A DNA stretch of 64,000 nt, taken from assembly GCF_040250305.1 (NCBI RefSeq), contig NZ_CP158190.1:2202001-2266000 (forward strand), given 5' to 3'. The DNA comes from Peribacillus frigoritolerans. GTDB taxonomy: Bacteria; Bacillota; Bacilli; Bacillales; DSM-1321. Made by a program: the position numbers and the translations under genes. Below the pieces are notes generated by a model. It was not told the origin of the DNA, made no database searches, and was given only the letters and a program-made list of their open reading frames with translations. Positions 1-64,000 of this stretch are shown in pieces. Position 1 is the stretch's first letter. Each line of letters opens with the position of its first letter.

Positions 1-159
1 TTGACTGTTAGCCTAGCAAAAAACTTATTGATTGATGAATTTCCTTATGATGGACAGAACATTAAGAACATAGGTAGGATTAAATTCAACGGTGATATCG
101 TCATTATGGGAGAGCCCATCGATTTTACAAAGGGAAATGTGAACCAGTATGATTTTTAA
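1..159 (+). CDS. C-terminal end of a sugar-binding protein (partial)
   Basis: Only the last 52 codons lie in the window, in frame 1 and ending at TAA 157-159. The tail reads IMGEPIDFTKGNVNQYDF, which closely parallels the tail of the ABC sugar-binding lipoprotein ending at 10095 (IMGPPTDFTKDNAADFNF). This is therefore very probably a RbsB/LsrB-family periplasmic-type binding protein. The stop codon overlaps the start of the downstream sensor kinase (ATG at 149) by 11 bases, so the two are translationally coupled. I infer that it is a dedicated ligand-presenting subunit for that kinase rather than part of a transporter. The N-terminus, lipobox and ligand pocket are outside the window. Confidence 0.75.
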   Translation: MTVSLAKNLLIDEFPYDGQNIKNIGRIKFNGDIVIMGEPIDFTKGNVNQYDF

Positions 160-2020
160 AGGGAAAAAGCCGATCCAGATAAAAAACTTGCGTTTAACTA
201 CAAAACTAGTTACAACCTATACATTATTAACGGTTCTACCTATGGCCTTACTTGGGTTCATTGCATACTGGCAATACACAAAATCAATAGAAGAAGAAGT
301 GGGCGAATATATTCCCCGTCTTGTCAAACAGGTTAATGGCAACATTGAAAATGACATTCAAAAACTAGAGACCTTACCTGATTTAATTTATAATTCCGGT
401 GATGTCATGGCTATTTTAAGAGACAGTCAATCAAAAAAAAAATCGGTTTTGCTACACGATGAATATATCATGAAGAGTTATTTGACAAGGACCTATTTAA
501 ATAACAATTCATCTCATATTTTGGGGGCGTTTCTTATTTCCAAGAATCGTACATTTGCAAGTACAAGTCTCCATTATGACAGTTTTGGTTTTGAAGATGG
601 TTCCTTGCCATATGCAGATGACCTAGGATTGCTAGGCGAGATGCAGTTGCTCCTTCCTAATCAGACTAATTTAACGTTTGAAGGGGATCCCTCCTATTTT
701 ATGCTAGTCAAACCAATTACTGATTTCGATAATAGAAAAAATTTAGGAACGCTCTATATAGCCATCGATGTAGCGTTTTTTGAACAATCACTTCAGGATT
801 TGCAAAAGGAAGAGAATGTTACGATGTGGATCATGAATAAGCGGGGGAAGATAATTTATCATAAGGATCATTCAAAAATTGGTTCTGTGGAAAAAGGAAT
901 ACATGATTACCCATTACTGAATGGTAGTTTTCGTACAGAAATCGATGGAAAACGGAATTTAATCAGTATAAGTGAATCAAATGAGCTGCCATGGGTGCTC
1001 GTTCACAGCATGCCAATCAAAAATATGACGGAAAAAACGGATGTTATCCGAAATGTGACAATTTTCGTTTTTATCCTGTTCACACTCATTACTACATTGA
1101 TCTCTATCTTTTTTGCCTGGACCGTTACACGTCCACTAAACGAATTAGGAGATATCATGAAGCGAGTGGAAAAAGGTGATTTATTAGTAGATATACCCAT
1201 ACATTCCAAGGATGAAGTCGGGATGCTCGCGAACAGTTTTCGATCTATGCTTGCAGAGATAAGAGAGCTGATTCAAAAAAACTACCACATTGAACTGCGA
1301 AAAAAAACAGCTGAATTATACGCCCTTCAATCTCAAATAAATCCTCACTTTATGTATAATACGCTGGAAACCATAGGCATGGCTGTGGAAGAAGGAGATA
1401 GCGATGAAGTCGTGAAGATGGTGACATTGCTTGGTAGAATGATGCGCTTTTCAATCAGTAATAAAGAAAGCTTGGTTCCTATAAACAGTGAGGTTCAGCA
1501 CATTGAAGATTATTTAAGCATCCAACAATTCCGTTTTGAAGATCGTTTGCATTTTATGATAGAAAAAGGAGCAGATGTGGTTAATTATTATATACCCAAG
1601 TTTGTTTTACAGCCAATCGTTGAAAATTCCATTAAATATGGATTGGAAAAAAGAAAGGAAATAGACATTCAAATACATATTTCTGATGAGGAAACTCAGA
1701 CAGGTGAGGAAGATCTTTTGCTGATAGTCAGTGATGACGGACCAGGGATAACAGAAAGCAAATTAATTGAATTAAATGAAAAGTTACGTTTGGATCCAAT
1801 GATGAAACGAGACTCTGGCTTTGGGATTATCAATGTAAATGCAAGAATTGGCATGATGTTCGGGGAACAATATAATCTTCAAATTAATAGCGAATACGGA
1901 AAGGGAACGAGTGTGATTATTCGACTTCCCAAAATAAATGCCCAACAAGTAAGCATGTATGTTCAAGGAGAGGAGAAGAACAGAGATGATACAAAGGGTC
2001 AGGACGGTCATTGTAGATGA
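149..2020 (+). CDS. YesM-type sensor histidine kinase
   Basis: Membrane sensor kinase of 623 residues from the YesM/LytS-like His_kinase family. A first membrane helix lies near residues 20-45, followed by a large extracellular sensor region. A second helix (about 300-325) leads into a HAMP linker with the typical RPLNELGDIM start. The dimerisation/phosphoacceptor motif is QINPHFMYNTLE with His at about residue 400, followed by an HATPase domain (N-box VENSIKYGLE, G-box DDGPGI). It overlaps both neighbours: the upstream binding protein by 11 bases and the downstream regulator by 35. Partner and position imply that it senses an extracellular sugar, perhaps through the upstream binding protein, and signals to the AraC-type regulator. 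The ligand is unknown. Confidence 0.93.
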   Translation: MIFKGKKPIQIKNLRLTTKLVTTYTLLTVLPMALLGFIAYWQYTKSIEEEVGEYIPRLVKQVNGNIENDIQKLETLPDLIYNSGDVMAILRDSQSKKKSVLLHDEYIMKSYLTRTYLNNNSSHILGAFLISKNRTFASTSLHYDSFGFEDGSLPYADDLGLLGEMQLLLPNQTNLTFEGDPSYFMLVKPITDFDNRKNLGTLYIAIDVAFFEQSLQDLQKEENVTMWIMNKRGKIIYHKDHSKIGSVEKGIHDYPLLNGSFRTEIDGKRNLISISESNELPWVLVHSMPIKNMTEKTDVIRNVTIFVFILFTLITTLISIFFAWTVTRPLNELGDIMKRVEKGDLLVDIPIHSKDEVGMLANSFRSMLAEIRELIQKNYHIELRKKTAELYALQSQINPHFMYNTLETIGMAVEEGDSDEVVKMVTLLGRMMRFSISNKESLVPINSEVQHIEDYLSIQQFRFEDRLHFMIEKGADVVNYYIPKFVLQPIVENSIKYGLEKRKEIDIQIHISDEETQTGEEDLLLIVSDDGPGITESKLIELNEKLRLDPMMKRDSGFGIINVNARIGMMFGEQYNLQINSEYGKGTSVIIRLPKINAQQVSMYVQGEEKNRDDTKGQDGHCR

Positions 2021-3599
2021 TGAACCAAGGATAAGAAGAGGCATAGAAAGACTAGTACAATCTTGTGGGGAAGAGTGGCATGTTGTAGGTGTTTACTCCG
2101 ATGGCCAAGAGGCATACGATGCAATTATCAATCAAGTAGAAGAAGTTGATGTATTAATAACAGATGTACAAATGCCTGTCATGGACGGGTTAACGTTAAT
2201 TCAACAGTTGAAAAAAACTAAACCAACGCTATTTCCATTCATTATAAGCGGGTATGATGATTTTCTTTATGTACAGACTGCCCTAAGGGAAGGCGCTGTC
2301 GATTATATATTGAAACCGATTGATCGAGAAAAGTTTAAACTGCAGTTGAAGACTGTGCAGGAAAAAGTAATTGAGGCGCGAAAGGAAAGGGAAAAGATAG
2401 GAGAAATAGAAGAAAGAGCCTTGATATTAACCCATGAAAAGCAGCTTCAATTGCTGATGGAAATAACGTTGAAAGATGCAATGGACTTATCATTACTTGA
2501 ATGGACGCGGCAATTTCCAGAAGGAACCTATTCCCTGATCCATATTGGAATCGATCATACATTTGCCAAAACCCAAAGTTTTTCACCAGAAGATTGGGGG
2601 AGATGGAATGATGTAATAAAAAAACTTATAAAAGACTTACTAGATGATCATTCAACGCATTGGATGTGGAAAGATAGTCTACATGCCAGTTGGGTATTGA
2701 TTAAGGATACTACCCCTTCAGCTTTGGAGCAATTGTGTATAACATTAAAAACAACTGTCCAACGGCAAACCCCTTTTACGGTTTCCATTGCCCTTGGGAA
2801 TGAGTTTAATGACCTTACCCTTTTAGTAAATATTAAAGATGAATTACGATCTACCTTGCAATATCGAATGATACAAGGAGGCAATAAAATTTTCAGATCT
2901 GAAATGCTTAAACATGTATCATATAATAAAGTGATTGAAGTGCCGCCATCCATCTATAAATGGGCAGAAGAGACAGTGGAGGCGATGGAGCATGGGGAAG
3001 AAGCTGCCATTCGTTCTCTCATGCAATTTTTTAACGAATTGAAAGATGTCACGTCCCCTTTTGTAATACAAGAATCGGTTCGCTATTTGTCTATTAGAAT
3101 TATTAATAAATGGATTAAAAGTGATGGTTTTAAAGAGCTTCCGCTTTTACTTGAGGAAGCATTTAGCATTGCCGAGGATTCTTCTCATTTTAATCATTTA
3201 AAAAAGGAGACGGAGCGCTGGGTCATGAATATGTTAAAAAAGCAAGCAGCATTTCAAAATGACCAAACAGATCCCATACGCCAGGCAAAAGAATGGATTC
3301 TAAATCATATAGGAGATAACATCACAATAAAAAAAATCGCCAATCATGTCCATTTAAATTCAACCTATTTTTGTGAGTATTTTAAAAATCAGACAGGTGA
3401 AACCGTGCTTGACTATGTAACCAATGAACGGTTAAAAGTCGCGAAGGAATTATTAAGTCATACAGATTTAAAGATTTACGATATTGCTTCAAAAGTAGGC
3501 TATCAAGATACCAAATATTTTAGTCGGCTGTTTAAGCAATGGACAGGACAACTGCCGTCTCAATATCGAGATACTCATGAGTTTTTTGTGAAAAAGTAG
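1986..3599 (+). CDS. YesN-type response regulator with AraC DNA-binding domain
   Basis: Response regulator of 537 residues and cognate partner of the kinase before it. The receiver domain covers residues 4-120 with acidic pair D11/D12, phosphoacceptor D60 (LITDVQMP) and Lys in YILKPID. A long middle region precedes a C-terminal AraC/XylS helix-turn-helix pair (about 440-535, ending in the usual YQDTKYFSRLFKQ...PSQYR form). An ATG 27 bases upstream (1959) is also in frame, but AGGAG at 1971-1975 lies about 10 bases before 1986, so I chose 1986. The gene is followed by a hairpin terminator. It probably activates the sugar operon starting at 3791. Confidence 0.92.
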   Translation: MIQRVRTVIVDDEPRIRRGIERLVQSCGEEWHVVGVYSDGQEAYDAIINQVEEVDVLITDVQMPVMDGLTLIQQLKKTKPTLFPFIISGYDDFLYVQTALREGAVDYILKPIDREKFKLQLKTVQEKVIEARKEREKIGEIEERALILTHEKQLQLLMEITLKDAMDLSLLEWTRQFPEGTYSLIHIGIDHTFAKTQSFSPEDWGRWNDVIKKLIKDLLDDHSTHWMWKDSLHASWVLIKDTTPSALEQLCITLKTTVQRQTPFTVSIALGNEFNDLTLLVNIKDELRSTLQYRMIQGGNKIFRSEMLKHVSYNKVIEVPPSIYKWAEETVEAMEHGEEAAIRSLMQFFNELKDVTSPFVIQESVRYLSIRIINKWIKSDGFKELPLLLEEAFSIAEDSSHFNHLKKETERWVMNMLKKQAAFQNDQTDPIRQAKEWILNHIGDNITIKKIANHVHLNSTYFCEYFKNQTGETVLDYVTNERLKVAKELLSHTDLKIYDIASKVGYQDTKYFSRLFKQWTGQLPSQYRDTHEFFVKK

Positions 3600-3628
3600 A
3601 AGCTTCCATTCCGGAGCTTTTTTTTATG
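3600..3628 (+). terminator. Rho-independent terminator after the response regulator
   Basis: An AAGCTTCC / GGAGCTT stem (one bulged T, five-base loop) is followed by eight T residues directly after the stop at 3599. It separates the two-component genes from the catabolic operon. Confidence 0.75.
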
Positions 3629-3721
3629 TCTACATTGAAAATGTCCCGAAGAAAATCCCCCCTACCCGAATTTTATCACCTACCAGCTTATGCCAATTCC
3701 CTTTATAGTGAAAGTATCAAC

Positions 3722-3759
3722 AAAGAAAGCGCTTCCTTTATAAAGAAAACGCTTTCTTA
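3722..3759 (+). promoter_or_regulatory. Two tandem cre-like palindromes upstream of the sugar operon
   Basis: Two related palindromes sit side by side: AAGAAAGCGCTTCCTT (3723-3738) and AAGAAAACGCTTTCTT (3743-3758). Their centres are 20 bases apart, and both end 30-70 bases before the epimerase start. Both resemble the CcpA catabolite-response element consensus (WTGNAARCGNWWNCA) except for A in place of the first T. They could instead be operators of a LacI/GalR-type repressor. Either reading implies repression of the operon, likely by preferred carbon sources. Confidence 0.6.
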
Positions 3760-3790
3760 ATAAAAGATGAAATGGAACGGGAGTGTTTAT

Positions 3791-4480
3791 ATGACCTTAA
3801 TTGGACCCTCACTTATGTGTGCAGATATGGGGAATTTACAAGAATCAGTAATGAGATTAGACCGTGCAGGTGTTGATTTCTTTCATCTAGATATAATGGA
3901 TGGATCGTTTGTTCCTAATTTTACGATGGGCCCGGATCTAATTAAAAGCATTAGGCAATTCTCGGATAAACCATTTGATGTTCACTTAATGGTTGAAAGA
4001 CCGGAAGACCATTTAGATCTTTTCATTCAGTCGGGGGCAGATATGATTTCCATTCATGCAGAGGCAACTGCCCATTTACAGAGATCACTACAAAAGCTGA
4101 AGAATGATGGGATTAAGGCAGGGGTAGCCTTAAATCCATCAACCCCCATCACAGAGCTTGAACATGTATTGGATGTAGTCGATTATGTAACGGTGATGAC
4201 GGTGAATCCTGGTTTTGCCGGGCAGTCCTTTGTACCGCTTATGTATAAGAAAATAAAAAAGATAAAAGAATTAATTCAATCGGAAGGCTACCAAATTGAT
4301 ATTCAGGTAGATGGAAACATTGGGTTCGAAACCATTCCGGGTGTATTGAAAAATGGAGCCGACATGTTGGTTTGCGGTACGTCCTGTTTATTTAAAAACG
4401 ATGTATTACTGGAAGATGCCGTTGGCCAACTCCGGGCATTCTTAGAGCAAATGAAAATGAAAAACGAGGGTTGTGCATGA
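3791..4480 (+). CDS. Ketose-phosphate 3-epimerase (Rpe/AlsE family)
   Basis: TIM-barrel 3-epimerase of 229 residues in the ribulose-phosphate 3-epimerase superfamily. Visible marks are the N-terminal GPSLMCADMGNL, the metal/catalytic strand FHLDIMDGSFVPNFTMGPD, the VHLMVE strand, and the phosphate loop TVNPGFAGQSF. The N-terminal SLMC..D pattern is closer to D-allulose-6-phosphate 3-epimerase (AlsE) than to housekeeping Rpe, so a ketohexose- or ketopentose-phosphate substrate is likely. An in-frame ATG at 3767 exists, but GGGAG sits 8 bases before 3791, which I prefer. It is the first gene of the operon and its end overlaps the ribokinase start (ATGA). Confidence 0.85.
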   Translation: MTLIGPSLMCADMGNLQESVMRLDRAGVDFFHLDIMDGSFVPNFTMGPDLIKSIRQFSDKPFDVHLMVERPEDHLDLFIQSGADMISIHAEATAHLQRSLQKLKNDGIKAGVALNPSTPITELEHVLDVVDYVTVMTVNPGFAGQSFVPLMYKKIKKIKELIQSEGYQIDIQVDGNIGFETIPGVLKNGADMLVCGTSCLFKNDVLLEDAVGQLRAFLEQMKMKNEGCA

Positions 4481-5448
4481 AAGGGATTGTAGTGGTAGGG
4501 AGTATTAATATGGATATTGTCGCAGTCACTAATCAGTATCCAGCCCATGGTGAAACAATCTTCGGAGAAAATATGAAGCTATTAAGTGGTGGAAAAGGCG
4601 CAAATCAAGCAACGACGTGCGCAAAACTCGGAAAACCAGTAAAGCTAATCGGTGCGGTTGGCGAGGACGCATTCGGGCATGAAATAGAACGTTCTCTTCT
4701 TCAAAATAACGTGAATATATCCTCCTTGAAACATGTTGCAGAACATCCAACTGGATGCGCAGTCATTACAGTAGATGCTACAGCAGAAAACACCATGCTT
4801 GTCATTAAAGGGGCCAATGAACATTTGACAAGAAGTGATATTGACATTTGTTTTTCTACCATCAGTGATGACTATGCTGTTTTACTTGTACAGATGGAAA
4901 TTCCTGATGAGGCTGTTCTACAAGCCATGAAAAGGGCTAAAGAAAAAAATATGTTTATTATCTTGGACCCTGCTCCGGCAGAAGGGGTAACGACTGAAGC
5001 ACTGACCTATGCTAATTTGATTACGCCGAATTGGCAGGAAACAAAAGTGTTGACTGGAATCGAAGTCAACTCGAAGGAAAGTGCATGCAAAGCGGGTGTT
5101 TTCTTTAAGAATCATTTTGGCGTGGAGAATAGCATTATTAAGTTGGGCCATAAAGGAGCATTGGTTTATCAAAATGGTGAAACAAACTTTATCGAGCCCA
5201 TTGCTGTAAAAGCTGTTGATACAGTGGGGGCAGGAGACTCGTTCGCAGGCGCCCTTGCCTGTGCCATTGCAGATGGGGAGACGATCGAATCAGCAGCCGA
5301 GTTTGCTTCAATTGTAGCGGCGATGAAGGTAACGAAAATGGGGGCCCAAGATGGTGTGCCGAGGCTAGCAGAAGTGGAACATTTTTGTGAAACCAATAAC
5401 ATTAATTACTATGGAAAAAAACAAAAGTTGAATCAAATTTATGACTGA
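4477..5448 (+). CDS. PfkB-family sugar kinase (ribokinase-like)
   Basis: Sugar kinase of 323 residues from the PfkB/ribokinase family. The N-terminus GSINMDIVA and the substrate motif GGKGANQATTCAKLG are typical of ribokinase. The C-terminal signature DTVGAGDSFAGAL carries the catalytic Asp of the anion hole. ATG at 4477 overlaps the epimerase stop and has GAGGG six bases upstream; an in-frame TTG at 4471 is less likely. It phosphorylates a ketose or pentose, or makes the substrate of the epimerase. Annotation as ribokinase is by family only, because no D-ribose pyranase (RbsD) is present and the transporter is not clearly ribose-type. Confidence 0.85.
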   Translation: MKGIVVVGSINMDIVAVTNQYPAHGETIFGENMKLLSGGKGANQATTCAKLGKPVKLIGAVGEDAFGHEIERSLLQNNVNISSLKHVAEHPTGCAVITVDATAENTMLVIKGANEHLTRSDIDICFSTISDDYAVLLVQMEIPDEAVLQAMKRAKEKNMFIILDPAPAEGVTTEALTYANLITPNWQETKVLTGIEVNSKESACKAGVFFKNHFGVENSIIKLGHKGALVYQNGETNFIEPIAVKAVDTVGAGDSFAGALACAIADGETIESAAEFASIVAAMKVTKMGAQDGVPRLAEVEHFCETNNINYYGKKQKLNQIYD

Positions 5449-5471
5449 TTAAGGTTGGAAAGGAGAGAAAC

Positions 5472-7019
5472 ATGTCTGATTTCTTATTGCAAATGACGAA
5501 TGTCAGTAAAACCTTCCCAGGTGTAAAAGCACTGGATAGCGTTCAGCTTGAAGTGAAAAAAGGAGAAGTTCATGCGTTAATAGGTGAGAATGGTGCCGGG
5601 AAATCAACGCTCATTAAAATATTAGCTGGCATTTATCGACCGGACCCAGGCGCCAAGTTTTACTTTGAAGGAAAAGAAGCCGAAATTCAAAAACCGATTG
5701 ATGCTACGCTAAAAGGTATTTCAATCATTTATCAGGATTTAAGTTTATTTTCAAACCTATCTGTAGCTGAAAATATCAATATTGGCCGGGATAGTGATAA
5801 AAAACCATGGAAAAAGATTAGATGGAAGGAGATGGAGGATACGGCAAAACGGGCACTTAAAGAACTGGAATTTGAGATTGATGTTCATACACCCGTTGAA
5901 AAATTAAGCATTGCTCAACAGCAGCTGATTGAAATCGCCAGAGCCCTCGCTTTTGATTCCAAGTTGATTGTAATGGACGAACCGACTTCATCCCTATCCG
6001 CAGGGGAAGTTGAAAAGCTTTATAAAGTTATACAAAAGTTAAAGGATCGCGGAATTTCCATAATCTTTGTCAGCCACAAGTTAAAAGAGTTATTTACTGT
6101 TTCCGATCGATTTACAATACTGCGCGATGGGAAATATGTAGGCACTTACGAAACTGAAGAACTTGATGAAGATAAATTAATCACACTAATGGTGGGACGT
6201 CAGATTTTATATAAAAAGAATATGGTAAAAGGAAAAACGGGAAAAACTCTTTTGGAACTGAATGGTTTATCAAAAGAAGGTAACTTTAAAGATATTTCCT
6301 TTGAATTGAAAGCTGGAGAAGTCCTTGGGATTACAGGACTTGTCGGATCAGGAAGAACAGAGCTTGCACAGGCGATATTCGGGGTCAACAGGCCTTACGA
6401 TGGAAGTATGAAAATAAATGGGGTTTCTACTAAAATCAAGTCTTCTGAACATGCTGTAAAGCAAGGGATTGCATATATTCCAGAAAGCAGAAAAACGCAA
6501 GGACTCATCCTTCGCCAGTCCATAATCAACAATATTTCATTACCTGTTTTGAAACAATTGAGAAATAAATTCAAATTGATCAAACGAAAGGAAGAAGTTA
6601 AGCTGGCTGATCATTATATGAAAACGCTAGATGTTAGACCGGCTTTGCCTAAAAGGGCAGCTGGTGACCTGTCAGGCGGAAATCAACAGAAAGTCGTGAT
6701 CGGCAAGTGGCTTTCTACTAAACCACAAATCCTAATTATTGACGAACCGACGAATGGGATTGATATTGGGGCTAAGTCAGAGATTCATAAGTTAATGAGG
6801 GAACTGGCTGCTGAAGGAATGGGCATTATTGTGATTTCTTCAGAGCTTCCAGAAGTACTTGCTGTCAGTGATCGAATTTTGGTCATGAGACACGGAAGAA
6901 TAGCCGGAGAACTTGGTATAGAAGAAGCCACACAGGAAAATATCATGAATTATGCTCTGCTTGGTTCTCAATCTCCTTCCAAAAAAGGGCTTCCGCTAAA
7001 AGAGGAGGTACGTGCATGA
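5472..7019 (+). CDS. Sugar ABC transporter ATP-binding protein (RbsA/RhaT type)
   Basis: Double ATPase of 515 residues that energises the importer formed with the next three genes. The N-terminal nucleotide-binding domain has Walker A GENGAGKST near residue 40, signature LSIAQQQLIEIA and Walker B VMDEPTSSL. The C-terminal domain has the degenerate Walker A GLVGSGRTEL expected for this family, signature LSGGNQQKVVIGKW and Walker B LIIDEPTNGID. It starts 24 bases after the kinase with an AAAGGAGAG site and overlaps the first permease by four bases (ATGA). Family CUT2 (ribose, rhamnose, AI-2 importers). Confidence 0.95.
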   Translation: MSDFLLQMTNVSKTFPGVKALDSVQLEVKKGEVHALIGENGAGKSTLIKILAGIYRPDPGAKFYFEGKEAEIQKPIDATLKGISIIYQDLSLFSNLSVAENINIGRDSDKKPWKKIRWKEMEDTAKRALKELEFEIDVHTPVEKLSIAQQQLIEIARALAFDSKLIVMDEPTSSLSAGEVEKLYKVIQKLKDRGISIIFVSHKLKELFTVSDRFTILRDGKYVGTYETEELDEDKLITLMVGRQILYKKNMVKGKTGKTLLELNGLSKEGNFKDISFELKAGEVLGITGLVGSGRTELAQAIFGVNRPYDGSMKINGVSTKIKSSEHAVKQGIAYIPESRKTQGLILRQSIINNISLPVLKQLRNKFKLIKRKEEVKLADHYMKTLDVRPALPKRAAGDLSGGNQQKVVIGKWLSTKPQILIIDEPTNGIDIGAKSEIHKLMRELAAEGMGIIVISSELPEVLAVSDRILVMRHGRIAGELGIEEATQENIMNYALLGSQSPSKKGLPLKEEVRA

Positions 7020-7999
7020 ACGCCATTTTGAAGTCGAAGGAAATCAGCATCGGAATGATTGTTTTGCTTTTATGTATTACATTGACATTCTTAAGCCCGT
7101 ATTTTTTAACTGTAGACAATTTGCTGGATGTACTAAAAGGGAATGCTGTACTTGGAATTCTGGCGGTGGGTATGACACTTGTAATCATCACTGGCGGGAT
7201 TGACGTATCGGTCGCCGCTGTTACAAGCGCTGTCTGTGTCATCGTTGGAAAAGTAATGATGCTCATGCCTGACCATCCCATCTCTATACTATTACTCTTT
7301 TTGATTGGGCCATTTCTTGGGGTTTGTTTAGGTGCACTGAATGGACTGCTTGTTGCAAAGGTTCAAATTCCAGCTATTGTCGTGACACTTGGAATGATGA
7401 GTATCATTAATGGGCTCGTGTTGTACATTACGAATGGTCAGTATTTGAACAGCAGCAGTTTTCCAACAGTATTCATCAAGTTTGCTAGTTTTGAGGTGTT
7501 CGGTATGTCTATCATCATTCTAATTTTTATCGCCGTAGCTCTGTTTACTTGGTATATTTTGAAATACACATTAATCGGTCGCGAAGTATTGGCGATTGGC
7601 GGTAATAAAGATTCAGCCATTCGGGTTGGGATAAATTTTGACAAAGTTCAAATATTTGTTTTCTCCTATATGGGGTTTCTTGCAGGAATAGCAGCCATTG
7701 CTCAAACAGCATATACAAAGGCTGTTGATCCTAATGGAATGCTTGGTCTGGAGCTGATGGTCATAGCAGCCGTTGTTTTGGGCGGTGCGAACATCATGGG
7801 GGGGCGCGGTACCATTTTGGGAACGGTTTTGGGCGTTCTTCTGCTAGGCATTGTACAAAATGGTCTTATCTTGGCAAAAATTGATACCTTCTGGCAAAAA
7901 GTATTCACTGGATTGATTATATTACTGGCTGTGTCATACGACCACATTCAATATAAGCGCTCAAAAGATAAGTTAGCAAAAATTGAAGTGGAAGCGTAA
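7016..7999 (+). CDS. Sugar ABC transporter permease 1 (RbsC family)
   Basis: Integral membrane permease of 327 residues, BPD_transp_2 family, with about eight to ten hydrophobic segments. The family motifs GMTLVIITGGIDVSV and GLELMVIAAVVLGG...GRGTILGTVLG are present. It overlaps the ATPase gene by four bases and is followed 15 bases later by a second permease. Two different permeases (heterodimer) are typical of the Lsr/Rha-type CUT2 importers rather than ribose importers, which use a single permease gene. Confidence 0.94.
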   Translation: MNAILKSKEISIGMIVLLLCITLTFLSPYFLTVDNLLDVLKGNAVLGILAVGMTLVIITGGIDVSVAAVTSAVCVIVGKVMMLMPDHPISILLLFLIGPFLGVCLGALNGLLVAKVQIPAIVVTLGMMSIINGLVLYITNGQYLNSSSFPTVFIKFASFEVFGMSIIILIFIAVALFTWYILKYTLIGREVLAIGGNKDSAIRVGINFDKVQIFVFSYMGFLAGIAAIAQTAYTKAVDPNGMLGLELMVIAAVVLGGANIMGGRGTILGTVLGVLLLGIVQNGLILAKIDTFWQKVFTGLIILLAVSYDHIQYKRSKDKLAKIEVEA

Positions 8000-8014
8000 G
8001 AAAGAGGTGAAAAA

Positions 8015-8989
8015 ATGAAACGGCTTTCAATATCAAAAGAAAATACTTTAGGGGTAATTACAGCAGGTTTGTTTGTGTTAATGAGTTTTTCAATACCTGG
8101 ATTCTTTTCTTCAAATAATTTAACCAATATGATGTTCCAGCTCCCGGAGTTTGGTTTAATCGCTTTAGCAATGATGGTGGTGATTGTAACTGGAGGAATT
8201 GACCTATCGATTACGTATACAGCTGCCTTGTCTGGCGTGACAATCGCACTTATGGCAAGCAGCGGATACCCAATGTTAGGCGCAATCTTAATCGGTGTTT
8301 TAGTCGGGCTGAGCTGCGGATTGATTAACGGCGTACTCATCTCAAAAATCGGTGTTTCGCCAATACTGGTGACACTCGGAACGATGGTGCTTTTTGAAGG
8401 TTTGATCTTAAGCATTACGAAAGGAAATTCAATTTCAGGATTCAGTGAGGGTTATAGCTTAATTGGAAACGGTTACTATATGGGGATCGTTCCTCTTTCC
8501 ATCATTATTTTTGTACTATTTGCAATATTAACAGCTATATTGCTGTCAAAAACCAAATGGGGCAGAAGTGTTTATATGGTGGGTAGCAATCCGATCGCCA
8601 CATTATTTTCAGGGGTAAATAATAGCAAGGTATTAATGAGGGTTTACTTATATGCGGCACTTCTTGCCACAATTGCTTCTATTATTATGACATCCCGTTA
8701 TAATACTGCAAAAGTGGATCTGGGATCTTCTTATTTATTACAAAGTGTAGCGGCTGCCGTGCTTGGCGGAACGGAAATTCAAGGTGGTTATGGCAAGGTT
8801 ATCGGCACTGTTTACGCTGTGGTCATTTTCCAAATGTTATCAAGTGGATTGAACTTAATGGGTGTACCACGATCGATCGTAACTGTAATGATGGGGGTTA
8901 TTTTAATCACGGTATTGGTCATAAACTTCGTGAAAACGAAATTAGACGAAAAAAGTCAAAAGAATTTACCTTCAAACTCTGTAGCGTAA
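8015..8989 (+). CDS. Sugar ABC transporter permease 2 (RbsC family)
   Basis: Second membrane permease of 324 residues, paralogous to the one before it. It carries MMVVIVTGGIDLSITYTAALSG and the C-terminal QSVAAAVLGGTEIQGGYGKVIGTV block of the family. Ribosome binding site AAGAGGTG lies 6-7 bases upstream. It most likely forms the heterodimeric channel with permease 1. The gap to the binding protein (68 bases) has no terminator, so the lipoprotein is probably co-transcribed. Confidence 0.94.
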   Translation: MKRLSISKENTLGVITAGLFVLMSFSIPGFFSSNNLTNMMFQLPEFGLIALAMMVVIVTGGIDLSITYTAALSGVTIALMASSGYPMLGAILIGVLVGLSCGLINGVLISKIGVSPILVTLGTMVLFEGLILSITKGNSISGFSEGYSLIGNGYYMGIVPLSIIIFVLFAILTAILLSKTKWGRSVYMVGSNPIATLFSGVNNSKVLMRVYLYAALLATIASIIMTSRYNTAKVDLGSSYLLQSVAAAVLGGTEIQGGYGKVIGTVYAVVIFQMLSSGLNLMGVPRSIVTVMMGVILITVLVINFVKTKLDEKSQKNLPSNSVA

Positions 8990-9057
8990 TTTACATGACC
9001 ATGTAATCTCTGAAAATACTTTAGTAAAAAATTAGAAAAATTTCAAGGGGGATCATT

Positions 9058-10095
9058 ATGAAGAAAATGACGGGGATATTGGCAACAGCTATTTTAGCTG
9101 GGGGACTATTAGCAGGCTGTGTATCACAAGAAGGAGCATCGGGGAACAGTGAAAAAGAAACAAGTGGCGGAGGTGGTAATGAGAAGTTGAAAATTGCCGT
9201 AGTTCCAAAATTAATGGGGATACCATATTTCAATGCTTCTGAAAAAGGAGCGATTCAAGCAGGTAAAGATCTTGGTGTGGAAACCATTTACACAGGACCT
9301 ACGGAACCGGATGCTGCACAGCAAGTAAAAGTAATTGAAGACTTAATTAGTCAAGATGTGGATGTAATCGCAGTAGCACCAAATGACGCTGCATCACTCT
9401 CACCAGTCCTTCAAAAGGCGAAGGATGAAGGAATAATTGTAATGGATTGGGATACACCAGCTGATCAATCCCTTGTAGAATTATCCGTCCACCAAATAGA
9501 CGATGAAGCATACGGTCGACATATCGCTAAATCCCTCGTAAAACAAATGGGTGTTGAAAAAGGGCAAATCGCTATATTAACTGGAGGGCTTTCAGCTGCA
9601 AACTTAAACACCTGGATAGATGCAGCAAAAAAAGAACTGGAAGAGAATTATCCAGGTATTGAATTAGTATCGGATAAAATCGCGACAGATGAAAAACAAC
9701 AGGTGGCATACCAAAAAACACTGGATTTAATAAAATCAAATCCTGAATTAAAAGGAATCATGGCTTTTTCTACTCCGGCACCTCTTGGGGCAGCCCAAGC
9801 TGTTCAGGAAAAAGGACTGCAAGATGATATTACAGTTGTTGGAACTGCTCTACCGAAAGACTCTTCACCATATTTAAATGATGGATCTCTAGATGTAGCC
9901 ATTCTTTGGGAGCCAGACAAACTAGGTTATTTAACCGTTGCCCTCGCCAAACGTCTAGCTGAAGGGGAGAAACCAGAAGATGGTTTGAAAGTTGAAAATG
10001 TAGGTGAAATTGACGTGTGGGAGGATGGAAAAACAATCATCATGGGACCACCGACAGATTTTACGAAAGACAATGCAGCTGATTTTAATTTTTAA
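9058..10095 (+). CDS. Sugar-binding lipoprotein, LsrB/RhaS-like
   Basis: Extracellular solute-binding lipoprotein of 345 residues. The signal peptide ends in lipobox LAGC with the lipid-modified Cys at residue 21, followed by a Ser/Gly-rich linker. The mature part starts KIAVVPKLMGIPYFNASEKG and has TGPTEPDAAQQVKVIEDLI and DVIAVAPNDAASL, which recall AI-2 (LsrB) and rhamnose (RhaS) receptors. Its C-terminus matches the partial binding protein at the window start. AAGGGGG lies just before the ATG. It delivers the substrate to the permeases. The family reading does not settle whether the ligand is rhamnose, AI-2 or another pentose/deoxyhexose. Confidence 0.92.
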   Translation: MKKMTGILATAILAGGLLAGCVSQEGASGNSEKETSGGGGNEKLKIAVVPKLMGIPYFNASEKGAIQAGKDLGVETIYTGPTEPDAAQQVKVIEDLISQDVDVIAVAPNDAASLSPVLQKAKDEGIIVMDWDTPADQSLVELSVHQIDDEAYGRHIAKSLVKQMGVEKGQIAILTGGLSAANLNTWIDAAKKELEENYPGIELVSDKIATDEKQQVAYQKTLDLIKSNPELKGIMAFSTPAPLGAAQAVQEKGLQDDITVVGTALPKDSSPYLNDGSLDVAILWEPDKLGYLTVALAKRLAEGEKPEDGLKVENVGEIDVWEDGKTIIMGPPTDFTKDNAADFNF

Positions 10096-10110
10096 GGTTA
10101 GATAGACCTA

Positions 10111-10146
10111 AAAGTCCCCTCTCAACTATCTAGAGGGGACTTTTTA
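10111..10146 (+). terminator. Strong intra-operon terminator after the binding protein
   Basis: A perfect 12-bp stem (AAAGTCCCCTCT 10111-10122 with AGAGGGGACTTT 10132-10143) and nine-base loop run into a T tract. It lies between transport and kinase/aldolase genes. Read-through would let transport genes be expressed more strongly than catabolic genes. Confidence 0.9.
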
Positions 10147-10189
10147 TTAAAAATCATTGAGTGACTTCATGTTAGGAGTTGTTAAAGGG

Positions 10190-11857
10190 ATGAATGGGAG
10201 ATATACAATCGGAATTGATTTTGGCACTGAATCAGGAAGAGTGCTGTTAGTAGATATAGCGAACGGAAATGAAGTGGCTACACATGTTACACCTTATCGT
10301 CATGGAGTAATGACTAATAGGCTTCCAGACGGACGTAAACTTGAAAAAGATTGGGCTCTCCAGCATCCAGGTGATTATTTGGACGTTTTATACACTTCTG
10401 TTCCTGAAGTGATCCGGTTAAGTGGAGTAGATGCGAATGATGTGATAGGCATTGGAATCGATTTTACCTCATGCACCATTTTGCCTATTGATAAGAAGGG
10501 AAATCCCCTTTGTTTTGATGAGAAATGGAAAAGGGACCCTCACAGTTGGGTCAAATTATGGAAGCATCATGCCGCACAAAAAGAAGCGGATGATATTACA
10601 CGCATTGCACAGGAAACGAATCAACCATTCCTGAAACGATATGGCGGGAAAATTTCTTCTGAATGGATGTTCCCTAAGATATTACAAGTGATGCGTGAAT
10701 CACCTGATATCTATGAAGAAACGGATCTATTTATGGAAGCCGGAGATTGGATTACCTTCCGTCTGACCAATGAGCTGGTACGCAGCAGTAATATGAGCGG
10801 TTATAAAGCATTTTGGGATAAAAAAGATGGATATCCGGACCCTGGTTTTTTAGCGGCTATTGATGAACGTCTTCTGGATATACTGGATACAAAAATGCGT
10901 GGTGAAGTGTTACCCATCGCTGGGCGGTCGGGTGGTTTAACAGAAGGGATGGCTAAGAAGATGGGGTTGAAAACTGGTACGGCTGTTTCTGTATCCATAA
11001 TCGATGCCCACGCAGGTGTTCCAGCTGTAGGAGCTGTCCATCCAGGCCAATTTGTGATGACGATGGGAACCTCTACTTGCCACATGTTAATTTCTAAGAA
11101 AAAACAAACAGTAGAAGGTATTTGTGGAGTAGTGGAGGATGGAATAATCCCCGGATCATTCAGTTATGAAACGGGACAGGTGGCTGTTGGCGATTCGTTT
11201 GCATGGTATATTGAGCAAACTGTTCCGGAGTATGTAAAGAAAGAAGCTGAGCAAGAAGGTGTCAATCTACATGGCTTACTGGAAAAAAAGGCTTCCTGCT
11301 TAATGCCTGGTCAATCTGGGTTAGTGGCGTTAGATTGGTGGAATGGCAACCGAACAGTCCTTGTAGATGCGAACTTGTCAGGTGTGATTGCAGGGATTAC
11401 TCTTTCTACGAAGCCCGAAGAAATATACCGTGCGCTTTTAGAATCAACAGCTTTTGGAACAAGGAAAATCCTTGAAACCTTTGAGAATGAAGGTATAGAG
11501 ATAAACGATTTGTTTGCCTGTGGCGGATTGCCTCAAAAAAATAAACTATTAATGCAGATATATGCCGATATTTTAAATCGTGAAATTAAAATCGCGGATG
11601 GGGAACAAGTGGTTGCATTAGGAGCAGCCATATACGCTGCCACGGCTGCCGGCCGTATAAATGGTGGGTATGATTCCATAGAGGAGGCATCCTCTAAAAT
11701 GGCAAAAGTAAAAGAAGATACTTTTATACCGGTTAAAGAAAATGTAAGTATTTATCAACAACTCTATGCTTATTATTTAGAAATGCATGACTTCTTTGGC
11801 CGTGATCATATTTCCATAATGCATGGTTTAAAGAAATTGAGGAGTGTGGACCAATGA
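10190..11857 (+). CDS. FGGY-family kinase, ribulokinase (AraB)-like
   Basis: FGGY carbohydrate kinase of 555 residues, about the length of AraB. It starts [19 protein letters not shown], the AraB-type first phosphate loop. It also has [28 protein letters not shown], the GTSTCHML block, and a C-terminal ATP site with [20 protein letters not shown]. The in-frame TTG at 10157 lies on the flank of the terminator. I chose ATG 10190 because AGGAG (10174-10178) lies 11 bases upstream. Its end overlaps the RhaB-like kinase by four bases. It probably phosphorylates a ketopentose or similar ketose. Identity as L-ribulokinase is not proven: there is no AraA isomerase nearby. Confidence 0.87.
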
Positions 11858-13314
11858 TACATATTGCGGTGGATATTGGTGCTTCAAGTGGCCGGCTGGT
11901 CTTAGGGAAAATGGAGAACGGGAAATTAGTAATTGAAGAAATTCATCGATTTGCGAATGGTTTCACCACCCAAAATGAAACATGTTTTTGGGATATTGAT
12001 CATTTATTGAATGAAATCTTAAAGGGGTTAGAATCAGCAAAAAAACTTGGATACGACCACTGTACACTTGGAATTGATACGTGGGGAACGGATTACGTAT
12101 TGTTGGATGATGATGGACACAGAGTGCAAGAAGTTATCTCTTATCGTGATAAGCGCACCGAAAATACAATCGAAAAGGTCACAAGAACACTACCTAAAGA
12201 AATTATTTATCAAAAAACGGGGATTCAATTCTTATCATTTAACACGTTATACCAATTGTACGAAGAAGATATAAAGAACCTGAAAGTCACTAGGAATGTC
12301 ATGACTGTACCAGATTATTTAGGTTACTGCCTAACGGGGGAAAAGGTCACAGAAGTTACAAGTGCTTCTTCGATGCAATTATTGAATTTAAACACGAAGA
12401 AGTTTGATGAAGAGTTACTTAACCTGATTGCATTGTCAAAAGATCAATTCCCGCCTTTTGCTAATCCGGGAGAACGATTAGGGAAACTGATGAAAGAACG
12501 TTATTCTACTTTTGATCTTCCCGATACAGAAGTGATTATCGTTGCTTCACATGATACTGCTTCCGCCATAGTCGGTTCACCTGGTAATGGAGAGAAATGG
12601 GCCTATATTAGTAGCGGGACGTGGTCGTTGCTTGGGATTGAAAGCGATAAACCGATAGTGAATGAGTTAGCCCTTAAAAACAATTATACAAATGAATGGG
12701 GTGCATACGGAACCTTCCGCTTTCTGAAAAATATCATTGGCATGTGGGTTATTCAAGAAGTCAGAAGACATTTAAAGGAAGACTATAACTTCGAGAAGTT
12801 TGTACATGAGGCAGAGAAAATAAATGAGTGCAGGCAGTTCATCAACTTTAATGATAAACGATTTTTAAATCCAGAAAATATGATTCAAGAAATTCAGCAG
12901 TATTGTCGGGAGACGAATCAGGAGATTCCACATACAGTGGGCGAATTAGCGAACTGTATATTTACAAATATGTCTATAATTTATGCGATGTCCATTCGGC
13001 AAATAGAAGAGATAACCGGGAAAAAAATCGAGCAACTTCATATTGTCGGAGGAGGGGCGAAAAATGAATTCGTTAATCAACTTACGGCAGACCTTAGCGG
13101 GAAAACCATATACGCTGGACCAACAGAGGCTACGGCGATTGGGAATATACTAGTTCAAATGATTTCAGGCAATGAAATAAGCGATTTACAAACGGCACGT
13201 CAGTTAATACAACACTCGTTCCTTATAAAAAAATATGAGCCAAAAGAAAAAATTGAATCATCCCTGATTGAAAAATTCAAACAAGCAATTTCCATGAAAG
13301 AAGAATGTAAATAA
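11854..13314 (+). CDS. FGGY-family kinase, rhamnulokinase (RhaB)-like
   Basis: FGGY kinase of 486 residues that resembles L-rhamnulokinase. It has [17 protein letters not shown] at the N-terminus, [13 protein letters not shown] in the substrate region, [25 protein letters not shown] and the C-terminal adenine-site block [22 protein letters not shown] overlaps the preceding stop (ATGA). It presumably makes a 1-phosphorylated 6-deoxyketose for the aldolase downstream. A rhamnose isomerase (RhaA) is absent from the window. Confidence 0.9.
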
Positions 13315-13329
13315 TAGGAGTGATAAAGT

Positions 13330-14625
13330 ATGAATGAAAATCTGCATCCAGCCGAACAAATTGTTATGATCATGGAACGTGTCTATAAATATGGCATGAC
13401 AACAATTTCAGGAGGAAACCTTTCTATTCTGGATGAAAATGGTGACCTTTGGATTACTCCATCGGGCATTGATAAAGGAGCATTAACCATGGATGATATC
13501 ATGTGCGTCAAAAAGGACGGTACATTCATAGGGAAACATAAACCATCGGTAGAGCTTCCTTTTCATCAAGGAATTTATGAAGCAAGGCCCGATATAAAAG
13601 CTGTCGTACATGCACATCCCCCGGCATTGGTTTCCTTTAGCATGGCTCGTAAAGGACCAAACCCAAAGTTGCTTTTACATGCATATAAGAGTGTAGCAGA
13701 TTCCCTTCAGGTTGCACCCTATGCGATTCCTGGAAGCGACAAATTAAAGGAAAATATTTCGGCTGAATTTGCAAAAGGAGGGGATGCGGTCATATTGGAG
13801 AATCATGGTATCGTGGTAGGGAAACCTACTATATTTGATGCCTTTATGTTGTTTGAAACCCTTGAAGATACTGCTTGTATGGAAATAAATGCAAGAAATA
13901 TAGGGAAACCATTTGAACTGACCGAACAAAATTTACAAGAAATAGATTTATATAAAGCGGATAAATTAACACAGATAGAAATGAAGCACCATTCTGTCGA
14001 AGAGGTTTCTTGCCGTCAAGAAATGATCAGGTTATTGGAACGGTTATATGATCGTCAGCTTTTTACAAGTATCTCAGGCAGCTTTTCAACACGCCTTAAA
14101 GATGGATCTATTTTAATCACGCCTTCTCAACAGGACCGTAAATATATTAAGGAAGATGAATTGGTTCTGATTCATCAGGAGTTTAGTGAAGCTGGCAAGG
14201 AACCATGTGAGTTTTTTGAGCTTCATCAAAAAATATATGAGTTAAACCCGGAGCTTACATCCGTAATCATTGCCAACCCAAGATTTTTAATGGCCTATGC
14301 AGTGACAGATGTTAAATATAATACACATATAATTCCAGAGGCCTACATTGTTCTTCGGGATATAGATAAAGTGCCTTTTGGAATGGGAGAAGATCATAAT
14401 AGAATGATTGCAGATAAACTAGCAGAGGATAATCCTGTCCTATTAATTGAAAATGGATATGCAGTTGTCTCAGGAAAAAGTTTACTGAGTGTATTTGATA
14501 GGCTAGAAGTAGCTGAATATAGTGCAAAAGCATTGGTGTACGCTAAAAGTATTGGCGAAGTTATCGATATTAGTGATGAAGATATTGAAGAAATTATTGA
14601 AGGTTTTAAGCTAATTGCCAAATAA
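13330..14625 (+). CDS. Double-domain class II aldolase/adducin protein with degenerate second domain
   Basis: Protein of 431 residues made of two class II aldolase (FucA/RhaD/AraD) domains in tandem; family members usually have one domain of about 215. The N-terminal domain (1-205) is complete: SGGNLSI, catalytic-Glu region VELPFHQGIYE, zinc ligands in VVHAHPPALV and a third His in ENHGIVVG. The C-terminal domain (about 220-425) keeps the fold motifs (SISGSFSTR, ITPS, FFELHQKIYE), but the HxH motif reads IIANPRF and the ENHG motif reads ENGYAVVSG. It should therefore not bind zinc. It likely cleaves a ketose-1-phosphate to DHAP and an aldehyde, or acts as a 4-epimerase. RBS AGGAG precedes the ATG. 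Confidence 0.85.
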   Translation: MNENLHPAEQIVMIMERVYKYGMTTISGGNLSILDENGDLWITPSGIDKGALTMDDIMCVKKDGTFIGKHKPSVELPFHQGIYEARPDIKAVVHAHPPALVSFSMARKGPNPKLLLHAYKSVADSLQVAPYAIPGSDKLKENISAEFAKGGDAVILENHGIVVGKPTIFDAFMLFETLEDTACMEINARNIGKPFELTEQNLQEIDLYKADKLTQIEMKHHSVEEVSCRQEMIRLLERLYDRQLFTSISGSFSTRLKDGSILITPSQQDRKYIKEDELVLIHQEFSEAGKEPCEFFELHQKIYELNPELTSVIIANPRFLMAYAVTDVKYNTHIIPEAYIVLRDIDKVPFGMGEDHNRMIADKLAEDNPVLLIENGYAVVSGKSLLSVFDRLEVAEYSAKALVYAKSIGEVIDISDEDIEEIIEGFKLIAK

Positions 14626-14652
14626 CGATATCAATGAAAAAAGGCAGTTCCT

Positions 14653-14681
14653 AAGCTCTCTATTTATATAGAGGGCTTTAT
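14653..14681 (+). terminator. Terminator-like hairpin after the aldolase
   Basis: Stem AAGCTCTCTAT / ATAGAGGGCTT (one G-U pair, four-base loop) lies 28 bases after the stop. The T tract is weak, so it may be leaky and let the DeoR gene be partly co-transcribed. Confidence 0.6.
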
Positions 14682-14696
14682 ATATGTTACAATACA

Positions 14697-14720
14697 AAAA
14701 CAAACAAAAGTAAACAAAGA
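14697..14720 (+). promoter_or_regulatory. Candidate DeoR operator
   Basis: A-rich direct repeats of AAACAAA (ACAAACAAAAGTAAACAAAG) lie immediately upstream of the DeoR-family gene, just after a TACAAT -10-like box. Position suggests autoregulation. This is an inference from location and repeat structure only. Confidence 0.35.
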
Positions 14721-14744
14721 TTATATAGATAGGAGAAAGTTGGT

Positions 14745-15506
14745 ATGCTTGTAGCTCAAAGACACCAAAAAATTGTCGAACTCGTAAATGAACGTTCGAG
14801 TATTCGTGTTACAGAATTAAGTGAAATCTTTTCAGTAACAGAGGAAACGATCCGACGTGATCTCGAAAAGCTTGAGAAAGAAACAAAACTAAAACGCAGC
14901 CACGGCGGTGCCGTTAGCCTGCAAGAAGATGATTCGGAAATCCATTTTTCCGAAAGAGTGATAACAAATGTCAACGAAAAAAAAGTGATAGCATATGAAG
15001 CGGCAAAGCGGATAGTGGAAGGTGACAGGATTATTTTAGATGCAAGTACAACTGCCTGGTATATGTCAAAAGCCTTACCAAACATACCGCTAACGGTTAT
15101 TACCAATTCCACCAAAGTGGTTATGGAATTGAGTAAAAAAGAAAAAATAGAGGTTATTTCAACCGGGGGAAGATTGCTGTCAAAGTCTTTATCATTTGTT
15201 GGTCCGATAGCAGAGAAATCATTAACGATGTATCATGTCAACAAAACGTTTTTGTCTTGCAAGGGGATTCACTTAGAGGAAGGACTCAGTGATTCTAATG
15301 AAGGGCAGGCTTTATTAAAAAAGAAAATGATCGAAAGGTCGGATGCAGTGATCCTGATGGTGGATTCCTCAAAGTTTGGAAAAAAGGCGTTTTCATTAAT
15401 CGTTCCGCCTAGTGAAGTGGATGAGGTCATTACGGATAGAGAAATAGATGAAGTATCAAGAAAATTGCTTGAAAAAAGAAATGTAAAAGTAACGATTGTA
15501 AATTAA
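14745..15506 (+). CDS. DeoR-family transcriptional repressor
   Basis: Repressor of 253 residues. The N-terminal helix-turn-helix (residues 4-55, RHQKIVELVNERSSIRVTEL...TEETIRRDLEKLE) matches the DeoR/GlpR signature. It is followed by KRSHGGAV and the C-terminal sugar-phosphate sensor domain (DASTTAWYMSKAL, TNSTKVVMEL, STGGRLLSKSLSFVGP). RBS AGGAGAAAG lies before the ATG. Members of this family release DNA on binding a sugar-phosphate intermediate, so it probably controls the adjacent sugar operon together with the two-component system. Followed by a terminator. Confidence 0.92.
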   Translation: MLVAQRHQKIVELVNERSSIRVTELSEIFSVTEETIRRDLEKLEKETKLKRSHGGAVSLQEDDSEIHFSERVITNVNEKKVIAYEAAKRIVEGDRIILDASTTAWYMSKALPNIPLTVITNSTKVVMELSKKEKIEVISTGGRLLSKSLSFVGPIAEKSLTMYHVNKTFLSCKGIHLEEGLSDSNEGQALLKKKMIERSDAVILMVDSSKFGKKAFSLIVPPSEVDEVITDREIDEVSRKLLEKRNVKVTIVN

Positions 15507-15566
15507 GATAGACTCATTAGCGACAGTTGGGAAATGTGTCCTTTAAAGCGAGCAATCTATAACTTA

Positions 15567-15608
15567 TAGAGGTTGGGTATCTTTACGGTACCCAATCTAT
15601 TTTTTTAT
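15567..15608 (+). terminator. Terminator after deoR-type gene, and following gap
   Basis: GTTGGGTA pairs with TACCCAAT and runs into seven T residues, closing the sugar island. The rest of the 419-base gap to 15925 holds no gene that I can support. It contains a perfect tandem 12-bp repeat (AAAGGGCAAACG at 15768-15779 and 15780-15791). Confidence 0.7.
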
Positions 15609-15870
15609 TGCCTCGTTTTCAAAAAAAGGGCTTTCAGTTTAGTAACATGCTCGTGTTAGGGAAAGGCAGGAGACGTACGGGGTTGTGAAAACGTTGACTG
15701 TGTTATTACCAATAGGAAGGGAAAGGGGGTTTTGTCTTAAGTTTCGCAGAAAAAATACTATTAGGGTAAAGGGCAAACGAAAGGGCAAACGTGAAACGTT
15801 AATTTTTTCTGGAAATTTGCATATAATCGAAGAAGAAAAAGAGTTAGTTGTTTCTTGATGATAGTTGAAA

Positions 15871-15898
15871 TTGGAAAACCTTTCCGTTAACATATAAT
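15871..15898 (+). promoter_or_regulatory. Candidate sigma-A promoter of the ABC exporter
   Basis: TTGGAA (15871-15876), 16-base spacer and TATAAT (15893-15898), about 28 bases before the TTG start of the ATPase gene. Confidence 0.55.
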
Positions 15899-15925
15899 AA
15901 GAATCATATAATAGGAGGTTGTGCA

Positions 15926-16825
15926 TTGTCTTTACAAATCAAAGAAGTTACGAAAAAATTCGGGGATTTCACAGCTGTAAACCAGCTTGATTTAACTATC
16001 CCCGAAAAAGAAATGTTCGGCTTTTTAGGCGGGAATGGAGCGGGGAAAACGACCACGTTCCGAATGATACTTGGCCTGCTTGACCCCACTGAAGGGGAAG
16101 TGATCTGGGATGGCAAGAAAATCGATTATACGACCAGTTCAATGATTGGCTATCTTCCTGAGGAACGCGGACTATATCCAAAACTGAAGGTGCGCGATCA
16201 AATTGTGTATTTGGCTAGATTAAGAGGGATGAACAAACGGGATGCTTTGAAAGAGTTGGAGTATTGGCTGGACCGCTTTATGGTGCCCGAGTATATCGAT
16301 AAGCGAGTTGAAGAGCTTTCAAAGGGAAATCAACAAAAAATCCAGCTGATCGCTTCCATGATCCATAAACCTGAATTACTTATCCTTGACGAACCATTCA
16401 GCGGACTGGATCCAGTGAATGTGGAAATCCTGAAGAAAGCTGTCATTGACTTAAGGGACAGCGGCACGACGATCGTTTTCTCGAGCCATCGCATGGAGCA
16501 TGTCGAGGAGATGTGCGAGCATCTTTGCATCATGCATAAAGGTTCCCCTGTTGTGGCTGGAAAGTTAAAAGAAATCAAGCGTTCTTTTGGTAAAAAGAAT
16601 GTCTCAATTAAAGCTGATTTTGATCTATCTTTTTTGGATAATTATTCAGGTGTAACAAAAGTCAAGAACACGATGGAAGGGAAAATTCTTCAAGTCACTG
16701 GTGAAGACGTGGCTGAGAGCATGCTACGTGATCTTGTTCCAAGAGGTTTCGTCCGGAAATTCGAATTGGAAGAACCATCGCTGACGGATATTTTCATTGA
16801 AAAAGTAGGTGCCGTCTATGAATAA
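15926..16825 (+). CDS. ABC exporter ATP-binding protein (YhaQ/NatA-like)
   Basis: ATPase of 299 residues. Walker A is GGNGAGKTTTF near residue 35, signature VEELSKGNQQKIQ, Walker B LLILDEPFSGLDP, with a H-loop SSHRMEHVEEMC. The C-terminal extension after residue 220 is the DUF4162-type domain common in NatA/YhaQ-type exporters. The start is TTG with AGGAGG (15913-15918) seven bases upstream; no in-frame ATG fits better. It overlaps the permease gene. Likely exports sodium, a peptide or a drug; B. subtilis YhaQP is the nearest known arrangement I recognise. Confidence 0.9.
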   Translation: MSLQIKEVTKKFGDFTAVNQLDLTIPEKEMFGFLGGNGAGKTTTFRMILGLLDPTEGEVIWDGKKIDYTTSSMIGYLPEERGLYPKLKVRDQIVYLARLRGMNKRDALKELEYWLDRFMVPEYIDKRVEELSKGNQQKIQLIASMIHKPELLILDEPFSGLDPVNVEILKKAVIDLRDSGTTIVFSSHRMEHVEEMCEHLCIMHKGSPVVAGKLKEIKRSFGKKNVSIKADFDLSFLDNYSGVTKVKNTMEGKILQVTGEDVAESMLRDLVPRGFVRKFELEEPSLTDIFIEKVGAVYE

Positions 16826-18068
16826 ATTTTGGATTGTCCTTTCCCATACATATCTATCAAAATTAAAGACGAAATCCTTTATCATTTCTACAATCATTAT
16901 GATGGCCCTGATTCTCGTCCTTTCGAATCTTTCGAATCTTATTGATAAATTCGACAGTGATGAACAGGAAAAGGTTGCCGTCATCGATCAGACTGAAGGC
17001 AGCTTATTTGATCCTTATAAAAAAGGGGTAGCAGGTGTGAACGATGACCTATCGATAATATCCGCCCAGGATGAAAAGGAAGCGGAGGAAATGGTCAGTG
17101 CGGAAAAAATCGTTGGGTATTTGATAATCGAAAATGATGAAACTCTCGGCTTCAAGGGAACGTATAAAGCGAATCAAATTTCAGATTCTGCGGTAAGTAA
17201 TGATTTGCTTTTAGCGCTAACCCAATTGAAGGGTCAAATAACCGCGAAGGAATTGAATTTGACAGAGCAGCAAATCGCTCAATTGAATACGCCGCCAGCA
17301 TTTGATACGATTGCGCTTCAGAAAAATGCTAAAACGGAAGAGGATCTCAATCAAGCACGAGGTCTCGTGTATGTTCTCTTATTCGTGATTTACTTCGGTG
17401 TCTTGATGTATGCAACGATGATTGCAATGGAAGTGGCTACTGAGAAAACATCACGAGTCATGGAAATCCTGATTTCAAGTGTCCCGCCAGTCACACAGAT
17501 GTTTGCCAAAATAATGGGTGTTGCATTGCTTAGTCTTACTCAAATGATTTTATTTTTTGGGGTGGGCTATTTCTCGATTAAACAAAACTTGACGGGTATG
17601 GATGAAGGATTCTTTTCATTTTTCGGTTTCGGCAGCACCGATATCTCAACGATCATTTATGCAATCATCTTCGCTTTGCTTGGGTATTTTCTGTACGCGA
17701 CTCTTGCGGCATGCCTTGGGTCCGTTGTCAGCAAAATTGAAGATGTCCAGCAAATGATATCACCGATGACCATGTTAGTTGTCATCGCCTTCATGATTGC
17801 GATGTTTGGACTGGGAAATCCGTCAGCCAGTTATATTACGATCACATCATTCATTCCATTTTTCACGCCGATGATCATGTTCTTGCGTGTAGGGATGCTT
17901 GAAGTTCCATTCTGGGAAATCGCCATCAGCATTGCAGTCTTGATCTTAACGATAGTTTTACTTGGAATAATCGGAGCAAAAATCTATCGGGGTGGAGTCT
18001 TGATGTATGGAAGCTCAAAATCACTGAAAAGCATCAAGAATGCCTTGCAATTATCCAAGAAAAATTAA
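16818..18068 (+). CDS. ABC exporter permease (YhaP/NatB-like)
   Basis: Membrane protein of 416 residues with ABC-2 topology. One N-terminal membrane helix (about 18-38) is followed by a large extracellular domain to about 185 and then five or six helices. The block EVATEKTSRVMEILISSVPPVTQMFAKI is diagnostic of the NatB/YhaP permeases. The start ATG overlaps the ATPase stop (ATGAATAA); a GTG nine bases upstream is in frame but less likely. It works with the preceding ATPase as an exporter. Followed by a terminator (18074-18110). Confidence 0.9.
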   Translation: MNKFWIVLSHTYLSKLKTKSFIISTIIMMALILVLSNLSNLIDKFDSDEQEKVAVIDQTEGSLFDPYKKGVAGVNDDLSIISAQDEKEAEEMVSAEKIVGYLIIENDETLGFKGTYKANQISDSAVSNDLLLALTQLKGQITAKELNLTEQQIAQLNTPPAFDTIALQKNAKTEEDLNQARGLVYVLLFVIYFGVLMYATMIAMEVATEKTSRVMEILISSVPPVTQMFAKIMGVALLSLTQMILFFGVGYFSIKQNLTGMDEGFFSFFGFGSTDISTIIYAIIFALLGYFLYATLAACLGSVVSKIEDVQQMISPMTMLVVIAFMIAMFGLGNPSASYITITSFIPFFTPMIMFLRVGMLEVPFWEIAISIAVLILTIVLLGIIGAKIYRGGVLMYGSSKSLKSIKNALQLSKKN

Positions 18069-18073
18069 CATGA

Positions 18074-18112
18074 AACCTGGATCCTTCATTTGGAGGTATT
18101 CAGGTTTTTTTA
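18074..18112 (+). terminator. Terminator after the ABC exporter
   Basis: AACCTG / CAGGTT outer stem with inner partial pairing, followed by seven T residues, five bases after the permease stop. Confidence 0.75.
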
Positions 18113-18201
18113 AGATAATAATATAGGAACGAAAAGTAGCATAGATATAAGGGAACATAAATATATTCCATTTATGCAACCACGATTAGGAGTGAATTAT
18201 T

Positions 18202-18504
18202 ATGAGCAATCTGGTAACGTGGACGATAGCTTCAGAAGCGTTTCTCTTGCTATCCTTCATCATTATTATTTTATCAACCAAGAATCCGAAAAGAAATGTT
18301 CTCTGGGTGATCCTGTTCATCATCGGAGCTGCACCGCTTTTATATTTAGCGATAGATCATGTGAAAAACGATTATATGGATGCAAATATCGGATTGGGCC
18401 TTGCCTTTATGTTTACCTGGATATATAGCGCAGTAGCGTTTATCGTTGCCATCATTCTTTTAGTGAAAAAGAAAAGGAATAATAATATCTCAAAAGAACT
18501 GTGA
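18202..18504 (+). CDS. Small membrane protein of unknown function
   Basis: Protein of 100 residues with three predicted membrane helices (about 7-25, 32-51 and 63-88) and a basic, Lys/Arg/Asn-rich tail. RBS AGGAGTG lies before the ATG. I do not recognise the family. It stands alone between the ABC exporter terminator and an IS remnant, so context gives no function. Confidence 0.65.
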   Translation: MSNLVTWTIASEAFLLLSFIIIILSTKNPKRNVLWVILFIIGAAPLLYLAIDHVKNDYMDANIGLGLAFMFTWIYSAVAFIVAIILLVKKKRNNNISKEL

Positions 18505-18560
18505 TAATCACATTTGGAATCTTAATTAAGTGAAAATTAAAAAACTGAGGATACATGACC

Positions 18561-18640
18561 TATACCCCGAATAACGGACACACATAAAAAAGTCCCTTAT
18601 CCGGTTTTTTTTTATGTTTCAATAGGTGTTATGAGAAATG
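18561..18640 (+). mobile_element. IS end remnant, copy 1
   Basis: Carries the segment TATACCCCGAATAACGGACA, then CACATAAAAAAGT, the CCCTTATCCGG half and ATGTTTCAATAGGTG, shared with copies at 29252 and 49391. It stops before any transposase codons that I can recognise. The hairpin would also act as a terminator. The rest of the gap 18641-18859 (AT-rich, a hairpin-like GGCATAG...GCAGTGTC with T tract near 18740-18775) shows no gene. Confidence 0.6.
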
Positions 18641-18858
18641 AGTCTCGTTTTCGATGGGGACTAAAGAAAATGGCCCCGGTACAAAACTCGGACCACCTAT
18701 TAGCCGCATAGGCGCCTTGTTATACTGTCCGAAAAAGTGGCATAGTTCATTTTAATGAGGCAGTGTCTTTTTTTAGAAGTAGATGGAGAGATCATCTAAG
18801 TAGCCCTTCTGTAATCCTGAAGTTCCTTTTTAATATTATTAATACTTACATACAAATT

Positions 18859-18899
18859 AAAATATTTAATTTTATTTAATTATAATTTATGAGTATACT
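18859..18899 (+). promoter_or_regulatory. Shared AT-rich promoter element, copy A (CoA ligase operon)
   Basis: Contains TTTAATTTTATTTAATT then ATAATTTAT and a GTATACT -10-like box. Over about 100 bases it is nearly identical to the element between the LysR gene and its divergent SDR (31050-31090). It lies 83 bases before the acyl-CoA ligase start and is probably a LysR-type operator plus promoter. Confidence 0.65.
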
Positions 18900-18981
18900 T
18901 AAAATGTAATAATAGTTTAAATATTCAAAATAGTTGGCGATTCAAAGCCTTCTATGTGAGAAAAGGGGTGGAATTCATTTA

Positions 18982-20517
18982 ATGAGTTATAACTTAAACG
19001 AAAATCTAAAACGAAGCGCCAGTAATTTCCCAGAAAGTATCGCTTATATCTATGGAGATAAAAGTGTTACTTATCAAGAACTAAATCAGAAGGTGGATCA
19101 ATTGGCTGCTGGTCTCTATGTACAAGGAATCAGGAAGGGAGATGGAGTGGCTCTTATATTAGGAAATAGCCCTGAATTTCTCATTGCGTACTACGGTATT
19201 TTACGGCTTGGTGCATTTGTTGTTCCGATCAATCCTTTTTATACCCAAGGGGAAATCAAATACTTATTAGACAATTGTCAAGCCAAAGCGGTCATTACTC
19301 ATGTATCTGTAGAACCGAAGTTATCTGAAGTAAAAAAGCAATTGGAAAATTTGAAGCTTGTGGTTTATACCGAAGCCGAGAATCAGGAATCGACATGGGA
19401 GCGTCTCATGGAAACAAGCACAAGCTTTAATGCTTGTGGAAGCCCTTACATTAATGATGAAGATCTTGCAGTCATTCTATACACATCAGGAACAACCGGG
19501 AAACCAAAGGGTGCAATGTTAACGCATCGGAACTTGGTTTCAAATGCGGACTCCATTTCAAAATTATTAGAATTCGATGAAAAAGATCGTGTAGTAGCTG
19601 TTCTGCCAATGTTCCATGTATTCTGTATGACAGTTTGTCTGAATGCGCCAATTGCTTGTGGGGCAACAGTCCTTATCCAGCCTAAATTCAGCCCTCATGA
19701 CGTGGTCAGCATCATTCGAGAAAAAAAGGCAACCGTGTTTGCTGGAGTACCTACGATGTACAGTTTTATCTATCAATTGCCTGAAGCGAATGCGGAGGAT
19801 TGCCAATCTATCCGCATGTGTATCTCTGGAGGTGCCTCGATTTCGGCAGAGCTGCTGCATAAATTTGAAAACAAGTTTAATGTTTCTATCTTGGAAGGGT
19901 ATGGGCTTTCGGAAACTTCTCCTCTCGTCGCTATTAATCCTTTAAAAGGAACTCGCAAGCCAGGTTCTATCGGTTTGAATATTCCAGCTGTCCAAAGCAA
20001 AGTTGTAGGTGAGTTCGGAAAAGAATTGCCGAGAGGAGAGGTCGGAGAATTAGTTGTTCAAGGGCCAAATGTAATGAAGGGATATTTGGGGATGCCGGAA
20101 ACTACTTCAGCTGCTTTTAATGACGGGTGGTTTTACACTGGTGATCTCGCAACAATGGATGAAGAAGGATACATCTACATTGTTGACCGCAAGAAAGACA
20201 TTATTATTGTTGGAGGCTACAATGTATATCCTCGTGAAGTGGAGGAAGTCCTGTATCAACATCCAGCTGTAGTAGAGGCTGCCGTAATCGGAGTTCCAGA
20301 TGGGGAATACGGTGAAAGTGTTAAAGCTTTTGTCGTAGTTAAGGATGAGCATATCACCATGAATGACATTATTCAATTCTGTCAGGATAGGCTGGTGAAG
20401 TACAAACTTCCTAAACGAGTAGAATTTTTTAAAGAACTGCCTAAGAATTCAACAGGGAAGATTTTGCGCAGAGAGTTAAGAGAATTGACTGAAGTAAGAA
20501 AAGAACCTATTTATTAA
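18982..20517 (+). CDS. Acyl-CoA ligase (AMP-forming)
   Basis: ANL-superfamily adenylating enzyme of 511 residues that activates a carboxylic acid to its CoA thioester through an acyl-AMP. Motif A3 is YTSGTTGKPKGAMLTHRN; A5 is GYGLSETSP. The hinge is GDLATMDEEGYIYIVDRKKD and the catalytic Lys lies in NSTGKILRREL at the C-terminus. An upstream in-frame ATG (18934) would add 16 odd residues. ATG 18982 has GGGGTGG ten bases before it and gives a typical N-terminus. It is 12 bases from dioxygenase 1 and sits under the shared promoter element. The acid is unknown; the length fits medium/long-chain or aryl acids. Confidence 0.92.
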   Translation: MSYNLNENLKRSASNFPESIAYIYGDKSVTYQELNQKVDQLAAGLYVQGIRKGDGVALILGNSPEFLIAYYGILRLGAFVVPINPFYTQGEIKYLLDNCQAKAVITHVSVEPKLSEVKKQLENLKLVVYTEAENQESTWERLMETSTSFNACGSPYINDEDLAVILYTSGTTGKPKGAMLTHRNLVSNADSISKLLEFDEKDRVVAVLPMFHVFCMTVCLNAPIACGATVLIQPKFSPHDVVSIIREKKATVFAGVPTMYSFIYQLPEANAEDCQSIRMCISGGASISAELLHKFENKFNVSILEGYGLSETSPLVAINPLKGTRKPGSIGLNIPAVQSKVVGEFGKELPRGEVGELVVQGPNVMKGYLGMPETTSAAFNDGWFYTGDLATMDEEGYIYIVDRKKDIIIVGGYNVYPREVEEVLYQHPAVVEAAVIGVPDGEYGESVKAFVVVKDEHITMNDIIQFCQDRLVKYKLPKRVEFFKELPKNSTGKILRRELRELTEVRKEPIY

Positions 20518-20529
20518 AGGGGGATAATT

Positions 20530-21585
20530 ATGTCAACCATTTTAAAGGAAAAAGTAAAAGGGCAAGTAGCGTGGAAAGGCACTGAGCTGGCAAAAGATGA
20601 TTCATGGGTTTATTATTTGTCTGAAAAAACGATTGCCTCTCTTGAGAACGCTTTGGTTCATGTTAAACAAAAGGGATTAAAAGCACCTGATTTTAGCAAA
20701 GAGGATTTTCCGATTCCTGATTTATATGAAGAAATCGTTTACTTTGTTGAAGAGCTGGAGAATGGGAGAGGGTTCCTATTAATTCGTGGATTACCTATTG
20801 AAAGGTATACAGATGAAGATGTAAGCATCATTTACTGGGGTCTCGGACTTCACTTGGGCATTCCGGTATCGCAAAACGCAAATGGTGACCTCTTAGGGCA
20901 CGTCAAAGATCAAGGTTTTAGCTTAGAAAATTCTAATGTACGTGGTTACCAAACGAAACTGCATCTTCCATTTCATGCAGATGGATCTGATGTTGTTGGA
21001 TTATTAAGCCTGCGAAAAGGGAAATCTGGAGGGCACAGCAGTATCATAAGTTCGATGACTGTTTACAATGAAATTTTGGAGAAGAACCCGGAATATCTAG
21101 GAGTTCTCTGTCGTCCATTTTTCTTTGATCGCCGTGGAGAGGAAGCTCCGGGAGAACCTCCAGTATTTAAATCATCAATCTTTAATTATTTTGATGGTAA
21201 ACTGAGCTGTAGATATGTCCGTTTATTTATCGAATCAGCACAAGCAAAAACTGGCATCCAATTGTCGAAAGTGGAAATTGAAGCATTAGACTTACTGGAT
21301 TCCCTCCTTCATGATGAGAATTTGCATTATAACATGATGTTGGAGCCGGGGGATATGCAGTTCGTCAATAATTATACGATTCTGCACTCACGTACTCAAT
21401 ACGAAGACTATGAGGAGCCGGAACGCAAACGTCATCTTTTAAGATTGTGGCTCACAATGCCAAATGGTCGGGAAATTTCCCCTGAATTCGCGATGTTTAT
21501 TGATGAGAATACTGGTAAACCAGGTCGCGGCGGCGTACCGCAACGTAAAACAACATCTGGCGGTATTGTAGAAACCCTGAAGTGA
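20530..21585 (+). CDS. TauD/TfdA-type Fe(II)/2-oxoglutarate dioxygenase, paralogue 1
   Basis: Dioxygenase of 351 residues. The facial triad is visible as H149-x-D151 in FHADGSDVVGLL and distal H286 in NNYTILHSRTQYED. The 2-oxoglutarate-binding Arg lies in RKRHLLRLWL (R301/R305). These enzymes hydroxylate a substrate next to an acid, ether or sulfonate with release of succinate and CO2. RBS AAAGGGGG precedes the ATG and the gene directly follows the CoA ligase. Two close paralogues lie at 23139 and 26572. The substrate is unknown. A hairpin terminator follows, then an MFS carrier. Confidence 0.9.
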   Translation: MSTILKEKVKGQVAWKGTELAKDDSWVYYLSEKTIASLENALVHVKQKGLKAPDFSKEDFPIPDLYEEIVYFVEELENGRGFLLIRGLPIERYTDEDVSIIYWGLGLHLGIPVSQNANGDLLGHVKDQGFSLENSNVRGYQTKLHLPFHADGSDVVGLLSLRKGKSGGHSSIISSMTVYNEILEKNPEYLGVLCRPFFFDRRGEEAPGEPPVFKSSIFNYFDGKLSCRYVRLFIESAQAKTGIQLSKVEIEALDLLDSLLHDENLHYNMMLEPGDMQFVNNYTILHSRTQYEDYEEPERKRHLLRLWLTMPNGREISPEFAMFIDENTGKPGRGGVPQRKTTSGGIVETLK

Positions 21586-21611
21586 TTTTTATAAAACGTT
21601 AAGAACGAGTC

Positions 21612-21646
21612 GGAACACCTTTTAAGAACTCAGAAAAAGGTGTTCC
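21612..21646 (+). terminator. Hairpin between dioxygenase 1 and MFS carrier 1
   Basis: Perfect 12-bp stem GGAACACCTTTT (21612-21623) with AAAAGGTGTTCC (21635-21646). There is no long T tract, so termination may be partial and allow expression of the MFS gene. Confidence 0.7.
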
Positions 21647-21673
21647 TTATATAGTAAAACGTGGGGGATTCAC

Positions 21674-22966
21674 ATGACAAGCACTCCAAAGTATTCTTGG
21701 ATTATCTTATTATTTCTTGTTCTTAGCGGGATGATCAACCAAGTGGATAAAATAATTATTGGCTTGGTTTCAGTTCCTTTAATGAAAGAGTTACATTTAA
21801 GTCCAACGCAATGGGGAGTCGTAGGGAGTTCTTTCTTTTGGTTCTTTACCTTCTCATCTATTATTCTTGGCGGCATGGCAGATTCAAAAAACACAAAAAA
21901 AATGTTAACTTGGATGTCCTTGATTTGGTTGATAGTTCAATTTGTTACCCCTTTCGTTAGCGGTTTGTCCATGCTTTTGTTAACCAGAATGATTTTGGGA
22001 GCTGGTGAAGGTCCTGCCCCCGCTCTATCCACGGCAATCATGGGAAAATGGTTCCCGAAACATAGGCACGGCATCGGCTTTGGTGCGGTTCTATTAGGAA
22101 CGACCGGAGGATCTGCGATCGCTTCACCATTATTAATCTCCTTGATTGATCATTATGGATGGAGATCTGCATTTATAGCGATGGGTATTCTGGGACTGAT
22201 TGTGCTGGTTTTATGGATGATTTTCGGTAAAGAAAGTCCTGAAGAAATCGGCTTTCCGTCGATACAGCATAAGGAGCAGCAATCATCTAGACTCTCTAAA
22301 GTTTCTTGGAGTCAGTTTCTTCCGCATCTGATATCTAAAAATTTTATTCTGATCGTTCTGTGCGGGGGGTGTGCCTATTGGTTATTGTCCGTACAAGCGG
22401 TATGGCTTCCAGCCTATTTCACCAAAATTCAACATTTTAATGGTCAAACATTAAAATTAGCCGTGTCTTTACCTTTTCTTTTTGCAGCCTTTTTCCAATT
22501 AGGATTTGCCATTCTATCAGATCGGCTCTATCGTAAGACCGGAGATATTCGTAAAGCACGAATAAATCTTGCCGGTATAACGATGATGTTATCCGCTTTA
22601 TGCTTATACCTAGCAAATGCCGCGAATTCCACGGCGATGTCCATATTGTTCTTCACCCTTGCTCCTGGTTTTGCGTATGTCATTCTTTCACTCGCACCCG
22701 CAATATTGATGGAGTTTTTTTCTCCTCAAAATATTGGAAAGGCACAAGGGACGTTCATTGCACTTGCGAGTATTACAAGTATTATTGCTCCACTCGTATT
22801 TGGCTATTTTATTCAAAATGCGGAGACTGAAGCTATCGGATATGGATACGCATTTCAAGCCTCTTCTTTAGGGATGCTCATAATCGGATTATTGTTTTGG
22901 ATCTGTGTACGTCCCGCAAAAGAAAGCCACACAATAAATGAAACAGATGAGCATGTGAGCATTTAA
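21674..22966 (+). CDS. MFS transporter 1 (anion/organic acid type)
   Basis: Major facilitator of 430 residues with about twelve membrane helices. The GGMADSKNTKKM loop between helices 2 and 3 and the ARMILGAGEGPAPALS-type helix 4 region suggest the anion:cation symporter family. It is a close paralogue of the carrier at 27743; both follow a TauD-type dioxygenase gene. It probably imports the substrate of this cluster. RBS GTGGGGG lies just before the ATG. Confidence 0.9.
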   Translation: MTSTPKYSWIILLFLVLSGMINQVDKIIIGLVSVPLMKELHLSPTQWGVVGSSFFWFFTFSSIILGGMADSKNTKKMLTWMSLIWLIVQFVTPFVSGLSMLLLTRMILGAGEGPAPALSTAIMGKWFPKHRHGIGFGAVLLGTTGGSAIASPLLISLIDHYGWRSAFIAMGILGLIVLVLWMIFGKESPEEIGFPSIQHKEQQSSRLSKVSWSQFLPHLISKNFILIVLCGGCAYWLLSVQAVWLPAYFTKIQHFNGQTLKLAVSLPFLFAAFFQLGFAILSDRLYRKTGDIRKARINLAGITMMLSALCLYLANAANSTAMSILFFTLAPGFAYVILSLAPAILMEFFSPQNIGKAQGTFIALASITSIIAPLVFGYFIQNAETEAIGYGYAFQASSLGMLIIGLLFWICVRPAKESHTINETDEHVSI

Positions 22967-23007
22967 GTGATATAAAACGTAGATTGAAAAGATTCTTAGT
23001 AAGATTA

Positions 23008-23047
23008 TATTAGTTTAACTTAATTATAAGTTACAAATGATAGTCAT
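23008..23047 (+). promoter_or_regulatory. Shared AT-rich promoter element, copy B (dioxygenase 2)
   Basis: Divergent copy: TTAGTTTAACTTAATTATAA then GTTACAAATGATAGT. It retains the core CTTAATTATAAG dyad and lies about 90 bases before dioxygenase 2. Confidence 0.5.
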
Positions 23048-23138
23048 TTAATGAATAATTAATAAGTGTACCATAAACTTTAAATTCAAAATATTCGGTC
23101 GATTACAGCGGTATAACAAATATAAAGGAGGAATATGT

Positions 23139-24137
23139 ATGTCAGTTATTTTAAAGGAAAAAATTCAAGGGCGTTCAGCGTGGAAAGGTATCGAACTTGC
23201 AAAAGATGATTCATGGATTTATTATTTGTCAGAGAAAACCCTTGCAGCTCTAGACAAGGCTGTATTACATGTTCAACAAAAAGGGTTAAAGGCTCCCAAT
23301 TTTAACAAGGAGGATTTCCCTATTCCTGATCTCACTGATGAAATTGCTTATTTTGTTGATGAGCTGGAGAATGGGAGAGGATTTCTATTGATTCGTGGAT
23401 TACCAATGGATCAATATACCGACGATGAAGCTAGTATCATTTACTGGGGTCTTGGACTCCACTTGGGCCTACCGATCATTCAAGAAAAAAAGGGTGACCT
23501 CTTGGGGCATATCAAAAATATGGGTAAAGACTTTAATGATAATACAACAGTAAGAGGTTACCAAACGAATGTACGTCTTGACTATCACACAGATCTCGCT
23601 GATGTTGTCGGATTACTATGTCTTCGTAAAGCGAAATCTGGTGGTTTAAGCAGTATCGCTAGTGCGATGTCTATCTATAATGAAATTCTGGATAATCACC
23701 CAGAGTATCTTGAAATTCTCTATCGTCCATTCGCCCATGATCTTCGTGGGGAAGAGGCACCAGGTCAATCTCCCGTAGTTCCATCACCGGTCTTTAGCTA
23801 TTACGATGGTAAATTAAGCTGTAGATATATACGTCAGTATGTCGAATCAGCACAAACGAAAACAGGTATCTCTTTGTCGAAAGAGGAAATCGAAGCATTT
23901 AATTATATAGATTCCCTTACTGCTGATAAAAACTTTCATATTGATATGATGATGGAACCGGGTGATATGCAATTCGTTAATAATTATACTGTTTTTCATT
24001 CACGTACACTATTTGTAGATTATGAAGAAGAAGACCGCAAACGTCATTTATTAAGATTGTGGCTCATGATGCCAAATGGCCGAAAAATTGCTCCTGGTTT
24101 CGAGTTTTATATAGGAGGAGCACCTGTAATTAGATAA
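23139..24137 (+). CDS. TauD/TfdA-type dioxygenase, paralogue 2
   Basis: Paralogue of 332 residues, co-linear with copies 1 and 3 over its first 310 or so residues. Metal ligands are H150-x-D152 (DYHTDLADVV) and H287 (NNYTVFHSRT), with the 2-oxoglutarate Arg in RKRHLLRLWL. It has diverged most in the metal loop (DYHTD versus FHADG/FHPDG) and has lost the Gly-rich C-terminal tail of the other two, ending GGAPVIR. It is the only copy not followed by an MFS gene. A different substrate or enantiomer preference is plausible. RBS AAAGGAGG precedes the ATG. Confidence 0.9.
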   Translation: MSVILKEKIQGRSAWKGIELAKDDSWIYYLSEKTLAALDKAVLHVQQKGLKAPNFNKEDFPIPDLTDEIAYFVDELENGRGFLLIRGLPMDQYTDDEASIIYWGLGLHLGLPIIQEKKGDLLGHIKNMGKDFNDNTTVRGYQTNVRLDYHTDLADVVGLLCLRKAKSGGLSSIASAMSIYNEILDNHPEYLEILYRPFAHDLRGEEAPGQSPVVPSPVFSYYDGKLSCRYIRQYVESAQTKTGISLSKEEIEAFNYIDSLTADKNFHIDMMMEPGDMQFVNNYTVFHSRTLFVDYEEEDRKRHLLRLWLMMPNGRKIAPGFEFYIGGAPVIR

Positions 24138-24175
24138 AAACCGGTGGTAATAGTAATCACCAATATTTCTTGTAT

Positions 24176-24213
24176 GGTGATTTTATTCAACGAAAATAAT
24201 GAATAAAATCACC
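24176..24213 (+). terminator. Terminator after dioxygenase 2
   Basis: Perfect 14-bp stem GGTGATTTTATTCA (24176-24189) with TGAATAAAATCACC (24200-24213), followed by ATTTTATG. Confidence 0.75.
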
Positions 24214-24272
24214 ATTTTATGTTTCTTTAACTGGTTAATTTTTTAAAAAAACTGAAGTGAGGATGATGTTTT

Positions 24273-25220
24273 TTGGCAAATTTAGATCCGCAAGCAGAAA
24301 AATATTTACAAGCATTTAATCAGCTGCCATCTATTCATACGATGGATCATAAGTCAGTGAGAGAGATGCTTTCTAAAGCACCGCGTTCTGCCGTAAAACT
24401 GGAACCGCTTTCGAAAGTTGAGGAATTCAAGATTCCGGTAAGCCAGGATGAAACAATCAAATGCAGGGTATATATACCGGAAGGGCAAGGTCCTTTCCCT
24501 CTATTTATTTACTACCATGGTGGAGGATGGGTTCTAGGAGACATTGAAACATCGGATGCTAGCTGCCGAATGATAGCGAATCGAACGGAAAGTATCGTTG
24601 TATCCGTAAACTATCGTCTTTCTCCAGAGTATAAGTTTCCGACTCCAGTAGAAGACGCCTATTCCGCATTGCAATGGGTTTTTGAAAATGGGCCTTCATT
24701 TAACGGAGAAGTTTCTCGATTGGTAGTTGGAGGGGATAGCGTAGGTGGAAATCTAGCTACTGTAATTACGATGATGGCTAGAAACAAAAAAGGTCCAAAC
24801 ATCACTGCACAGGTCTTAATCTATCCTGCGACAAATCTTGAGTTCAATACGGAATCCCATCGAACCTTTGCAAAAGGATTTGGTCTTGATCGCGAACAGT
24901 TGATTTGGTTCCGTGATCATTATTTAAGGAATAGTGAGGACAGATGTAATGAGTATGCTTCCCCCTTGGTAGCTCAAGATTTGAGTGGTCTCCCGCCAGC
25001 AATGGTTATTACAGCGGAAAATGATGTGCTTCGGGATGAAGGAATGGCCTATGCTGAACGTCTGAAAGATTTTGGTGTTCAAGTTGAATATGGATGTGAA
25101 CCAGGGATGGTCCACGGATTTTTTGTACAAATGGATATTTTCTCAAAGAACATAGAATTGACTGTTTCTAGGATCGAGAAGTTCTTGAGTTCCTTAAAAT
25201 ATACAATTGGGATAGATTGA
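24273..25220 (+). CDS. Alpha/beta hydrolase, hormone-sensitive-lipase family esterase
   Basis: Esterase of 315 residues. The oxyanion-hole motif is YYHGGGWVLGD, the nucleophile elbow GGDSVGGN, the acid in AENDVLRDEG and the catalytic His in MVHGFF. This is the full HSL/AADAC triad. The start is TTG with GTGAGGA about ten bases upstream; the two ATGs just before are out of frame. No shared promoter element was found in front of it. It may hydrolyse an ester or lactone precursor of the acid used by the cluster. Confidence 0.9.
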   Translation: MANLDPQAEKYLQAFNQLPSIHTMDHKSVREMLSKAPRSAVKLEPLSKVEEFKIPVSQDETIKCRVYIPEGQGPFPLFIYYHGGGWVLGDIETSDASCRMIANRTESIVVSVNYRLSPEYKFPTPVEDAYSALQWVFENGPSFNGEVSRLVVGGDSVGGNLATVITMMARNKKGPNITAQVLIYPATNLEFNTESHRTFAKGFGLDREQLIWFRDHYLRNSEDRCNEYASPLVAQDLSGLPPAMVITAENDVLRDEGMAYAERLKDFGVQVEYGCEPGMVHGFFVQMDIFSKNIELTVSRIEKFLSSLKYTIGID

Positions 25221-25238
25221 AAGAAAATGTTTTAAATG

Positions 25239-25270
25239 AAGCGAGCCTCAGAATTTAGTGAGGCTCGCTT
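25239..25270. terminator. Bidirectional terminator between esterase and SDR
   Basis: Perfect 12-bp stem AAGCGAGCCTCA (25239-25250) with TGAGGCTCGCTT (25259-25270), between two convergent genes. Confidence 0.85.
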
Positions 25271-25325
25271 AAAATAACCTATTTAATTTTACAAACGAAA
25301 CAATATCAATAGTAACCCTAGGCAT

Positions 25326-26099
25326 TTAGTAATAAACGGTATTTCCAATTCCACCGGTTACCGAAATGACATCGCCAGTTATCGATGCCGCCAAAGGTGA
25401 AGCTAGGAAGGTAACGACATAAGCAATTTCCTCTGGTGTAATCATGCGGCCGAGGGCATTCATTGATGCTGCCTGGCGTATAGCTTCCTCATTAGTGACA
25501 CGGCCTCTAAACGTTTCAGTATCGACAATCCCTGGATAAACAGCATTGACAGTAATTTCGTGCTTTCCTAATTCTAATGATGCGGATTTTGTCATATGGA
25601 CAACAGACGCATTACGAGGTCCGGAACTAAAATAATTGCCGCCTATTCTAGCTGCCAGACCACTTATATTGATAATACGTCCCCAATTATTTTGAATCAT
25701 ATAAGGAGCAACAGCCCGGATACAACGAAAATAGCCCAAATACTTTTCTTCAAAATCTTTCAGGATAAGTTCATCTTTAATGCTATTAAATTCCTCTGGT
25801 TCATGGCCTCCAACACGGGCCCCACTGTTGATTAAAATATCAATGCTCCCCATTACTGCTGCTGTTTTTTCAACTAAATTAAGGATAGAGTCAGGATCAT
25901 TAGTATCTGCCACGATTGGATAAATACTTCTGTTGGTTTCTTTTGCCAATTCGTCTGCTGCATTCTTTAGTGAAGATTCGTTTCTTGAACAAATCGTACA
26001 ATCAACACCTTCCAAAGCCAACTGACGGGCAATAGCTTTGCCAATCCCCCTGCTTCCTCCAACGATAAGTGCTTTTTTTCCAGATAATTTTAAGTCCAT
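25326..26099 (-). CDS. SDR-fold protein lacking the canonical catalytic Tyr/Lys
   Basis: Short-chain dehydrogenase fold of 257 residues. The cofactor loop GGSRGIGKAIA and the following CSRN (NADP-type Arg) are intact, as is the ISG strand. The usual active-site YxxxK is absent: the aligned segment reads GPRNASVVHMTKSAS, with Arg where Tyr is expected and Val where Lys is expected. The NNAG motif is NSGAR. Known families with this RNA-type variant exist, so the protein may be a non-classical reductase or may not be a redox enzyme. It is transcribed on the minus strand from its own copy of the shared promoter element. RBS AGGAGG-like lies just upstream (26103-26109). Confidence 0.85.
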   Translation of the reverse strand: MDLKLSGKKALIVGGSRGIGKAIARQLALEGVDCTICSRNESSLKNAADELAKETNRSIYPIVADTNDPDSILNLVEKTAAVMGSIDILINSGARVGGHEPEEFNSIKDELILKDFEEKYLGYFRCIRAVAPYMIQNNWGRIINISGLAARIGGNYFSSGPRNASVVHMTKSASLELGKHEITVNAVYPGIVDTETFRGRVTNEEAIRQAASMNALGRMITPEEIAYVVTFLASPLAASITGDVISVTGGIGNTVYY

Positions 26100-26179
26100 A
26101 GTTCAACCTCCTGTTTCGAATTAACTTGTATTACCTCTGCTTGAAAGTTATTTGTTAGAATATTTAATCATTTCTATCT

Positions 26180-26229
26180 TTGATTCTACCTATAAATGAT
26201 AATTATATAAAATTAAAAATTTTTAATTA
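26180..26229 (-). promoter_or_regulatory. Shared AT-rich promoter element, minus-strand copy (SDR)
   Basis: Read on the minus strand this is AAATTTTTAATTTTATATAA, TTATCATTTATAGG, then TAGAATC. It matches the plus-strand copies base for base over most of its length and faces the SDR at 26099. Its twin (copy C) at 26316 faces the other way. Confidence 0.65.
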
Positions 26230-26313
26230 CACTTAAGTTATATTAATGTGTTGAACGATTGTCATTTACAAAGGTGTATTATTTTCCATTTATTAGTAAA
26301 GATGATTTGCAGA

Positions 26314-26358
26314 TTAAAAATTTTAATTTTATTTAACTGAAAATTATGAATATAATTA
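26314..26358 (+). promoter_or_regulatory. Shared AT-rich promoter element, copy C (dioxygenase 3)
   Basis: AAATTTTAATTTTATTTAAC then TGAAAATTATGAATATAAT. It forms a back-to-back pair with the minus-strand copy. The long leader 26359-26571 to dioxygenase 3 holds no gene that I can support. Confidence 0.65.
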
Positions 26359-26571
26359 ACGGTATAACATTTATAACAGTCAGAAGTTATTTAAAGCGCT
26401 TCAACGGAAATGAAGGGGGGGACAAGGAACATCATTAATTAAACAATAATTGTTTGTATAAGGGTGTGAAAGATAGAGGCAGTCGCTTTTAAAGTAGGAA
26501 AACAGCCCAAACTTTTTCATTAAGTACTTTAGTTAAAATTGATTGCCATAGAAAACGAAGGAGGGTTCTCG

Positions 26572-27627
26572 TTGCCGTCTATTTTAAAGAAAAAAATTCA
26601 AGGACCAGTAGCTTGGAAAGGTATTGAGATAGCAAAAGATGATTCATGGATTTATTATTTGTCAGAGAAAACGATTGCAAATCTTGAAAGCGCTTTATTT
26701 TATGTAAAACAAAAAGGGTTAAAGGCACCTGATTTTAACAAGGAGGACTTTCCAATTCCGGATCTTTCTGACGAAATAGCTTATTTTATAAACGAGCTGG
26801 AAAATGGGAGAGGTTTTCTATTAATTCGTGGCTTACCAATTGAAAAGTATACAGATGAAGAAGCAAGCATCATATACTGGGGTATCGGAGTCCACCTGGG
26901 CATCCCGGTAACGCAAAACGCAAAAGGTGATCTATTAGGGCATGTTGTTGACCAAGGTCTCGACATTAATGATTCAAATGTACGTGGTTACCAAACGAAT
27001 GCTCATCTTCCCTTTCACCCAGATGGTTCTGACGTAGTCGGATTATTAAGCCTTCGAAAAGCTAAATCTGGAGGTTACAGTAGTATCGTAAGTTCCATCG
27101 CCGTTTACAATGAAATTCTGGATAGGTACCCAGAGTATCTTGGAATTCTTTATCTTCCATATTTTTTTGATCGTCGTGGTGAGGAAACACCAGGTGAATC
27201 TCCTGTTTATTCATCACCAGTCTTTAGTTATTACGAAGGTAAATTAAGCTGCAGATATAACCGCGGGTATGTCGAATCGGCACAAGCGAAAACAGGGAGA
27301 TATTTGTCAAAAGTTGAAACTGAAGCATATGACTTAATAGATTCCCTCTTATATGATGAAAACATGCATATTGATATGATGATGGAACCGGGTGATATGC
27401 AATTTGTTAATAATTATTCTGTTCTTCATTCACGTACTGTATACGAAGACTATGAAGAACCTGAACGCAAACGTCATTTATTAAGATTATGGCTCACGAT
27501 GCCAAATGGGCGAGAAATTGCGCCAGACTTCGCGATGTTCATTGATGAGAAAACAGGTAAAGCGGGTCGCGGCGGTATTCCGGTACATGAAAAAACAGTT
27601 GGAGGTATTGTAGATAAGATGAGGTAA
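26572..27627 (+). CDS. TauD/TfdA-type dioxygenase, paralogue 3
   Basis: Third paralogue, 351 residues when started at TTG 26572, exactly the length of copy 1. GAAGGAGGG lies directly upstream at suitable spacing, and the first residues then align with the others (..ILK.K). Metal ligands are H149-x-D151 (FHPDGSDVV) and H286 (NNYSVLHSRT), with the 2-oxoglutarate Arg in RKRHLLRLWL. It keeps the Gly-rich tail (GKAGRGGIP). As with copy 1, an MFS carrier gene follows, so dioxygenase plus carrier appears to be a duplicated unit. Confidence 0.9.
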   Translation: MPSILKKKIQGPVAWKGIEIAKDDSWIYYLSEKTIANLESALFYVKQKGLKAPDFNKEDFPIPDLSDEIAYFINELENGRGFLLIRGLPIEKYTDEEASIIYWGIGVHLGIPVTQNAKGDLLGHVVDQGLDINDSNVRGYQTNAHLPFHPDGSDVVGLLSLRKAKSGGYSSIVSSIAVYNEILDRYPEYLGILYLPYFFDRRGEETPGESPVYSSPVFSYYEGKLSCRYNRGYVESAQAKTGRYLSKVETEAYDLIDSLLYDENMHIDMMMEPGDMQFVNNYSVLHSRTVYEDYEEPERKRHLLRLWLTMPNGREIAPDFAMFIDEKTGKAGRGGIPVHEKTVGGIVDKMR

Positions 27628-27742
27628 TGGAATTAATAAATATAAAGAGTTTAGACAAGGTTTAACACGGAAGATTTACCTTTAAAAACTTTTAAAACAC
27701 CAATTGATTCATGTTAACGGGATAGAAGGGGAGATTATTAAT

Positions 27743-29026
27743 TTGAAAACACCTAAATATTCTTGGATCATATTATTAATTCTTGTAGCTTCAGGTATGA
27801 TCAACCAGGTTGATAAGATCATCATTGGTTTGGTTTCTGTTCCTCTAATGAAAGAGTTACATTTAAGTCCTTCACAATGGGGAATTGTCGGGAGTTCGTT
27901 TTTTTGGTTCTTTACCTTTTCATCTTTCATTCTAGGGGGAATGGCCGATTCAAGAAATACGAAAAAAATGTTTACTTGGATCTCGTTTATCTGGTTGATT
28001 GTTCAATTTACCACTCCTTTTGTTTCCAGTCTGTCTCTGCTAGTTTTGACAAGAATGGTCTTGGGAGCAGGAGAAGGTCCTGCAGTTGCTATATCAACTT
28101 CAATAATAGGTAAATGGTTCCCTAAACATAGACATGGTATAGGCTTTGGTGCTGTTCTCTTTGGAGCAACAATCGGGCCCGCGATTGCTTCGCCATTATT
28201 AATCTCCTTGATCAATGGATATGGATGGAGATCTGCTTTTATAGCCATGGGAATTGTTGGACTAATGGTGCTAGTTTTATGGTTGATTCTTGGAAAAGAA
28301 AGCCCAAAAGAAATCGGTTCGTATACTTTTGATCAAGAAGATAAGCACTCAATAATTTCTTCTAATGTTTCTTGGCGTCAGTTTCTTCCGTATCTATTAT
28401 CTAAAAATTTTATTTTTATCGTTTTGTGTGCAGGCTGTGCCTATTGGTTATTGTCCGTTCAAGCTGTATGGTTTCCTGCATATTTTACCGAAATTAAACG
28501 TTTTGATGGAAAAATGTTAAAACTTGCAGTGTCTTTACCTTTTCTTTTTGCTGCCCTTTGCCAAATTGTATTTGCCTTGTTATCGGATTGGCTTTATCGC
28601 AAAACAGGAGATATTCGTAAAGCACGAATAAATGTTGCAGGGATTACGATGGTGCTATCCGCTATTTGTTTATTTCTTGCAAATGCCTTTAATTCTAGTT
28701 CTATTTCCATTCTATTCTTCATCCTTGCTCCGGGTTTTGCGATTGTTATTCTTTCACTCGCACCCGCCATATTAATGGAATTATTTTCTCCCAAAAACAT
28801 TGGAAAGGCTCAAGGGACCTATGTGGCTCTATCAAGTTCAACAAGCATTATTGCTCCTCTCATATTCGGGTATTTTATCCAGTATGCAGGAACAGAGGCA
28901 ATTGGATATGGTTATGGCTTCCAAGTAACTTCTTTGGTCATGTTCGTAATCGGATTATTGTTTTGGGCCATTGTCCGTCCTGTGAACCAAAATCAGATAA
29001 AACCTGAGGAACAAGTTATTGTATAA
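27743..29026 (+). CDS. MFS transporter 2 (paralogue of the 21.7-kb carrier)
   Basis: Major facilitator of 427 residues, highly similar along its length to the carrier at 21674, with the same GGMADSRNTKKM loop and AGEGPA motif. I start it at TTG 27743 with GAAGGGGAG (27725-27733) nine bases upstream, which gives an N-terminus matching the paralogue (K/STPKYSW). The in-frame TTG at 27704 would add 13 unrelated residues. It probably imports a relative of the acid carried by transporter 1. Confidence 0.88.
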   Translation: MKTPKYSWIILLILVASGMINQVDKIIIGLVSVPLMKELHLSPSQWGIVGSSFFWFFTFSSFILGGMADSRNTKKMFTWISFIWLIVQFTTPFVSSLSLLVLTRMVLGAGEGPAVAISTSIIGKWFPKHRHGIGFGAVLFGATIGPAIASPLLISLINGYGWRSAFIAMGIVGLMVLVLWLILGKESPKEIGSYTFDQEDKHSIISSNVSWRQFLPYLLSKNFIFIVLCAGCAYWLLSVQAVWFPAYFTEIKRFDGKMLKLAVSLPFLFAALCQIVFALLSDWLYRKTGDIRKARINVAGITMVLSAICLFLANAFNSSSISILFFILAPGFAIVILSLAPAILMELFSPKNIGKAQGTYVALSSSTSIIAPLIFGYFIQYAGTEAIGYGYGFQVTSLVMFVIGLLFWAIVRPVNQNQIKPEEQVIV

Positions 29027-29063
29027 AAATCATTAATAGGTGAATCAAGGAGGGAAATAAACT

Positions 29064-29219
29064 ATGTGTAAAAATGAAAAGGCCGTTTCTGAGATGGACT
29101 GTTGTGTATTGTGTCGTGAAGAATTAGCTATTATGGAGCGAAATCGCAGCAAGTGCTGGAGTTGTCAGGATAAGATAACCGAGACTTACGCTGATGATCA
29201 TATTGAAGTTGAGGATTAA
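29064..29219 (+). CDS. 51-residue cysteine-rich (CxxC/CxxC) protein
   Basis: Small ORF with a strong AAGGAGGG site before ATG 29064, 37 bases after the MFS stop, so likely in the same operon. It encodes 51 residues with two knuckles, CVLC (14-17) and CWSC (31-34), plus an extra Cys at 13, and an acidic tail. The spacing suggests a single zinc-ribbon-like site. I do not recognise the family. It could be a metal-binding accessory or regulatory peptide of the dioxygenase cluster. Confidence 0.7.
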   Translation: MCKNEKAVSEMDCCVLCREELAIMERNRSKCWSCQDKITETYADDHIEVED

Positions 29220-29251
29220 ATAATTCAGTAGTTTCGTAACAGGATTTGAAC

Positions 29252-29751
29252 TATACCCCGGATAACGGACACACATAAAAAAGTGTCCCTTATCCGGGTT
29301 TTCTTTGTTCAATAGGTTTAAAGAGTATGGAAGGAGGATTTCCATGAGAAAGAATATATATACTCTGAATTTCGGATTAAAGAACTTAAAAAGAATCCAA
29401 CTATCATAAGTGCTTCAGAGCGGCCTATCTCCTAAAATCATGAATTTAAAACAAAAGCTGTTAAGGAATAGAATAAGGGGAAATCCCCCTCTCAAATTTT
29501 CTTGGAACATGGATTTAATTTCGAAATAATTGGTAAGGAACAACCTAAGCGTTGTCTACATCGCTGGTATGATACCTTTGAAAGGGTTTGGTGAGGAAGG
29601 CTTTTCTTACGGAACACAGTGGAAAAGGAAGTATAAGACGCCCTTCTTCCAAGCCACTGTTTGTAGAGGGTCAACTTAAGAATGCCGAAGCGTGAATCAA
29701 ATTCCTTGAAGCAGAAAATGAGTTTCTAAAAAACTGGAAGAGTTAGAAAGG
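29252..29751 (+). mobile_element. Degenerate IS3-family (IS150-type) element, copy 2, left part
   Basis: The left end carries the same hairpin as at 18561 and 49391 (ACCCCGGATAACGGACAC, then GTGTCCCTTATCCGGG). AAGGAGG then precedes ATG 29343, opening MRKNIYT. Downstream, several frames give pieces typical of IS3-family OrfA, ending KFLEAENEFLKKLEELERR near 29690-29750. Multiple stops and frameshifts make it non-functional, and OrfB and the right end are missing. Its 3' edge abuts a CoA-transferase remnant at about 29752, so a deletion or insertion joined them. Confidence 0.65.
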
Positions 29752-29753
29752 CG

Positions 29754-30001
29754 GGCAGTAACAATTGTGGGGTGGATGATTGGGAATGGGGTCACTGCTT
29801 ACCAATAAAAAGATTAAGAAAATAGTAGGTGAGAACAAGTTCTTTGAAAAGCAATTTTTAAGTGGAGAATTGGAAGTAGAGCTTGTTGATTTTACTGAGG
29901 GAATGTTTCTTGCTGAAACTCAAGAAGGTGTTTCACTTGATGAAGTGATGGAAAAGACAAGTGGTGAAGGGGATCGCCAAAAGGCTTCTATTAAAAGGTA
30001 A
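29754..30001 (+). pseudogene. 3-oxoacid CoA-transferase remnant (scoA/scoB fusion by deletion)
   Basis: The piece SNNCGVDDW, then after a one-base frameshift near 29784 MGSLLTNKKIKKIVGENK and FFEKQFLSGELEVEL, matches the centre of CoA-transferase subunit A. It jumps directly into DFTEGMFLAETQEGVSLDEV, which resembles the C-terminal tail of subunit B. The middle of both genes is therefore deleted. A 73-codon frame is open from TTG 29780 but cannot make an active transferase. Such enzymes activate 3-oxoacids such as acetoacetate with succinyl-CoA. Confidence 0.65.
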
Positions 30002-30048
30002 AGAGATAACACTGCTAATGTCTGTTAGGGTAGAGATAGATTTTAAAG

Positions 30049-30094
30049 AAGAGAAGCTTTTCGCCACCTTGAGACGAAGAGCCTTCTCTTTTTT
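30049..30094. terminator. Bidirectional terminator between CoA-transferase remnant and LysR gene
   Basis: AAGAGAAGCTTTTCG (30049-30063) pairs with CGAAGAGCCTTCTCTT (30075-30090) and is followed by a T tract. It sits five bases from the end of the minus-strand LysR gene. Confidence 0.75.
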
Positions 30095-30098
30095 TCTT

Positions 30099-31004
30099 TT
30101 AATTCTTAATGATTTCTGATTTTAAATAATGAATATATTTGTTGGCAAAACTGGACAAATGTTTATTCTCTGAACGAACTAATCCTAAAGAAATATTTAC
30201 AGTCGGGTGATACACCAAATCAATTGGAACGATATCGCCATTAATGATAAGGGGATAGTTTTTCATTACGAAATCAGGAGCAAATGTAATTGCCAAATTT
30301 TCATTGACTGCTTGGAGAACTCCATCCATATTATTTGAAGTAAATAAGATTTTCAAGGGCTTATATTTATGAAAGAATTCTTGTACAAAATACTGCATAA
30401 ATTCACCCTTATATGTCACGAGAGTTTGATCAAGTATATCATGCGGAGTTATAGTACCAAGGATGGCTAAGGGAGAATGCTTAGAAACATATACTTTCTG
30501 CTTCCCTTCGATTAATGCTTCAAAAGCTATTCCTTCCATGTTTATGTTCAAATCACTTGAATACGTAATCAGTCCAATGTCAGTCTTGTGCTGTCGAACA
30601 TCTCCAATTACAGCAGATCCACTTTTATCGGAAACCTCCAAATTTACGTGCGGATAATCATGTCTAAACGATGCTATCGCTTTTACCAGGAACGTCATCA
30701 ATCCAGGTAATGACGAAATTTTTAGTTCCCCCACTTCCGTGGAATTCAATAAGTTAGCAGTCTCTTTTATTTCCTCAAGTTTTTTTTGTACTTCATAGGC
30801 GAGTTTCAAAATGATTCTTCCTTCATCGGTTGGGACAGCGCCGTGTCCCCGTGACCGCTTAAGAACTTTAATCCCCAACTCCTTTTCCAAGTTGGTTATG
30901 GACTGGCTGATGTTGGATTGGGTCACATGTAGATTCTGTGCTGCGATAGACAGAGAACTATATTTTGCGACTTCTACGATATATAGTAATTGTTCAATAT
31001 TCAT
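30099..31004 (-). CDS. LysR-family transcriptional regulator of the dioxygenase cluster
   Basis: LysR-type regulator of 301 residues. The N-terminal winged helix (residues 1-60, MNIEQLLYIVEVAKYSSLSIAAQNLHVTQSNISQSITNLE) and the linker helix are canonical. The effector domain begins with GELKISSLPGL. It is divergent from an SDR gene, with a shared AT-rich element in the 143-base gap. The same element recurs before six other transcription units between 18.8 and 32.8 kb. I infer that it regulates the whole catabolic cluster, with a substrate or CoA-ester as effector. Confidence 0.93.
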   Translation of the reverse strand: MNIEQLLYIVEVAKYSSLSIAAQNLHVTQSNISQSITNLEKELGIKVLKRSRGHGAVPTDEGRIILKLAYEVQKKLEEIKETANLLNSTEVGELKISSLPGLMTFLVKAIASFRHDYPHVNLEVSDKSGSAVIGDVRQHKTDIGLITYSSDLNINMEGIAFEALIEGKQKVYVSKHSPLAILGTITPHDILDQTLVTYKGEFMQYFVQEFFHKYKPLKILFTSNNMDGVLQAVNENLAITFAPDFVMKNYPLIINGDIVPIDLVYHPTVNISLGLVRSENKHLSSFANKYIHYLKSEIIKN

Positions 31005-31047
31005 GACTGTTCTCCTTTTTAATATTAGTAATACTTACTTACCACAT

Positions 31048-31090
31048 TAAAATCTTTAATTTTATTTAATTATAATTTATTAGTATAATC
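31048..31090 (+). promoter_or_regulatory. Shared AT-rich promoter element, copy D (LysR/SDR divergent gap)
   Basis: AATCTTTAATTTTATTTAAT then TATAATTTATTAGTATAATC. The last part gives a -10 (TATAAT) with no recognisable -35, as expected for an activator-dependent promoter. Location between the divergent LysR gene and its SDR neighbour is the classic site of a LysR operator. Confidence 0.7.
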
Positions 31091-31147
31091 AATATCAATA
31101 ATATTTTAAAATCTTTGAATATTCAAAAAAACAGGAGGGGAACTAGA

Positions 31148-31936
31148 ATGTCATTAAACCAATTGTTTGATTTAAATGGTAAGACAGCAATCGTTACCGG
31201 AGGCGGCAGCGGGTTAGGTCGTGTAATGGCACTGGCGTTGGCAGAAGCCGGAGCAAACGTTGTTGTATGTTCACGGCGTTTAGAAGTTTGCGAAGCAGTT
31301 GTAAAAGAAATCGAGGCGTTAGGAAGACAGGCACTTGTTCTATCATTGGATGTCACAGATCGGGAATCAGTCGTTCAAGGTGTAGAAAAAGCGGTAACTC
31401 ATTTTGGAAAAATCGAAATTTTAGTCAACAGCAGCGGAACAGTTTTTGAGTCACCTGCTACGGATATGCCTTTAGAACAATGGCAAGCTATGCTGGATAC
31501 AAATTTGACAGGAACATTCTTGATGTGTCAGGCAGTTGGAAAACATATGATTAACAACGAATACGGTAAAATCATTAATATTTCTTCTAGTATCGGCTTT
31601 AAAGGTGTTGACCCGGAAGCTGTGGATTCTGTCGGATATACAACCAGTAAGGGTGCAGTCATGACTTTAACGAAGGATCTAGCAGTTAAGTGGGGCCGGC
31701 ATGGAGTGTATGTAAATTCAATTGCTCCTGGAGTTTTCACTACAGGAATGAATAACCCAGAAATACCGGGAACACTTGTACACAAAGCAGGCCCTTTCAT
31801 CGCTTCACAAGTTCCAGTTAGAAGATTAGGCAGTGACAATGATTTGGTAGGTGCACTCCTTTACTTTGCTTCAGCAGCATCTGATTATTGTACTGGACAT
31901 ATATTGACTCTTGATGGTGGACTTGGGGCTAAGTAA
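31148..31936 (+). CDS. SDR-family oxidoreductase
   Basis: Short-chain dehydrogenase of 262 residues with the classical elements: TGGGSGLG cofactor loop, CSRR (NADP preference), INISSS, and catalytic YTTSKGAV. NNAG is replaced by NSSG. The C-terminal LDGGLGAK is typical. AGGAGGGG lies seven to eight bases before ATG 31148; a start 33 bases upstream is open but lacks a site. It probably oxidises an alcohol or hydroxyacyl intermediate formed after the dioxygenase step. Confidence 0.92.
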   Translation: MSLNQLFDLNGKTAIVTGGGSGLGRVMALALAEAGANVVVCSRRLEVCEAVVKEIEALGRQALVLSLDVTDRESVVQGVEKAVTHFGKIEILVNSSGTVFESPATDMPLEQWQAMLDTNLTGTFLMCQAVGKHMINNEYGKIINISSSIGFKGVDPEAVDSVGYTTSKGAVMTLTKDLAVKWGRHGVYVNSIAPGVFTTGMNNPEIPGTLVHKAGPFIASQVPVRRLGSDNDLVGALLYFASAASDYCTGHILTLDGGLGAK

Positions 31937-31971
31937 ATTTTATCCAAATAAGGTGGTTGCGTAAATTAATC

Positions 31972-32030
31972 ATACTTAATTGCAATTAAAAAATATCGAT
32001 TTTACTTAATTGATAATTAAGAATATACTG
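31972..32030 (+). promoter_or_regulatory. Shared promoter element, copy E with two dyads (cupin gene)
   Basis: Two palindromes occur here: CTTAATTGCAATTAA (31974-31988) and CTTAATTGATAATTAAG (32005-32021). The second is a perfect inverted repeat fitting a LysR T-N11-A box, followed by ATATACT. The pair could be recognition and activation sites. It precedes the cupin by about 95 bases. Confidence 0.65.
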
Positions 32031-32124
32031 AAAATAACAAATTTGAAACTATTTAATTTGCTTGTTGATGAAAGAAAAACAATAAGCGAATTTAATAAAT
32101 ATTTATTGAAAGAGGGGATTTTAA

Positions 32125-32601
32125 GTGAGTAATTTAAAAGATGTAAAAGAAGTAGAAGTATTTCATGCAGGTAATGTTAGTGTAGATGAATTGCCTTGGA
32201 TTCCATATTTTGGAGATGCGAAATTTAAATTGCTTAAAGCCAACCCTGTGACAGGACAGACGGTTACGTTGTTATGTGTTCCTGCGAAAATGCAGCTTCC
32301 GGCCCATTTCCATCCTGGAACAGTCATTGTTTATACCGTCCAAGGGACTTGGAGATATCTCGAGGAGCCTTGGATCTCCAAACCTGGTGACATGGTTTAT
32401 GAGCCTGCAGGCTCCAAACATACGCCGATAGCTGTAGGGGATGAAGATGTTATCACCTTCAATATTGTAGAAGGAACATTGGACTATTTGGGTGAAGAAG
32501 GAGAAATTGTTGCCAGAGACAATTGGGAAACATTCCTGAGAAAATACTATGAACATTGTGCGGCTGAAGGAATTGAACCAATTGATGTGACTAAATTTTA
32601 G
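32125..32601 (+). CDS. Cupin protein, 2,4'-dihydroxyacetophenone dioxygenase (DAD)-like
   Basis: Single-domain cupin of 158 residues. Metal-ligand motif 1 is PAHFHPGTVIVYTVQGTWRY and motif 2 is KPGDMVYEPAGSKHTPI. The overall pattern (GTVIVYTVQGTWRYLE, AGSKHT) recalls DAD-family dioxygenases, which cleave C-C bonds next to a carbonyl. The start is GTG with AGAGGGG about nine bases upstream. It is monocistronic with its own LysR-type element and a terminator. A role in cleaving a diketone or hydroxyketone intermediate is an inference. Confidence 0.82.
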   Translation: MSNLKDVKEVEVFHAGNVSVDELPWIPYFGDAKFKLLKANPVTGQTVTLLCVPAKMQLPAHFHPGTVIVYTVQGTWRYLEEPWISKPGDMVYEPAGSKHTPIAVGDEDVITFNIVEGTLDYLGEEGEIVARDNWETFLRKYYEHCAAEGIEPIDVTKF

Positions 32602-32614
32602 TTAGATTTATAAA

Positions 32615-32660
32615 AAAAGAGAAGCCCGGCGTCCAATGACGAAGAGGCTTCTCTTTTTTC
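32615..32660 (+). terminator. Terminator after the cupin gene
   Basis: Twelve-bp stem AAAAGAGAAGCC (32615-32626) with GGCTTCTCTTTT (32646-32657), followed by T residues. Confidence 0.85.
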
Positions 32661-32701
32661 TGGGCTATCTCTTTTGATATTAATAATAATAATTTATATA
32701 T

Positions 32702-32745
32702 TAAAATTTTTAATTTTATTTAATTAAAACTTATAAGTATAATCG
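32702..32745 (+). promoter_or_regulatory. Shared AT-rich promoter element, copy F (third SDR)
   Basis: AAAATTTTTAATTTTATTTA then ATTAAAACTTATAAGTATAATC. It nearly equals copies A and D and ends in TATAAT. It lies about 75 bases before the SDR at 32820. Confidence 0.68.
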
Positions 32746-32819
32746 TTAATATGATAATATTTTAAAAATTTTTAATATTCTCATTTAATAAAAAATAACG
32801 TTAGGAGGAATAATGATAA

Positions 32820-33602
32820 ATGACAGCAGAGACGGTTTTGATTACTGGTGCTACAAAAGGGATTGGATATGAATTCACAAAAGTTTTTGCAGAGCAATGT
32901 TACAACTTGGTATTAGTTGCCAGAGATTCGGTGTTGTTGGGCCAACAAGCCGAGAGTTTAAAAAAGGAATATGGCGTGCAAGTAAATACTTTTGCCGGCG
33001 ATTTGAGCAGTTATACAACGGTAGAGGGCTTGCATCGATACTTGAAAAGCGAAGGAATCGACATTGATATTTTGATTAATAATGCTGGAGCTGGCGGATT
33101 AGGGTTGATGACGGAATTGGATATTCAAAAAGAAATGGAATACCTGCAGCTCAACATGATCTCTCTCACGTATTTGACAAGACTTATTGCGGATGACATG
33201 GTGAAACGAAAGCAAGGTAAAATTTTAAACGTGGCTTCAACAGCAGCCTTTCAGCCAACCCCACGGATGTCGATGTATGGGGCCAGCAAATCTTACGTCT
33301 TATTCTTTACGGAAGCAATTGCGGAAGAACTTAAAGGAACCGGAGTTCAAGCTTCTGTATTATGTCCCCCTTCAACCAAAACGCCGCTTACGCAAGGGTT
33401 AGCTTCAACAAGAACAAAAATTTTCATTAAGAACTTAATAGAACCTCAAGTTGTTGCCAAGTGCGGATATGAAGGGTTAATGAAGGATAAAACTGTGATC
33501 ATTCCAGGCTTTAAAAATAAACTCATGGCTAAATCTGTGGGATTGCTGCCAAGGAAATGGGTAACCATCTATTCCCGAAAGCTTATCGAACAAAAAGTGT
33601 AA
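32820..33602 (+). CDS. SDR-family oxidoreductase (DltE/YqjQ-type)
   Basis: Short-chain dehydrogenase of 260 residues with ITGATKGIGYEF, ILINNAGAGG, NVASTAAFQPTPRMSMYGASKSYV (catalytic Ser, Tyr and Lys all present) and LCPPSTKTPL. The C-terminal part with a basic, hydrophobic end resembles the membrane-associated 'SDR family' used on long-chain or hydroxyacyl substrates. AGGAGG precedes ATG 32820. It is under its own copy of the LysR-type element and probably acts on an intermediate of the same pathway. Confidence 0.9.
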   Translation: MTAETVLITGATKGIGYEFTKVFAEQCYNLVLVARDSVLLGQQAESLKKEYGVQVNTFAGDLSSYTTVEGLHRYLKSEGIDIDILINNAGAGGLGLMTELDIQKEMEYLQLNMISLTYLTRLIADDMVKRKQGKILNVASTAAFQPTPRMSMYGASKSYVLFFTEAIAEELKGTGVQASVLCPPSTKTPLTQGLASTRTKIFIKNLIEPQVVAKCGYEGLMKDKTVIIPGFKNKLMAKSVGLLPRKWVTIYSRKLIEQKV

Positions 33603-33742
33603 AAAGCATTAAAGTCCTATACTTGACAAGGTTTGGAGCTTTTAAAAGTAGTATCTTTATAGATTTACGATGACAAATGGCTTACATAGTTTTTCTGAAG
33701 AAATCATGTTTGGAATAATGAAATCAAAAAAGGGGATTAATA

Positions 33743-34885
33743 ATGAATTTTTTATTATCTAAGGAACATCAGATGATGCAAAAAATGGTGCGAGAGTTTG
33801 CTCTAAACGAATGTGAACCTACTGCTGCTCAACGTGATGAAGAGGAATATTTTGATATCAAGATTTGGCACAAGCTGGCGGAACTTGGTTTATGCGGCAT
33901 ACCTTGGCCAGAAGAGTACGGAGGTGCAGGTGCCGATTACTTGAGTTATGTGATCACGGTAGAGGAATTGTCTCGGGTGGACGCTTCAATTGGGACCGCA
34001 CTTTCCGCACATACATCGTTAGCCGGATGGCCGGTTTACAAGTTTGGAACGGAACATCAAAAGCAAAAATATTTACGGGCAATGGCGGAAGGAAAAAACA
34101 TGGGTGCGTATTGCTTGACGGAATCTGGATCCGGATCTGATGCCAGTGGAATGAGAACAACAGCCGTTCTAGACGGAGATGAATGGCTCTTAAACGGATC
34201 GAAGATTTTTATCACCAACGGAGGCTATGCCGACACTTATATCGTTTTCGCACAGACCAACTCGACACTAAAGCATAAAGGCATATCTGCGTTTATTGTG
34301 GAAAAGGGCTTCCCAGGTTTCTCGGTAGGAAAGAAGGAAAAAAAGCTAGGCATTCGCTCTTCCGCCACGACAGAGGTCATTTTTGAGGACTGCCGCGTTC
34401 CAAAGGACAATCTTTTAGGCCAAGTGGGTGAAGGGTTCCAGATTGCCATGATGACTCTCGACGGCGGTAGGAACGGAATCGCATCCCAAGCTGTTGGAAT
34501 CGCTCAAGGGGCATTTGATAAAGCTGTCGCATTTGCAAAGGATCGCGTCCAATTTGGCAAAACGATTAGCTCACTTCAAGCTATTCAATTCAAATTAGCC
34601 GATATGGCCACAAAAATTGAAGCTGCCCGTTTATTGACATATCAGGCAGCTTGGCGTGAGGATCAAGGAGTTCCTTACGGACTTCACTCTGCCATGTCCA
34701 AACTATTTGCTGGAGACACTGCCATGGAAGTAGCGGTGGAGGCTGTTCAAGTATTCGGCGGATATGGATACACAAGGGAATACCCGGTAGAACGATATAT
34801 GAGAGATGCTAAAATCACCCAAATCTATGAAGGGACGCAAGAGATTCAGCGTCTTGTTATTGCCGGAAATCTGCTTAAAGCATAG
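33743..34885 (+). CDS. Acyl-CoA dehydrogenase
   Basis: FAD-dependent acyl-CoA dehydrogenase of 380 residues, full length. It has [13 protein letters not shown] (FAD/substrate loop), [40 protein letters not shown] and [30 protein letters not shown], with the catalytic Glu at residue 363 in YEGT. It introduces the 2,3-double bond in a short or branched acyl-CoA and passes electrons to ETF. A decayed dehydratase and a decayed ETF alpha gene follow, so electron transfer must rely on ETF from elsewhere. RBS AAGGGG before ATG. No shared element was seen upstream. Confidence 0.95.
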
Positions 34886-34952
34886 AAAAAACTCAAAATT
34901 AACGAAAACAGGAATGGTAATCAATTAAAAACCGGCGAATGGGCTTGCAAAC

Positions 34953-35287
34953 GTGAAAGATATACTTGTGCACGAGTTAGAGCCATACAGCGTGACAGTG
35001 GGAAAAGGAAAAATAAAAGAATTGATGATTGCAATAGGAGATGATAACCCATTTTTCTACAGCCTGGGGTCAGCTAAGGATGCCGGTTATGATGGTACTC
35101 CTGTTCCGCTCACTTTCTTGCAAATCATTGATTACCATGGCAGTTATGGCTTTCAAGAGAAAATGGAGGTTTGTTGACAAAGTGGTAGAGAAAAAGGGCT
35201 GATAACGTAGTTGTGGGTAAAGTACAGGTATAAAACAGTGAAGGTGACATAAAAGTCTCTGGAATTTTTGAAGCGGTTTTGCCATGA
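34953..35287 (+). pseudogene. MaoC-like (R)-hydratase/dehydratase remnant
   Basis: The 5' part reads GKIKELMIAIGDDNPFFY, then AGYDGTPVPLTFLQI, the typical N-terminus of MaoC/FAS1-DH-type dehydratases. After QEKMEV the frame is lost. Continuing in shifted frames gives DKVVEKKG, DNVVVGKVQV, a stop, then NSEGDIKVSGIFEAVLP, the end of the same domain. An internal deletion and at least two lesions inactivate it. The enzyme would have hydrated the enoyl-CoA made by the dehydrogenase upstream. Confidence 0.7.
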
Positions 35288-35347
35288 AGCGATTTGTAAA
35301 TCCAACCTTATAGCTCGTTGCCGACCCGAATTGATGGAACACAACCG

Positions 35348-35628
35348 CTTGAGGAATTGGCGGATGTGCAGGTGCTGAATATTGAGATTATTCACTTCAA
35401 ATCGGTCAGACTGGAAAAGTCGTAAACCTTGATTTGTCCATTGCTTGTGGAATTTCAGGTGCCACTCAGCATTTAGCCGGGGTATCTGACTCTAAAGTTC
35501 TCGCTGAGATTAACAAAGATCCCGAAGCCTATATTTTTCAAGTAGCGGACTGCGGTAATGTGGGGGATTTGTTTGAGTTGATTCCGCTTATAACGAGGGA
35601 AATTAGAAAAGTATTAGTAAATCCTTAA
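35348..35628 (+). pseudogene. Electron transfer flavoprotein alpha subunit remnant (etfA')
   Basis: The open 3' portion reads [53 protein letters not shown] and [12 protein letters not shown], the conserved C-terminal FAD domain of EtfA. Upstream, LEELADV and then GAEY, with a frameshift and a TGA, show that the rest was deleted. ETF would be the electron acceptor of the acyl-CoA dehydrogenase at 33743, so the local module has decayed as a unit. Confidence 0.8.
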
Positions 35629-35744
35629 ACAGATCTGGAATAGAACATGTATTACTCCTGATTAATAAGTGCATCTCTTCTCAATAAAAAATCTGCTATC
35701 AATGGAATAATTGATAGACAACACTTTTGGAAAGGAAACTGGAT

Positions 35745-37100
35745 ATGTTTAAAAAGGTTCTTATTGCTAATCGAGGAGAAATTGCTGTCCGTGTCATTAG
35801 GGCGTGTAAGGAAATGGGGATATCAACAGTCGCTGTATATTCTGAAGCAGACCGTGAAGCTCTGCATGTACGTCTAGCAGATGAAGCTTATTGCATTGGA
35901 CCACATCTATCATCCAAGAGCTACTTGAATATGACAAATTTGTTAATGGTTGCTCAAGTATCACATGCAGATGCTATCCATCCTGGCTATGGATTTTTAG
36001 CAGAAAGTGCGGAGTTTGCTAATATATGTATTGAAAACGATATCATTTTTATTGGTCCATCACCTGAGGCAATCAGTAAGATGGGGGCGAAAGCGGTAGC
36101 GAGGGAAACGATGGAAGCCGCTGGCGTACCAATTGTTCCAGGTACGGATGGGATTATTGAAGACATTGAGGAAGCTGAGTTTATAGCAAGAAGTATCGGG
36201 TATCCCGTTATTGTTAAAGCCACTGCTGGTGGTGGTGGAAAAGGGATGCGGGTTGCTGAATGCGAGGAAGAGTTAAAAAAAGCAATTTCAATGGCGCAGC
36301 AAGAAGCAGCTACAGCTTTTGGTAATGCAGGTGTTTATTTAGAAAAGTACATTGAAGAGCCTCGACATATTGAAATCCAAATTATGGGTGATTCCTTTGG
36401 TAATGTCGTGCACTTAGGGGAACGTGATTGCTCAATCCAGAGACGCCATCAAAAGCTAATTGAAGAAGCGCCATCCCCTGCACTTGATGAAGAACTAAGG
36501 ACGAAAATGGGTGAGGCGGCATTAAAAGCCGCGAAGGCCGTACAATATTCAGGTGCAGGGACGATTGAATTTTTACTAGATAAACATAAAAACTTTTACT
36601 TTATGGAAATGAATACCCGTATTCAAGTTGAACACCCAGTTACAGAACTTATAACAGGAGTAGACCTAATCAAAGAACAATTACTAGTTGCCTCAGGTCA
36701 TAGGCTATCTGTCAAACAAGAAGATATTCATATCAATGGTTGGGCCATCGAATGCCGGATTAATGCAGAAAATCCTGATAAAAACTTTATGCCATCCCCT
36801 GGGAAAATTCGATTATACCTACCTCCAGGTGGATTTGGAATCCGAGTCGATAGCGCAGTTTATCCAGAATATACGATCTCACCATTTTATGATTCGATGA
36901 TTGCCAAATTAATCGTACATGGAAAGAATCGGGAAGAAGCAATTGCAAGGATGAAGCGAGCCTTAAGCGAGTTCGTCATTGAAGGAATTGATACAACAAT
37001 CGCTTTCCACCTTCGCTTATTAGAACATCGGGATTTTAAAGCTGGTAATTTTAACACGAAATTTTTAGAGATGAATGATTTAACGGCTTCCACTAAGTAA
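35745..37100 (+). CDS. Biotin carboxylase subunit of an acyl-CoA carboxylase
   Basis: AccC-family biotin carboxylase of 451 residues that carboxylates biotin with bicarbonate and ATP. It starts [23 protein letters not shown] and has [12 protein letters not shown] (ATP-grasp Gly-rich loop), [36 protein letters not shown] and a C-terminal carboxylase domain. I use ATG 35745 (GGAAAGGAAA upstream) rather than in-frame TTG 35727. With the BCCP and carboxyltransferase downstream it forms a propionyl-CoA-type carboxylase separate from the fatty-acid AccC. Confidence 0.94.
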
Positions 37101-37157
37101 CTAGTAGTGATTTGAAGTATTCAGTAGCACTAGCTTATTTAGTAAAGAGAAGAGGTA

Positions 37158-37244
37158 ATGGTGAAAAAACAATTTTTGGGAATTGTTGATGAGATTGACC
37201 GGATAATCGGGACTGAGAAATCTGAAATGAGTAAGAAAAAATAA
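37158..37244 (+). CDS. Possible 28-residue small ORF between carboxylase and BCCP genes
   Basis: ATG 37158 opens a 28-codon frame rich in Lys, with AGAGAAGAGG very close upstream. It is placed between two tightly linked genes. Carboxylase operons of some bacteria carry a small epsilon subunit, but no similarity is visible. It may be non-coding. Confidence 0.25.
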   Translation: MVKKQFLGIVDEIDRIIGTEKSEMSKKK

Positions 37245-37275
37245 CAGAAAATAAATTATAGAAGGAGTTTTTATT

Positions 37276-37761
37276 ATGTTTAAAATGAATGACATTAAAG
37301 AATTAATTCGGGCAGTGGACCGTTCTTCAATTGGAGAATTAACGATTAAAGGTGAAAATGAGCAGCAAATATCGATTAGTAAACAAATGAATGTCGGACA
37401 AGTAGCGCTTATCGATGAAACACAAGTCCCAGCGACTATTCCTGTCGCACCTGTGAAAGTGGAAGCCGCCCCCATTCAAAAACAGGAAGGAATACAAACA
37501 TCATCGACTGAGGAAACATCGGTTCATAAAATTACTTCCCCAATGGTGGGAACATTTTATGCGGCTCCATCACCTGATTCTGATGTCTATGTAAGAGTGG
37601 GAGATCAAATAAAGGAAGACACAGTGCTATGTATTGTGGAAGCCATGAAGCTTATGAATGAGCTGGAAGCGGAAGTTAGTGGTGAAATTGTTGAAATCTT
37701 TGTGGAAAGCGGTCAGGTTGTTGAATATGGTCAGCCCTTGTTCCTCGTAAAAACAGCATAA
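37276..37761 (+). CDS. Biotin carboxyl carrier protein (AccB-like)
   Basis: Biotin carrier of 161 residues. The N-terminus (about 1-40) resembles AccB ([22 protein letters not shown]), then a Pro/Ala/Val-rich mobile linker (about 50-70), then the biotinyl domain. The acceptor is K125 in [18 protein letters not shown] precedes the ATG. It shuttles carboxybiotin between the biotin carboxylase before it and the carboxyltransferase after it. Confidence 0.93.
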
Positions 37762-37799
37762 GCAATAAACTTTAAACATGATAGGAGAGGACTCACGGC

Positions 37800-39350
37800 A
37801 TGGATATGTTCGATAAAATCGAGATCATGGAAGAGCGTCGGGAAAAAGTGAAGCTGGGGGGCGGTTATACACGGATTGATGCCCAGCATGAACGCGGGAA
37901 GCTTACTGCTAGAGAGCGTATCGAAATATTAGTGGATGAAGGAACATTTGTTGAAATAAACCCATTCATAGAAAATCGCGGCCTTGAATATGGATCAAGT
38001 GAGGCTCCTGGAGAAGGGGTTGTTACAGGATACGGTAAGGTTGGTGGGTGCCTCATTTTCCTTTTTGCTCAAGATTTTACTGTTTTCGGCGGAGCCCTTG
38101 GCGAAATGCATGCGACGAAGATTACCAAAATCATGGACTTAGCAGCGGAGAATGGAGCACCTATAGTCGGGTTAAATGACTCAGGTGGAGCACGAATTCA
38201 AGAAGGTGTTTTATCACTAGACGGATATGGACACATTTTCTATCGAAACTCCATTTATTCAGGCGTAATCCCACAAATATCCGTGATTATGGGACCCTGT
38301 GCCGGGGGGGCTGTTTATTCTCCTGCGATTACAGATTTCGTTTTCATGGTAGAAAAAACAAGTCAAATGTTTATTACAGGTCCAAAGGTAATTGAGTCGG
38401 TAACGGGAGCAAAAATTAATAGTGAAGATCTAGGTGGCGCGTCCGTTCATTCCACAATTAGTGGAAATGCCCATTTTACTGGACCAACAGAAGAAGATGT
38501 ATTAAACCAAGTCAGGAGATTAATTGGTTACTTGCCATCAAACTATGAAGAAAAGCCACCTTACAAAGAGCCAGTAAATAATATTCCTTTAGATGAAAGA
38601 ATCGATGAACTACTTGATGTTGTCCCGATTGATGGAACGAAGGTTTATGACGTTCGTAAGGTGATTCATTTAATTGTCGATGATCAAAATTTCATGGAAG
38701 TTCAGCCGAAATTCGCTAAAAACATTGTCGTTGGCTTTGGCCGTATAAACGGCGATACAGTCGGTATTATCGCAAATAATCCGAAGATGATGGCTGGTGG
38801 CCTTGATATTGATTCATCTGACAAATGTGCTCGCTTTATCCGATTCTGTGATTGCTTTAAGATTCCGTTAATTACATTTGAAGACGTGAGTGGGTTTATC
38901 CCAGGAATTCAACAAGAGCATGGCGGGATAATCCGGCATGGAGCGAAAATTTTATATGCCTATTCGGAAGCTATGGTTCCCAAAATTACCGTGATTCTTC
39001 GAAAAGCATATGGTGGGGCTTACGTTGCCTTAAACAGTAAAGCAATCGGGGCAGACTTAGTATTTGCTTGGCCTAATGCAGAAATTGCGGTTATGGGACC
39101 AGCTGGAGCGGCCAATATCATTTTTGCAAAAGAGATTAGTGAAAGTATAGATCCGGAGGCCTTTAGGCAAGAAAAAATCAATGAATATCGCGAACGGTTT
39201 GCCAATCCTTACGTCGCATCAGCTAATGGCATTGTTGATGATGTAATTGACCCGAGGGATACGAGAAAAAGTATCGCTAGTGCATTGGAAATGCTAAAAA
39301 ACAAGAAGAAAGCACTACCTAAGAAAAGGCATGGAAATATCCCTTTATAA
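37800..39350 (+). CDS. Propionyl-CoA carboxylase beta subunit / carboxyltransferase
   Basis: Carboxyltransferase of 516 residues of the PccB/MmdA family, fusing both crotonase-like halves. It shows GGGYTRIDAQHERGKLTARERI, LNDSGGARIQEG, GPCAGGAVYSPAITDF, FEDVSGFIPGIQQEHGGIIRHGAK and GGAYVALNSKAIGADLVFAWP. These point to propionyl-CoA (or methylmalonyl-CoA) rather than acetyl-CoA. AGGAGAGG lies 12 bases before ATG 37800. It makes (S)-methylmalonyl-CoA for the mutase genes downstream. Confidence 0.93.
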   Translation: MDMFDKIEIMEERREKVKLGGGYTRIDAQHERGKLTARERIEILVDEGTFVEINPFIENRGLEYGSSEAPGEGVVTGYGKVGGCLIFLFAQDFTVFGGALGEMHATKITKIMDLAAENGAPIVGLNDSGGARIQEGVLSLDGYGHIFYRNSIYSGVIPQISVIMGPCAGGAVYSPAITDFVFMVEKTSQMFITGPKVIESVTGAKINSEDLGGASVHSTISGNAHFTGPTEEDVLNQVRRLIGYLPSNYEEKPPYKEPVNNIPLDERIDELLDVVPIDGTKVYDVRKVIHLIVDDQNFMEVQPKFAKNIVVGFGRINGDTVGIIANNPKMMAGGLDIDSSDKCARFIRFCDCFKIPLITFEDVSGFIPGIQQEHGGIIRHGAKILYAYSEAMVPKITVILRKAYGGAYVALNSKAIGADLVFAWPNAEIAVMGPAGAANIIFAKEISESIDPEAFRQEKINEYRERFANPYVASANGIVDDVIDPRDTRKSIASALEMLKNKKKALPKKRHGNIPL

Positions 39351-39461
39351 ATCTTTTCTATAGGTTATGAACTACCTATATTAATAGAAGAAAAACGTGT
39401 AAAGACGACAAATGAAAAAACCGCCTACCGTTAAATGGTTTAGAAGGGAGAGAGCGATAGC

Positions 39462-39506
39462 ATGGTGATTGATGCTTACCGCAACTTAAAATGGATAAAA
39501 AAATAG
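39462..39506 (+). CDS. 14-codon leader ORF overlapping the mutA start
   Basis: AGAAGGGAGAG precedes ATG 39462, which opens a 14-residue frame ending at TAG 39504-39506. The mutA ATG (39491) lies inside it in another frame and has no ribosome binding site of its own. Translation of the small subunit is therefore probably coupled to this peptide. Confidence 0.45.
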   Translation: MVIDAYRNLKWIKK

Positions 39507-41587
39507 TGGACCAATTTTCAGAATTTGAGATCCCAAGTTATGAACAGTGGCGTGACCTAGCAGAAAAATCTTTAAAAGGAGCTTCTTTTGAAAAAAGACT
39601 CATTACAGAAACATATGAAGGAATTTTACTTCAGCCGATGTATCGAAAGGAGGATGCCGCCAATCTTCCTTTCCTGCAGTCTTTGCCAGATATGGCTCCT
39701 TTTACTCGCGGCACTAAAACGCTTATAAATGGATGGGAAATCAATCAGGAAATCAATGTTGGAATACCTACTTCTTTTAATAAAGTAGCACGGCATGACC
39801 TTAGCAAGGGGCAAACCTCATTAAATATAGTCCTTGATACACCAACGAAACGTGGGATAAATCCGAGTGAAGCTACTTCAGAAGTAGGGAAAGCAGGACT
39901 ATCGATTTCAGGGGTAACCGATATAGCCGATGCACTAAAAGATATTGACTTTGGAAATGTTCCTATTCACGTAGGTGCTGGGGCAAATTCATTGCCAATC
40001 CTTGCTTTGATTATCGCTCATCTAGAACAGTCCGGACGACAAGTGGAGGAATTACATGGGTGTATAGGAATGGATCCAGTCGCGGAACTGGTAGCAAATG
40101 GAACATTGGCTTACGAGTTGAAAGATTGTTATACATTGATGGCCGACATAACAAAATGGGCAAATGAGAATACCCCCCATTTACAAACAGTTATAATTCA
40201 TGGAAATGTCTATCATGACGGTGGAAGCAGTGCGGTTGAAGAATTAGCTTTTTCATTATCAACAGGTGTCGAATATTTACAAGCACTAACTTCCCAAGGA
40301 ATTGATATAAATAAAGCCGCCAGCAGTATCCGTTTTTCGTTCTCAATCGGTTCCGCTTATTTTATGGAAATTGCCAAACTTCGGGCCGCAAGAACTCTTT
40401 GGGCCAGAATTGTAGAAACGTTTGGTGGGAATGAAGAAGCCCAGAAGATGACGATGCATGCAAGAACATCTGCATGGACAAAAACTGTTTTTGATCCCTA
40501 TGTGAATATGCTGCGTGCTACAACAGAAGCATTTTCTGCAGCAGTCGGTGGAGCTGACAGCATTCATGTTAGTTGCTTTGATGAAGCGATTCAAAAGTCC
40601 ACCGCTTTTTCACGACGAATTGCACGGAATGCCTCCATTATTTTAAAAGAAGAAGCTCATATTGCGAGGACAATCGATCCAGCCGGTGGCTCTTGGTACG
40701 TAGAAGTACTGACAAATGAGGTTGCCAAAAAGGCATGGGCACTTTTCCAGGAAACAGAGAGAAAAGGTGGGATTATACAGACATTAATAAAAGAATTCCC
40801 ACAAAATGTGGTTCAACAAACAGCTTCAAAGCGAGTGAGGAACATCGCTCACCGAAAAGATATTTTCGTTGGAACCAATTTGTATGTGAATTTGGCAGAA
40901 AAAGAGGTAGATTGGATAGCGTTAAATGAAACGCTTCTAATTAATGATCATATTAAAAAAGTAGTAGGCCGAGCACATATATCGGTAGGAAGTTTATCCG
41001 TAAGCTCAAATAAAACAGAGACCGCAATCCAAGCAGCAAAACAAGGTGCATCATTAGGTGAAATAGCCAAAGCAACAGGTAGGAAGTCAGAAGCTGCGGT
41101 TTGTGTTAAAGCAATCAAGCCAACCAGAGGTGCACTTCAGTTTGAAGAACTTCGTCAATCCATTGATGAAATGGCAGAGAAAACTGGAAATCGACCAATT
41201 GTATTTCTAGCAAACTTAGGACCTATTTCAGATCATAAAGTGCGAGCAGATTTTGCTACAGGATTTTTTGAAGTAGGGGGTTTCGAAGTTATTCAAAACA
41301 ATGGATTTGGTTCTATAAAAGAGGCAGCCGAGGCAATCGTTGCATCCATGGCAGATTATGTCATCATTTGTGGAAAAGATGAAGACTATCAACAAGCTGC
41401 CATTCCACTTGCAATGTCTATTAAAAAAACGGATGCACAAATAACCGTATTATTAGCAGGAAAGCCTAGCGAAGTAGATGAAGTCAGATTTAAAGAGGCT
41501 GGAATAACTGAATTTGTTCATGTTGGCTCCAATTGCTATGACATATTAAGTCAACTTCTACAGGAGAAAGGAGTTCCGGTTTCATGA
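39491..41587 (+). CDS. mutA: Methylmalonyl-CoA mutase small subunit
   Basis: Non-catalytic beta subunit of 698 residues. The barrel domain covers about 20-480 ([64 protein letters not shown]). The C-terminal B12-like domain (about 560-695) lacks the DxHxxG motif, reading [12 protein letters not shown], as expected for the small subunit. It overlaps mutB by four bases (ATGA). With MutB it isomerises (R)-methylmalonyl-CoA to succinyl-CoA. Confidence 0.95.
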
Positions 41588-43764
41588 CAAAACCAGATTT
41601 TACCCAAGTAGCATATACAGATGAAATAGAAGGAGAATTTAGCGAGTGGAGTAAACATGCCGAGAACCTTTCTGGAACGCATTTTGATAATTTAGCTTTT
41701 CCGACTTATGAAAAAATTGATGTAAAACCTCTTTACACAAATATGGACACAATAGGAATGAATCATTTGGATTATGTGGCGGGGATTGCACCATTCTTTC
41801 GAGGTCCCTACCTAGCTATGTATAAATCACAACCTTGGACGGTTCGTCAATATGCTGGCTTTTCTACGGCGGAAGAAAGTAATGCGTTTTACCGCAGAAA
41901 CTTAGCTGCAGGACAAAAAGGGCTTTCGATCGCCTTTGATTTAGCTACACATCGTGGGTATGATTCGGATCATCCTAGAGTCGTTGGCGATGTGGGAAAA
42001 GCCGGCGTTGCCGTTGATTCCATACTAGACATGAAGATTTTGTTTGATGGAATCCCATTAGACCAAATGTCTGTTTCAATGACGATGAACGGAGCTGTCC
42101 TGCCAATCATGGCTTTTTACATCGTGGCAGCTGAAGAACAAGGAGTTCCCCAAGAGAAGCTTTCTGGAACAATACAAAATGATATATTAAAAGAATATAT
42201 GGTTCGAAATACGTACATTTATCCTCCAGAACCGTCAATGAAAATTATAGCAGATATCTTTGAATACACATCCAAGCATATGCCGAAATTTAATTCCATT
42301 AGCATCTCCGGTTATCATATGCAAGAAGCAGGGGCTACGGCCGATATAGAGTTGGGCTATACCCTTGCAGATGGATTAGAGTATGTCAAAACGGGTTTAA
42401 AAGCAGGGATTGATATTGATCGATTTGCTCCACGTCTTTCCTTCTTCTGGGCAATCGGAATGAATTACTATATGGAAGTGGCTAAAATGCGCGCAGCTCG
42501 TTTAATTTGGGCGAAGCTAATGAAAAGGTTTTACCCGAAAAATGAGAAGTCGTTAGCACTTCGAACCCATTCGCAAACATCTGGATGGAGCTTAACAGAG
42601 CAAGACCCATTCAATAATGTTTCACGTACATGTATTGAAGCCATGGCTGCAGCTCTTGGTCATACACAATCACTACATACGAACGCACTTGATGAGGCGA
42701 TTGCCTTACCGACCGATTTTTCTGCCCGAATAGCTCGAAATACCCAACTATACCTTCAGGATGAAACGGGGATAACTAACGTATTGGACCCATGGGGCGG
42801 CTCCTATTACGTGGAGTCACTTACAGCTGACTTACTTGAAAAAGCCTGGGAACATATTGAAGAAATCGAAGCACTTGGCGGAATGGCAAAAGCCATTGAA
42901 ACAGGCCTGCCAAAGATGAGAATCGAAGAAGCGGCTGCTAGAAGACAAGCGCATATTGATTCTGGTAAAGAATCGATCATTGGAGTGAATAAATACCGTT
43001 TAGAAAAAGAGGACCCTCTTGAGATTTTAGATATTGATAATACAGCTGTCCGTGAAGCACAAGTTCGCCGCTTAGAGCAGCTCCGGGCAGAAAGAGATAA
43101 AGCAAAGGTGGAAGCAGCACTTCAAGCGTTTACAAAAGCGGCTGAAACTGGAGAAGGAAACCTCTTAGAACTAGCGGTAAATGCAGCTCGCGCTAGAGCG
43201 AGCCTAGGAGAAATTTCGAATGCATACGAACAAGTAGTAGGGAGACATTCAGCAGTTATTCGTTCGATTAGCGGAGTGTACAGTGCAGAGTTTGGGGAAG
43301 AGGAACAAGTGAAAATTGTCCGTGAAATGTCCGATCAATTTGAAGAGAACGAAGGCCGGCGCCCTCGAATTATGATTGCCAAGATGGGCCAGGACGGACA
43401 TGACCGTGGAGCTAAAGTGATTTCGACTGCATTTGCAGACCTTGGATTTGATGTTGATATTGGCCCCTTATTCCAAACCCCAAAGGAAGCAGCCTTACAG
43501 GCCGTGGAAAATGATGTACATGTTCTAGGGATGAGCTCTCTTGCTGCTGGTCATAAAACATTACTTCCCCAAATCGTGGAAGAGCTGAAGCGTTTAGGCC
43601 GTGAAGATATTGCCGTCGTGATTGGCGGTGTTATTCCTGCTCAAGATTACAGTTACTTAATAGAAAAAGGAGCAGCTGCAATATTTGGACCAGGAACGGT
43701 TATCCCGATTGCCGCACAACAGGTTATTGAAGAATTAAATCGTCGTCTCGGATTGGTCACTTAA
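41584..43764 (+). CDS. mutB: Methylmalonyl-CoA mutase large subunit
   Basis: Catalytic B12-dependent subunit of 726 residues, full length. The barrel has the typical [53 protein letters not shown] and [13 protein letters not shown] blocks. The C-terminal cobalamin domain carries D604-x-H606-xx-G609 ([11 protein letters not shown]), where H606 is the cobalt ligand. It overlaps mutA and abuts the meaB gene (TAAATG). Converts methylmalonyl-CoA to succinyl-CoA, linking propionyl-CoA to the TCA cycle. Confidence 0.97.
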
Positions 43765-44798
43765 ATGACAGAAGAAGAAAGCATTCAATCCAAGCAACTC
43801 TTATCGCAAAGACGAAGACACCTTACGGTTGATTATTATGTGCAGGGTGTGATGAATGGAAATCGTTCAATTATTGCTCAAGCGATCACCTTAATTGAAA
43901 GCAATTTACCCAAACACTTGGAAATGGCACAAAAAGTGCTGAAAGAACTGATGCCATATACAGGAAAATCAATTCGAATCGGCTTTACAGGCGTTCCTGG
44001 GGCTGGTAAGAGCACGTTAGTTGAATCCTTTGGTATGATGCTCTGTGAGCAAAATCACCGTGTAGCGGTATTAGCCATTGACCCAACTAGCAGTGTAACT
44101 AGAGGAAGTATTCTAGGTGACAAAACACGAATGGAACATCTTTCTCGCCACCCACATGCATATGTTCGACCATCACCGTCAAGTGGGACGTTAGGAGGGG
44201 TCACTAGAAAAAGCCGTGAAACCCTTCTTATTTGTGAGGCAGCAGGGTATGACGTAATAATCGTCGAAACCGTCGGAGTCGGCCAAAGTGAAATAACCGT
44301 CCGGTCCATGGTGGTTTTTTCCTAGTTATTATGCTGACTGGTGCAGGGGATGAGCTACAAGGAATGAAAAAAGGGGTGATGGAATTAGCTGATGCTATTT
44401 TCATTAATAAAGCGGATGGCGAAAACAAACAAGCTGCCATGAATGCAAAGGTGGAATACAATCGCCTCCTTCATTTCTTACAGCCAATTACCAAGGGTTG
44501 GGAAACCAAAGCATTTACTGTGTCTGCCTTAACAGGGGAAGGCGTATCTCACATTTGGAAGGTCATTCAGAAATATAAACAAGTTACCAGTAGGAATGGA
44601 TTCTTTGGAAAAAGAAGAAAAGAACAAATGATTGACTGGGTTCATTCTATGATAGAGGACCAATTAAAGGCGAGATTTTATGGTAATCCATCAATGAAAA
44701 AAAACATGACTAAAATGGAAGGATTGCTTTTTAACGGCCATACTTCTCCCACACTCGCAGTCCAACAATTATTCAACATTTATGATGAAAATGGATAG
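43765..44798 (+). pseudogene. meaB: MeaB/ArgK-type GTPase chaperone, frameshifted
   Basis: G3E-family GTPase that guards and repairs methylmalonyl-CoA mutase. The first part (43765-44325) has Walker A GVPGAGKSTL, LAIDPTSSVTRGSILGDKTRM and ETVGVGQSEITVRSMV. The frame then ends at TAG 44323. The second part (44331-44798) continues MLTGAGDELQGMKKGVMELAD, NKADGENK and the C-terminal arm. One missing base between 44314 and 44315 explains this: an inserted A would restore GAT (Asp) and give an intact protein of about 344 residues (VDFFLVIML). The site is next to a run of six T, so sequencing error or a true lesion are both possible. Confidence 0.88.
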
Positions 44799-45012
44799 GA
44801 AAAAGAAGGAATGCGTACGCAATCAATTGTACTCTTGCAACATTTATTTTGACGTTTAAATTTAATTAACGGAACATTTAAAATATACAATATACCGTTG
44901 ATTAATATCATGTCCCAATAACGGTATAAAGTCAGAAGGTAAAATAAAATGGAAAAGATGTTTTTCGTCCATCAAATCGAATCAAACAACCTTCAATAAA
45001 GGAGAATGAATT

Positions 45013-46197
45013 ATGAGTCATGTTTATATTTTAGGTGGAGCCAGGACGCCATTCGGGAGTTTTGGAGGGGTATTAAAGGATGTTTCTGCCATCGATCTTG
45101 GAGTTATCGCAAGTAAAGGAGCCATTGAAAAAAGTAATATTTCAGTTGATGAGGTTGAGCATGTTTTTGCAGGGAATGTGATACATACTTCGAAAAATGC
45201 CTCCTATCTATCCAGGCATATTGCTTTGAAAGCTGGGGTTCCAATCGAGAGCCCCGCTTTAACTCTCAATCGTTTATGCGGTTCTGGATTGCAAGCGGTC
45301 GTTTCGGCAGCTCAGTCGATTATTTTAAAGGATGCTGATGTCGCCCTAGCCCTGGGCACCGAAAATATGAGCCAATCTCCTCACGTATTACGAGATGTCC
45401 GCTTTGGTACGGGTTTACAGGCTCCACAAATGGACGACATGCTTTGGGCGACTTTGAGCGATGAATATATAGGGTGTGGGATGGGAGTAACAGCGGAAAC
45501 TCTAGCTGAAAAATATGAACTAACCCGAGACGATCAAGATAGTTTGGCTGTCCAATCACACCAAAAATCAGCAAAGGCCCAACTGACGGGACGATTTCAA
45601 CAAGAGATTTCCCCTGTCACGATATTCACCAATAAAGGAAAGGAAATAACCATTTTAGAAGATGAACATATTCGCCATAATGCTTCAATTGAAGCATTAG
45701 CGAAACTGAAACCAGCCTTTAAAAAGGATGGGACCGTAACGGCAGGTAATGCCAGTGGTATTAATGATGGGGCAGCTGCCTTAATACTTGGAAGTGAATC
45801 CTTCCTACAAAACAATCACAATGTGAAACCACTGGCAAGAATCATATCCTGGGGGATTGCGGGGGTAGACCCAAATATTATGGGCATTGGACCAGTTCCT
45901 GCTAGTCAATTAGCTTTACGGAAAGTAGGCCTCAATATTGAAGATATCGATTTGTTCGAAATCAATGAAGCATTCTCTGCCCAGTATCTTGCAGTAGAGA
46001 GAGAGCTTGGATTGAAACGGGAAATAGTAAACGTCAATGGTGGAGCAATCGCATTAGGTCATCCAGTTGGGGCCAGTGGAGCTAGAATTATATATTCATT
46101 GGCCCAAGAGTTAAGGAATCGAGGAAAGAGGTTTGGACTAGCCTCCCTCTGTATTGGAGGAGGACAAGGAATCTCAGTAATCATTGAGGCTCTATGA
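45013..46197 (+). CDS. Acetyl-CoA acetyltransferase / thiolase
   Basis: Thiolase of 394 residues. The acyl-accepting nucleophile is C89 in LNRLCGSGLQAVVSAAQ. EINEAFSAQYLA, GGAIALGHPVGASGARI (His) and the second Cys, C380 in SLCIGGGQG, complete the active site. AAAGGAGAATG lies before the ATG. It thiolytically cleaves a 3-oxoacyl-CoA, perhaps giving the acetyl-CoA and propionyl-CoA ends of the cluster. The upstream gap (44799-45012) has a poor relative of the shared AT-rich element (TTTAATTAAC near 44860) that I do not count as a copy. Confidence 0.93.
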   Translation: MSHVYILGGARTPFGSFGGVLKDVSAIDLGVIASKGAIEKSNISVDEVEHVFAGNVIHTSKNASYLSRHIALKAGVPIESPALTLNRLCGSGLQAVVSAAQSIILKDADVALALGTENMSQSPHVLRDVRFGTGLQAPQMDDMLWATLSDEYIGCGMGVTAETLAEKYELTRDDQDSLAVQSHQKSAKAQLTGRFQQEISPVTIFTNKGKEITILEDEHIRHNASIEALAKLKPAFKKDGTVTAGNASGINDGAAALILGSESFLQNNHNVKPLARIISWGIAGVDPNIMGIGPVPASQLALRKVGLNIEDIDLFEINEAFSAQYLAVERELGLKREIVNVNGGAIALGHPVGASGARIIYSLAQELRNRGKRFGLASLCIGGGQGISVIIEAL

Positions 46198-46360
46198 ACA
46201 TGTGAATAAAATAAAACGAGGTGATGGTTATGAATAGTTTACAGCTACAATTCCAGAAATAAATTATTTGGAGCAGCCTCATAATTCATAGATGAAAGGA
46301 TAATGAGATTCTATGTTTCTAACAGGTCATATTTGCACCAGGATCTAATGGTAGGCCTAC

Positions 46361-46397
46361 AAGCTTAAAGGACCATCTCAGATGGTCCTTTAAGCTT
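46361..46397. terminator. Perfect 16-bp hairpin after the thiolase, and following gap
   Basis: AAGCTTAAAGGACCAT (46361-46376), five-base loop, ATGGTCCTTTAAGCTT (46382-46397). It has no long T tract, but its position suggests a terminator. The rest of the 545-base gap (46198-46742) has no gene I can support. A minus-strand stretch near 46590-46700 gives 38 open codons (KFYQLTIDDISKYIDISKA) that may be a decayed frame. Confidence 0.7.
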
Positions 46398-46742
46398 TAA
46401 TAATCAAAGTTGATGATTTAGATCACATTATCCTTACAAATAGATCTAGGCTATTAGTTGGATTCCGCATTTATTACTTTTGATTAAACTGCACAGAGGT
46501 TAACAATAATAAAAAATGTATGCCAGCAAGATTGTGAGTTTTTATAGGTCTTTTGTCAAACAAGTATGGATAAGCTTCTTTAAGATCATATAATTGATTT
46601 TTTTTGGAAGAGTTCGACATAAGATAACGACTCGTCCTGAGTAGCCTTACTTATATCTATATACTTAGATATGTCATCTATAGTAAGTTGATAAAACTTG
46701 CCTTACTAATAATGGGTTTTAATTTAGTGATTTTTTTTTGAA

Positions 46743-46919
46743 TTAAAACAGATACCCATTTAAACCTGTGCCGAAAAGATCGAATTCAGGATCTTTTGAC
46801 TGAGTTATTGGAGGGGCGTCGGATCGCTCATTAGGAGAGTTGATAGCAGCTCCACCTTCAAAAGACTCTACAGAGGTTTCGTCATTCTCTTTATTCAATG
46901 GGTTTTCAATCATACTCAT
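46743..46919 (-). CDS. Small acidic protein of unknown function
   Basis: Protein of 58 residues from the third Met of the frame. AAGGAG on the minus strand lies six bases before this ATG (46919); the earlier in-frame ATG at 46925 directly abuts the site and is unlikely. The product is acidic and Asn/Ser/Pro-rich with a hydrophobic end (FGTGLNGYLF). I recognise no family. It stands between a decayed region and a LysR remnant with no partner gene. Confidence 0.5.
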   Translation of the reverse strand: MSMIENPLNKENDETSVESFEGGAAINSPNERSDAPPITQSKDPEFDLFGTGLNGYLF

Positions 46920-47051
46920 AATCATCTCCTTTTTTATCAGATTAACGAAATTATTAATTCCCTAAATATTTTAATTTTATGCTAAAAAATATGACGACTT
47001 GAATGCGGTGAAATGACCTGTTAAGACCTTGTATGCAACAAACAAGGAGTT

Positions 47052-47303
47052 ACTCCCACTATCGAAGGTATACTTCAAGAAATCATGGTAAATTTAAATT
47101 CGAAAAATAGTGAAATAGCATTTGAATTTGAGTTATTTGGGCGAAACCCTACAGATATTATTCAAAATTTCAACAAGGAAAATTACGATATTGCTATGAT
47201 CCATGCATCTATAATGAGTTAAATAAAGAAATAAATATTCGGTTTGAACATATTCTGACGGACATATATGTATTGCAGTGTGTAAAAATTCACACTTTTA
47301 TTC
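47052..47303 (+). pseudogene. LysR-type effector-domain remnant
   Basis: Open codons from about 47052 read TPTIEGILQEIMVNL, EFELFGRNPTDIIQNFNKEN and YDIAMIHASI, then TAA. A one-base shift at about 47210 continues YNELNKEINIRFEHILTDIY. The pattern fits part of a LysR substrate-binding domain. There is no start, DNA-binding domain or end. Confidence 0.45.
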
Positions 47304-47307
47304 TTTG

Positions 47308-48348
47308 TTAAAGACTAATATACGATAACGATGATAAAAGAACTGATGTAATAATAATGGCAATAAGTGGACGTATTGCTTTTGTACGTAATTCTTTCAA
47401 GCAAATATTTAATCCTAATCCAGTCATTGACATGGTTAACATAAATGATGTGAAGTCTGAAATATAAGACATCACTTTTTGTGATACCAATACCTTATTA
47501 CCAATGATATAGCTTCCCACGAAACTCATAACGATAAAGCCAATTAAAAACCATGGAAACTCGAATCTTGCCTCCCCTTCTATTTTTCCTTTCTTTTTCA
47601 TCCAAAGCATGAGGATAAAGCAAACCGGAATTAATAGGAATACTCGTGTAAGTTTGGCAAGTAATGCGTGAGCAAGAGCATCCTGTCCTGCCGGGGCAGC
47701 AGCTAATGCAACATGGCCTATCTCGTGCAGGCTGATTCCAACCCAATTTCCGTAGTTCATAGGACCAATTGATAAAAAAGGATATATTAACGTATAGATT
47801 ATTGAAAACACTGTACCGACTAATGCGATGATGCCTACTCCCATAGCCGTATCTTCATCTTTTGCTTTTATAATTGGCGATACGGCCGCGATGGCAGCCG
47901 CACCACAAATGCCTGTGCCGACACTTAATAATAAAGAAAGATTAAAATCTGCCTTCAGCCATTTTGCAATGATCATTAGAACAGCAATTGAAAAAATGAT
48001 CGTTATTGTCCCTCTTAGCAATAGGGGGAAACCCTGATGAAATATCACAATCATGTTAAGCTTTAAACCATAAAGTATGATGGCAAATCTCAATAGTATT
48101 TTTGATGAAAATTGAATACCAGTACGTAATTTTTGTGGATATCCAAAAACCTGTCTGTAAATCACAGCTAGTAAAATGGCACACGCAAGAGGACCGATAT
48201 GATTTAGACCTGGCAACGCTGCCAAAATAAAACCTAACACCGCTATGATCAATGTAAAACCAATTCCAGAAATCAAAGAAACATTTAGCTTTTTTGCCGC
48301 TTTTTTTTGCTTATTTGGACTGGGAGTTATTAACGCTTTTTGTTCCAA
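47308..48348 (-). CDS. YeiH/UPF0324-family membrane transporter
   Basis: Membrane protein of 346 residues with about nine or ten helices from residue 25. Family marks include LPGLNHIGPLACAILLAVIYRQVFG, GTGICGAAAIAAVSPIIKAKDEDTA and GISLHEIGHVALAAAPAG. Members are proposed sulfate or sulfonate exporters. It is divergent from a LysR gene 119 bases away, the classic yeiH/yeiE (or CysL-like) arrangement. The start ATG lies 47308-48348 on the minus strand with AGGGG-type site upstream (48356-48363). Confidence 0.9.
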   Translation of the reverse strand: MEQKALITPSPNKQKKAAKKLNVSLISGIGFTLIIAVLGFILAALPGLNHIGPLACAILLAVIYRQVFGYPQKLRTGIQFSSKILLRFAIILYGLKLNMIVIFHQGFPLLLRGTITIIFSIAVLMIIAKWLKADFNLSLLLSVGTGICGAAAIAAVSPIIKAKDEDTAMGVGIIALVGTVFSIIYTLIYPFLSIGPMNYGNWVGISLHEIGHVALAAAPAGQDALAHALLAKLTRVFLLIPVCFILMLWMKKKGKIEGEARFEFPWFLIGFIVMSFVGSYIIGNKVLVSQKVMSYISDFTSFMLTMSMTGLGLNICLKELRTKAIRPLIAIIITSVLLSSLSYISL

Positions 48349-48467
48349 TCTTTTTCAACCCCTTAGTTGGATTATTTATAATTTATCGTAACTAATGTTT
48401 TGCGATAAGGAAAATAAATGATTATTATAGTTATAATAAGTAAATACGATAGTGAGAAGGGGAACAT

Positions 48468-49364
48468 ATGGATCAACTATTATCTGTATTTATATCTGTA
48501 GCTGATAAAAGAAACTTTTCCAGAGCAGCGGAAGAGCTTCATTTGACTCAGCCTGCAGTCAGCCAGCAAATTCAACAGTTGGAAAAACATGTAGGGGCAA
48601 AATTACTTCTGCGAACAAACAAATCTGTCCAGCTAACTAAAGCAGGAGAAATAGTCTATTTACATGCTAAAGAAATAACAGGTTTATATAACCGAATGTC
48701 AATGTTAGTGAATGAATTAAATAACGAGCCAACAGGACCATTAAAAATTGGTGCCAGCTATACCTTTGGAGAGTATGTATTACCACATATACTTGCAAGA
48801 ATGAAAAACCTATTTCCTAATATCCTCCCTTCGGTACAGATTGGCAACACAAGGGATATAGCCAAGGCAATCACAAGTCATGAGATTGATGTAGGAATTG
48901 TAGAGGGGGAAATTTCGCTTCGAAATATATATATAAAATCGGTTTCCACCGACAAAATGTATATCGTGGCAGGGGGGAAATATCCAATTTATTTCAATAA
49001 GGAAGTTACACGGAGACAGGTGGAACAAGAGAATTGGATTGTCCGAGAAGAAGGTTCTGGTACAAGAGAGGCAACAGAAACATTATTTCAATCTTTACAA
49101 ATACGTCCTTCCAAGCTAATGGAGTTCGGCAGCACACAACTTATAAAAGAAGCAGTTGAAGCCGGGCTTGGCATTAGTTACTTATCTGAACTTACTGTAA
49201 AAAAAGAAAGAATGCTTGGTACCATTCAAGTATTAAATGTAAAAGGGACACCGATAAAAAGAAATTTTTCAGTTATAACAGAATCTGAGGAATTGCATAC
49301 GAAATCTATGAACTTATTTATTGAATTAATAGAAAAATATCTAAAGAACCAATTATTGCAATAG
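48468..49364 (+). CDS. LysR-family regulator (CysL/YeiE-like)
   Basis: Regulator of 298 residues. Winged helix at 1-60 (MDQLLSVFISVADKRNFSRAAEELHLTQPAVSQQIQQLE), then linker and effector domain (PLKIGASYTFGEYVLPHIL, EGEISLRNIY, REEGSGTREATE). The effector domain SGTREA motif is typical of sulfur-assimilation regulators of the CysL/CbbR branch. AGAAGGGG precedes the ATG. It probably controls the divergent YeiH-type transporter. An IS end follows. Confidence 0.92.
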   Translation: MDQLLSVFISVADKRNFSRAAEELHLTQPAVSQQIQQLEKHVGAKLLLRTNKSVQLTKAGEIVYLHAKEITGLYNRMSMLVNELNNEPTGPLKIGASYTFGEYVLPHILARMKNLFPNILPSVQIGNTRDIAKAITSHEIDVGIVEGEISLRNIYIKSVSTDKMYIVAGGKYPIYFNKEVTRRQVEQENWIVREEGSGTREATETLFQSLQIRPSKLMEFGSTQLIKEAVEAGLGISYLSELTVKKERMLGTIQVLNVKGTPIKRNFSVITESEELHTKSMNLFIELIEKYLKNQLLQ

Positions 49365-49390
49365 ATCTATTTGATATATTAACAAAAATA

Positions 49391-49512
49391 TAAAAACCCC
49401 GGATAAGGGACACACATAAAAAAGTGTCCCTTATCCGGGGTTTTTTATGTTTCAATAAGTGTAATGAGAATGGACGGAGGGTTTCTATGAATAAGAATAT
49501 ATATACTGAATT
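49391..49512 (+). mobile_element. IS end remnant, copy 3 (best hairpin)
   Basis: AACCCCGGATAAGGGACAC pairs with GTGTCCCTTATCCGGGGTT (19 bp), loop ACATAAAAAA. It is followed by ATGTTTCAATAAGTGTAATG, a GGAGGG site and ATG 49487 opening the first codons of the same transposase OrfA as at 29343 (M.KNIYTEF), after which similarity ends. The hairpin is also the terminator of the LysR gene before it. The remaining gap 49513-49731 shows no gene. Confidence 0.65.
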
Positions 49513-49731
49513 TTTTCTTTAAGTTTGTCTTCAGTCTGGCTGAGGGTACATTAGTATCGCAGTGTTTTGTGTTACTTGGGTACATACTGACTAATCGTAT
49601 TCTTAGCAAAAAGGATCTTGGCGGTATAGGTTCAGGATAGTCCAACTACAAAATGTGCTTTTCTTAGCTTAAGAATAGAAAACGATAAAAAACGGATAGT
49701 AATAAATAATGCACATAAACCTTTCTCTTTA

Positions 49732-49757
49732 CATAGGGTAGGAGGGTATGGTATATT
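49732..49757 (+). promoter_or_regulatory. Candidate CsoR operator upstream of csoR
   Basis: CATAGGGTAGGAGGGTATGG then TATATT lies just before the csoR RBS. It resembles the Bacillus copZA operator core (TACCCTACGGGGGTATGG) and suggests autoregulation. Confidence 0.55.
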
Positions 49758-49778
49758 ATTTTTAAGGAGGGATGGTTA

Positions 49779-50126
49779 ATGGATGAAATGATGAGTGGGC
49801 AAGAAACGATGAATGAAGAAGATTGCTGTACGACCTCTTCCCACGGCCGAAAGAGTCATCACTCAGAAGCAGTAAAAAAGAATTTAACGACCCGGTTAAA
49901 TCGAATTGAGGGTCAAATTCGCGGTATAAAGGGTCTTATTGAAAAAGATACGTACTGTGATGATGTGATCACCCAAATAGCAGCTACACAAAGCGCGATG
50001 AATAGTGTGGCCAAGATATTACTGGAAGGGCATCTAAGGAATTGTGTGGTTGAACGCCTGAATGAAGGGGATACAGAGGTTATAGATGAAGTGCTTGTAA
50101 CGATACAAAAATTAATGAAAAAATAA
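49779..50126 (+). CDS. csoR: Copper-sensing repressor CsoR
   Basis: Cu(I)-sensing repressor of 115 residues, all-helical CsoR/RcnR family. The Cu(I) ligands C60, H85 and C89 (TYCDDVITQ, LEGHLRNCVVE) match C45/H70/C74 of the B. subtilis protein with a constant offset. The N-terminal extension (1-30) carries an extra CC pair and several His. AAGGAGGG precedes the ATG. It represses copZ and copA until copper binds. Ends 16 bases before copZ. Confidence 0.96.
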   Translation: MDEMMSGQETMNEEDCCTTSSHGRKSHHSEAVKKNLTTRLNRIEGQIRGIKGLIEKDTYCDDVITQIAATQSAMNSVAKILLEGHLRNCVVERLNEGDTEVIDEVLVTIQKLMKK

Positions 50127-50142
50127 AGGAGTAGTGGTTGAA

Positions 50143-50349
50143 ATGGAAAATGTAACATTGAATGTAAGTGGAATGTCTTGTGGTCATTGTGTGAATGCAG
50201 TTGAAGGGAATGTAGGGAAACTTGCAGGAGTTGAAAGCGTAAAAGTGCATTTGGATGCAGGAAAAGTGGATGTAGCGTTTGATAAGGGAAAAGTATCACT
50301 TGAGAAAATAAAAGAAACGATCGATGATCAAGGCTATGATGTCGAGTAA
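50143..50349 (+). CDS. copZ: Copper chaperone CopZ
   Basis: Heavy-metal-associated domain protein of 68 residues with the Cu(I) motif GMSCGHC. AAAGGAG ends 11 bases before ATG 50143; GTG 50134 is in frame but only two bases from the site, so I use the ATG. It hands Cu(I) to CopA. A small hairpin terminator (AGTGCT-GTTA-AGCACT then T run, 50358-50381) follows. Confidence 0.95.
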   Translation: MENVTLNVSGMSCGHCVNAVEGNVGKLAGVESVKVHLDAGKVDVAFDKGKVSLEKIKETIDDQGYDVE

Positions 50350-50357
50350 GTTATGAG

Positions 50358-50381
50358 AGTGCTGTTAAGCACTTCTTTTTT
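50358..50381 (+). terminator. Terminator between copZ and copA
   Basis: Six-bp stem AGTGCT / AGCACT with loop GTTA, followed by TCTTTTTT. Confidence 0.7.
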
Positions 50382-50390
50382 ACAAAGAAT

Positions 50391-50409
50391 TATACCCCAT
50401 AGTGGTATA
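50391..50409 (+). promoter_or_regulatory. CsoR operator upstream of copA
   Basis: Near-palindrome TATACCCCATAGTGGTATA, matching the TACCC...GGGTA form of CsoR operators, 17 bases before copA. A second control point after the copZ terminator. Confidence 0.65.
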
Positions 50410-50425
50410 GGAAGGCGGGGATGAT

Positions 50426-52840
50426 GTGAGCAGCCAAATAAAAGAAACAAGTATGCAGATCACAGGTATGACTTGCGCTGCCTGTGCTAACCGAATTGAA
50501 AAAGGGTTAAACAAAATGGAAGGCGTTGAGGAAGCCACCGTTAATTTGGCTCTTGAGAAATCGGTCATTAAATATGATTCGGAAAAAGTAAGCAACAAGG
50601 ACTTTGAAAAGAAAATTCAAGATCTTGGTTATGATGTAGTAAAAGAGAAAAAGGAATTTACGATTACTGGCATGACCTGTGCGGCTTGTGCTAACCGAAT
50701 TGAAAAAGGGTTAAATAAGCTGGATGGAGTAAGCATGGCCAATGTGAATTTTGCGCTCGAAAATGCGACCGTCGAATATGATCCATCCGAAGCCTCACCA
50801 GCTGACATCATTCAACGGGTGGAGAAGCTGGGGTATGGGGCGGTCATCAAGGAAGATAATATGGATTCCATGGATTTCCGTCAAAAAGAAATTCAAAAAC
50901 AAAAGAATACATTCATCTTTTCGGTCATATTATCTTTTCCATTGTTATGGGCGATGGTAAGCCATTTTAGTTTTACTTCGTTTATCTATATGCCTGATTT
51001 CCTCATGAATCCTTGGGTGCAAATGGCATTCGCGACCCCCGTGCAATTTCTGATTGGAAGGCAGTTTTATGTTGGGGCTTATAAAGCCTTGAAAAATAAA
51101 AGTGCCAATATGGATGTATTAGTTGCAATGGGAACATCCGCTGCCTATTTTTACAGTGTTTATCAGGCGATCATTTCAATGGGGTCCCATCACAATGCGG
51201 CACAGCTTTATTTCGAAACTAGTTCGATTCTTATCACCCTCATTCTTTTAGGAAAGCTGTTTGAAGCAAAAGCAAAAGGACGTTCTTCCGAGGCCATCAA
51301 AAAATTGATGGGGCTTCAGGCCAAAACGGCATTGGTTTTAAGGAATGGGGAAGAACGGGAAATACCACTTGAAGATGTCATCGTAGGAGATACGATTTTG
51401 GTGAAGCCCGGTGAAAAGATACCTGTCGATGGAGAAGTAGTCGAAGGGAACTCTGCCGTCGATGAATCCATGTTAACGGGTGAGAGCATTCCTGTGGATA
51501 AAACAAACGGGGATACTGTAATCGGTTCAACATTGAATAAGAATGGGTTTCTCAAAATGAAAGCGACAAAGATCGGAAGGGATACAGCTCTTTCCCAAAT
51601 CATCAAGGTGGTTGAAGATGCTCAAGGTTCCAAAGCTCCGATTCAACGTCTTGCTGACCAAATTTCCGGTGTTTTCGTTCCAATTGTTGTCGGGATTGCC
51701 CTTTTAACTTTTCTGGTTTGGATGATATGGGTTAGCCCTGGAGAATTCACCCCGGCTTTTGAAGCGATGATTGCAGTGCTAGTCATAGCCTGCCCATGTG
51801 CTTTAGGTCTGGCCACTCCTACATCGATCATGGCAGGATCAGGTCGGGCCGCCGAATTCGGTATACTATTTAAAGGCGGGGAACACTTGGAAACCACTCA
51901 CCATATAGATACGGTCATTTTGGATAAAACGGGAACAGTAACGAATGGTACCCCAGTGTTGACCGATGTCCTCATCGAAAACGGTATGGAGGAAGAACGG
52001 TTTTTATCTCTAATCGGTGCAGCTGAAAAACAATCTGAACACCCTCTTGCGCAATCCATCGTTCAAGGAATTCAAGCAAGACAGATATCACTTGCTATGG
52101 TTGAGGAATTTGAAGCGATTCCTGGTTATGGGGTAAGAGCTGTAGTGGATCAAAAAGTGTTATTCGTCGGAACGCGTAAATTGATGAAGCAAAATAACGT
52201 CGATATTACTAAGGCACTAACAGCGATGGAAGAACTTGAAGAGCAAGGGAAGACCGCGATGCTCGCTAGCATTGAAGGGGAATATGCAGGACTCATTGCC
52301 GTTGCGGATACGATAAAAAATACCTCGCTTACGGCGATTAAAAGGTTAAAAGCAATGGATATCCAGGTCATCATGATAACCGGGGATAATCAAAGAACAG
52401 CAAATGCCATCGGCAAACAAGTCGCCATAGATCATGTGATTGCAGAAGTCCTTCCTGAAGGAAAAGCGGAAGAAGTGAAAAAACTGCAGGCCGCCGGAAA
52501 AAGAGTGGCAATGGTCGGAGATGGGATAAATGATGCTCCCGCACTGGCACTAGCCGATATAGGAATGGCTATAGGAACCGGGACGGACGTAGCCATGGAA
52601 GCTGCCGATATCACTTTGATCCGGGGGGATTTGAACAGTATTGCAGATTCCATCCTCATGAGCAGGAAAACGATGAGAAATATCAAACAAAATCTATTTT
52701 GGGCTTTTGCCTATAATGTAATCGGAATACCAATTGCGGCAATCGGACTGCTTGCACCGTGGTTAGCGGGTGCTGCAATGGCCTTCAGTTCTGTATCAGT
52801 CGTATTGAATGCACTTCGCCTTCAACGGGTAAAGCTCTAA
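50426..52840 (+). CDS. copA: Copper-exporting P1B-type ATPase CopA
   Basis: Cu(I) efflux ATPase of 804 residues. Two N-terminal metal-binding domains carry GMTCAAC (C17/C20 and C85/C88). The actuator has TGES, the membrane ligand is C456-P-C458 (IACPCALG), phosphorylation is at D500 (DKTGT), and HPLAQ (SEHPLAQSI) and [12 protein letters not shown] are present. The start is GTG with GAAGGCGGGG upstream; nearby ATGs are out of frame. It is preceded by its own CsoR operator. Exports copper and confers resistance. A hairpin terminator follows at 52921-52957. Confidence 0.97.
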
Positions 52841-52919
52841 AATTGATGTAAGGTATAATGAAGGCTTTGCTACTGACTGAAGGTAACCATATAACGAACG
52901 TTTGGATTTTCATATAATA

Positions 52920-52958
52920 AAAGCCGATGATTCCTTGGTAAGAGGATCATCGGCTTTC
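52920..52958. terminator. Terminator after copA
   Basis: AAAGCCGATGATTCC pairs with GGATCATCGGCTTT (one bulged T) around a nine-base loop. Flanking A and T tracts allow both directions. Confidence 0.8.
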
Positions 52959-53025
52959 ATCTGGAATGAGCGGTGCTTTAGAATCTATACAGAGATCATG
53001 TTCGGTCGAGCTTGCCATGCCGAGT

Positions 53026-53529
53026 TTATTTTAAACAGTAAAATACATAATCTGTAGGTGCGCCACGCTCGCCTTGTTGATGGAGCATCGCTGACACATT
53101 ACCGCGATGATAGGTCCCATGATTCACTACATGATGGATAAGGTCGGCAAGTACAAACTCACAAACCCCCATTTTGGGATGTTCAGTTACAATCGTCCGT
53201 TCAAGATCAGGCTGTGAAGCAAGAAAATTGTCATAATCCTTTGCAAGTTCATCATAGCAAGATTCAAGTTCATTTATTGAGACTCCGTCCACTTCTTTCC
53301 GCCGCTGTTCAACTTTCTTAAAAGTTTCTGGAATTGTGCTTCCTTTCATTATCTCCAACCAGGTAATATCTGTTGTGTAAAGGTGAACAAGGACTTCCTT
53401 GATGGATGGAAAGACACTTTTTATCGTGTCACCATAGACTCCGTCCGGTAATTTTTTTATATTATGGAACACTTGCTGATTAGCCCAAACGTGGTAATCA
53501 TACATTTTCTTGGCACGGTTACTTTCCAT
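53026..53529 (-). CDS. DinB-family protein
   Basis: Four-helix DinB/YfiT-like protein of 167 residues. Metal-ligand histidines are in VLVHLYTTDITWLE and HHVVNHGTYHRGNVSAML, matching the usual H...HxxxH pattern. Members are metal-dependent thiol transferases or of unknown function. GGAGTG lies just upstream on the minus strand. No operon partner. The following gap to 54498 is described separately. Confidence 0.88.
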   Translation of the reverse strand: MESNRAKKMYDYHVWANQQVFHNIKKLPDGVYGDTIKSVFPSIKEVLVHLYTTDITWLEIMKGSTIPETFKKVEQRRKEVDGVSINELESCYDELAKDYDNFLASQPDLERTIVTEHPKMGVCEFVLADLIHHVVNHGTYHRGNVSAMLHQQGERGAPTDYVFYCLK

Positions 53530-54498
53530 TTTTTCACTCCTTCAATTGTTACATATCCTTTTCGACATAATTTAAAAAATACCTCTATAAAAAATAACGG
53601 TCATCCTGTAAAGAAAATTACTTTTTTGATAAGTGAATAAATTGGTTTTTCACCAAAAAAGAACTGCTGAACGTTCCTCTTAGTTCCCAATACTAATCTT
53701 AGTTTCCTTATTCTTTTTGAATAATTAATCCAATAATTTTCTATTGAGATAACTTAAAGTTTAGTAGAGCCTAAATAAAAGAAGAAGTGGGGTAGATACT
53801 TTACTATTTTGGAAGAAAGATAAATAATTAAATTCTGTTAGTTTACATAAATGACCTTACCCACTTTGAGGCATTAGTTCAACAATATAAACATTATTTT
53901 GATTCGATAAAGTTTTTTAGAAGGTATCTGATAATTTGTCCATGCAATTGCCTCGTTTTATACATACCATGATAAAAGATGCCATCCTACTACAGTTATT
54001 ATGTTTGATTACCATCACTTTTGCGTTCACCCATGTTAAGGGGGTCTATCCACTTTTAATATAATAGTAGAGCCATAGTAGATGAAGGGTTTCTCAAATA
54101 GGGAATCAACAGACATGTAGTTTTGATAAAGGTTTTAAAAAATAAAAAAGGAAAAATGGATGGATATGCAACCAATTGTCAATCAGGGATGGAAAGCATA
54201 AACAGAGATTAGAAGTGCGGTTAATCATGCGAACAACCTGAAAAGCTGGCAAGGTCAAAGAACATGATATTACAGAAGTTGTGTTAGAGATTGAAAAACA
54301 CAACCATGAGAATCTAGATCCTGTTAGCGAACTAATTTGTTAGAAAAATAGAACCGTCATTAATTCCAATCATCGATGTCAAGCGGTTTTATTCTTCAAC
54401 TGACGGGGCTGATTTTTGGATTTTAAGAGTGTGAAAATTCGCTTTATTTGAAAGTGTTGTTAATAATTATAATAACTCTTATCGAGGGGTGGAAAAAA
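53530..54498. other. 969-base gap with no supported gene
   Basis: AT-rich. Around 54220-54340, one plus-strand frame reads KAGKVKEHDITEVVLEIEKH then NHENLDPVSELIC and stops, without a start codon; it may be the tail of a decayed gene. I see no RNA gene or clear terminator here. Confidence 0.4.
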
Positions 54499-55419
54499 AT
54501 GAAAGCAGATGCCGTTTTTGAAGGTGGGGGGGTCAGGGGAATTGCTTTTATTGGAGCGATTCAAGCAATGGAAGAGGAAAATGTAGAATGGGAAAGACTC
54601 GCTGGGACATCAGCAGGAGCAGTAATCGCAGCTCTTTTGGCTAGTGGCTATAAAAGCCATGAAATTAGAGAACGGTATAGTGAAATCAACTACTCAAAGA
54701 TGCGAGGCAGGACAATTCTAAATCGAATTCCCGTTTTTGGCTCCTTTTTGGAACTTATGGTTCACCTTGGGATTTATAAAAACGACTATTTGGAAACGTG
54801 GGTGGATTCTCTTCTTTCAGAAAAAGGGATTAGGACATTCGCGGATCTTCCACATGGAAAGTTGAAGATAATTGCGTCTGATGTTTCGAATGGTCAGATG
54901 CTTATTTTGCCAGATGATTTGGAACGCTATGGGATGTCTCCTGCTGATTTAAAAGTTTCAACTGCCGTAATGATGAGTGCCTCTCTACCATTTTTCTTCC
55001 GTCCGGTTATTTGGAAATCAAAAGACCGGAAAAAATCCTACATTTTAGATGGTGGTTTACTTAGTAACTTTCCAATATGGATTTTCGATACAGACAATCC
55101 TCGCTTTCCAACATTCGGATTCCATTTTGTGAAAGATGAAGTTAATATAGATCCGGTAATACCAACGCCAATCCACCTTTTCAAAAATATATTTAAAACG
55201 ATGCTTCAAGCCCATGATTTACGACATATGAACGAAGAAACGATTGAACGCACGATTCAAATTCCTACTGGCGGCATCAACGCAACGGACTTTGAACTGA
55301 ATGAGGATGAAATCGACTTTCTCTATAAATCAGGCTATACTTCTGCAAAAGAATTTTTGTCTGAGTGGGATTTTGAACAATATAAGCACAAACGGATGCA
55401 AAGAGTAAAAAATAAGTAG
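54499..55419 (+). CDS. Patatin-like phospholipase
   Basis: Patatin-family lipase of 306 residues. Oxyanion loop GGGVRGIAFIGA (9-20), nucleophile S38 in GTSAG, and catalytic Asp D184 in ILDGGLLSNFP make the Ser-Asp dyad. I start at ATG 54499 because GAGGGGTGG precedes it; an upstream TTG (54448) would add 17 hydrophobic residues that the family lacks. Cytoplasmic, no signal peptide. It probably hydrolyses phospholipids or storage esters. Hairpin terminator follows at 55465-55486. Confidence 0.92.
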   Translation: MKADAVFEGGGVRGIAFIGAIQAMEEENVEWERLAGTSAGAVIAALLASGYKSHEIRERYSEINYSKMRGRTILNRIPVFGSFLELMVHLGIYKNDYLETWVDSLLSEKGIRTFADLPHGKLKIIASDVSNGQMLILPDDLERYGMSPADLKVSTAVMMSASLPFFFRPVIWKSKDRKKSYILDGGLLSNFPIWIFDTDNPRFPTFGFHFVKDEVNIDPVIPTPIHLFKNIFKTMLQAHDLRHMNEETIERTIQIPTGGINATDFELNEDEIDFLYKSGYTSAKEFLSEWDFEQYKHKRMQRVKNK

Positions 55420-55464
55420 GAGAAACATACGCTATCGTTTCAAAAGGGTAAAGAGGGGGACAAG

Positions 55465-55487
55465 GAGCTGTTACAACGGCTCTTTTT
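55465..55487 (+). terminator. Terminator after the patatin-like gene
   Basis: Seven-bp stem GAGCTGT / ACGGCTC (one G-U pair), loop TACA, followed by TTTTTC. Confidence 0.7.
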
Positions 55488-55499
55488 CTTATTGAACTA

Positions 55500-56517
55500 A
55501 CAATCAATAGTTTAATATTATTCTTTTATTTCCGTTTATTCATTTAAAAAATTCTAAAATAATATCACATGTTAATTTTTTATGATTTCGTATTTCCACT
55601 TATTTCTTTTAAGCTCAAGACAACTATGCCTCGATCCTAAAAGGAGAAGAGATAGGTGTAACCTAATGTCACTGTGAGGAACGGATGATGAGCCAGTCTC
55701 TCATTCCTCTTTTAAAAATGCTGTTAAAAAATATAGTAGTAGTAAATGTGTAAAGAGATGGAATCTTCACAATAAATGAAAACAGTATTCCGGGTGCTTA
55801 TCAGTAAGTAGTGGAAACTCCATTAACCATCCCAGCTTCCATTAAGATTTAATACCAATAGAAAAGTGAATTCAGCAACGCTAAGCGAACAATTAATGTC
55901 CCACTTATCTGGTAAGCTACTCATCAAACACGATTTGATATGGCCATGCTTGCGGCGAAGAACCTCGTTGCAGCGGTTACCGAAAGGGAGGTAAGCAACG
56001 TTGTCCCTGAATTGATAGGACTTCAGTCACGAAAATAGTAAAAATTATTAAAATAGAGGAAATATTAGGTTGGCCATGACAAATTAAAAGAATCGTTGAT
56101 ATTTAAAACTCAACCATTTGAGATAGATAGTTTTTATTAAATGCAGGTCATAAAAGAAAAATTCAATAAAAAAGGCATCCATTCAATTTGGATGCCTTTT
56201 TAATGGGGAGAAAGTATGTGTTCAAAATGACTCTAAACAATTTGTTCTACGGCACAATTCCAACCAACAAAATAAGACGTAGAAGACTTGACTAGGAAGT
56301 ATTATGTTCGATAAACCATTTCAAAAAGGAGGAGTGATTATGTTTACAATTATAAAAGAATAGTCCAAGAGTCCAAGAATAGAATACGAGGTGATTTAAA
56401 AAGGGAAATGTGCTGCATGAACTACAGTGTGAGTAATAAAAAAAATTCCGAAAAATTTCTTGCAGCTATCATGATTGAATGAAGTTAGAAAGTGAAAGTC
56501 ACGCTTCATTCTTGTTG
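55500..56517. other. About 1 kb gap with decayed fragments and one strong terminator
   Basis: One plus-strand frame ending at 56036 reads TRFDMAMLAAKNLVAAVTER then EVSNVVPELIGLQSRK and stop. It has no start and looks like the end of a lost gene. A strong terminator (AAAAAGGCATCCA / TGGATGCCTTTTT, 56170-56203) follows it. Short ATG-initiated frames with good ribosome sites (for example near 56340) end within ten codons. Confidence 0.45.
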
Positions 56518-56694
56518 TTAAACATATTCTAAGCCATTCGGTTCTTTTTGTGCCCCGAGTAAATTCAACAGTTTATCTAGTTCCTGGCTTTTATGTAATG
56601 TTTTTGGGGCGGTAAATCCATATATCAATCCAGTGGTTATTAGTTCTTTCCTCAATAATTCAATTTTTTCATATAATGCTTCCATACTCTCCAA
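56518..56694 (-). CDS. Spo0E-family aspartyl-phosphate phosphatase
   Basis: Small helical-hairpin protein of about 58 residues. The family signature SQELDKLLN follows a first helix beginning EALYEKIELLRKELI. Spo0E-type proteins dephosphorylate Spo0A~P and delay sporulation. I prefer TTG 56694 because GAGGG lies eight bases upstream; an ATG three codons inside (56685) is close to a GGAGAG and possible. It stands alone in a 2-kb gap. Its presence supports a spore-former. Confidence 0.75.
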   Translation of the reverse strand: MESMEALYEKIELLRKELITTGLIYGFTAPKTLHKSQELDKLLNLLGAQKEPNGLEYV

Positions 56695-56709
56695 TCCAGA
56701 ATCCCTCAA

Positions 56710-57161
56710 GTACTTTCATTTTTTGTTATGAAACTATTATTACATAAATTAGGATGTATTTAAACCAAAAGTGAGTATTTACTTATAAAATATTATTCAA
56801 CCATTCGAACAAGTAGGGAATTTTGAGTTCCCGGAGAATGTAACAGGAATCATAAATGATGATTGGATGTCCATAAGTTTATTAAATTTTTTTATTGTAA
56901 AAAAGCCCATGGAAGTTATTTGTAACGATTAAATAAATGATTCATTAAGAGAACTAGGCTGAAAGACTGTCGTTATATGTAAAAGTTTGTAGGTCTATGT
57001 AAATGTATGAGTCAATCAAAACTCTTTTTGCGTTCAATGGGTACCATAAGTCCTGCCTGAAAATTCCTAATTGGAAATTTATTGATTTACACATCTTCAT
57101 ACACCTTTAAAAATGGCCTTCTATACTTGAACCAGATTCAAATAATAGGAGGGAAAGATCA
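56710..57161. other. Intergenic region before phoD
   Basis: No gene is supported. TTACACATCTTCATACACC (57088-57106) gives two TTACA/CATACA-like units about 11 bases apart, resembling a weak PhoP box, as expected for phosphate-starvation control of phoD. This is a low-certainty reading. Confidence 0.35.
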
Positions 57162-58904
57162 ATGAATAATGAAAGAGCAATGGATGATTTAATTAAGAAT
57201 TGGAGCGAATTAGGTAAGAATATGGACCGCCGAAACTTTATCCAGGGAGCAAGTAAGCTTGCCGGACTTTCATTAGGTCTTGCCCTTGCCCAATCAATGG
57301 GCGGGATTGAAGTGAATGCTGCCCCGAAATTCAGTGATTATCCATTTACTCTCGGTGTAGCTTCAGGTGATCCGCTCTCGGACAGTGTAGTTTTATGGAC
57401 AAGGTTGGCACCTGACCCGTTGAATGGCGGAGGAATGCCAAAAGAAGCTATTTCCGTTAAATGGGAAGTGGCAAAGGATGAGAATTTCCGAAAGATTGTC
57501 CAGCAAGGCAAGGAAATAGCCAGGCCGGAACTTGGCCACTCCGTTCATGTGGAAGTAAGCGGGTTAAAACCCGATAAGGTCTATTTTTACCGTTTTAAAA
57601 GCGGAGGGGAAGTAAGTCAGACTGGGAAAACGAAAACTCTTCCGCCAGTAGGTTCAAGTGTTTCGAGCTTGTCATTCGCGTTTGTTTCATGCCAGCAATT
57701 TGAGCATGGCTATTATACGGCCTATAAACATTTGGCAAAAGAAGATCTGGATATTGTCTTCCACCTTGGCGATTATATATATGAATATGGACCAAATGAA
57801 TATGTTTCTTCGTCAGGTAATGTCCGTGTACATAGTGGTCCGGAGATCATCACGCTTGAGGATTATCGAAATAGATACGCACAATACCGCTCTGATACCC
57901 ATTTAAAAGCGGCACATGCAGCTTTCCCATGGGTCGTGACTTGGGATGACCATGAAGTTGAAAACAATTATGCAAATGTCATCCCGGAAAAAGGACAATC
58001 GGTAGAAGCATTCATCAAGAGAAGGGCCGCCGCCTATCAGGCTTATTATGAGCATATGCCCCTTCGTAAATCATCTTTGCCTAAGGGAGCGGATATGCGG
58101 TTATACCGAAATTTCACATATGGAGACCTGGCCTCTTTCTTTGTATTGGATTCCCGTCAATATCGGGATGATCAGGCAAACGGAGATGGAAGTTCACCGC
58201 AAACGCCTGAGTCACTTGATCCGAAACGGACATTGTTAGGTCCAGAGCAAGAACAGTGGCTAACTGACAATCTATCAAAATCAAAAACGAAGTGGAACGT
58301 TCTGCCTCAGCAGATTTTCTTTTCACAACGGAATTATGGAACACCAACCGCTCCCAAATTCAGCATGGATTCCTGGGATGGTTACCCGGCTGCACGCGAT
58401 CGTTTAATTGATGTAATCAAAAGAAACAACCTGGAAAATCTGGTCGTGTTGACTGGTGATGTACATGCAAGCTGGGCAGCCAATTTAAAGGCGGATTTCG
58501 ATGATCCAAATTCAAAGATTTTCGGTGTGGAGTTTGTCGGCACTTCCATCACATCTGGTGGAAATGGAGCGGATAAGCGTGCGGATACGGATAAAATACT
58601 AAGTCAGAATCCACATATAAAGTTCTTTAATGATTACCGGGGATATGTCCGATGCAAAGTAACACCAGAACAATGGAAGGCTGACTATCGTGTAGTCCCA
58701 TTCGTGACAGAACCAGGTGCGGATATATCGACAAGAGCATCCTTTGTTTTTGATAAGGATCAAACAGGGCTGCGAAAGGTTGCATCAGCAGCGGTTATGG
58801 AAGGTGTGCAAAAAACTAACGAAGTCGAGGAAGATCGGACACGTGCCCATAATCGCGCACATGAAAAACAAAGAATGAAAAGTCAGGGGAAAGTGACTAA
58901 TTGA
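57162..58904 (+). CDS. phoD: Alkaline phosphatase D (PhoD), Tat-exported phosphodiesterase
   Basis: Secreted phosphodiesterase/phosphatase of 580 residues. The N-terminus has a twin-arginine motif at R23/R24 (MDRRNFIQG) followed by a hydrophobic stretch to an Ala-rich cleavage site near residue 52. The catalytic part has SCQQFEHGYYTAY, HLGDYIYEYG, VTWDDHEVENNYA and VLTGDVHASWAANL, the metal-binding motifs of the PhoD family. GGAGGGAAAG precedes the ATG. It is followed by its dedicated Tat genes, as in B. subtilis. Releases phosphate from phosphodiesters and wall polymers. Confidence 0.96.
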   Translation: MNNERAMDDLIKNWSELGKNMDRRNFIQGASKLAGLSLGLALAQSMGGIEVNAAPKFSDYPFTLGVASGDPLSDSVVLWTRLAPDPLNGGGMPKEAISVKWEVAKDENFRKIVQQGKEIARPELGHSVHVEVSGLKPDKVYFYRFKSGGEVSQTGKTKTLPPVGSSVSSLSFAFVSCQQFEHGYYTAYKHLAKEDLDIVFHLGDYIYEYGPNEYVSSSGNVRVHSGPEIITLEDYRNRYAQYRSDTHLKAAHAAFPWVVTWDDHEVENNYANVIPEKGQSVEAFIKRRAAAYQAYYEHMPLRKSSLPKGADMRLYRNFTYGDLASFFVLDSRQYRDDQANGDGSSPQTPESLDPKRTLLGPEQEQWLTDNLSKSKTKWNVLPQQIFFSQRNYGTPTAPKFSMDSWDGYPAARDRLIDVIKRNNLENLVVLTGDVHASWAANLKADFDDPNSKIFGVEFVGTSITSGGNGADKRADTDKILSQNPHIKFFNDYRGYVRCKVTPEQWKADYRVVPFVTEPGADISTRASFVFDKDQTGLRKVASAAVMEGVQKTNEVEEDRTRAHNRAHEKQRMKSQGKVTN

Positions 58905-58973
58905 TAGGGAACCATTATGATGCTTGACAAGGATATAGCGAAAAAAATGAGAAGATCAAAGGAGTGAATAAGA

Positions 58974-59186
58974 ATGCTTTCAAATATAGGAATACCCGGT
59001 TTGGTGATCGTACTCGTGATTGCACTGATTATTTTTGGACCGTCCAAACTGCCGGAAATAGGCCGTGCATTTGGCCGGACATTGTCCGAATTCAAAAGTG
59101 CAACCAAAGGATTGGTGAATGATTCAGAAAAAGAGGATGAGAACGAGAATAAAGCTGCGTTAAGAGCTGTTAAAAAAGAGGGATGA
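58974..59186 (+). CDS. tatA: Twin-arginine translocase subunit TatA
   Basis: TatA/E-type subunit of 70 residues. One N-terminal helix (6-21), [14 protein letters not shown] amphipathic helix and an acidic/basic tail. AAAGGAG lies before the ATG. Position between phoD and tatC corresponds to TatAd. Forms the pore for PhoD export. Confidence 0.95.
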
Positions 59187-59300
59187 AGTAAATGAGATAT
59201 AGCGGGCGGAAAGACTCGCCTGCTTCTTTTCATGAGAAGAGTTCGAGGGAAAGTGCCATTAGCAATAGTGCTAGAAAATGTCTAAAAAGGAGGAGTGAAA

Positions 59301-60035
59301 GTGGAGAGTAAGGATTTACACGTTATTGAGCATATGGAGGAACTCCGAAGCAGAATCATTAAAACACTGATAGGTTTTGTGGCTTTTTTCATAGTGAGTT
59401 TCATATTCGTACAGGATATTTATGAACTGCTCATTAAGGATTTGGAAGGAAAGCTCGCCGTGCTCGGTCCGAGTGAGATCCTGTGGGTATATATGATAAT
59501 CGCTGGGGTTTGCGCAATAGCTGCAACGATTCCGCTAGCAGCCTATCAGTTATGGCGCTTTGTGGCTCCAGCTTTGAAACCGGAAGAGAGAAGAGTTACA
59601 TTTCGGTTCATACCTGGGCTGTTCATTTTATTCATCACAGGTATCTCATTTGGATATTTTGTGTTGTTTCCAATAGTGCTGGGTTTCCTCACTTCCCTAT
59701 CGGCCGGGCAGTTCGAGATGATGTTCACTGCGGAAAAGTATTTTCGGTTCATGATTAATTTGATCTTACCTTTCGGGATTTTATTCGAGATGCCGCTTGT
59801 GGTCATGTTCCTGACCAGATTAGGCATCATCAATCCAGCAGTGTTGAAAAAGTCTCGTAAGATTTCTTATTTCGTCCTGGTCATAATCTCGATCCTGATT
59901 ACGCCTCCAGATTTAATTTCGGACATTTTGGTTATCGTCCCTTTGCTTGTGCTTTATGAAGTGAGTGTACAGCTGTCCAATATGGTTTATCGAAAAAGGC
60001 TTATGAAAGATGAGTCAGCATTACCTGTAACATGA
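59301..60035 (+). CDS. tatC: Twin-arginine translocase subunit TatC
   Basis: TatC of 244 residues with six membrane helices. It begins HVIEHMEELRSRIIKTLIGF, the standard substrate-recognition N-terminus, and has the helix-4/5 FGILFEMPLVVMFLTRLG region. AGGAGG (59288-59293) suits GTG 59301 (seven bases); the earlier in-frame GTG 59295 would be one base from the site. It recognises the twin-arginine signal of PhoD. Terminator at 60090-60119. Confidence 0.95.
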   Translation: MESKDLHVIEHMEELRSRIIKTLIGFVAFFIVSFIFVQDIYELLIKDLEGKLAVLGPSEILWVYMIIAGVCAIAATIPLAAYQLWRFVAPALKPEERRVTFRFIPGLFILFITGISFGYFVLFPIVLGFLTSLSAGQFEMMFTAEKYFRFMINLILPFGILFEMPLVVMFLTRLGIINPAVLKKSRKISYFVLVIISILITPPDLISDILVIVPLLVLYEVSVQLSNMVYRKRLMKDESALPVT

Positions 60036-60089
60036 AAATGATAATCACAACCTATTGAATGAAACATTTCTTAGTTTAATGGAACACTT

Positions 60090-60121
60090 AAAAGTTGAGG
60101 GGCATATCCCTCAACTTTTTT
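60090..60121 (+). terminator. Terminator after tatC, and following gap
   Basis: AAAAGTTGAGGG pairs with CCCTCAACTTTT (12 bp, six-base loop) and runs into T residues. The gap to 60593 holds no gene that I can support. Confidence 0.9.
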
Positions 60122-60593
60122 ATTGCGGAAAAATATTTGATAGAAATAATCGGGGAATTTTCTTTTGCATTTGCCTCCTTACATTAATGCTTTTCTTATC
60201 TATTTAATCAGGTTTTTGGGGTGTCATTTCGAAATGTGTCCATTGAAGCTAGTATTATAAGATGCCTTCTCGATGTACTAATTTAGTTCATTCAGAAAAA
60301 TTTGTACAGAAAATCTGCAATGTCTAAATGATTTTGTGGTAAACAAGAAAATCTTCAACTTTTAAGGGGGAGGTTTTATTTTATTAGAAGGAGAGAGGAT
60401 TCTGGTTAGCGAATTATTCTAATCACTTGAACAAAAATATGCATCCTTCGTAAAATAATTCAAAAATATCGAAAGGGAAAAGGGTCGAATAAATTCGGTG
60501 AAAGAGGTGAATGTGTATCATATGGTTCAAGTGTAAATATATATTTAGGGGGGAAAGCATTATCAAAAAATCATTAGGGATGGTGAGAATTTT

Positions 60594-61226
60594 ATGAAGG
60601 ATTTGATGAAAATTATTGCAGGAAACATTTCCATGACCTTTGCCTATGCTTATTTAATCGTTCCCAATGAAATTATCAATGGCGGGGTAACTAGCTCGGC
60701 ATTATTATTGAATGCATTATCAGGATATAACATTGCCATGCTAGCCAATTTCGTTACAGGATTACTGTTAATCATTTGTTTAGTTTTTCTAGGGAAAGAG
60801 TACTTTTTTAAGTCGATCGTAAGTTCCCTTAGCTATATGGTTTTTTTTAATTTTTTTTATTCATTGAACATTGATATTGATGTAAATATTGTTTTAGTGA
60901 TTATCATTTCGTCGATTTTAATAGCGATAGGATATTATTTATGTATAACAGCAAATGCTTCCACAGTTGGCTTTGACGTGATTGCCTTAATTTTGCATCA
61001 TAAAAATGAAAAAATTGATATTGCAGCGACGATCAGGATTATTAATCTTATTGTACTCATACTGGGCCTTCTTGTTTACGGATTTACTTCGATTGTTAAG
61101 GGAATAGCGTTTACATTGTTTTTTTCATATCTTCTCAAGAAAATGCTGGATAGAAAGCAGAAGGCCGTAAAGTCAGCAGTGGAAAGTGTGTTGGATGAAA
61201 CCTCCAAGGTTAAAGAAGTAAAATGA
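60594..61226 (+). CDS. YitT-family membrane protein
   Basis: Membrane protein of 210 residues with five hydrophobic segments. IVPNEIINGGVTSSALLLNALSG and ANASTVGFDVIALILHHKNEKID are the YitT/DUF161 repeats. It lacks the C-terminal DUF2179 domain common in longer family members and ends in a charged tail. GGTGAG lies seven bases before ATG 60594. Function of the family is unknown. Confidence 0.85.
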   Translation: MKDLMKIIAGNISMTFAYAYLIVPNEIINGGVTSSALLLNALSGYNIAMLANFVTGLLLIICLVFLGKEYFFKSIVSSLSYMVFFNFFYSLNIDIDVNIVLVIIISSILIAIGYYLCITANASTVGFDVIALILHHKNEKIDIAATIRIINLIVLILGLLVYGFTSIVKGIAFTLFFSYLLKKMLDRKQKAVKSAVESVLDETSKVKEVK

Positions 61227-61305
61227 AAAAATTGCCGACTAACAGTAGATCGTTTGTTGTATTTAAAAATTTTCATTTTGTTATCTAAATATTCTGATTT
61301 TTAAA

Positions 61306-61334
61306 TTGACTTTAAAAAAATCAGAGTGTATTAT
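61306..61334 (+). promoter_or_regulatory. Sigma-A promoter and hairpin leader of the amino acid permease
   Basis: TTGACT (61306-61311), exact 17-base spacer and TATTAT (61329-61334). The leader to 61597 is long (about 260 bases) and contains a perfect hairpin TAACATCA-TGACGTAG-TGATGTTA (61353-61376). A GGAAGGAGG at 61407-61415 has no adequate frame after it. A regulatory role of the leader is possible but no known riboswitch is recognised. Confidence 0.6.
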
Positions 61335-61597
61335 ACACATAGAAAGTGGTACTAACATCATGACGTAGTGATGTTATATCCGCTTCGAATTTCAAAATAG
61401 CACTAAGGAAGGAGGAATAGTGATATAGAATCTTAATTTCATAGTCATCTCCTGTGTTGTTTTTAAAATGCCATGTTTCCAAGTTCCCACTATCTTTGTG
61501 AAAGTGTAAAGGACAGGCAGCTGAAAAGCCTTGTTTTTACATTCAAGTAGCGATTATGTTAGTTGATTCCCCAAAATATTGAAAGTTGGTGGAGGGT

Positions 61598-63010
61598 ATG
61601 AAACATCAACAGGAAGAACTGAAACCAGGTCTGAAACAAAGACATTTAACGATGATATCTTTGAGTGGTGTCATAGGCGCTGGTTTATTTGTAGGAAGCG
61701 GTATCATAATTGGTCAAACAGGCCCCGGAGCGATATTATCATATGTTTTGGCAGGCTTGATCGTTGTTTTAGTCATGAGGATGCTTGGGGAAATGGCCAC
61801 AGTTAATCCCAATACTGGATCTTTTGCCGTTTATGCGAGAGAGGGGATAGGTGAATGGGCCGGTTTTACAACAGGTTGGTTATATTGGTTCTTTTGGGTT
61901 ATCGTAATTGCTTTGGAAGCAACAGCTGGTGCAGCAATCATACACAGCTGGCTTCCTTCCGTTCCCGTCTGGGTCATAAGTCTATCATTGATCATCCTAT
62001 TGAAAATGACGAATATTTTTTCCGTAAAATCGTTTGGTGAGTTCGAATACTGGTTTTCAATCATTAAAATAATCAGTATCATACTATTTTTGTGCCTGGG
62101 TGTGGCAGTGATATTAGGGTTTATTCCAACGATAAAACCACCCGGCGCTTCCAATCTTTTGAATTTTGGCGGTTTTATTCCGAATGGGCTAAGTTCTGTG
62201 CTCGTTGGCGTCGCCATTGTTTTTCATGCATTTGTTGGAGTGGAGATTCCAGCGATTGCCGCGGGTGAGACCAGTGATCCGGTAAAATCAGTTAGAAGTG
62301 CATTGAATAGTGTCGTTTGGCGAATCCTGATTTTCTATATTGGGTCCATTGCCATACTAGTGACGCTATTACCCTGGAATTCGGCTTCTTTGCTGAAAAG
62401 TCCATTTGTTGCCGTCCTTGAATTGCTGGGGATCCCTTCTGCTGCCCTGATCATGAATATAGTGATTCTCATTGCATTGCTATCCTGTTTGAATTCGGGA
62501 TTATATACGAGTTCACGCATGTTATTTTCACTTGCACAAAAGGGCGACGCTCCAAAGGTATTTTCAAAAGTGAGCAAGAACGGCGTTCCTATATTTGCTG
62601 TATTCGGCTCTACTATATTTGCCTTTATCAGCACCATTTTCAGTTATGTTTCACCTGATAAAATCTTTTTCTTTTTAGTGAATTCCTCAGGTGGAGTCGG
62701 AATTCTTGTTTATCTGGCCATTGCGGTTTCCCATCTCCGATTAAGGAAGAGAATGGAGAAAGAAAATCCTGGAATTTTCAAGATCAAGATGTGGCTATTC
62801 CCGTATTTGACTTATGCAACCATAATTTCCATGATTTCCGTGTTAATATTAATGGCCTTTATCGATTCGCAGCGTCCACAGTTTATCTTTACCATGCTAT
62901 TTAGCTTGATCGTTATCTGTTCATTCTTTTTCATTCGAAGAAAAAAAGCGAAGTATATGGAGAATGAATTAAATATTGTTTCTGGTTCCCCTAATTCTGA
63001 AAAGTTATAG
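61598..63010 (+). CDS. Amino acid permease (APC family, GabP/AnsP-like)
   Basis: Permease of 470 residues with twelve membrane helices. The N-terminus KPGLKQRHLTMISLSGVIGAGLFVGSGIIIGQTGPGAILSY-type block is split by helix 1 and diagnostic of the amino acid/polyamine/GABA permeases. EMATVNPNTGSFAVYARE and FVGVEIPAIAAGET are also typical. GGTGGAGG is very close to ATG 61598, so start is slightly uncertain. It imports an amino acid by proton symport; substrate undecided. Confidence 0.92.
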   Translation: MKHQQEELKPGLKQRHLTMISLSGVIGAGLFVGSGIIIGQTGPGAILSYVLAGLIVVLVMRMLGEMATVNPNTGSFAVYAREGIGEWAGFTTGWLYWFFWVIVIALEATAGAAIIHSWLPSVPVWVISLSLIILLKMTNIFSVKSFGEFEYWFSIIKIISIILFLCLGVAVILGFIPTIKPPGASNLLNFGGFIPNGLSSVLVGVAIVFHAFVGVEIPAIAAGETSDPVKSVRSALNSVVWRILIFYIGSIAILVTLLPWNSASLLKSPFVAVLELLGIPSAALIMNIVILIALLSCLNSGLYTSSRMLFSLAQKGDAPKVFSKVSKNGVPIFAVFGSTIFAFISTIFSYVSPDKIFFFLVNSSGGVGILVYLAIAVSHLRLRKRMEKENPGIFKIKMWLFPYLTYATIISMISVLILMAFIDSQRPQFIFTMLFSLIVICSFFFIRRKKAKYMENELNIVSGSPNSEKL

Positions 63011-63161
63011 CTTTGGCGGAAATGCTTCGTTTACTTCTAAGGAACTCCTCAGACAGAATTCATCAATCACTAATCAGCTATAATATGATTCCCATAGAAA
63101 AAGAAAGTTGTGCCATTAAGTGCTTGGTGCCATCTGTCTTTTAAATCATGAAGGAGGAATT

Positions 63162-63611
63162 ATGTTGAATGGTTTCCGTGTAATAACTTATGGGGCTGTC
63201 CTTGGAGCCATATTGCTGTCAGGCTGCAACAATTCAGCTGAACCGGACGTGGCTCAACAAGAAAATAGTCCAGTCATGAATGAAAATCCGGATTCAAATA
63301 CGGGTGAAACCCAGGTTATTAAAAAAGGTGTCGGCGATGTGATACGATCCATAAAAGGATTGGATTCAGAAATAAGTATGGATGCGAATTCAGAGAAAAT
63401 TCAAGAATTGGGAAAAGAGATCAGTTCTAATTGGGATTCGATAGAAACGCAAGTGGAAGATGAATACCCAAATTGGTATGAACGGATTGAGAAAAACCTT
63501 TACCCATTAATTGGAGAGTCAGGGAATCCGGATAAGGACCTTGAAAAGATTAAACGACTCTCAGAAGCTACTAAAAAAGATCTTCAGTTATTTTTGGAAG
63601 AAGTTAATTGA
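63162..63611 (+). CDS. Putative lipoprotein of unknown function
   Basis: Lipoprotein of 149 residues. The signal peptide ends in lipobox LLSGC with Cys at residue 22, followed by an acidic, helix-rich domain. AAGGAGG lies just before ATG 63162 and TTG 63165; the earlier in-frame start (63120) has no site. I do not recognise the family; the length and composition resemble small spore or cell-wall lipoproteins of bacilli. Confidence 0.8.
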   Translation: MLNGFRVITYGAVLGAILLSGCNNSAEPDVAQQENSPVMNENPDSNTGETQVIKKGVGDVIRSIKGLDSEISMDANSEKIQELGKEISSNWDSIETQVEDEYPNWYERIEKNLYPLIGESGNPDKDLEKIKRLSEATKKDLQLFLEEVN

Positions 63612-63682
63612 ATTCTCTCTATACCCGGGTTTATCATGTTTGGTGATTTTTGAGGAGGTAAGGATAAGGAGGGGAGCATAGG

Positions 63683-64000
63683 TTGGAAAATGCAAAAGAA
63701 TGCAAAGAGGTTCAGGCAGTCATATTCGATTGGGCAGGAACGATGGTGGATTATGGTTGTTTTGCGCCGGTCCAAGCATTTGGAGAGACTTTCAGGATAA
63801 GGGGGATAGATATTACCATTAGGGAAGCAAGGGAACCTATGGGTTTATTGAAAATGGATCATATAATGGAACTCCTGAAAATGAAACGAATCTCCAATTT
63901 ATGGAGTGCTAAATTCGGGAAAGAACCGGACGAAAGAGATCTTAAATCATTATATAAGGACTTTGAGGCTTTGCTTTTTAAGGTTCTCAAGGAGAACGCC
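63683..64000 (+). CDS. phnX: Phosphonoacetaldehyde hydrolase PhnX, 5' part (partial)
   Basis: HAD-family phosphonatase; 106 codons are in the window and the gene runs off the end. Nucleophile D16 in VIFDWAGTMVDYG and Schiff-base Lys K57 in EPMGLLKMDHI match D12 and K53 of the B. cereus enzyme with a constant offset of four. TTG start has AAGGAGGGG seven bases upstream. It cleaves phosphonoacetaldehyde to acetaldehyde and phosphate, in the 2-aminoethylphosphonate route. Confidence 0.93.
   Translation, partial: MENAKECKEVQAVIFDWAGTMVDYGCFAPVQAFGETFRIRGIDITIREAREPMGLLKMDHIMELLKMKRISNLWSAKFGKEPDERDLKSLYKDFEALLFKVLKENA

Follow-up and report, generated by a model that had tools for sequence, protein, structure and literature searches.

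A repeated promoter element in an oxidative gene island of Peribacillus frigoritolerans is a probable operator of the island's LysR-type regulator

The general scheme for LysR-type regulators set out in PMC8407307 has a recognition site near -65, an activation site over the -35/-10 region, and an inducer-driven shift of the downstream dimer. For OccR the two sites are placed at -64 and -33 in PMC5002191. The stretch analysed here, called the window below, comprises 64,000 nucleotides of Peribacillus frigoritolerans DNA and contains a gene island at 18.9-33.6 kb. This island encodes a CoA ligase, three TauD-type dioxygenases, two MFS transporters, an alpha/beta hydrolase, three SDR proteins, a cupin and a LysR regulator (LysR 30099, Table 1). 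An element repeated in front of several of these genes is probably the operator-plus-promoter of a local LysR-type regulon, a reading to which we assign a probability of about 0.84 from sequence comparisons, and the island is very probably co-regulated as one unit, in a manner that is otherwise familiar.

Both domains of a LysR-type protein are present in LysR 30099, an N-terminal HTH_1 domain (58.6 bits) and a C-terminal LysR_substrate domain (87 bits), each scoring above its Pfam cut-off. The closest named relatives are found in Peribacillus butanolivorans, P. simplex and P. frigoritolerans (98-99%), and the best solved relative is CysB. The nearest named model is CidR, which gives 123.2 bits against an NCBIfam cut-off of 415, while the GltC model gives 100.9 bits against a cut-off of 350. 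These scores are far under the curated cut-offs, and the protein is thus ruled out as an equivalog of either.

The dioxygenases of the island are 67-75% identical pairwise and the two MFS proteins share 76% identity, showing that gene duplication has occurred. SDR1 and SDR2 are 26% identical, while SDR3 gave no blastp match to either at 1e-10. The dioxygenases resemble FrbJ-type TauD hydroxylases (5eqn), as a distant match only. The best structure match of the cupin is the uncharacterised 3ebr, followed by 5bpx and 4p9g, cupins of the 2,4'-dihydroxyacetophenone dioxygenase type to which it is only distantly similar. Taken together these enzymes are suggestive of an organic acid being oxidised via CoA esters. 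The plasmid neighbours of related dioxygenases (two regions out of 20 matches listed) are of mixed kinds and point to no substrate, and among the papers listed in literature searches no title or abstract opening dealt with this island.

Six strong copies of the element were found, before the CoA ligase, SDR1, dioxygenase 3, SDR2 (in the gap shared with LysR), the cupin and SDR3 (Table 1). An earlier note on this DNA had described seven copies of an element of about 40 bp. The repetition is borne out, but aligning orthologous sites replaced the single 40-bp site by an element of about 65 bp, which reaches some 22 bp further upstream and includes an upstream box that had been missed. The note placed one copy in the divergent LysR gap. 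This copy is the strongest of all and has one base more in its spacer than the other five. The right half of box 1 is poor in the dioxygenase 3 and SDR3 copies. The G+C content of the elements is 4-15%. The seventh copy, before dioxygenase 2, had already been called weaker; it is degenerate, with 13.6 bits compared to 35.7-49.9 for the six strong ones and without a matching -10. It was recovered at E 0.0047 in an unfiltered profile search of the window, and weak matches lie just upstream of the dioxygenase-2 orthologue in three of the eight other LysR-positive genomes of the family (G013, G027, and G029). Whether this copy is functional is doubtful. No element was found upstream of the neighbouring acyl-CoA dehydrogenase gene.

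Table 1. Copies of the element and features of the regulator gene, in window coordinates.
Feature	Position	Strand	Box 1	Box 2	-10	Score (bits)	Remarks
Element before CoA ligase-dioxygenase 1-MFS1	18836..18899	+	18836-18848	18866-18878	18894-18899	46.3	
Degenerate copy before dioxygenase 2	23006..23064	+			unmatched	13.6	model positions 2-62 of 72
Element before SDR1	26183..26246	-	26246-26234	26216-26204	26188-26183	39.3	
Element before dioxygenase 3-MFS2	26293..26356	+	26293-26305	26323-26335	26351-26356	42.8	
LysR-type regulator gene	30099..31004	-					301 aa; Pfam HTH_1 and LysR_substrate
Element in LysR/SDR2 divergent gap	31025..31089	+	31025-31037	31056-31068	31084-31089	49.9	
Probable LysR promoter, TTGATA-18-TATAAT	31069..31098	-					11/12 matches; overlaps SDR2 element on opposite strand
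Element before cupin	31966..32029	+	31966-31978	31996-32008	32024-32029	35.7	
Element before SDR3	32680..32743	+	32680-32692	32710-32722	32738-32743	36.5	

The architecture was derived from an alignment of 87 sites from 17 loci, that is 16 relatives and the window with its six sites. Conservation extends from about -74 to -8 and falls off outside, where the numbering (-74, -65, -8) assumes that transcription starts 7 nt after the -10. A box TTARTnnnAYTTA, which is a partial dyad of the form T-N11-A, is centred near -65, the same box recurs over the -35 region, 30 bp downstream, and the two are separated by a stretch with a conserved TTAAAA. The T-N11-A of box 1 is kept in all six sites of the window. 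Both the box near -65 and the second site over the -35, here box 2, are what is expected of a LysR-type operator. The -10 reads TATAAT, TATACT or TAGAAT. The element had been proposed to have a -10 but no -35; the first part holds, while the -35 is better described as poor, the best match at 17-nt spacing having three or four of the six bases of TTGACA in all six sites. By eye there may be a third, weaker box 11 bp further down from the second. The two perfect dyads that had been pointed out at the cupin (31976-31989 and 32006-32020) are real, but the first is kept in 2/16 relatives and the second in 0/16; they are probably incidental and were dropped as operator core.

Identity across genera was calculated for five site classes (CoA ligase, SDR1, SDR2, cupin, and SDR3). 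Over the 19 bases that precede the element it amounts to 0.39-0.53; within the element, box 1 has 0.59-0.85, the linker 0.73-0.96, box 2 0.79-0.94 and the -10 0.87-1.00. The low value of 0.59 at box 1 belongs to SDR2, which is out of register by one base in the window and some other Peribacillus loci. The SDR2 class alone is also well conserved just downstream of the element (0.88, compared to 0.48-0.65 in the others), since LysR's own promoter is found there on the other strand. The element also retains its G/C positions at -68, -62, and -54.

This probable LysR promoter is present in all 15 LysR/SDR2 gaps looked at (the window and L004-L017). The LysR/SDR2 gap thus displays a divergently transcribed regulator and target with overlapping promoters, an arrangement not seen in L018 and L019, and the overlap of the LysR promoter with the element suggests autorepression.

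The element also follows the regulator from genome to genome. Among 43 genomes of the family, nine are LysR-positive, defined as having a LysR match at E<=1e-90, and all nine have 5-8 sites, while none of the 34 LysR-negative genomes has any, bar one weak partial match (E 0.005). An order-wide sample of 299 genomes, which overlaps the family set, gave eight LysR-positive genomes, each with 4-6 sites, and no sites in the 291 negative ones except for three single weak matches (E 1e-4 to 1e-3; G106, G225, and G233). The genomes behind these counts are related and hence not independent. The weak match in G106 adjoins the gene for ribosomal protein S2 and probably arose by chance. As the dioxygenases are found in the same 9/43 family genomes as LysR, co-occurrence alone cannot separate the regulator from the island. 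The island travels as a whole, and cases where its parts are decoupled are therefore more telling.

In L004-L017 it is SDR2 that faces LysR across the element, while in G120 two LysR copies face the CoA ligase and dioxygenase 2, and both gaps contain the element. It thus remains beside LysR when the facing gene differs, this being SDR2, the CoA ligase or dioxygenase 2 (G120), or, for paralogous LysRs, a cupin or a dioxygenase. Genome G083 encodes three dioxygenase homologues (65-66%) and has neither a LysR orthologue nor a site. In the 20.9-kb locus of Lysinibacillus L019 tblastn finds only LysR and the cupin; the cupin keeps the element (this site belonged to the training set of the profile), and the LysR gap has none. 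In L018 and G010 the element is found about 0.45 kb upstream of LysR, pointing away from it. An extra gene in four relatives also has a copy; it encodes a CoA-transferase, or a CoA-transferase-like protein in L005 and L010-L011, and the copy is weak in L005. No element precedes the distant cupins of G266 and G328 (48-49%).

More distant paralogues of the regulator were also compared, 43 being looked at of 50 places listed at E<=1e-50. A template of 30 positions was used, with a threshold of at least 26. At the true spacing four of the 43 paralogues reach the threshold, while at 90 other spacings at most two do, and these are only G328 and G225. These two had been noticed before the template test, and L157 and L158 were found by it. 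In G328 a LysR gene (44%) is followed by a dioxygenase gene (58%) whose promoter has both boxes and a TATTAT at the same distances, with 29/30 template positions matched. The weak match in G225, flanked by a LysR (36% identity) and a cupin (45%), is probably a real site. The observed scores of the G328 and G225 gaps were reached by 0/3000 shuffles each. The spacing rule (box, 30 bp, same box, 28 bp, -10) might be an operator grammar that can be read from sequence and is ancestral to a Bacillales LysR subfamily with several paralogues per genome, the conserved A/T linker being a built-in bending or polymerase-contact module. This is a tentative idea that we hold to be somewhat less probable than its opposite, its odds being lowered by the 39/43 paralogues below the threshold, which also mean that the rule is not universal. 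If it is true, the targets of many orphan LysR regulators would be predictable from sequence. The paralogue data themselves suggest that the operators of some related orphan LysRs are readable likewise.

With so little G+C in the elements it has to be considered whether AT-rich gaps resemble each other by chance. Scored by mismatches to a 43-bp consensus, the six sites range widely (31047+, 0; 18857+, 1; 32701+, 2; 26183-, 5; 26314+, 6; 31987+, 13), and the cupin copy with its 13 mismatches is at the level of unrelated AT-rich positions in this crude scan. The LysR/SDR2 gap moreover scores 23/30 on a fixed-spacing template, which is reached by 34/3000 shuffles and is not significant. However, this template misses the SDR2 site because of the extra base in its spacer, and a profile that allows insertions ranks the same site best. 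The profile was built from sequence only, using 37 out of 66 sites in other genera and no Peribacillus sequence, and it gives the cupin copy 35.7 bits compared to 9.1 for the top non-element match in the window. An unfiltered search of the window with it leaves only matches of 9.1 bits after the dioxygenase-2 copy. In the 5.6-Mb genome, a single contig, it finds the same six sites at E<1e-6. The many equally good AT-rich gaps that the earlier note had been wary of were looked for genome-wide with this profile, and nothing further was found at E<=0.01, under stricter filters, with which weak matches may be missed. An IUPAC pattern derived from these sites, with up to three mismatches, matches exactly the six in 5,596,670 bases, while the reversed pattern, used as control in the same genome, has one match. 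The gaps other than LysR/SDR2 were matched on the template by 0/3000 shuffles each. Together with the conservation across genera this excludes chance for the six sites, and chance resemblance has next to no probability as an account of the element, although the dioxygenase-2 copy may still be due to it.

Another explanation is an unregulated, UP-element-like type of AT-rich promoter that was copied along with duplicated genes. Duplication did happen among the dioxygenases and MFS proteins, and the TTAAAA sits where polymerase alpha subunits can bind. We nevertheless consider this explanation very unlikely, as the genes behind the sites (CoA ligase, cupin, SDRs) are unrelated to each other, box 1 and its spacing are conserved at -65 as are the G/C positions, and LysR-lacking genomes have no such promoter. 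It is less improbable, although still unlikely, that the elements are bound by another regulator, most plausibly a LysR paralogue encoded elsewhere, and that LysR 30099 does something else. Two more LysR proteins (42-43% identity) are encoded in the genome, at 1.50 and 2.36 Mb, and the same layout recurs beside some paralogues elsewhere. However, the gaps beside these two genes score just 18-24/30 on the layout template, while the strongest element sits in the gap of LysR 30099 itself. The tie between the six units and LysR 30099, as the earlier note had it, is favoured by the LysR-box layout, the co-occurrence in genomes, the position in the LysR gap with differing facing genes and the paralogue spacings.

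If the element is the operator-plus-promoter of the LysR regulon, LysR 30099 would bind as a tetramer to the two T-N11-A boxes, the box near -65 being the recognition site and the box 30 bp downstream, near -35, the activation site. With a -10 but a poor -35, the promoters of the six units are expected to depend on the regulator for transcription, and LysR would thus act as an activator at all six. An inducer, probably a substrate or an intermediate of the oxidative pathway of the island, would switch the promoters on. In the divergent gap the binding of LysR would limit its own synthesis, which is expected because its promoter overlaps the element. For the uncharacterised oxidative degradation island this supplies a likely regulator, together with a precise operator and six targets that form a closed set. 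The element may be used to predict membership of the pathway, the neighbouring acyl-CoA dehydrogenase gene being without it, and with a known inducer it would make a compact sensor.

The element has in common with the operators of OccR, CatR, BsrA, and other LysR-type activators the T-N11-A box near -65, the second site near -35, and the overlapping, divergent promoter of the regulator. It differs from operators of the OccR/CatR/BsrA type in that the box is TTARTnnnAYTTA and the A/T linker is conserved too, and in that the genome has six near-copies, all within 14 kb, and no others.

In seven loci of relatives (L007 and L012-L017) dioxygenase 3 is missing, and the transporter gene MFS2 is found behind the element, the putative LysR operator and promoter, of dioxygenase 3. 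A CoA-transferase gene has decayed in the window, while intact counterparts are found in loci L009 and L011. This gene is preceded by the element in L005, L009, L010, and L011 (10, 2, 4, and 3 mismatches, respectively). A search of genome G031, which belongs to the same species as the window, found neither LysR, the dioxygenases nor any element sites, and the island is therefore a variable region within this species.

Locus L111 of genome G120 encodes two copies of LysR. The elements belonging to these copies show no difference along the 64-base span of the template, suggesting that LysR was duplicated together with its gap. In L018 and L110 a strong element is directed away from LysR; the first long ORF beyond the L018 copy lies at a distance of 482 bp and encodes a solute-binding protein. 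The inverted repeat following dioxygenase 2 in the window is possibly a terminator. The two terminator-like repeats are perhaps traces of insertion elements.

Features of the window and of loci in relatives (own coordinates)
Feature	Locus	Position	Remarks
Dioxygenase 3 element, now before MFS2	L007	13035-13106	
Same	L012-L017	about 12.7 kb	
CoA-transferase gene remnant	window	29757-29890	short pieces in two frames, 59-76% identity
LysR, two copies	L111 (G120)	10591-11487 and 16351-17253	
Strong outward-facing element	L018	9487-9556	~0.45 kb upstream of LysR
Strong outward-facing element	L110	6290-6353	~0.45 kb upstream of LysR
Perfect 15-bp inverted repeat	window	24175-24214	TGGTGATTTTATTCA...TGAATAAAATCACCA
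Terminator-like repeats, near-identical	window	18560-18615 and 29251-29310 (about 18.6 and 29.3 kb)	CTATACCCCGRATAACGGACACACATAAAAAAGT...
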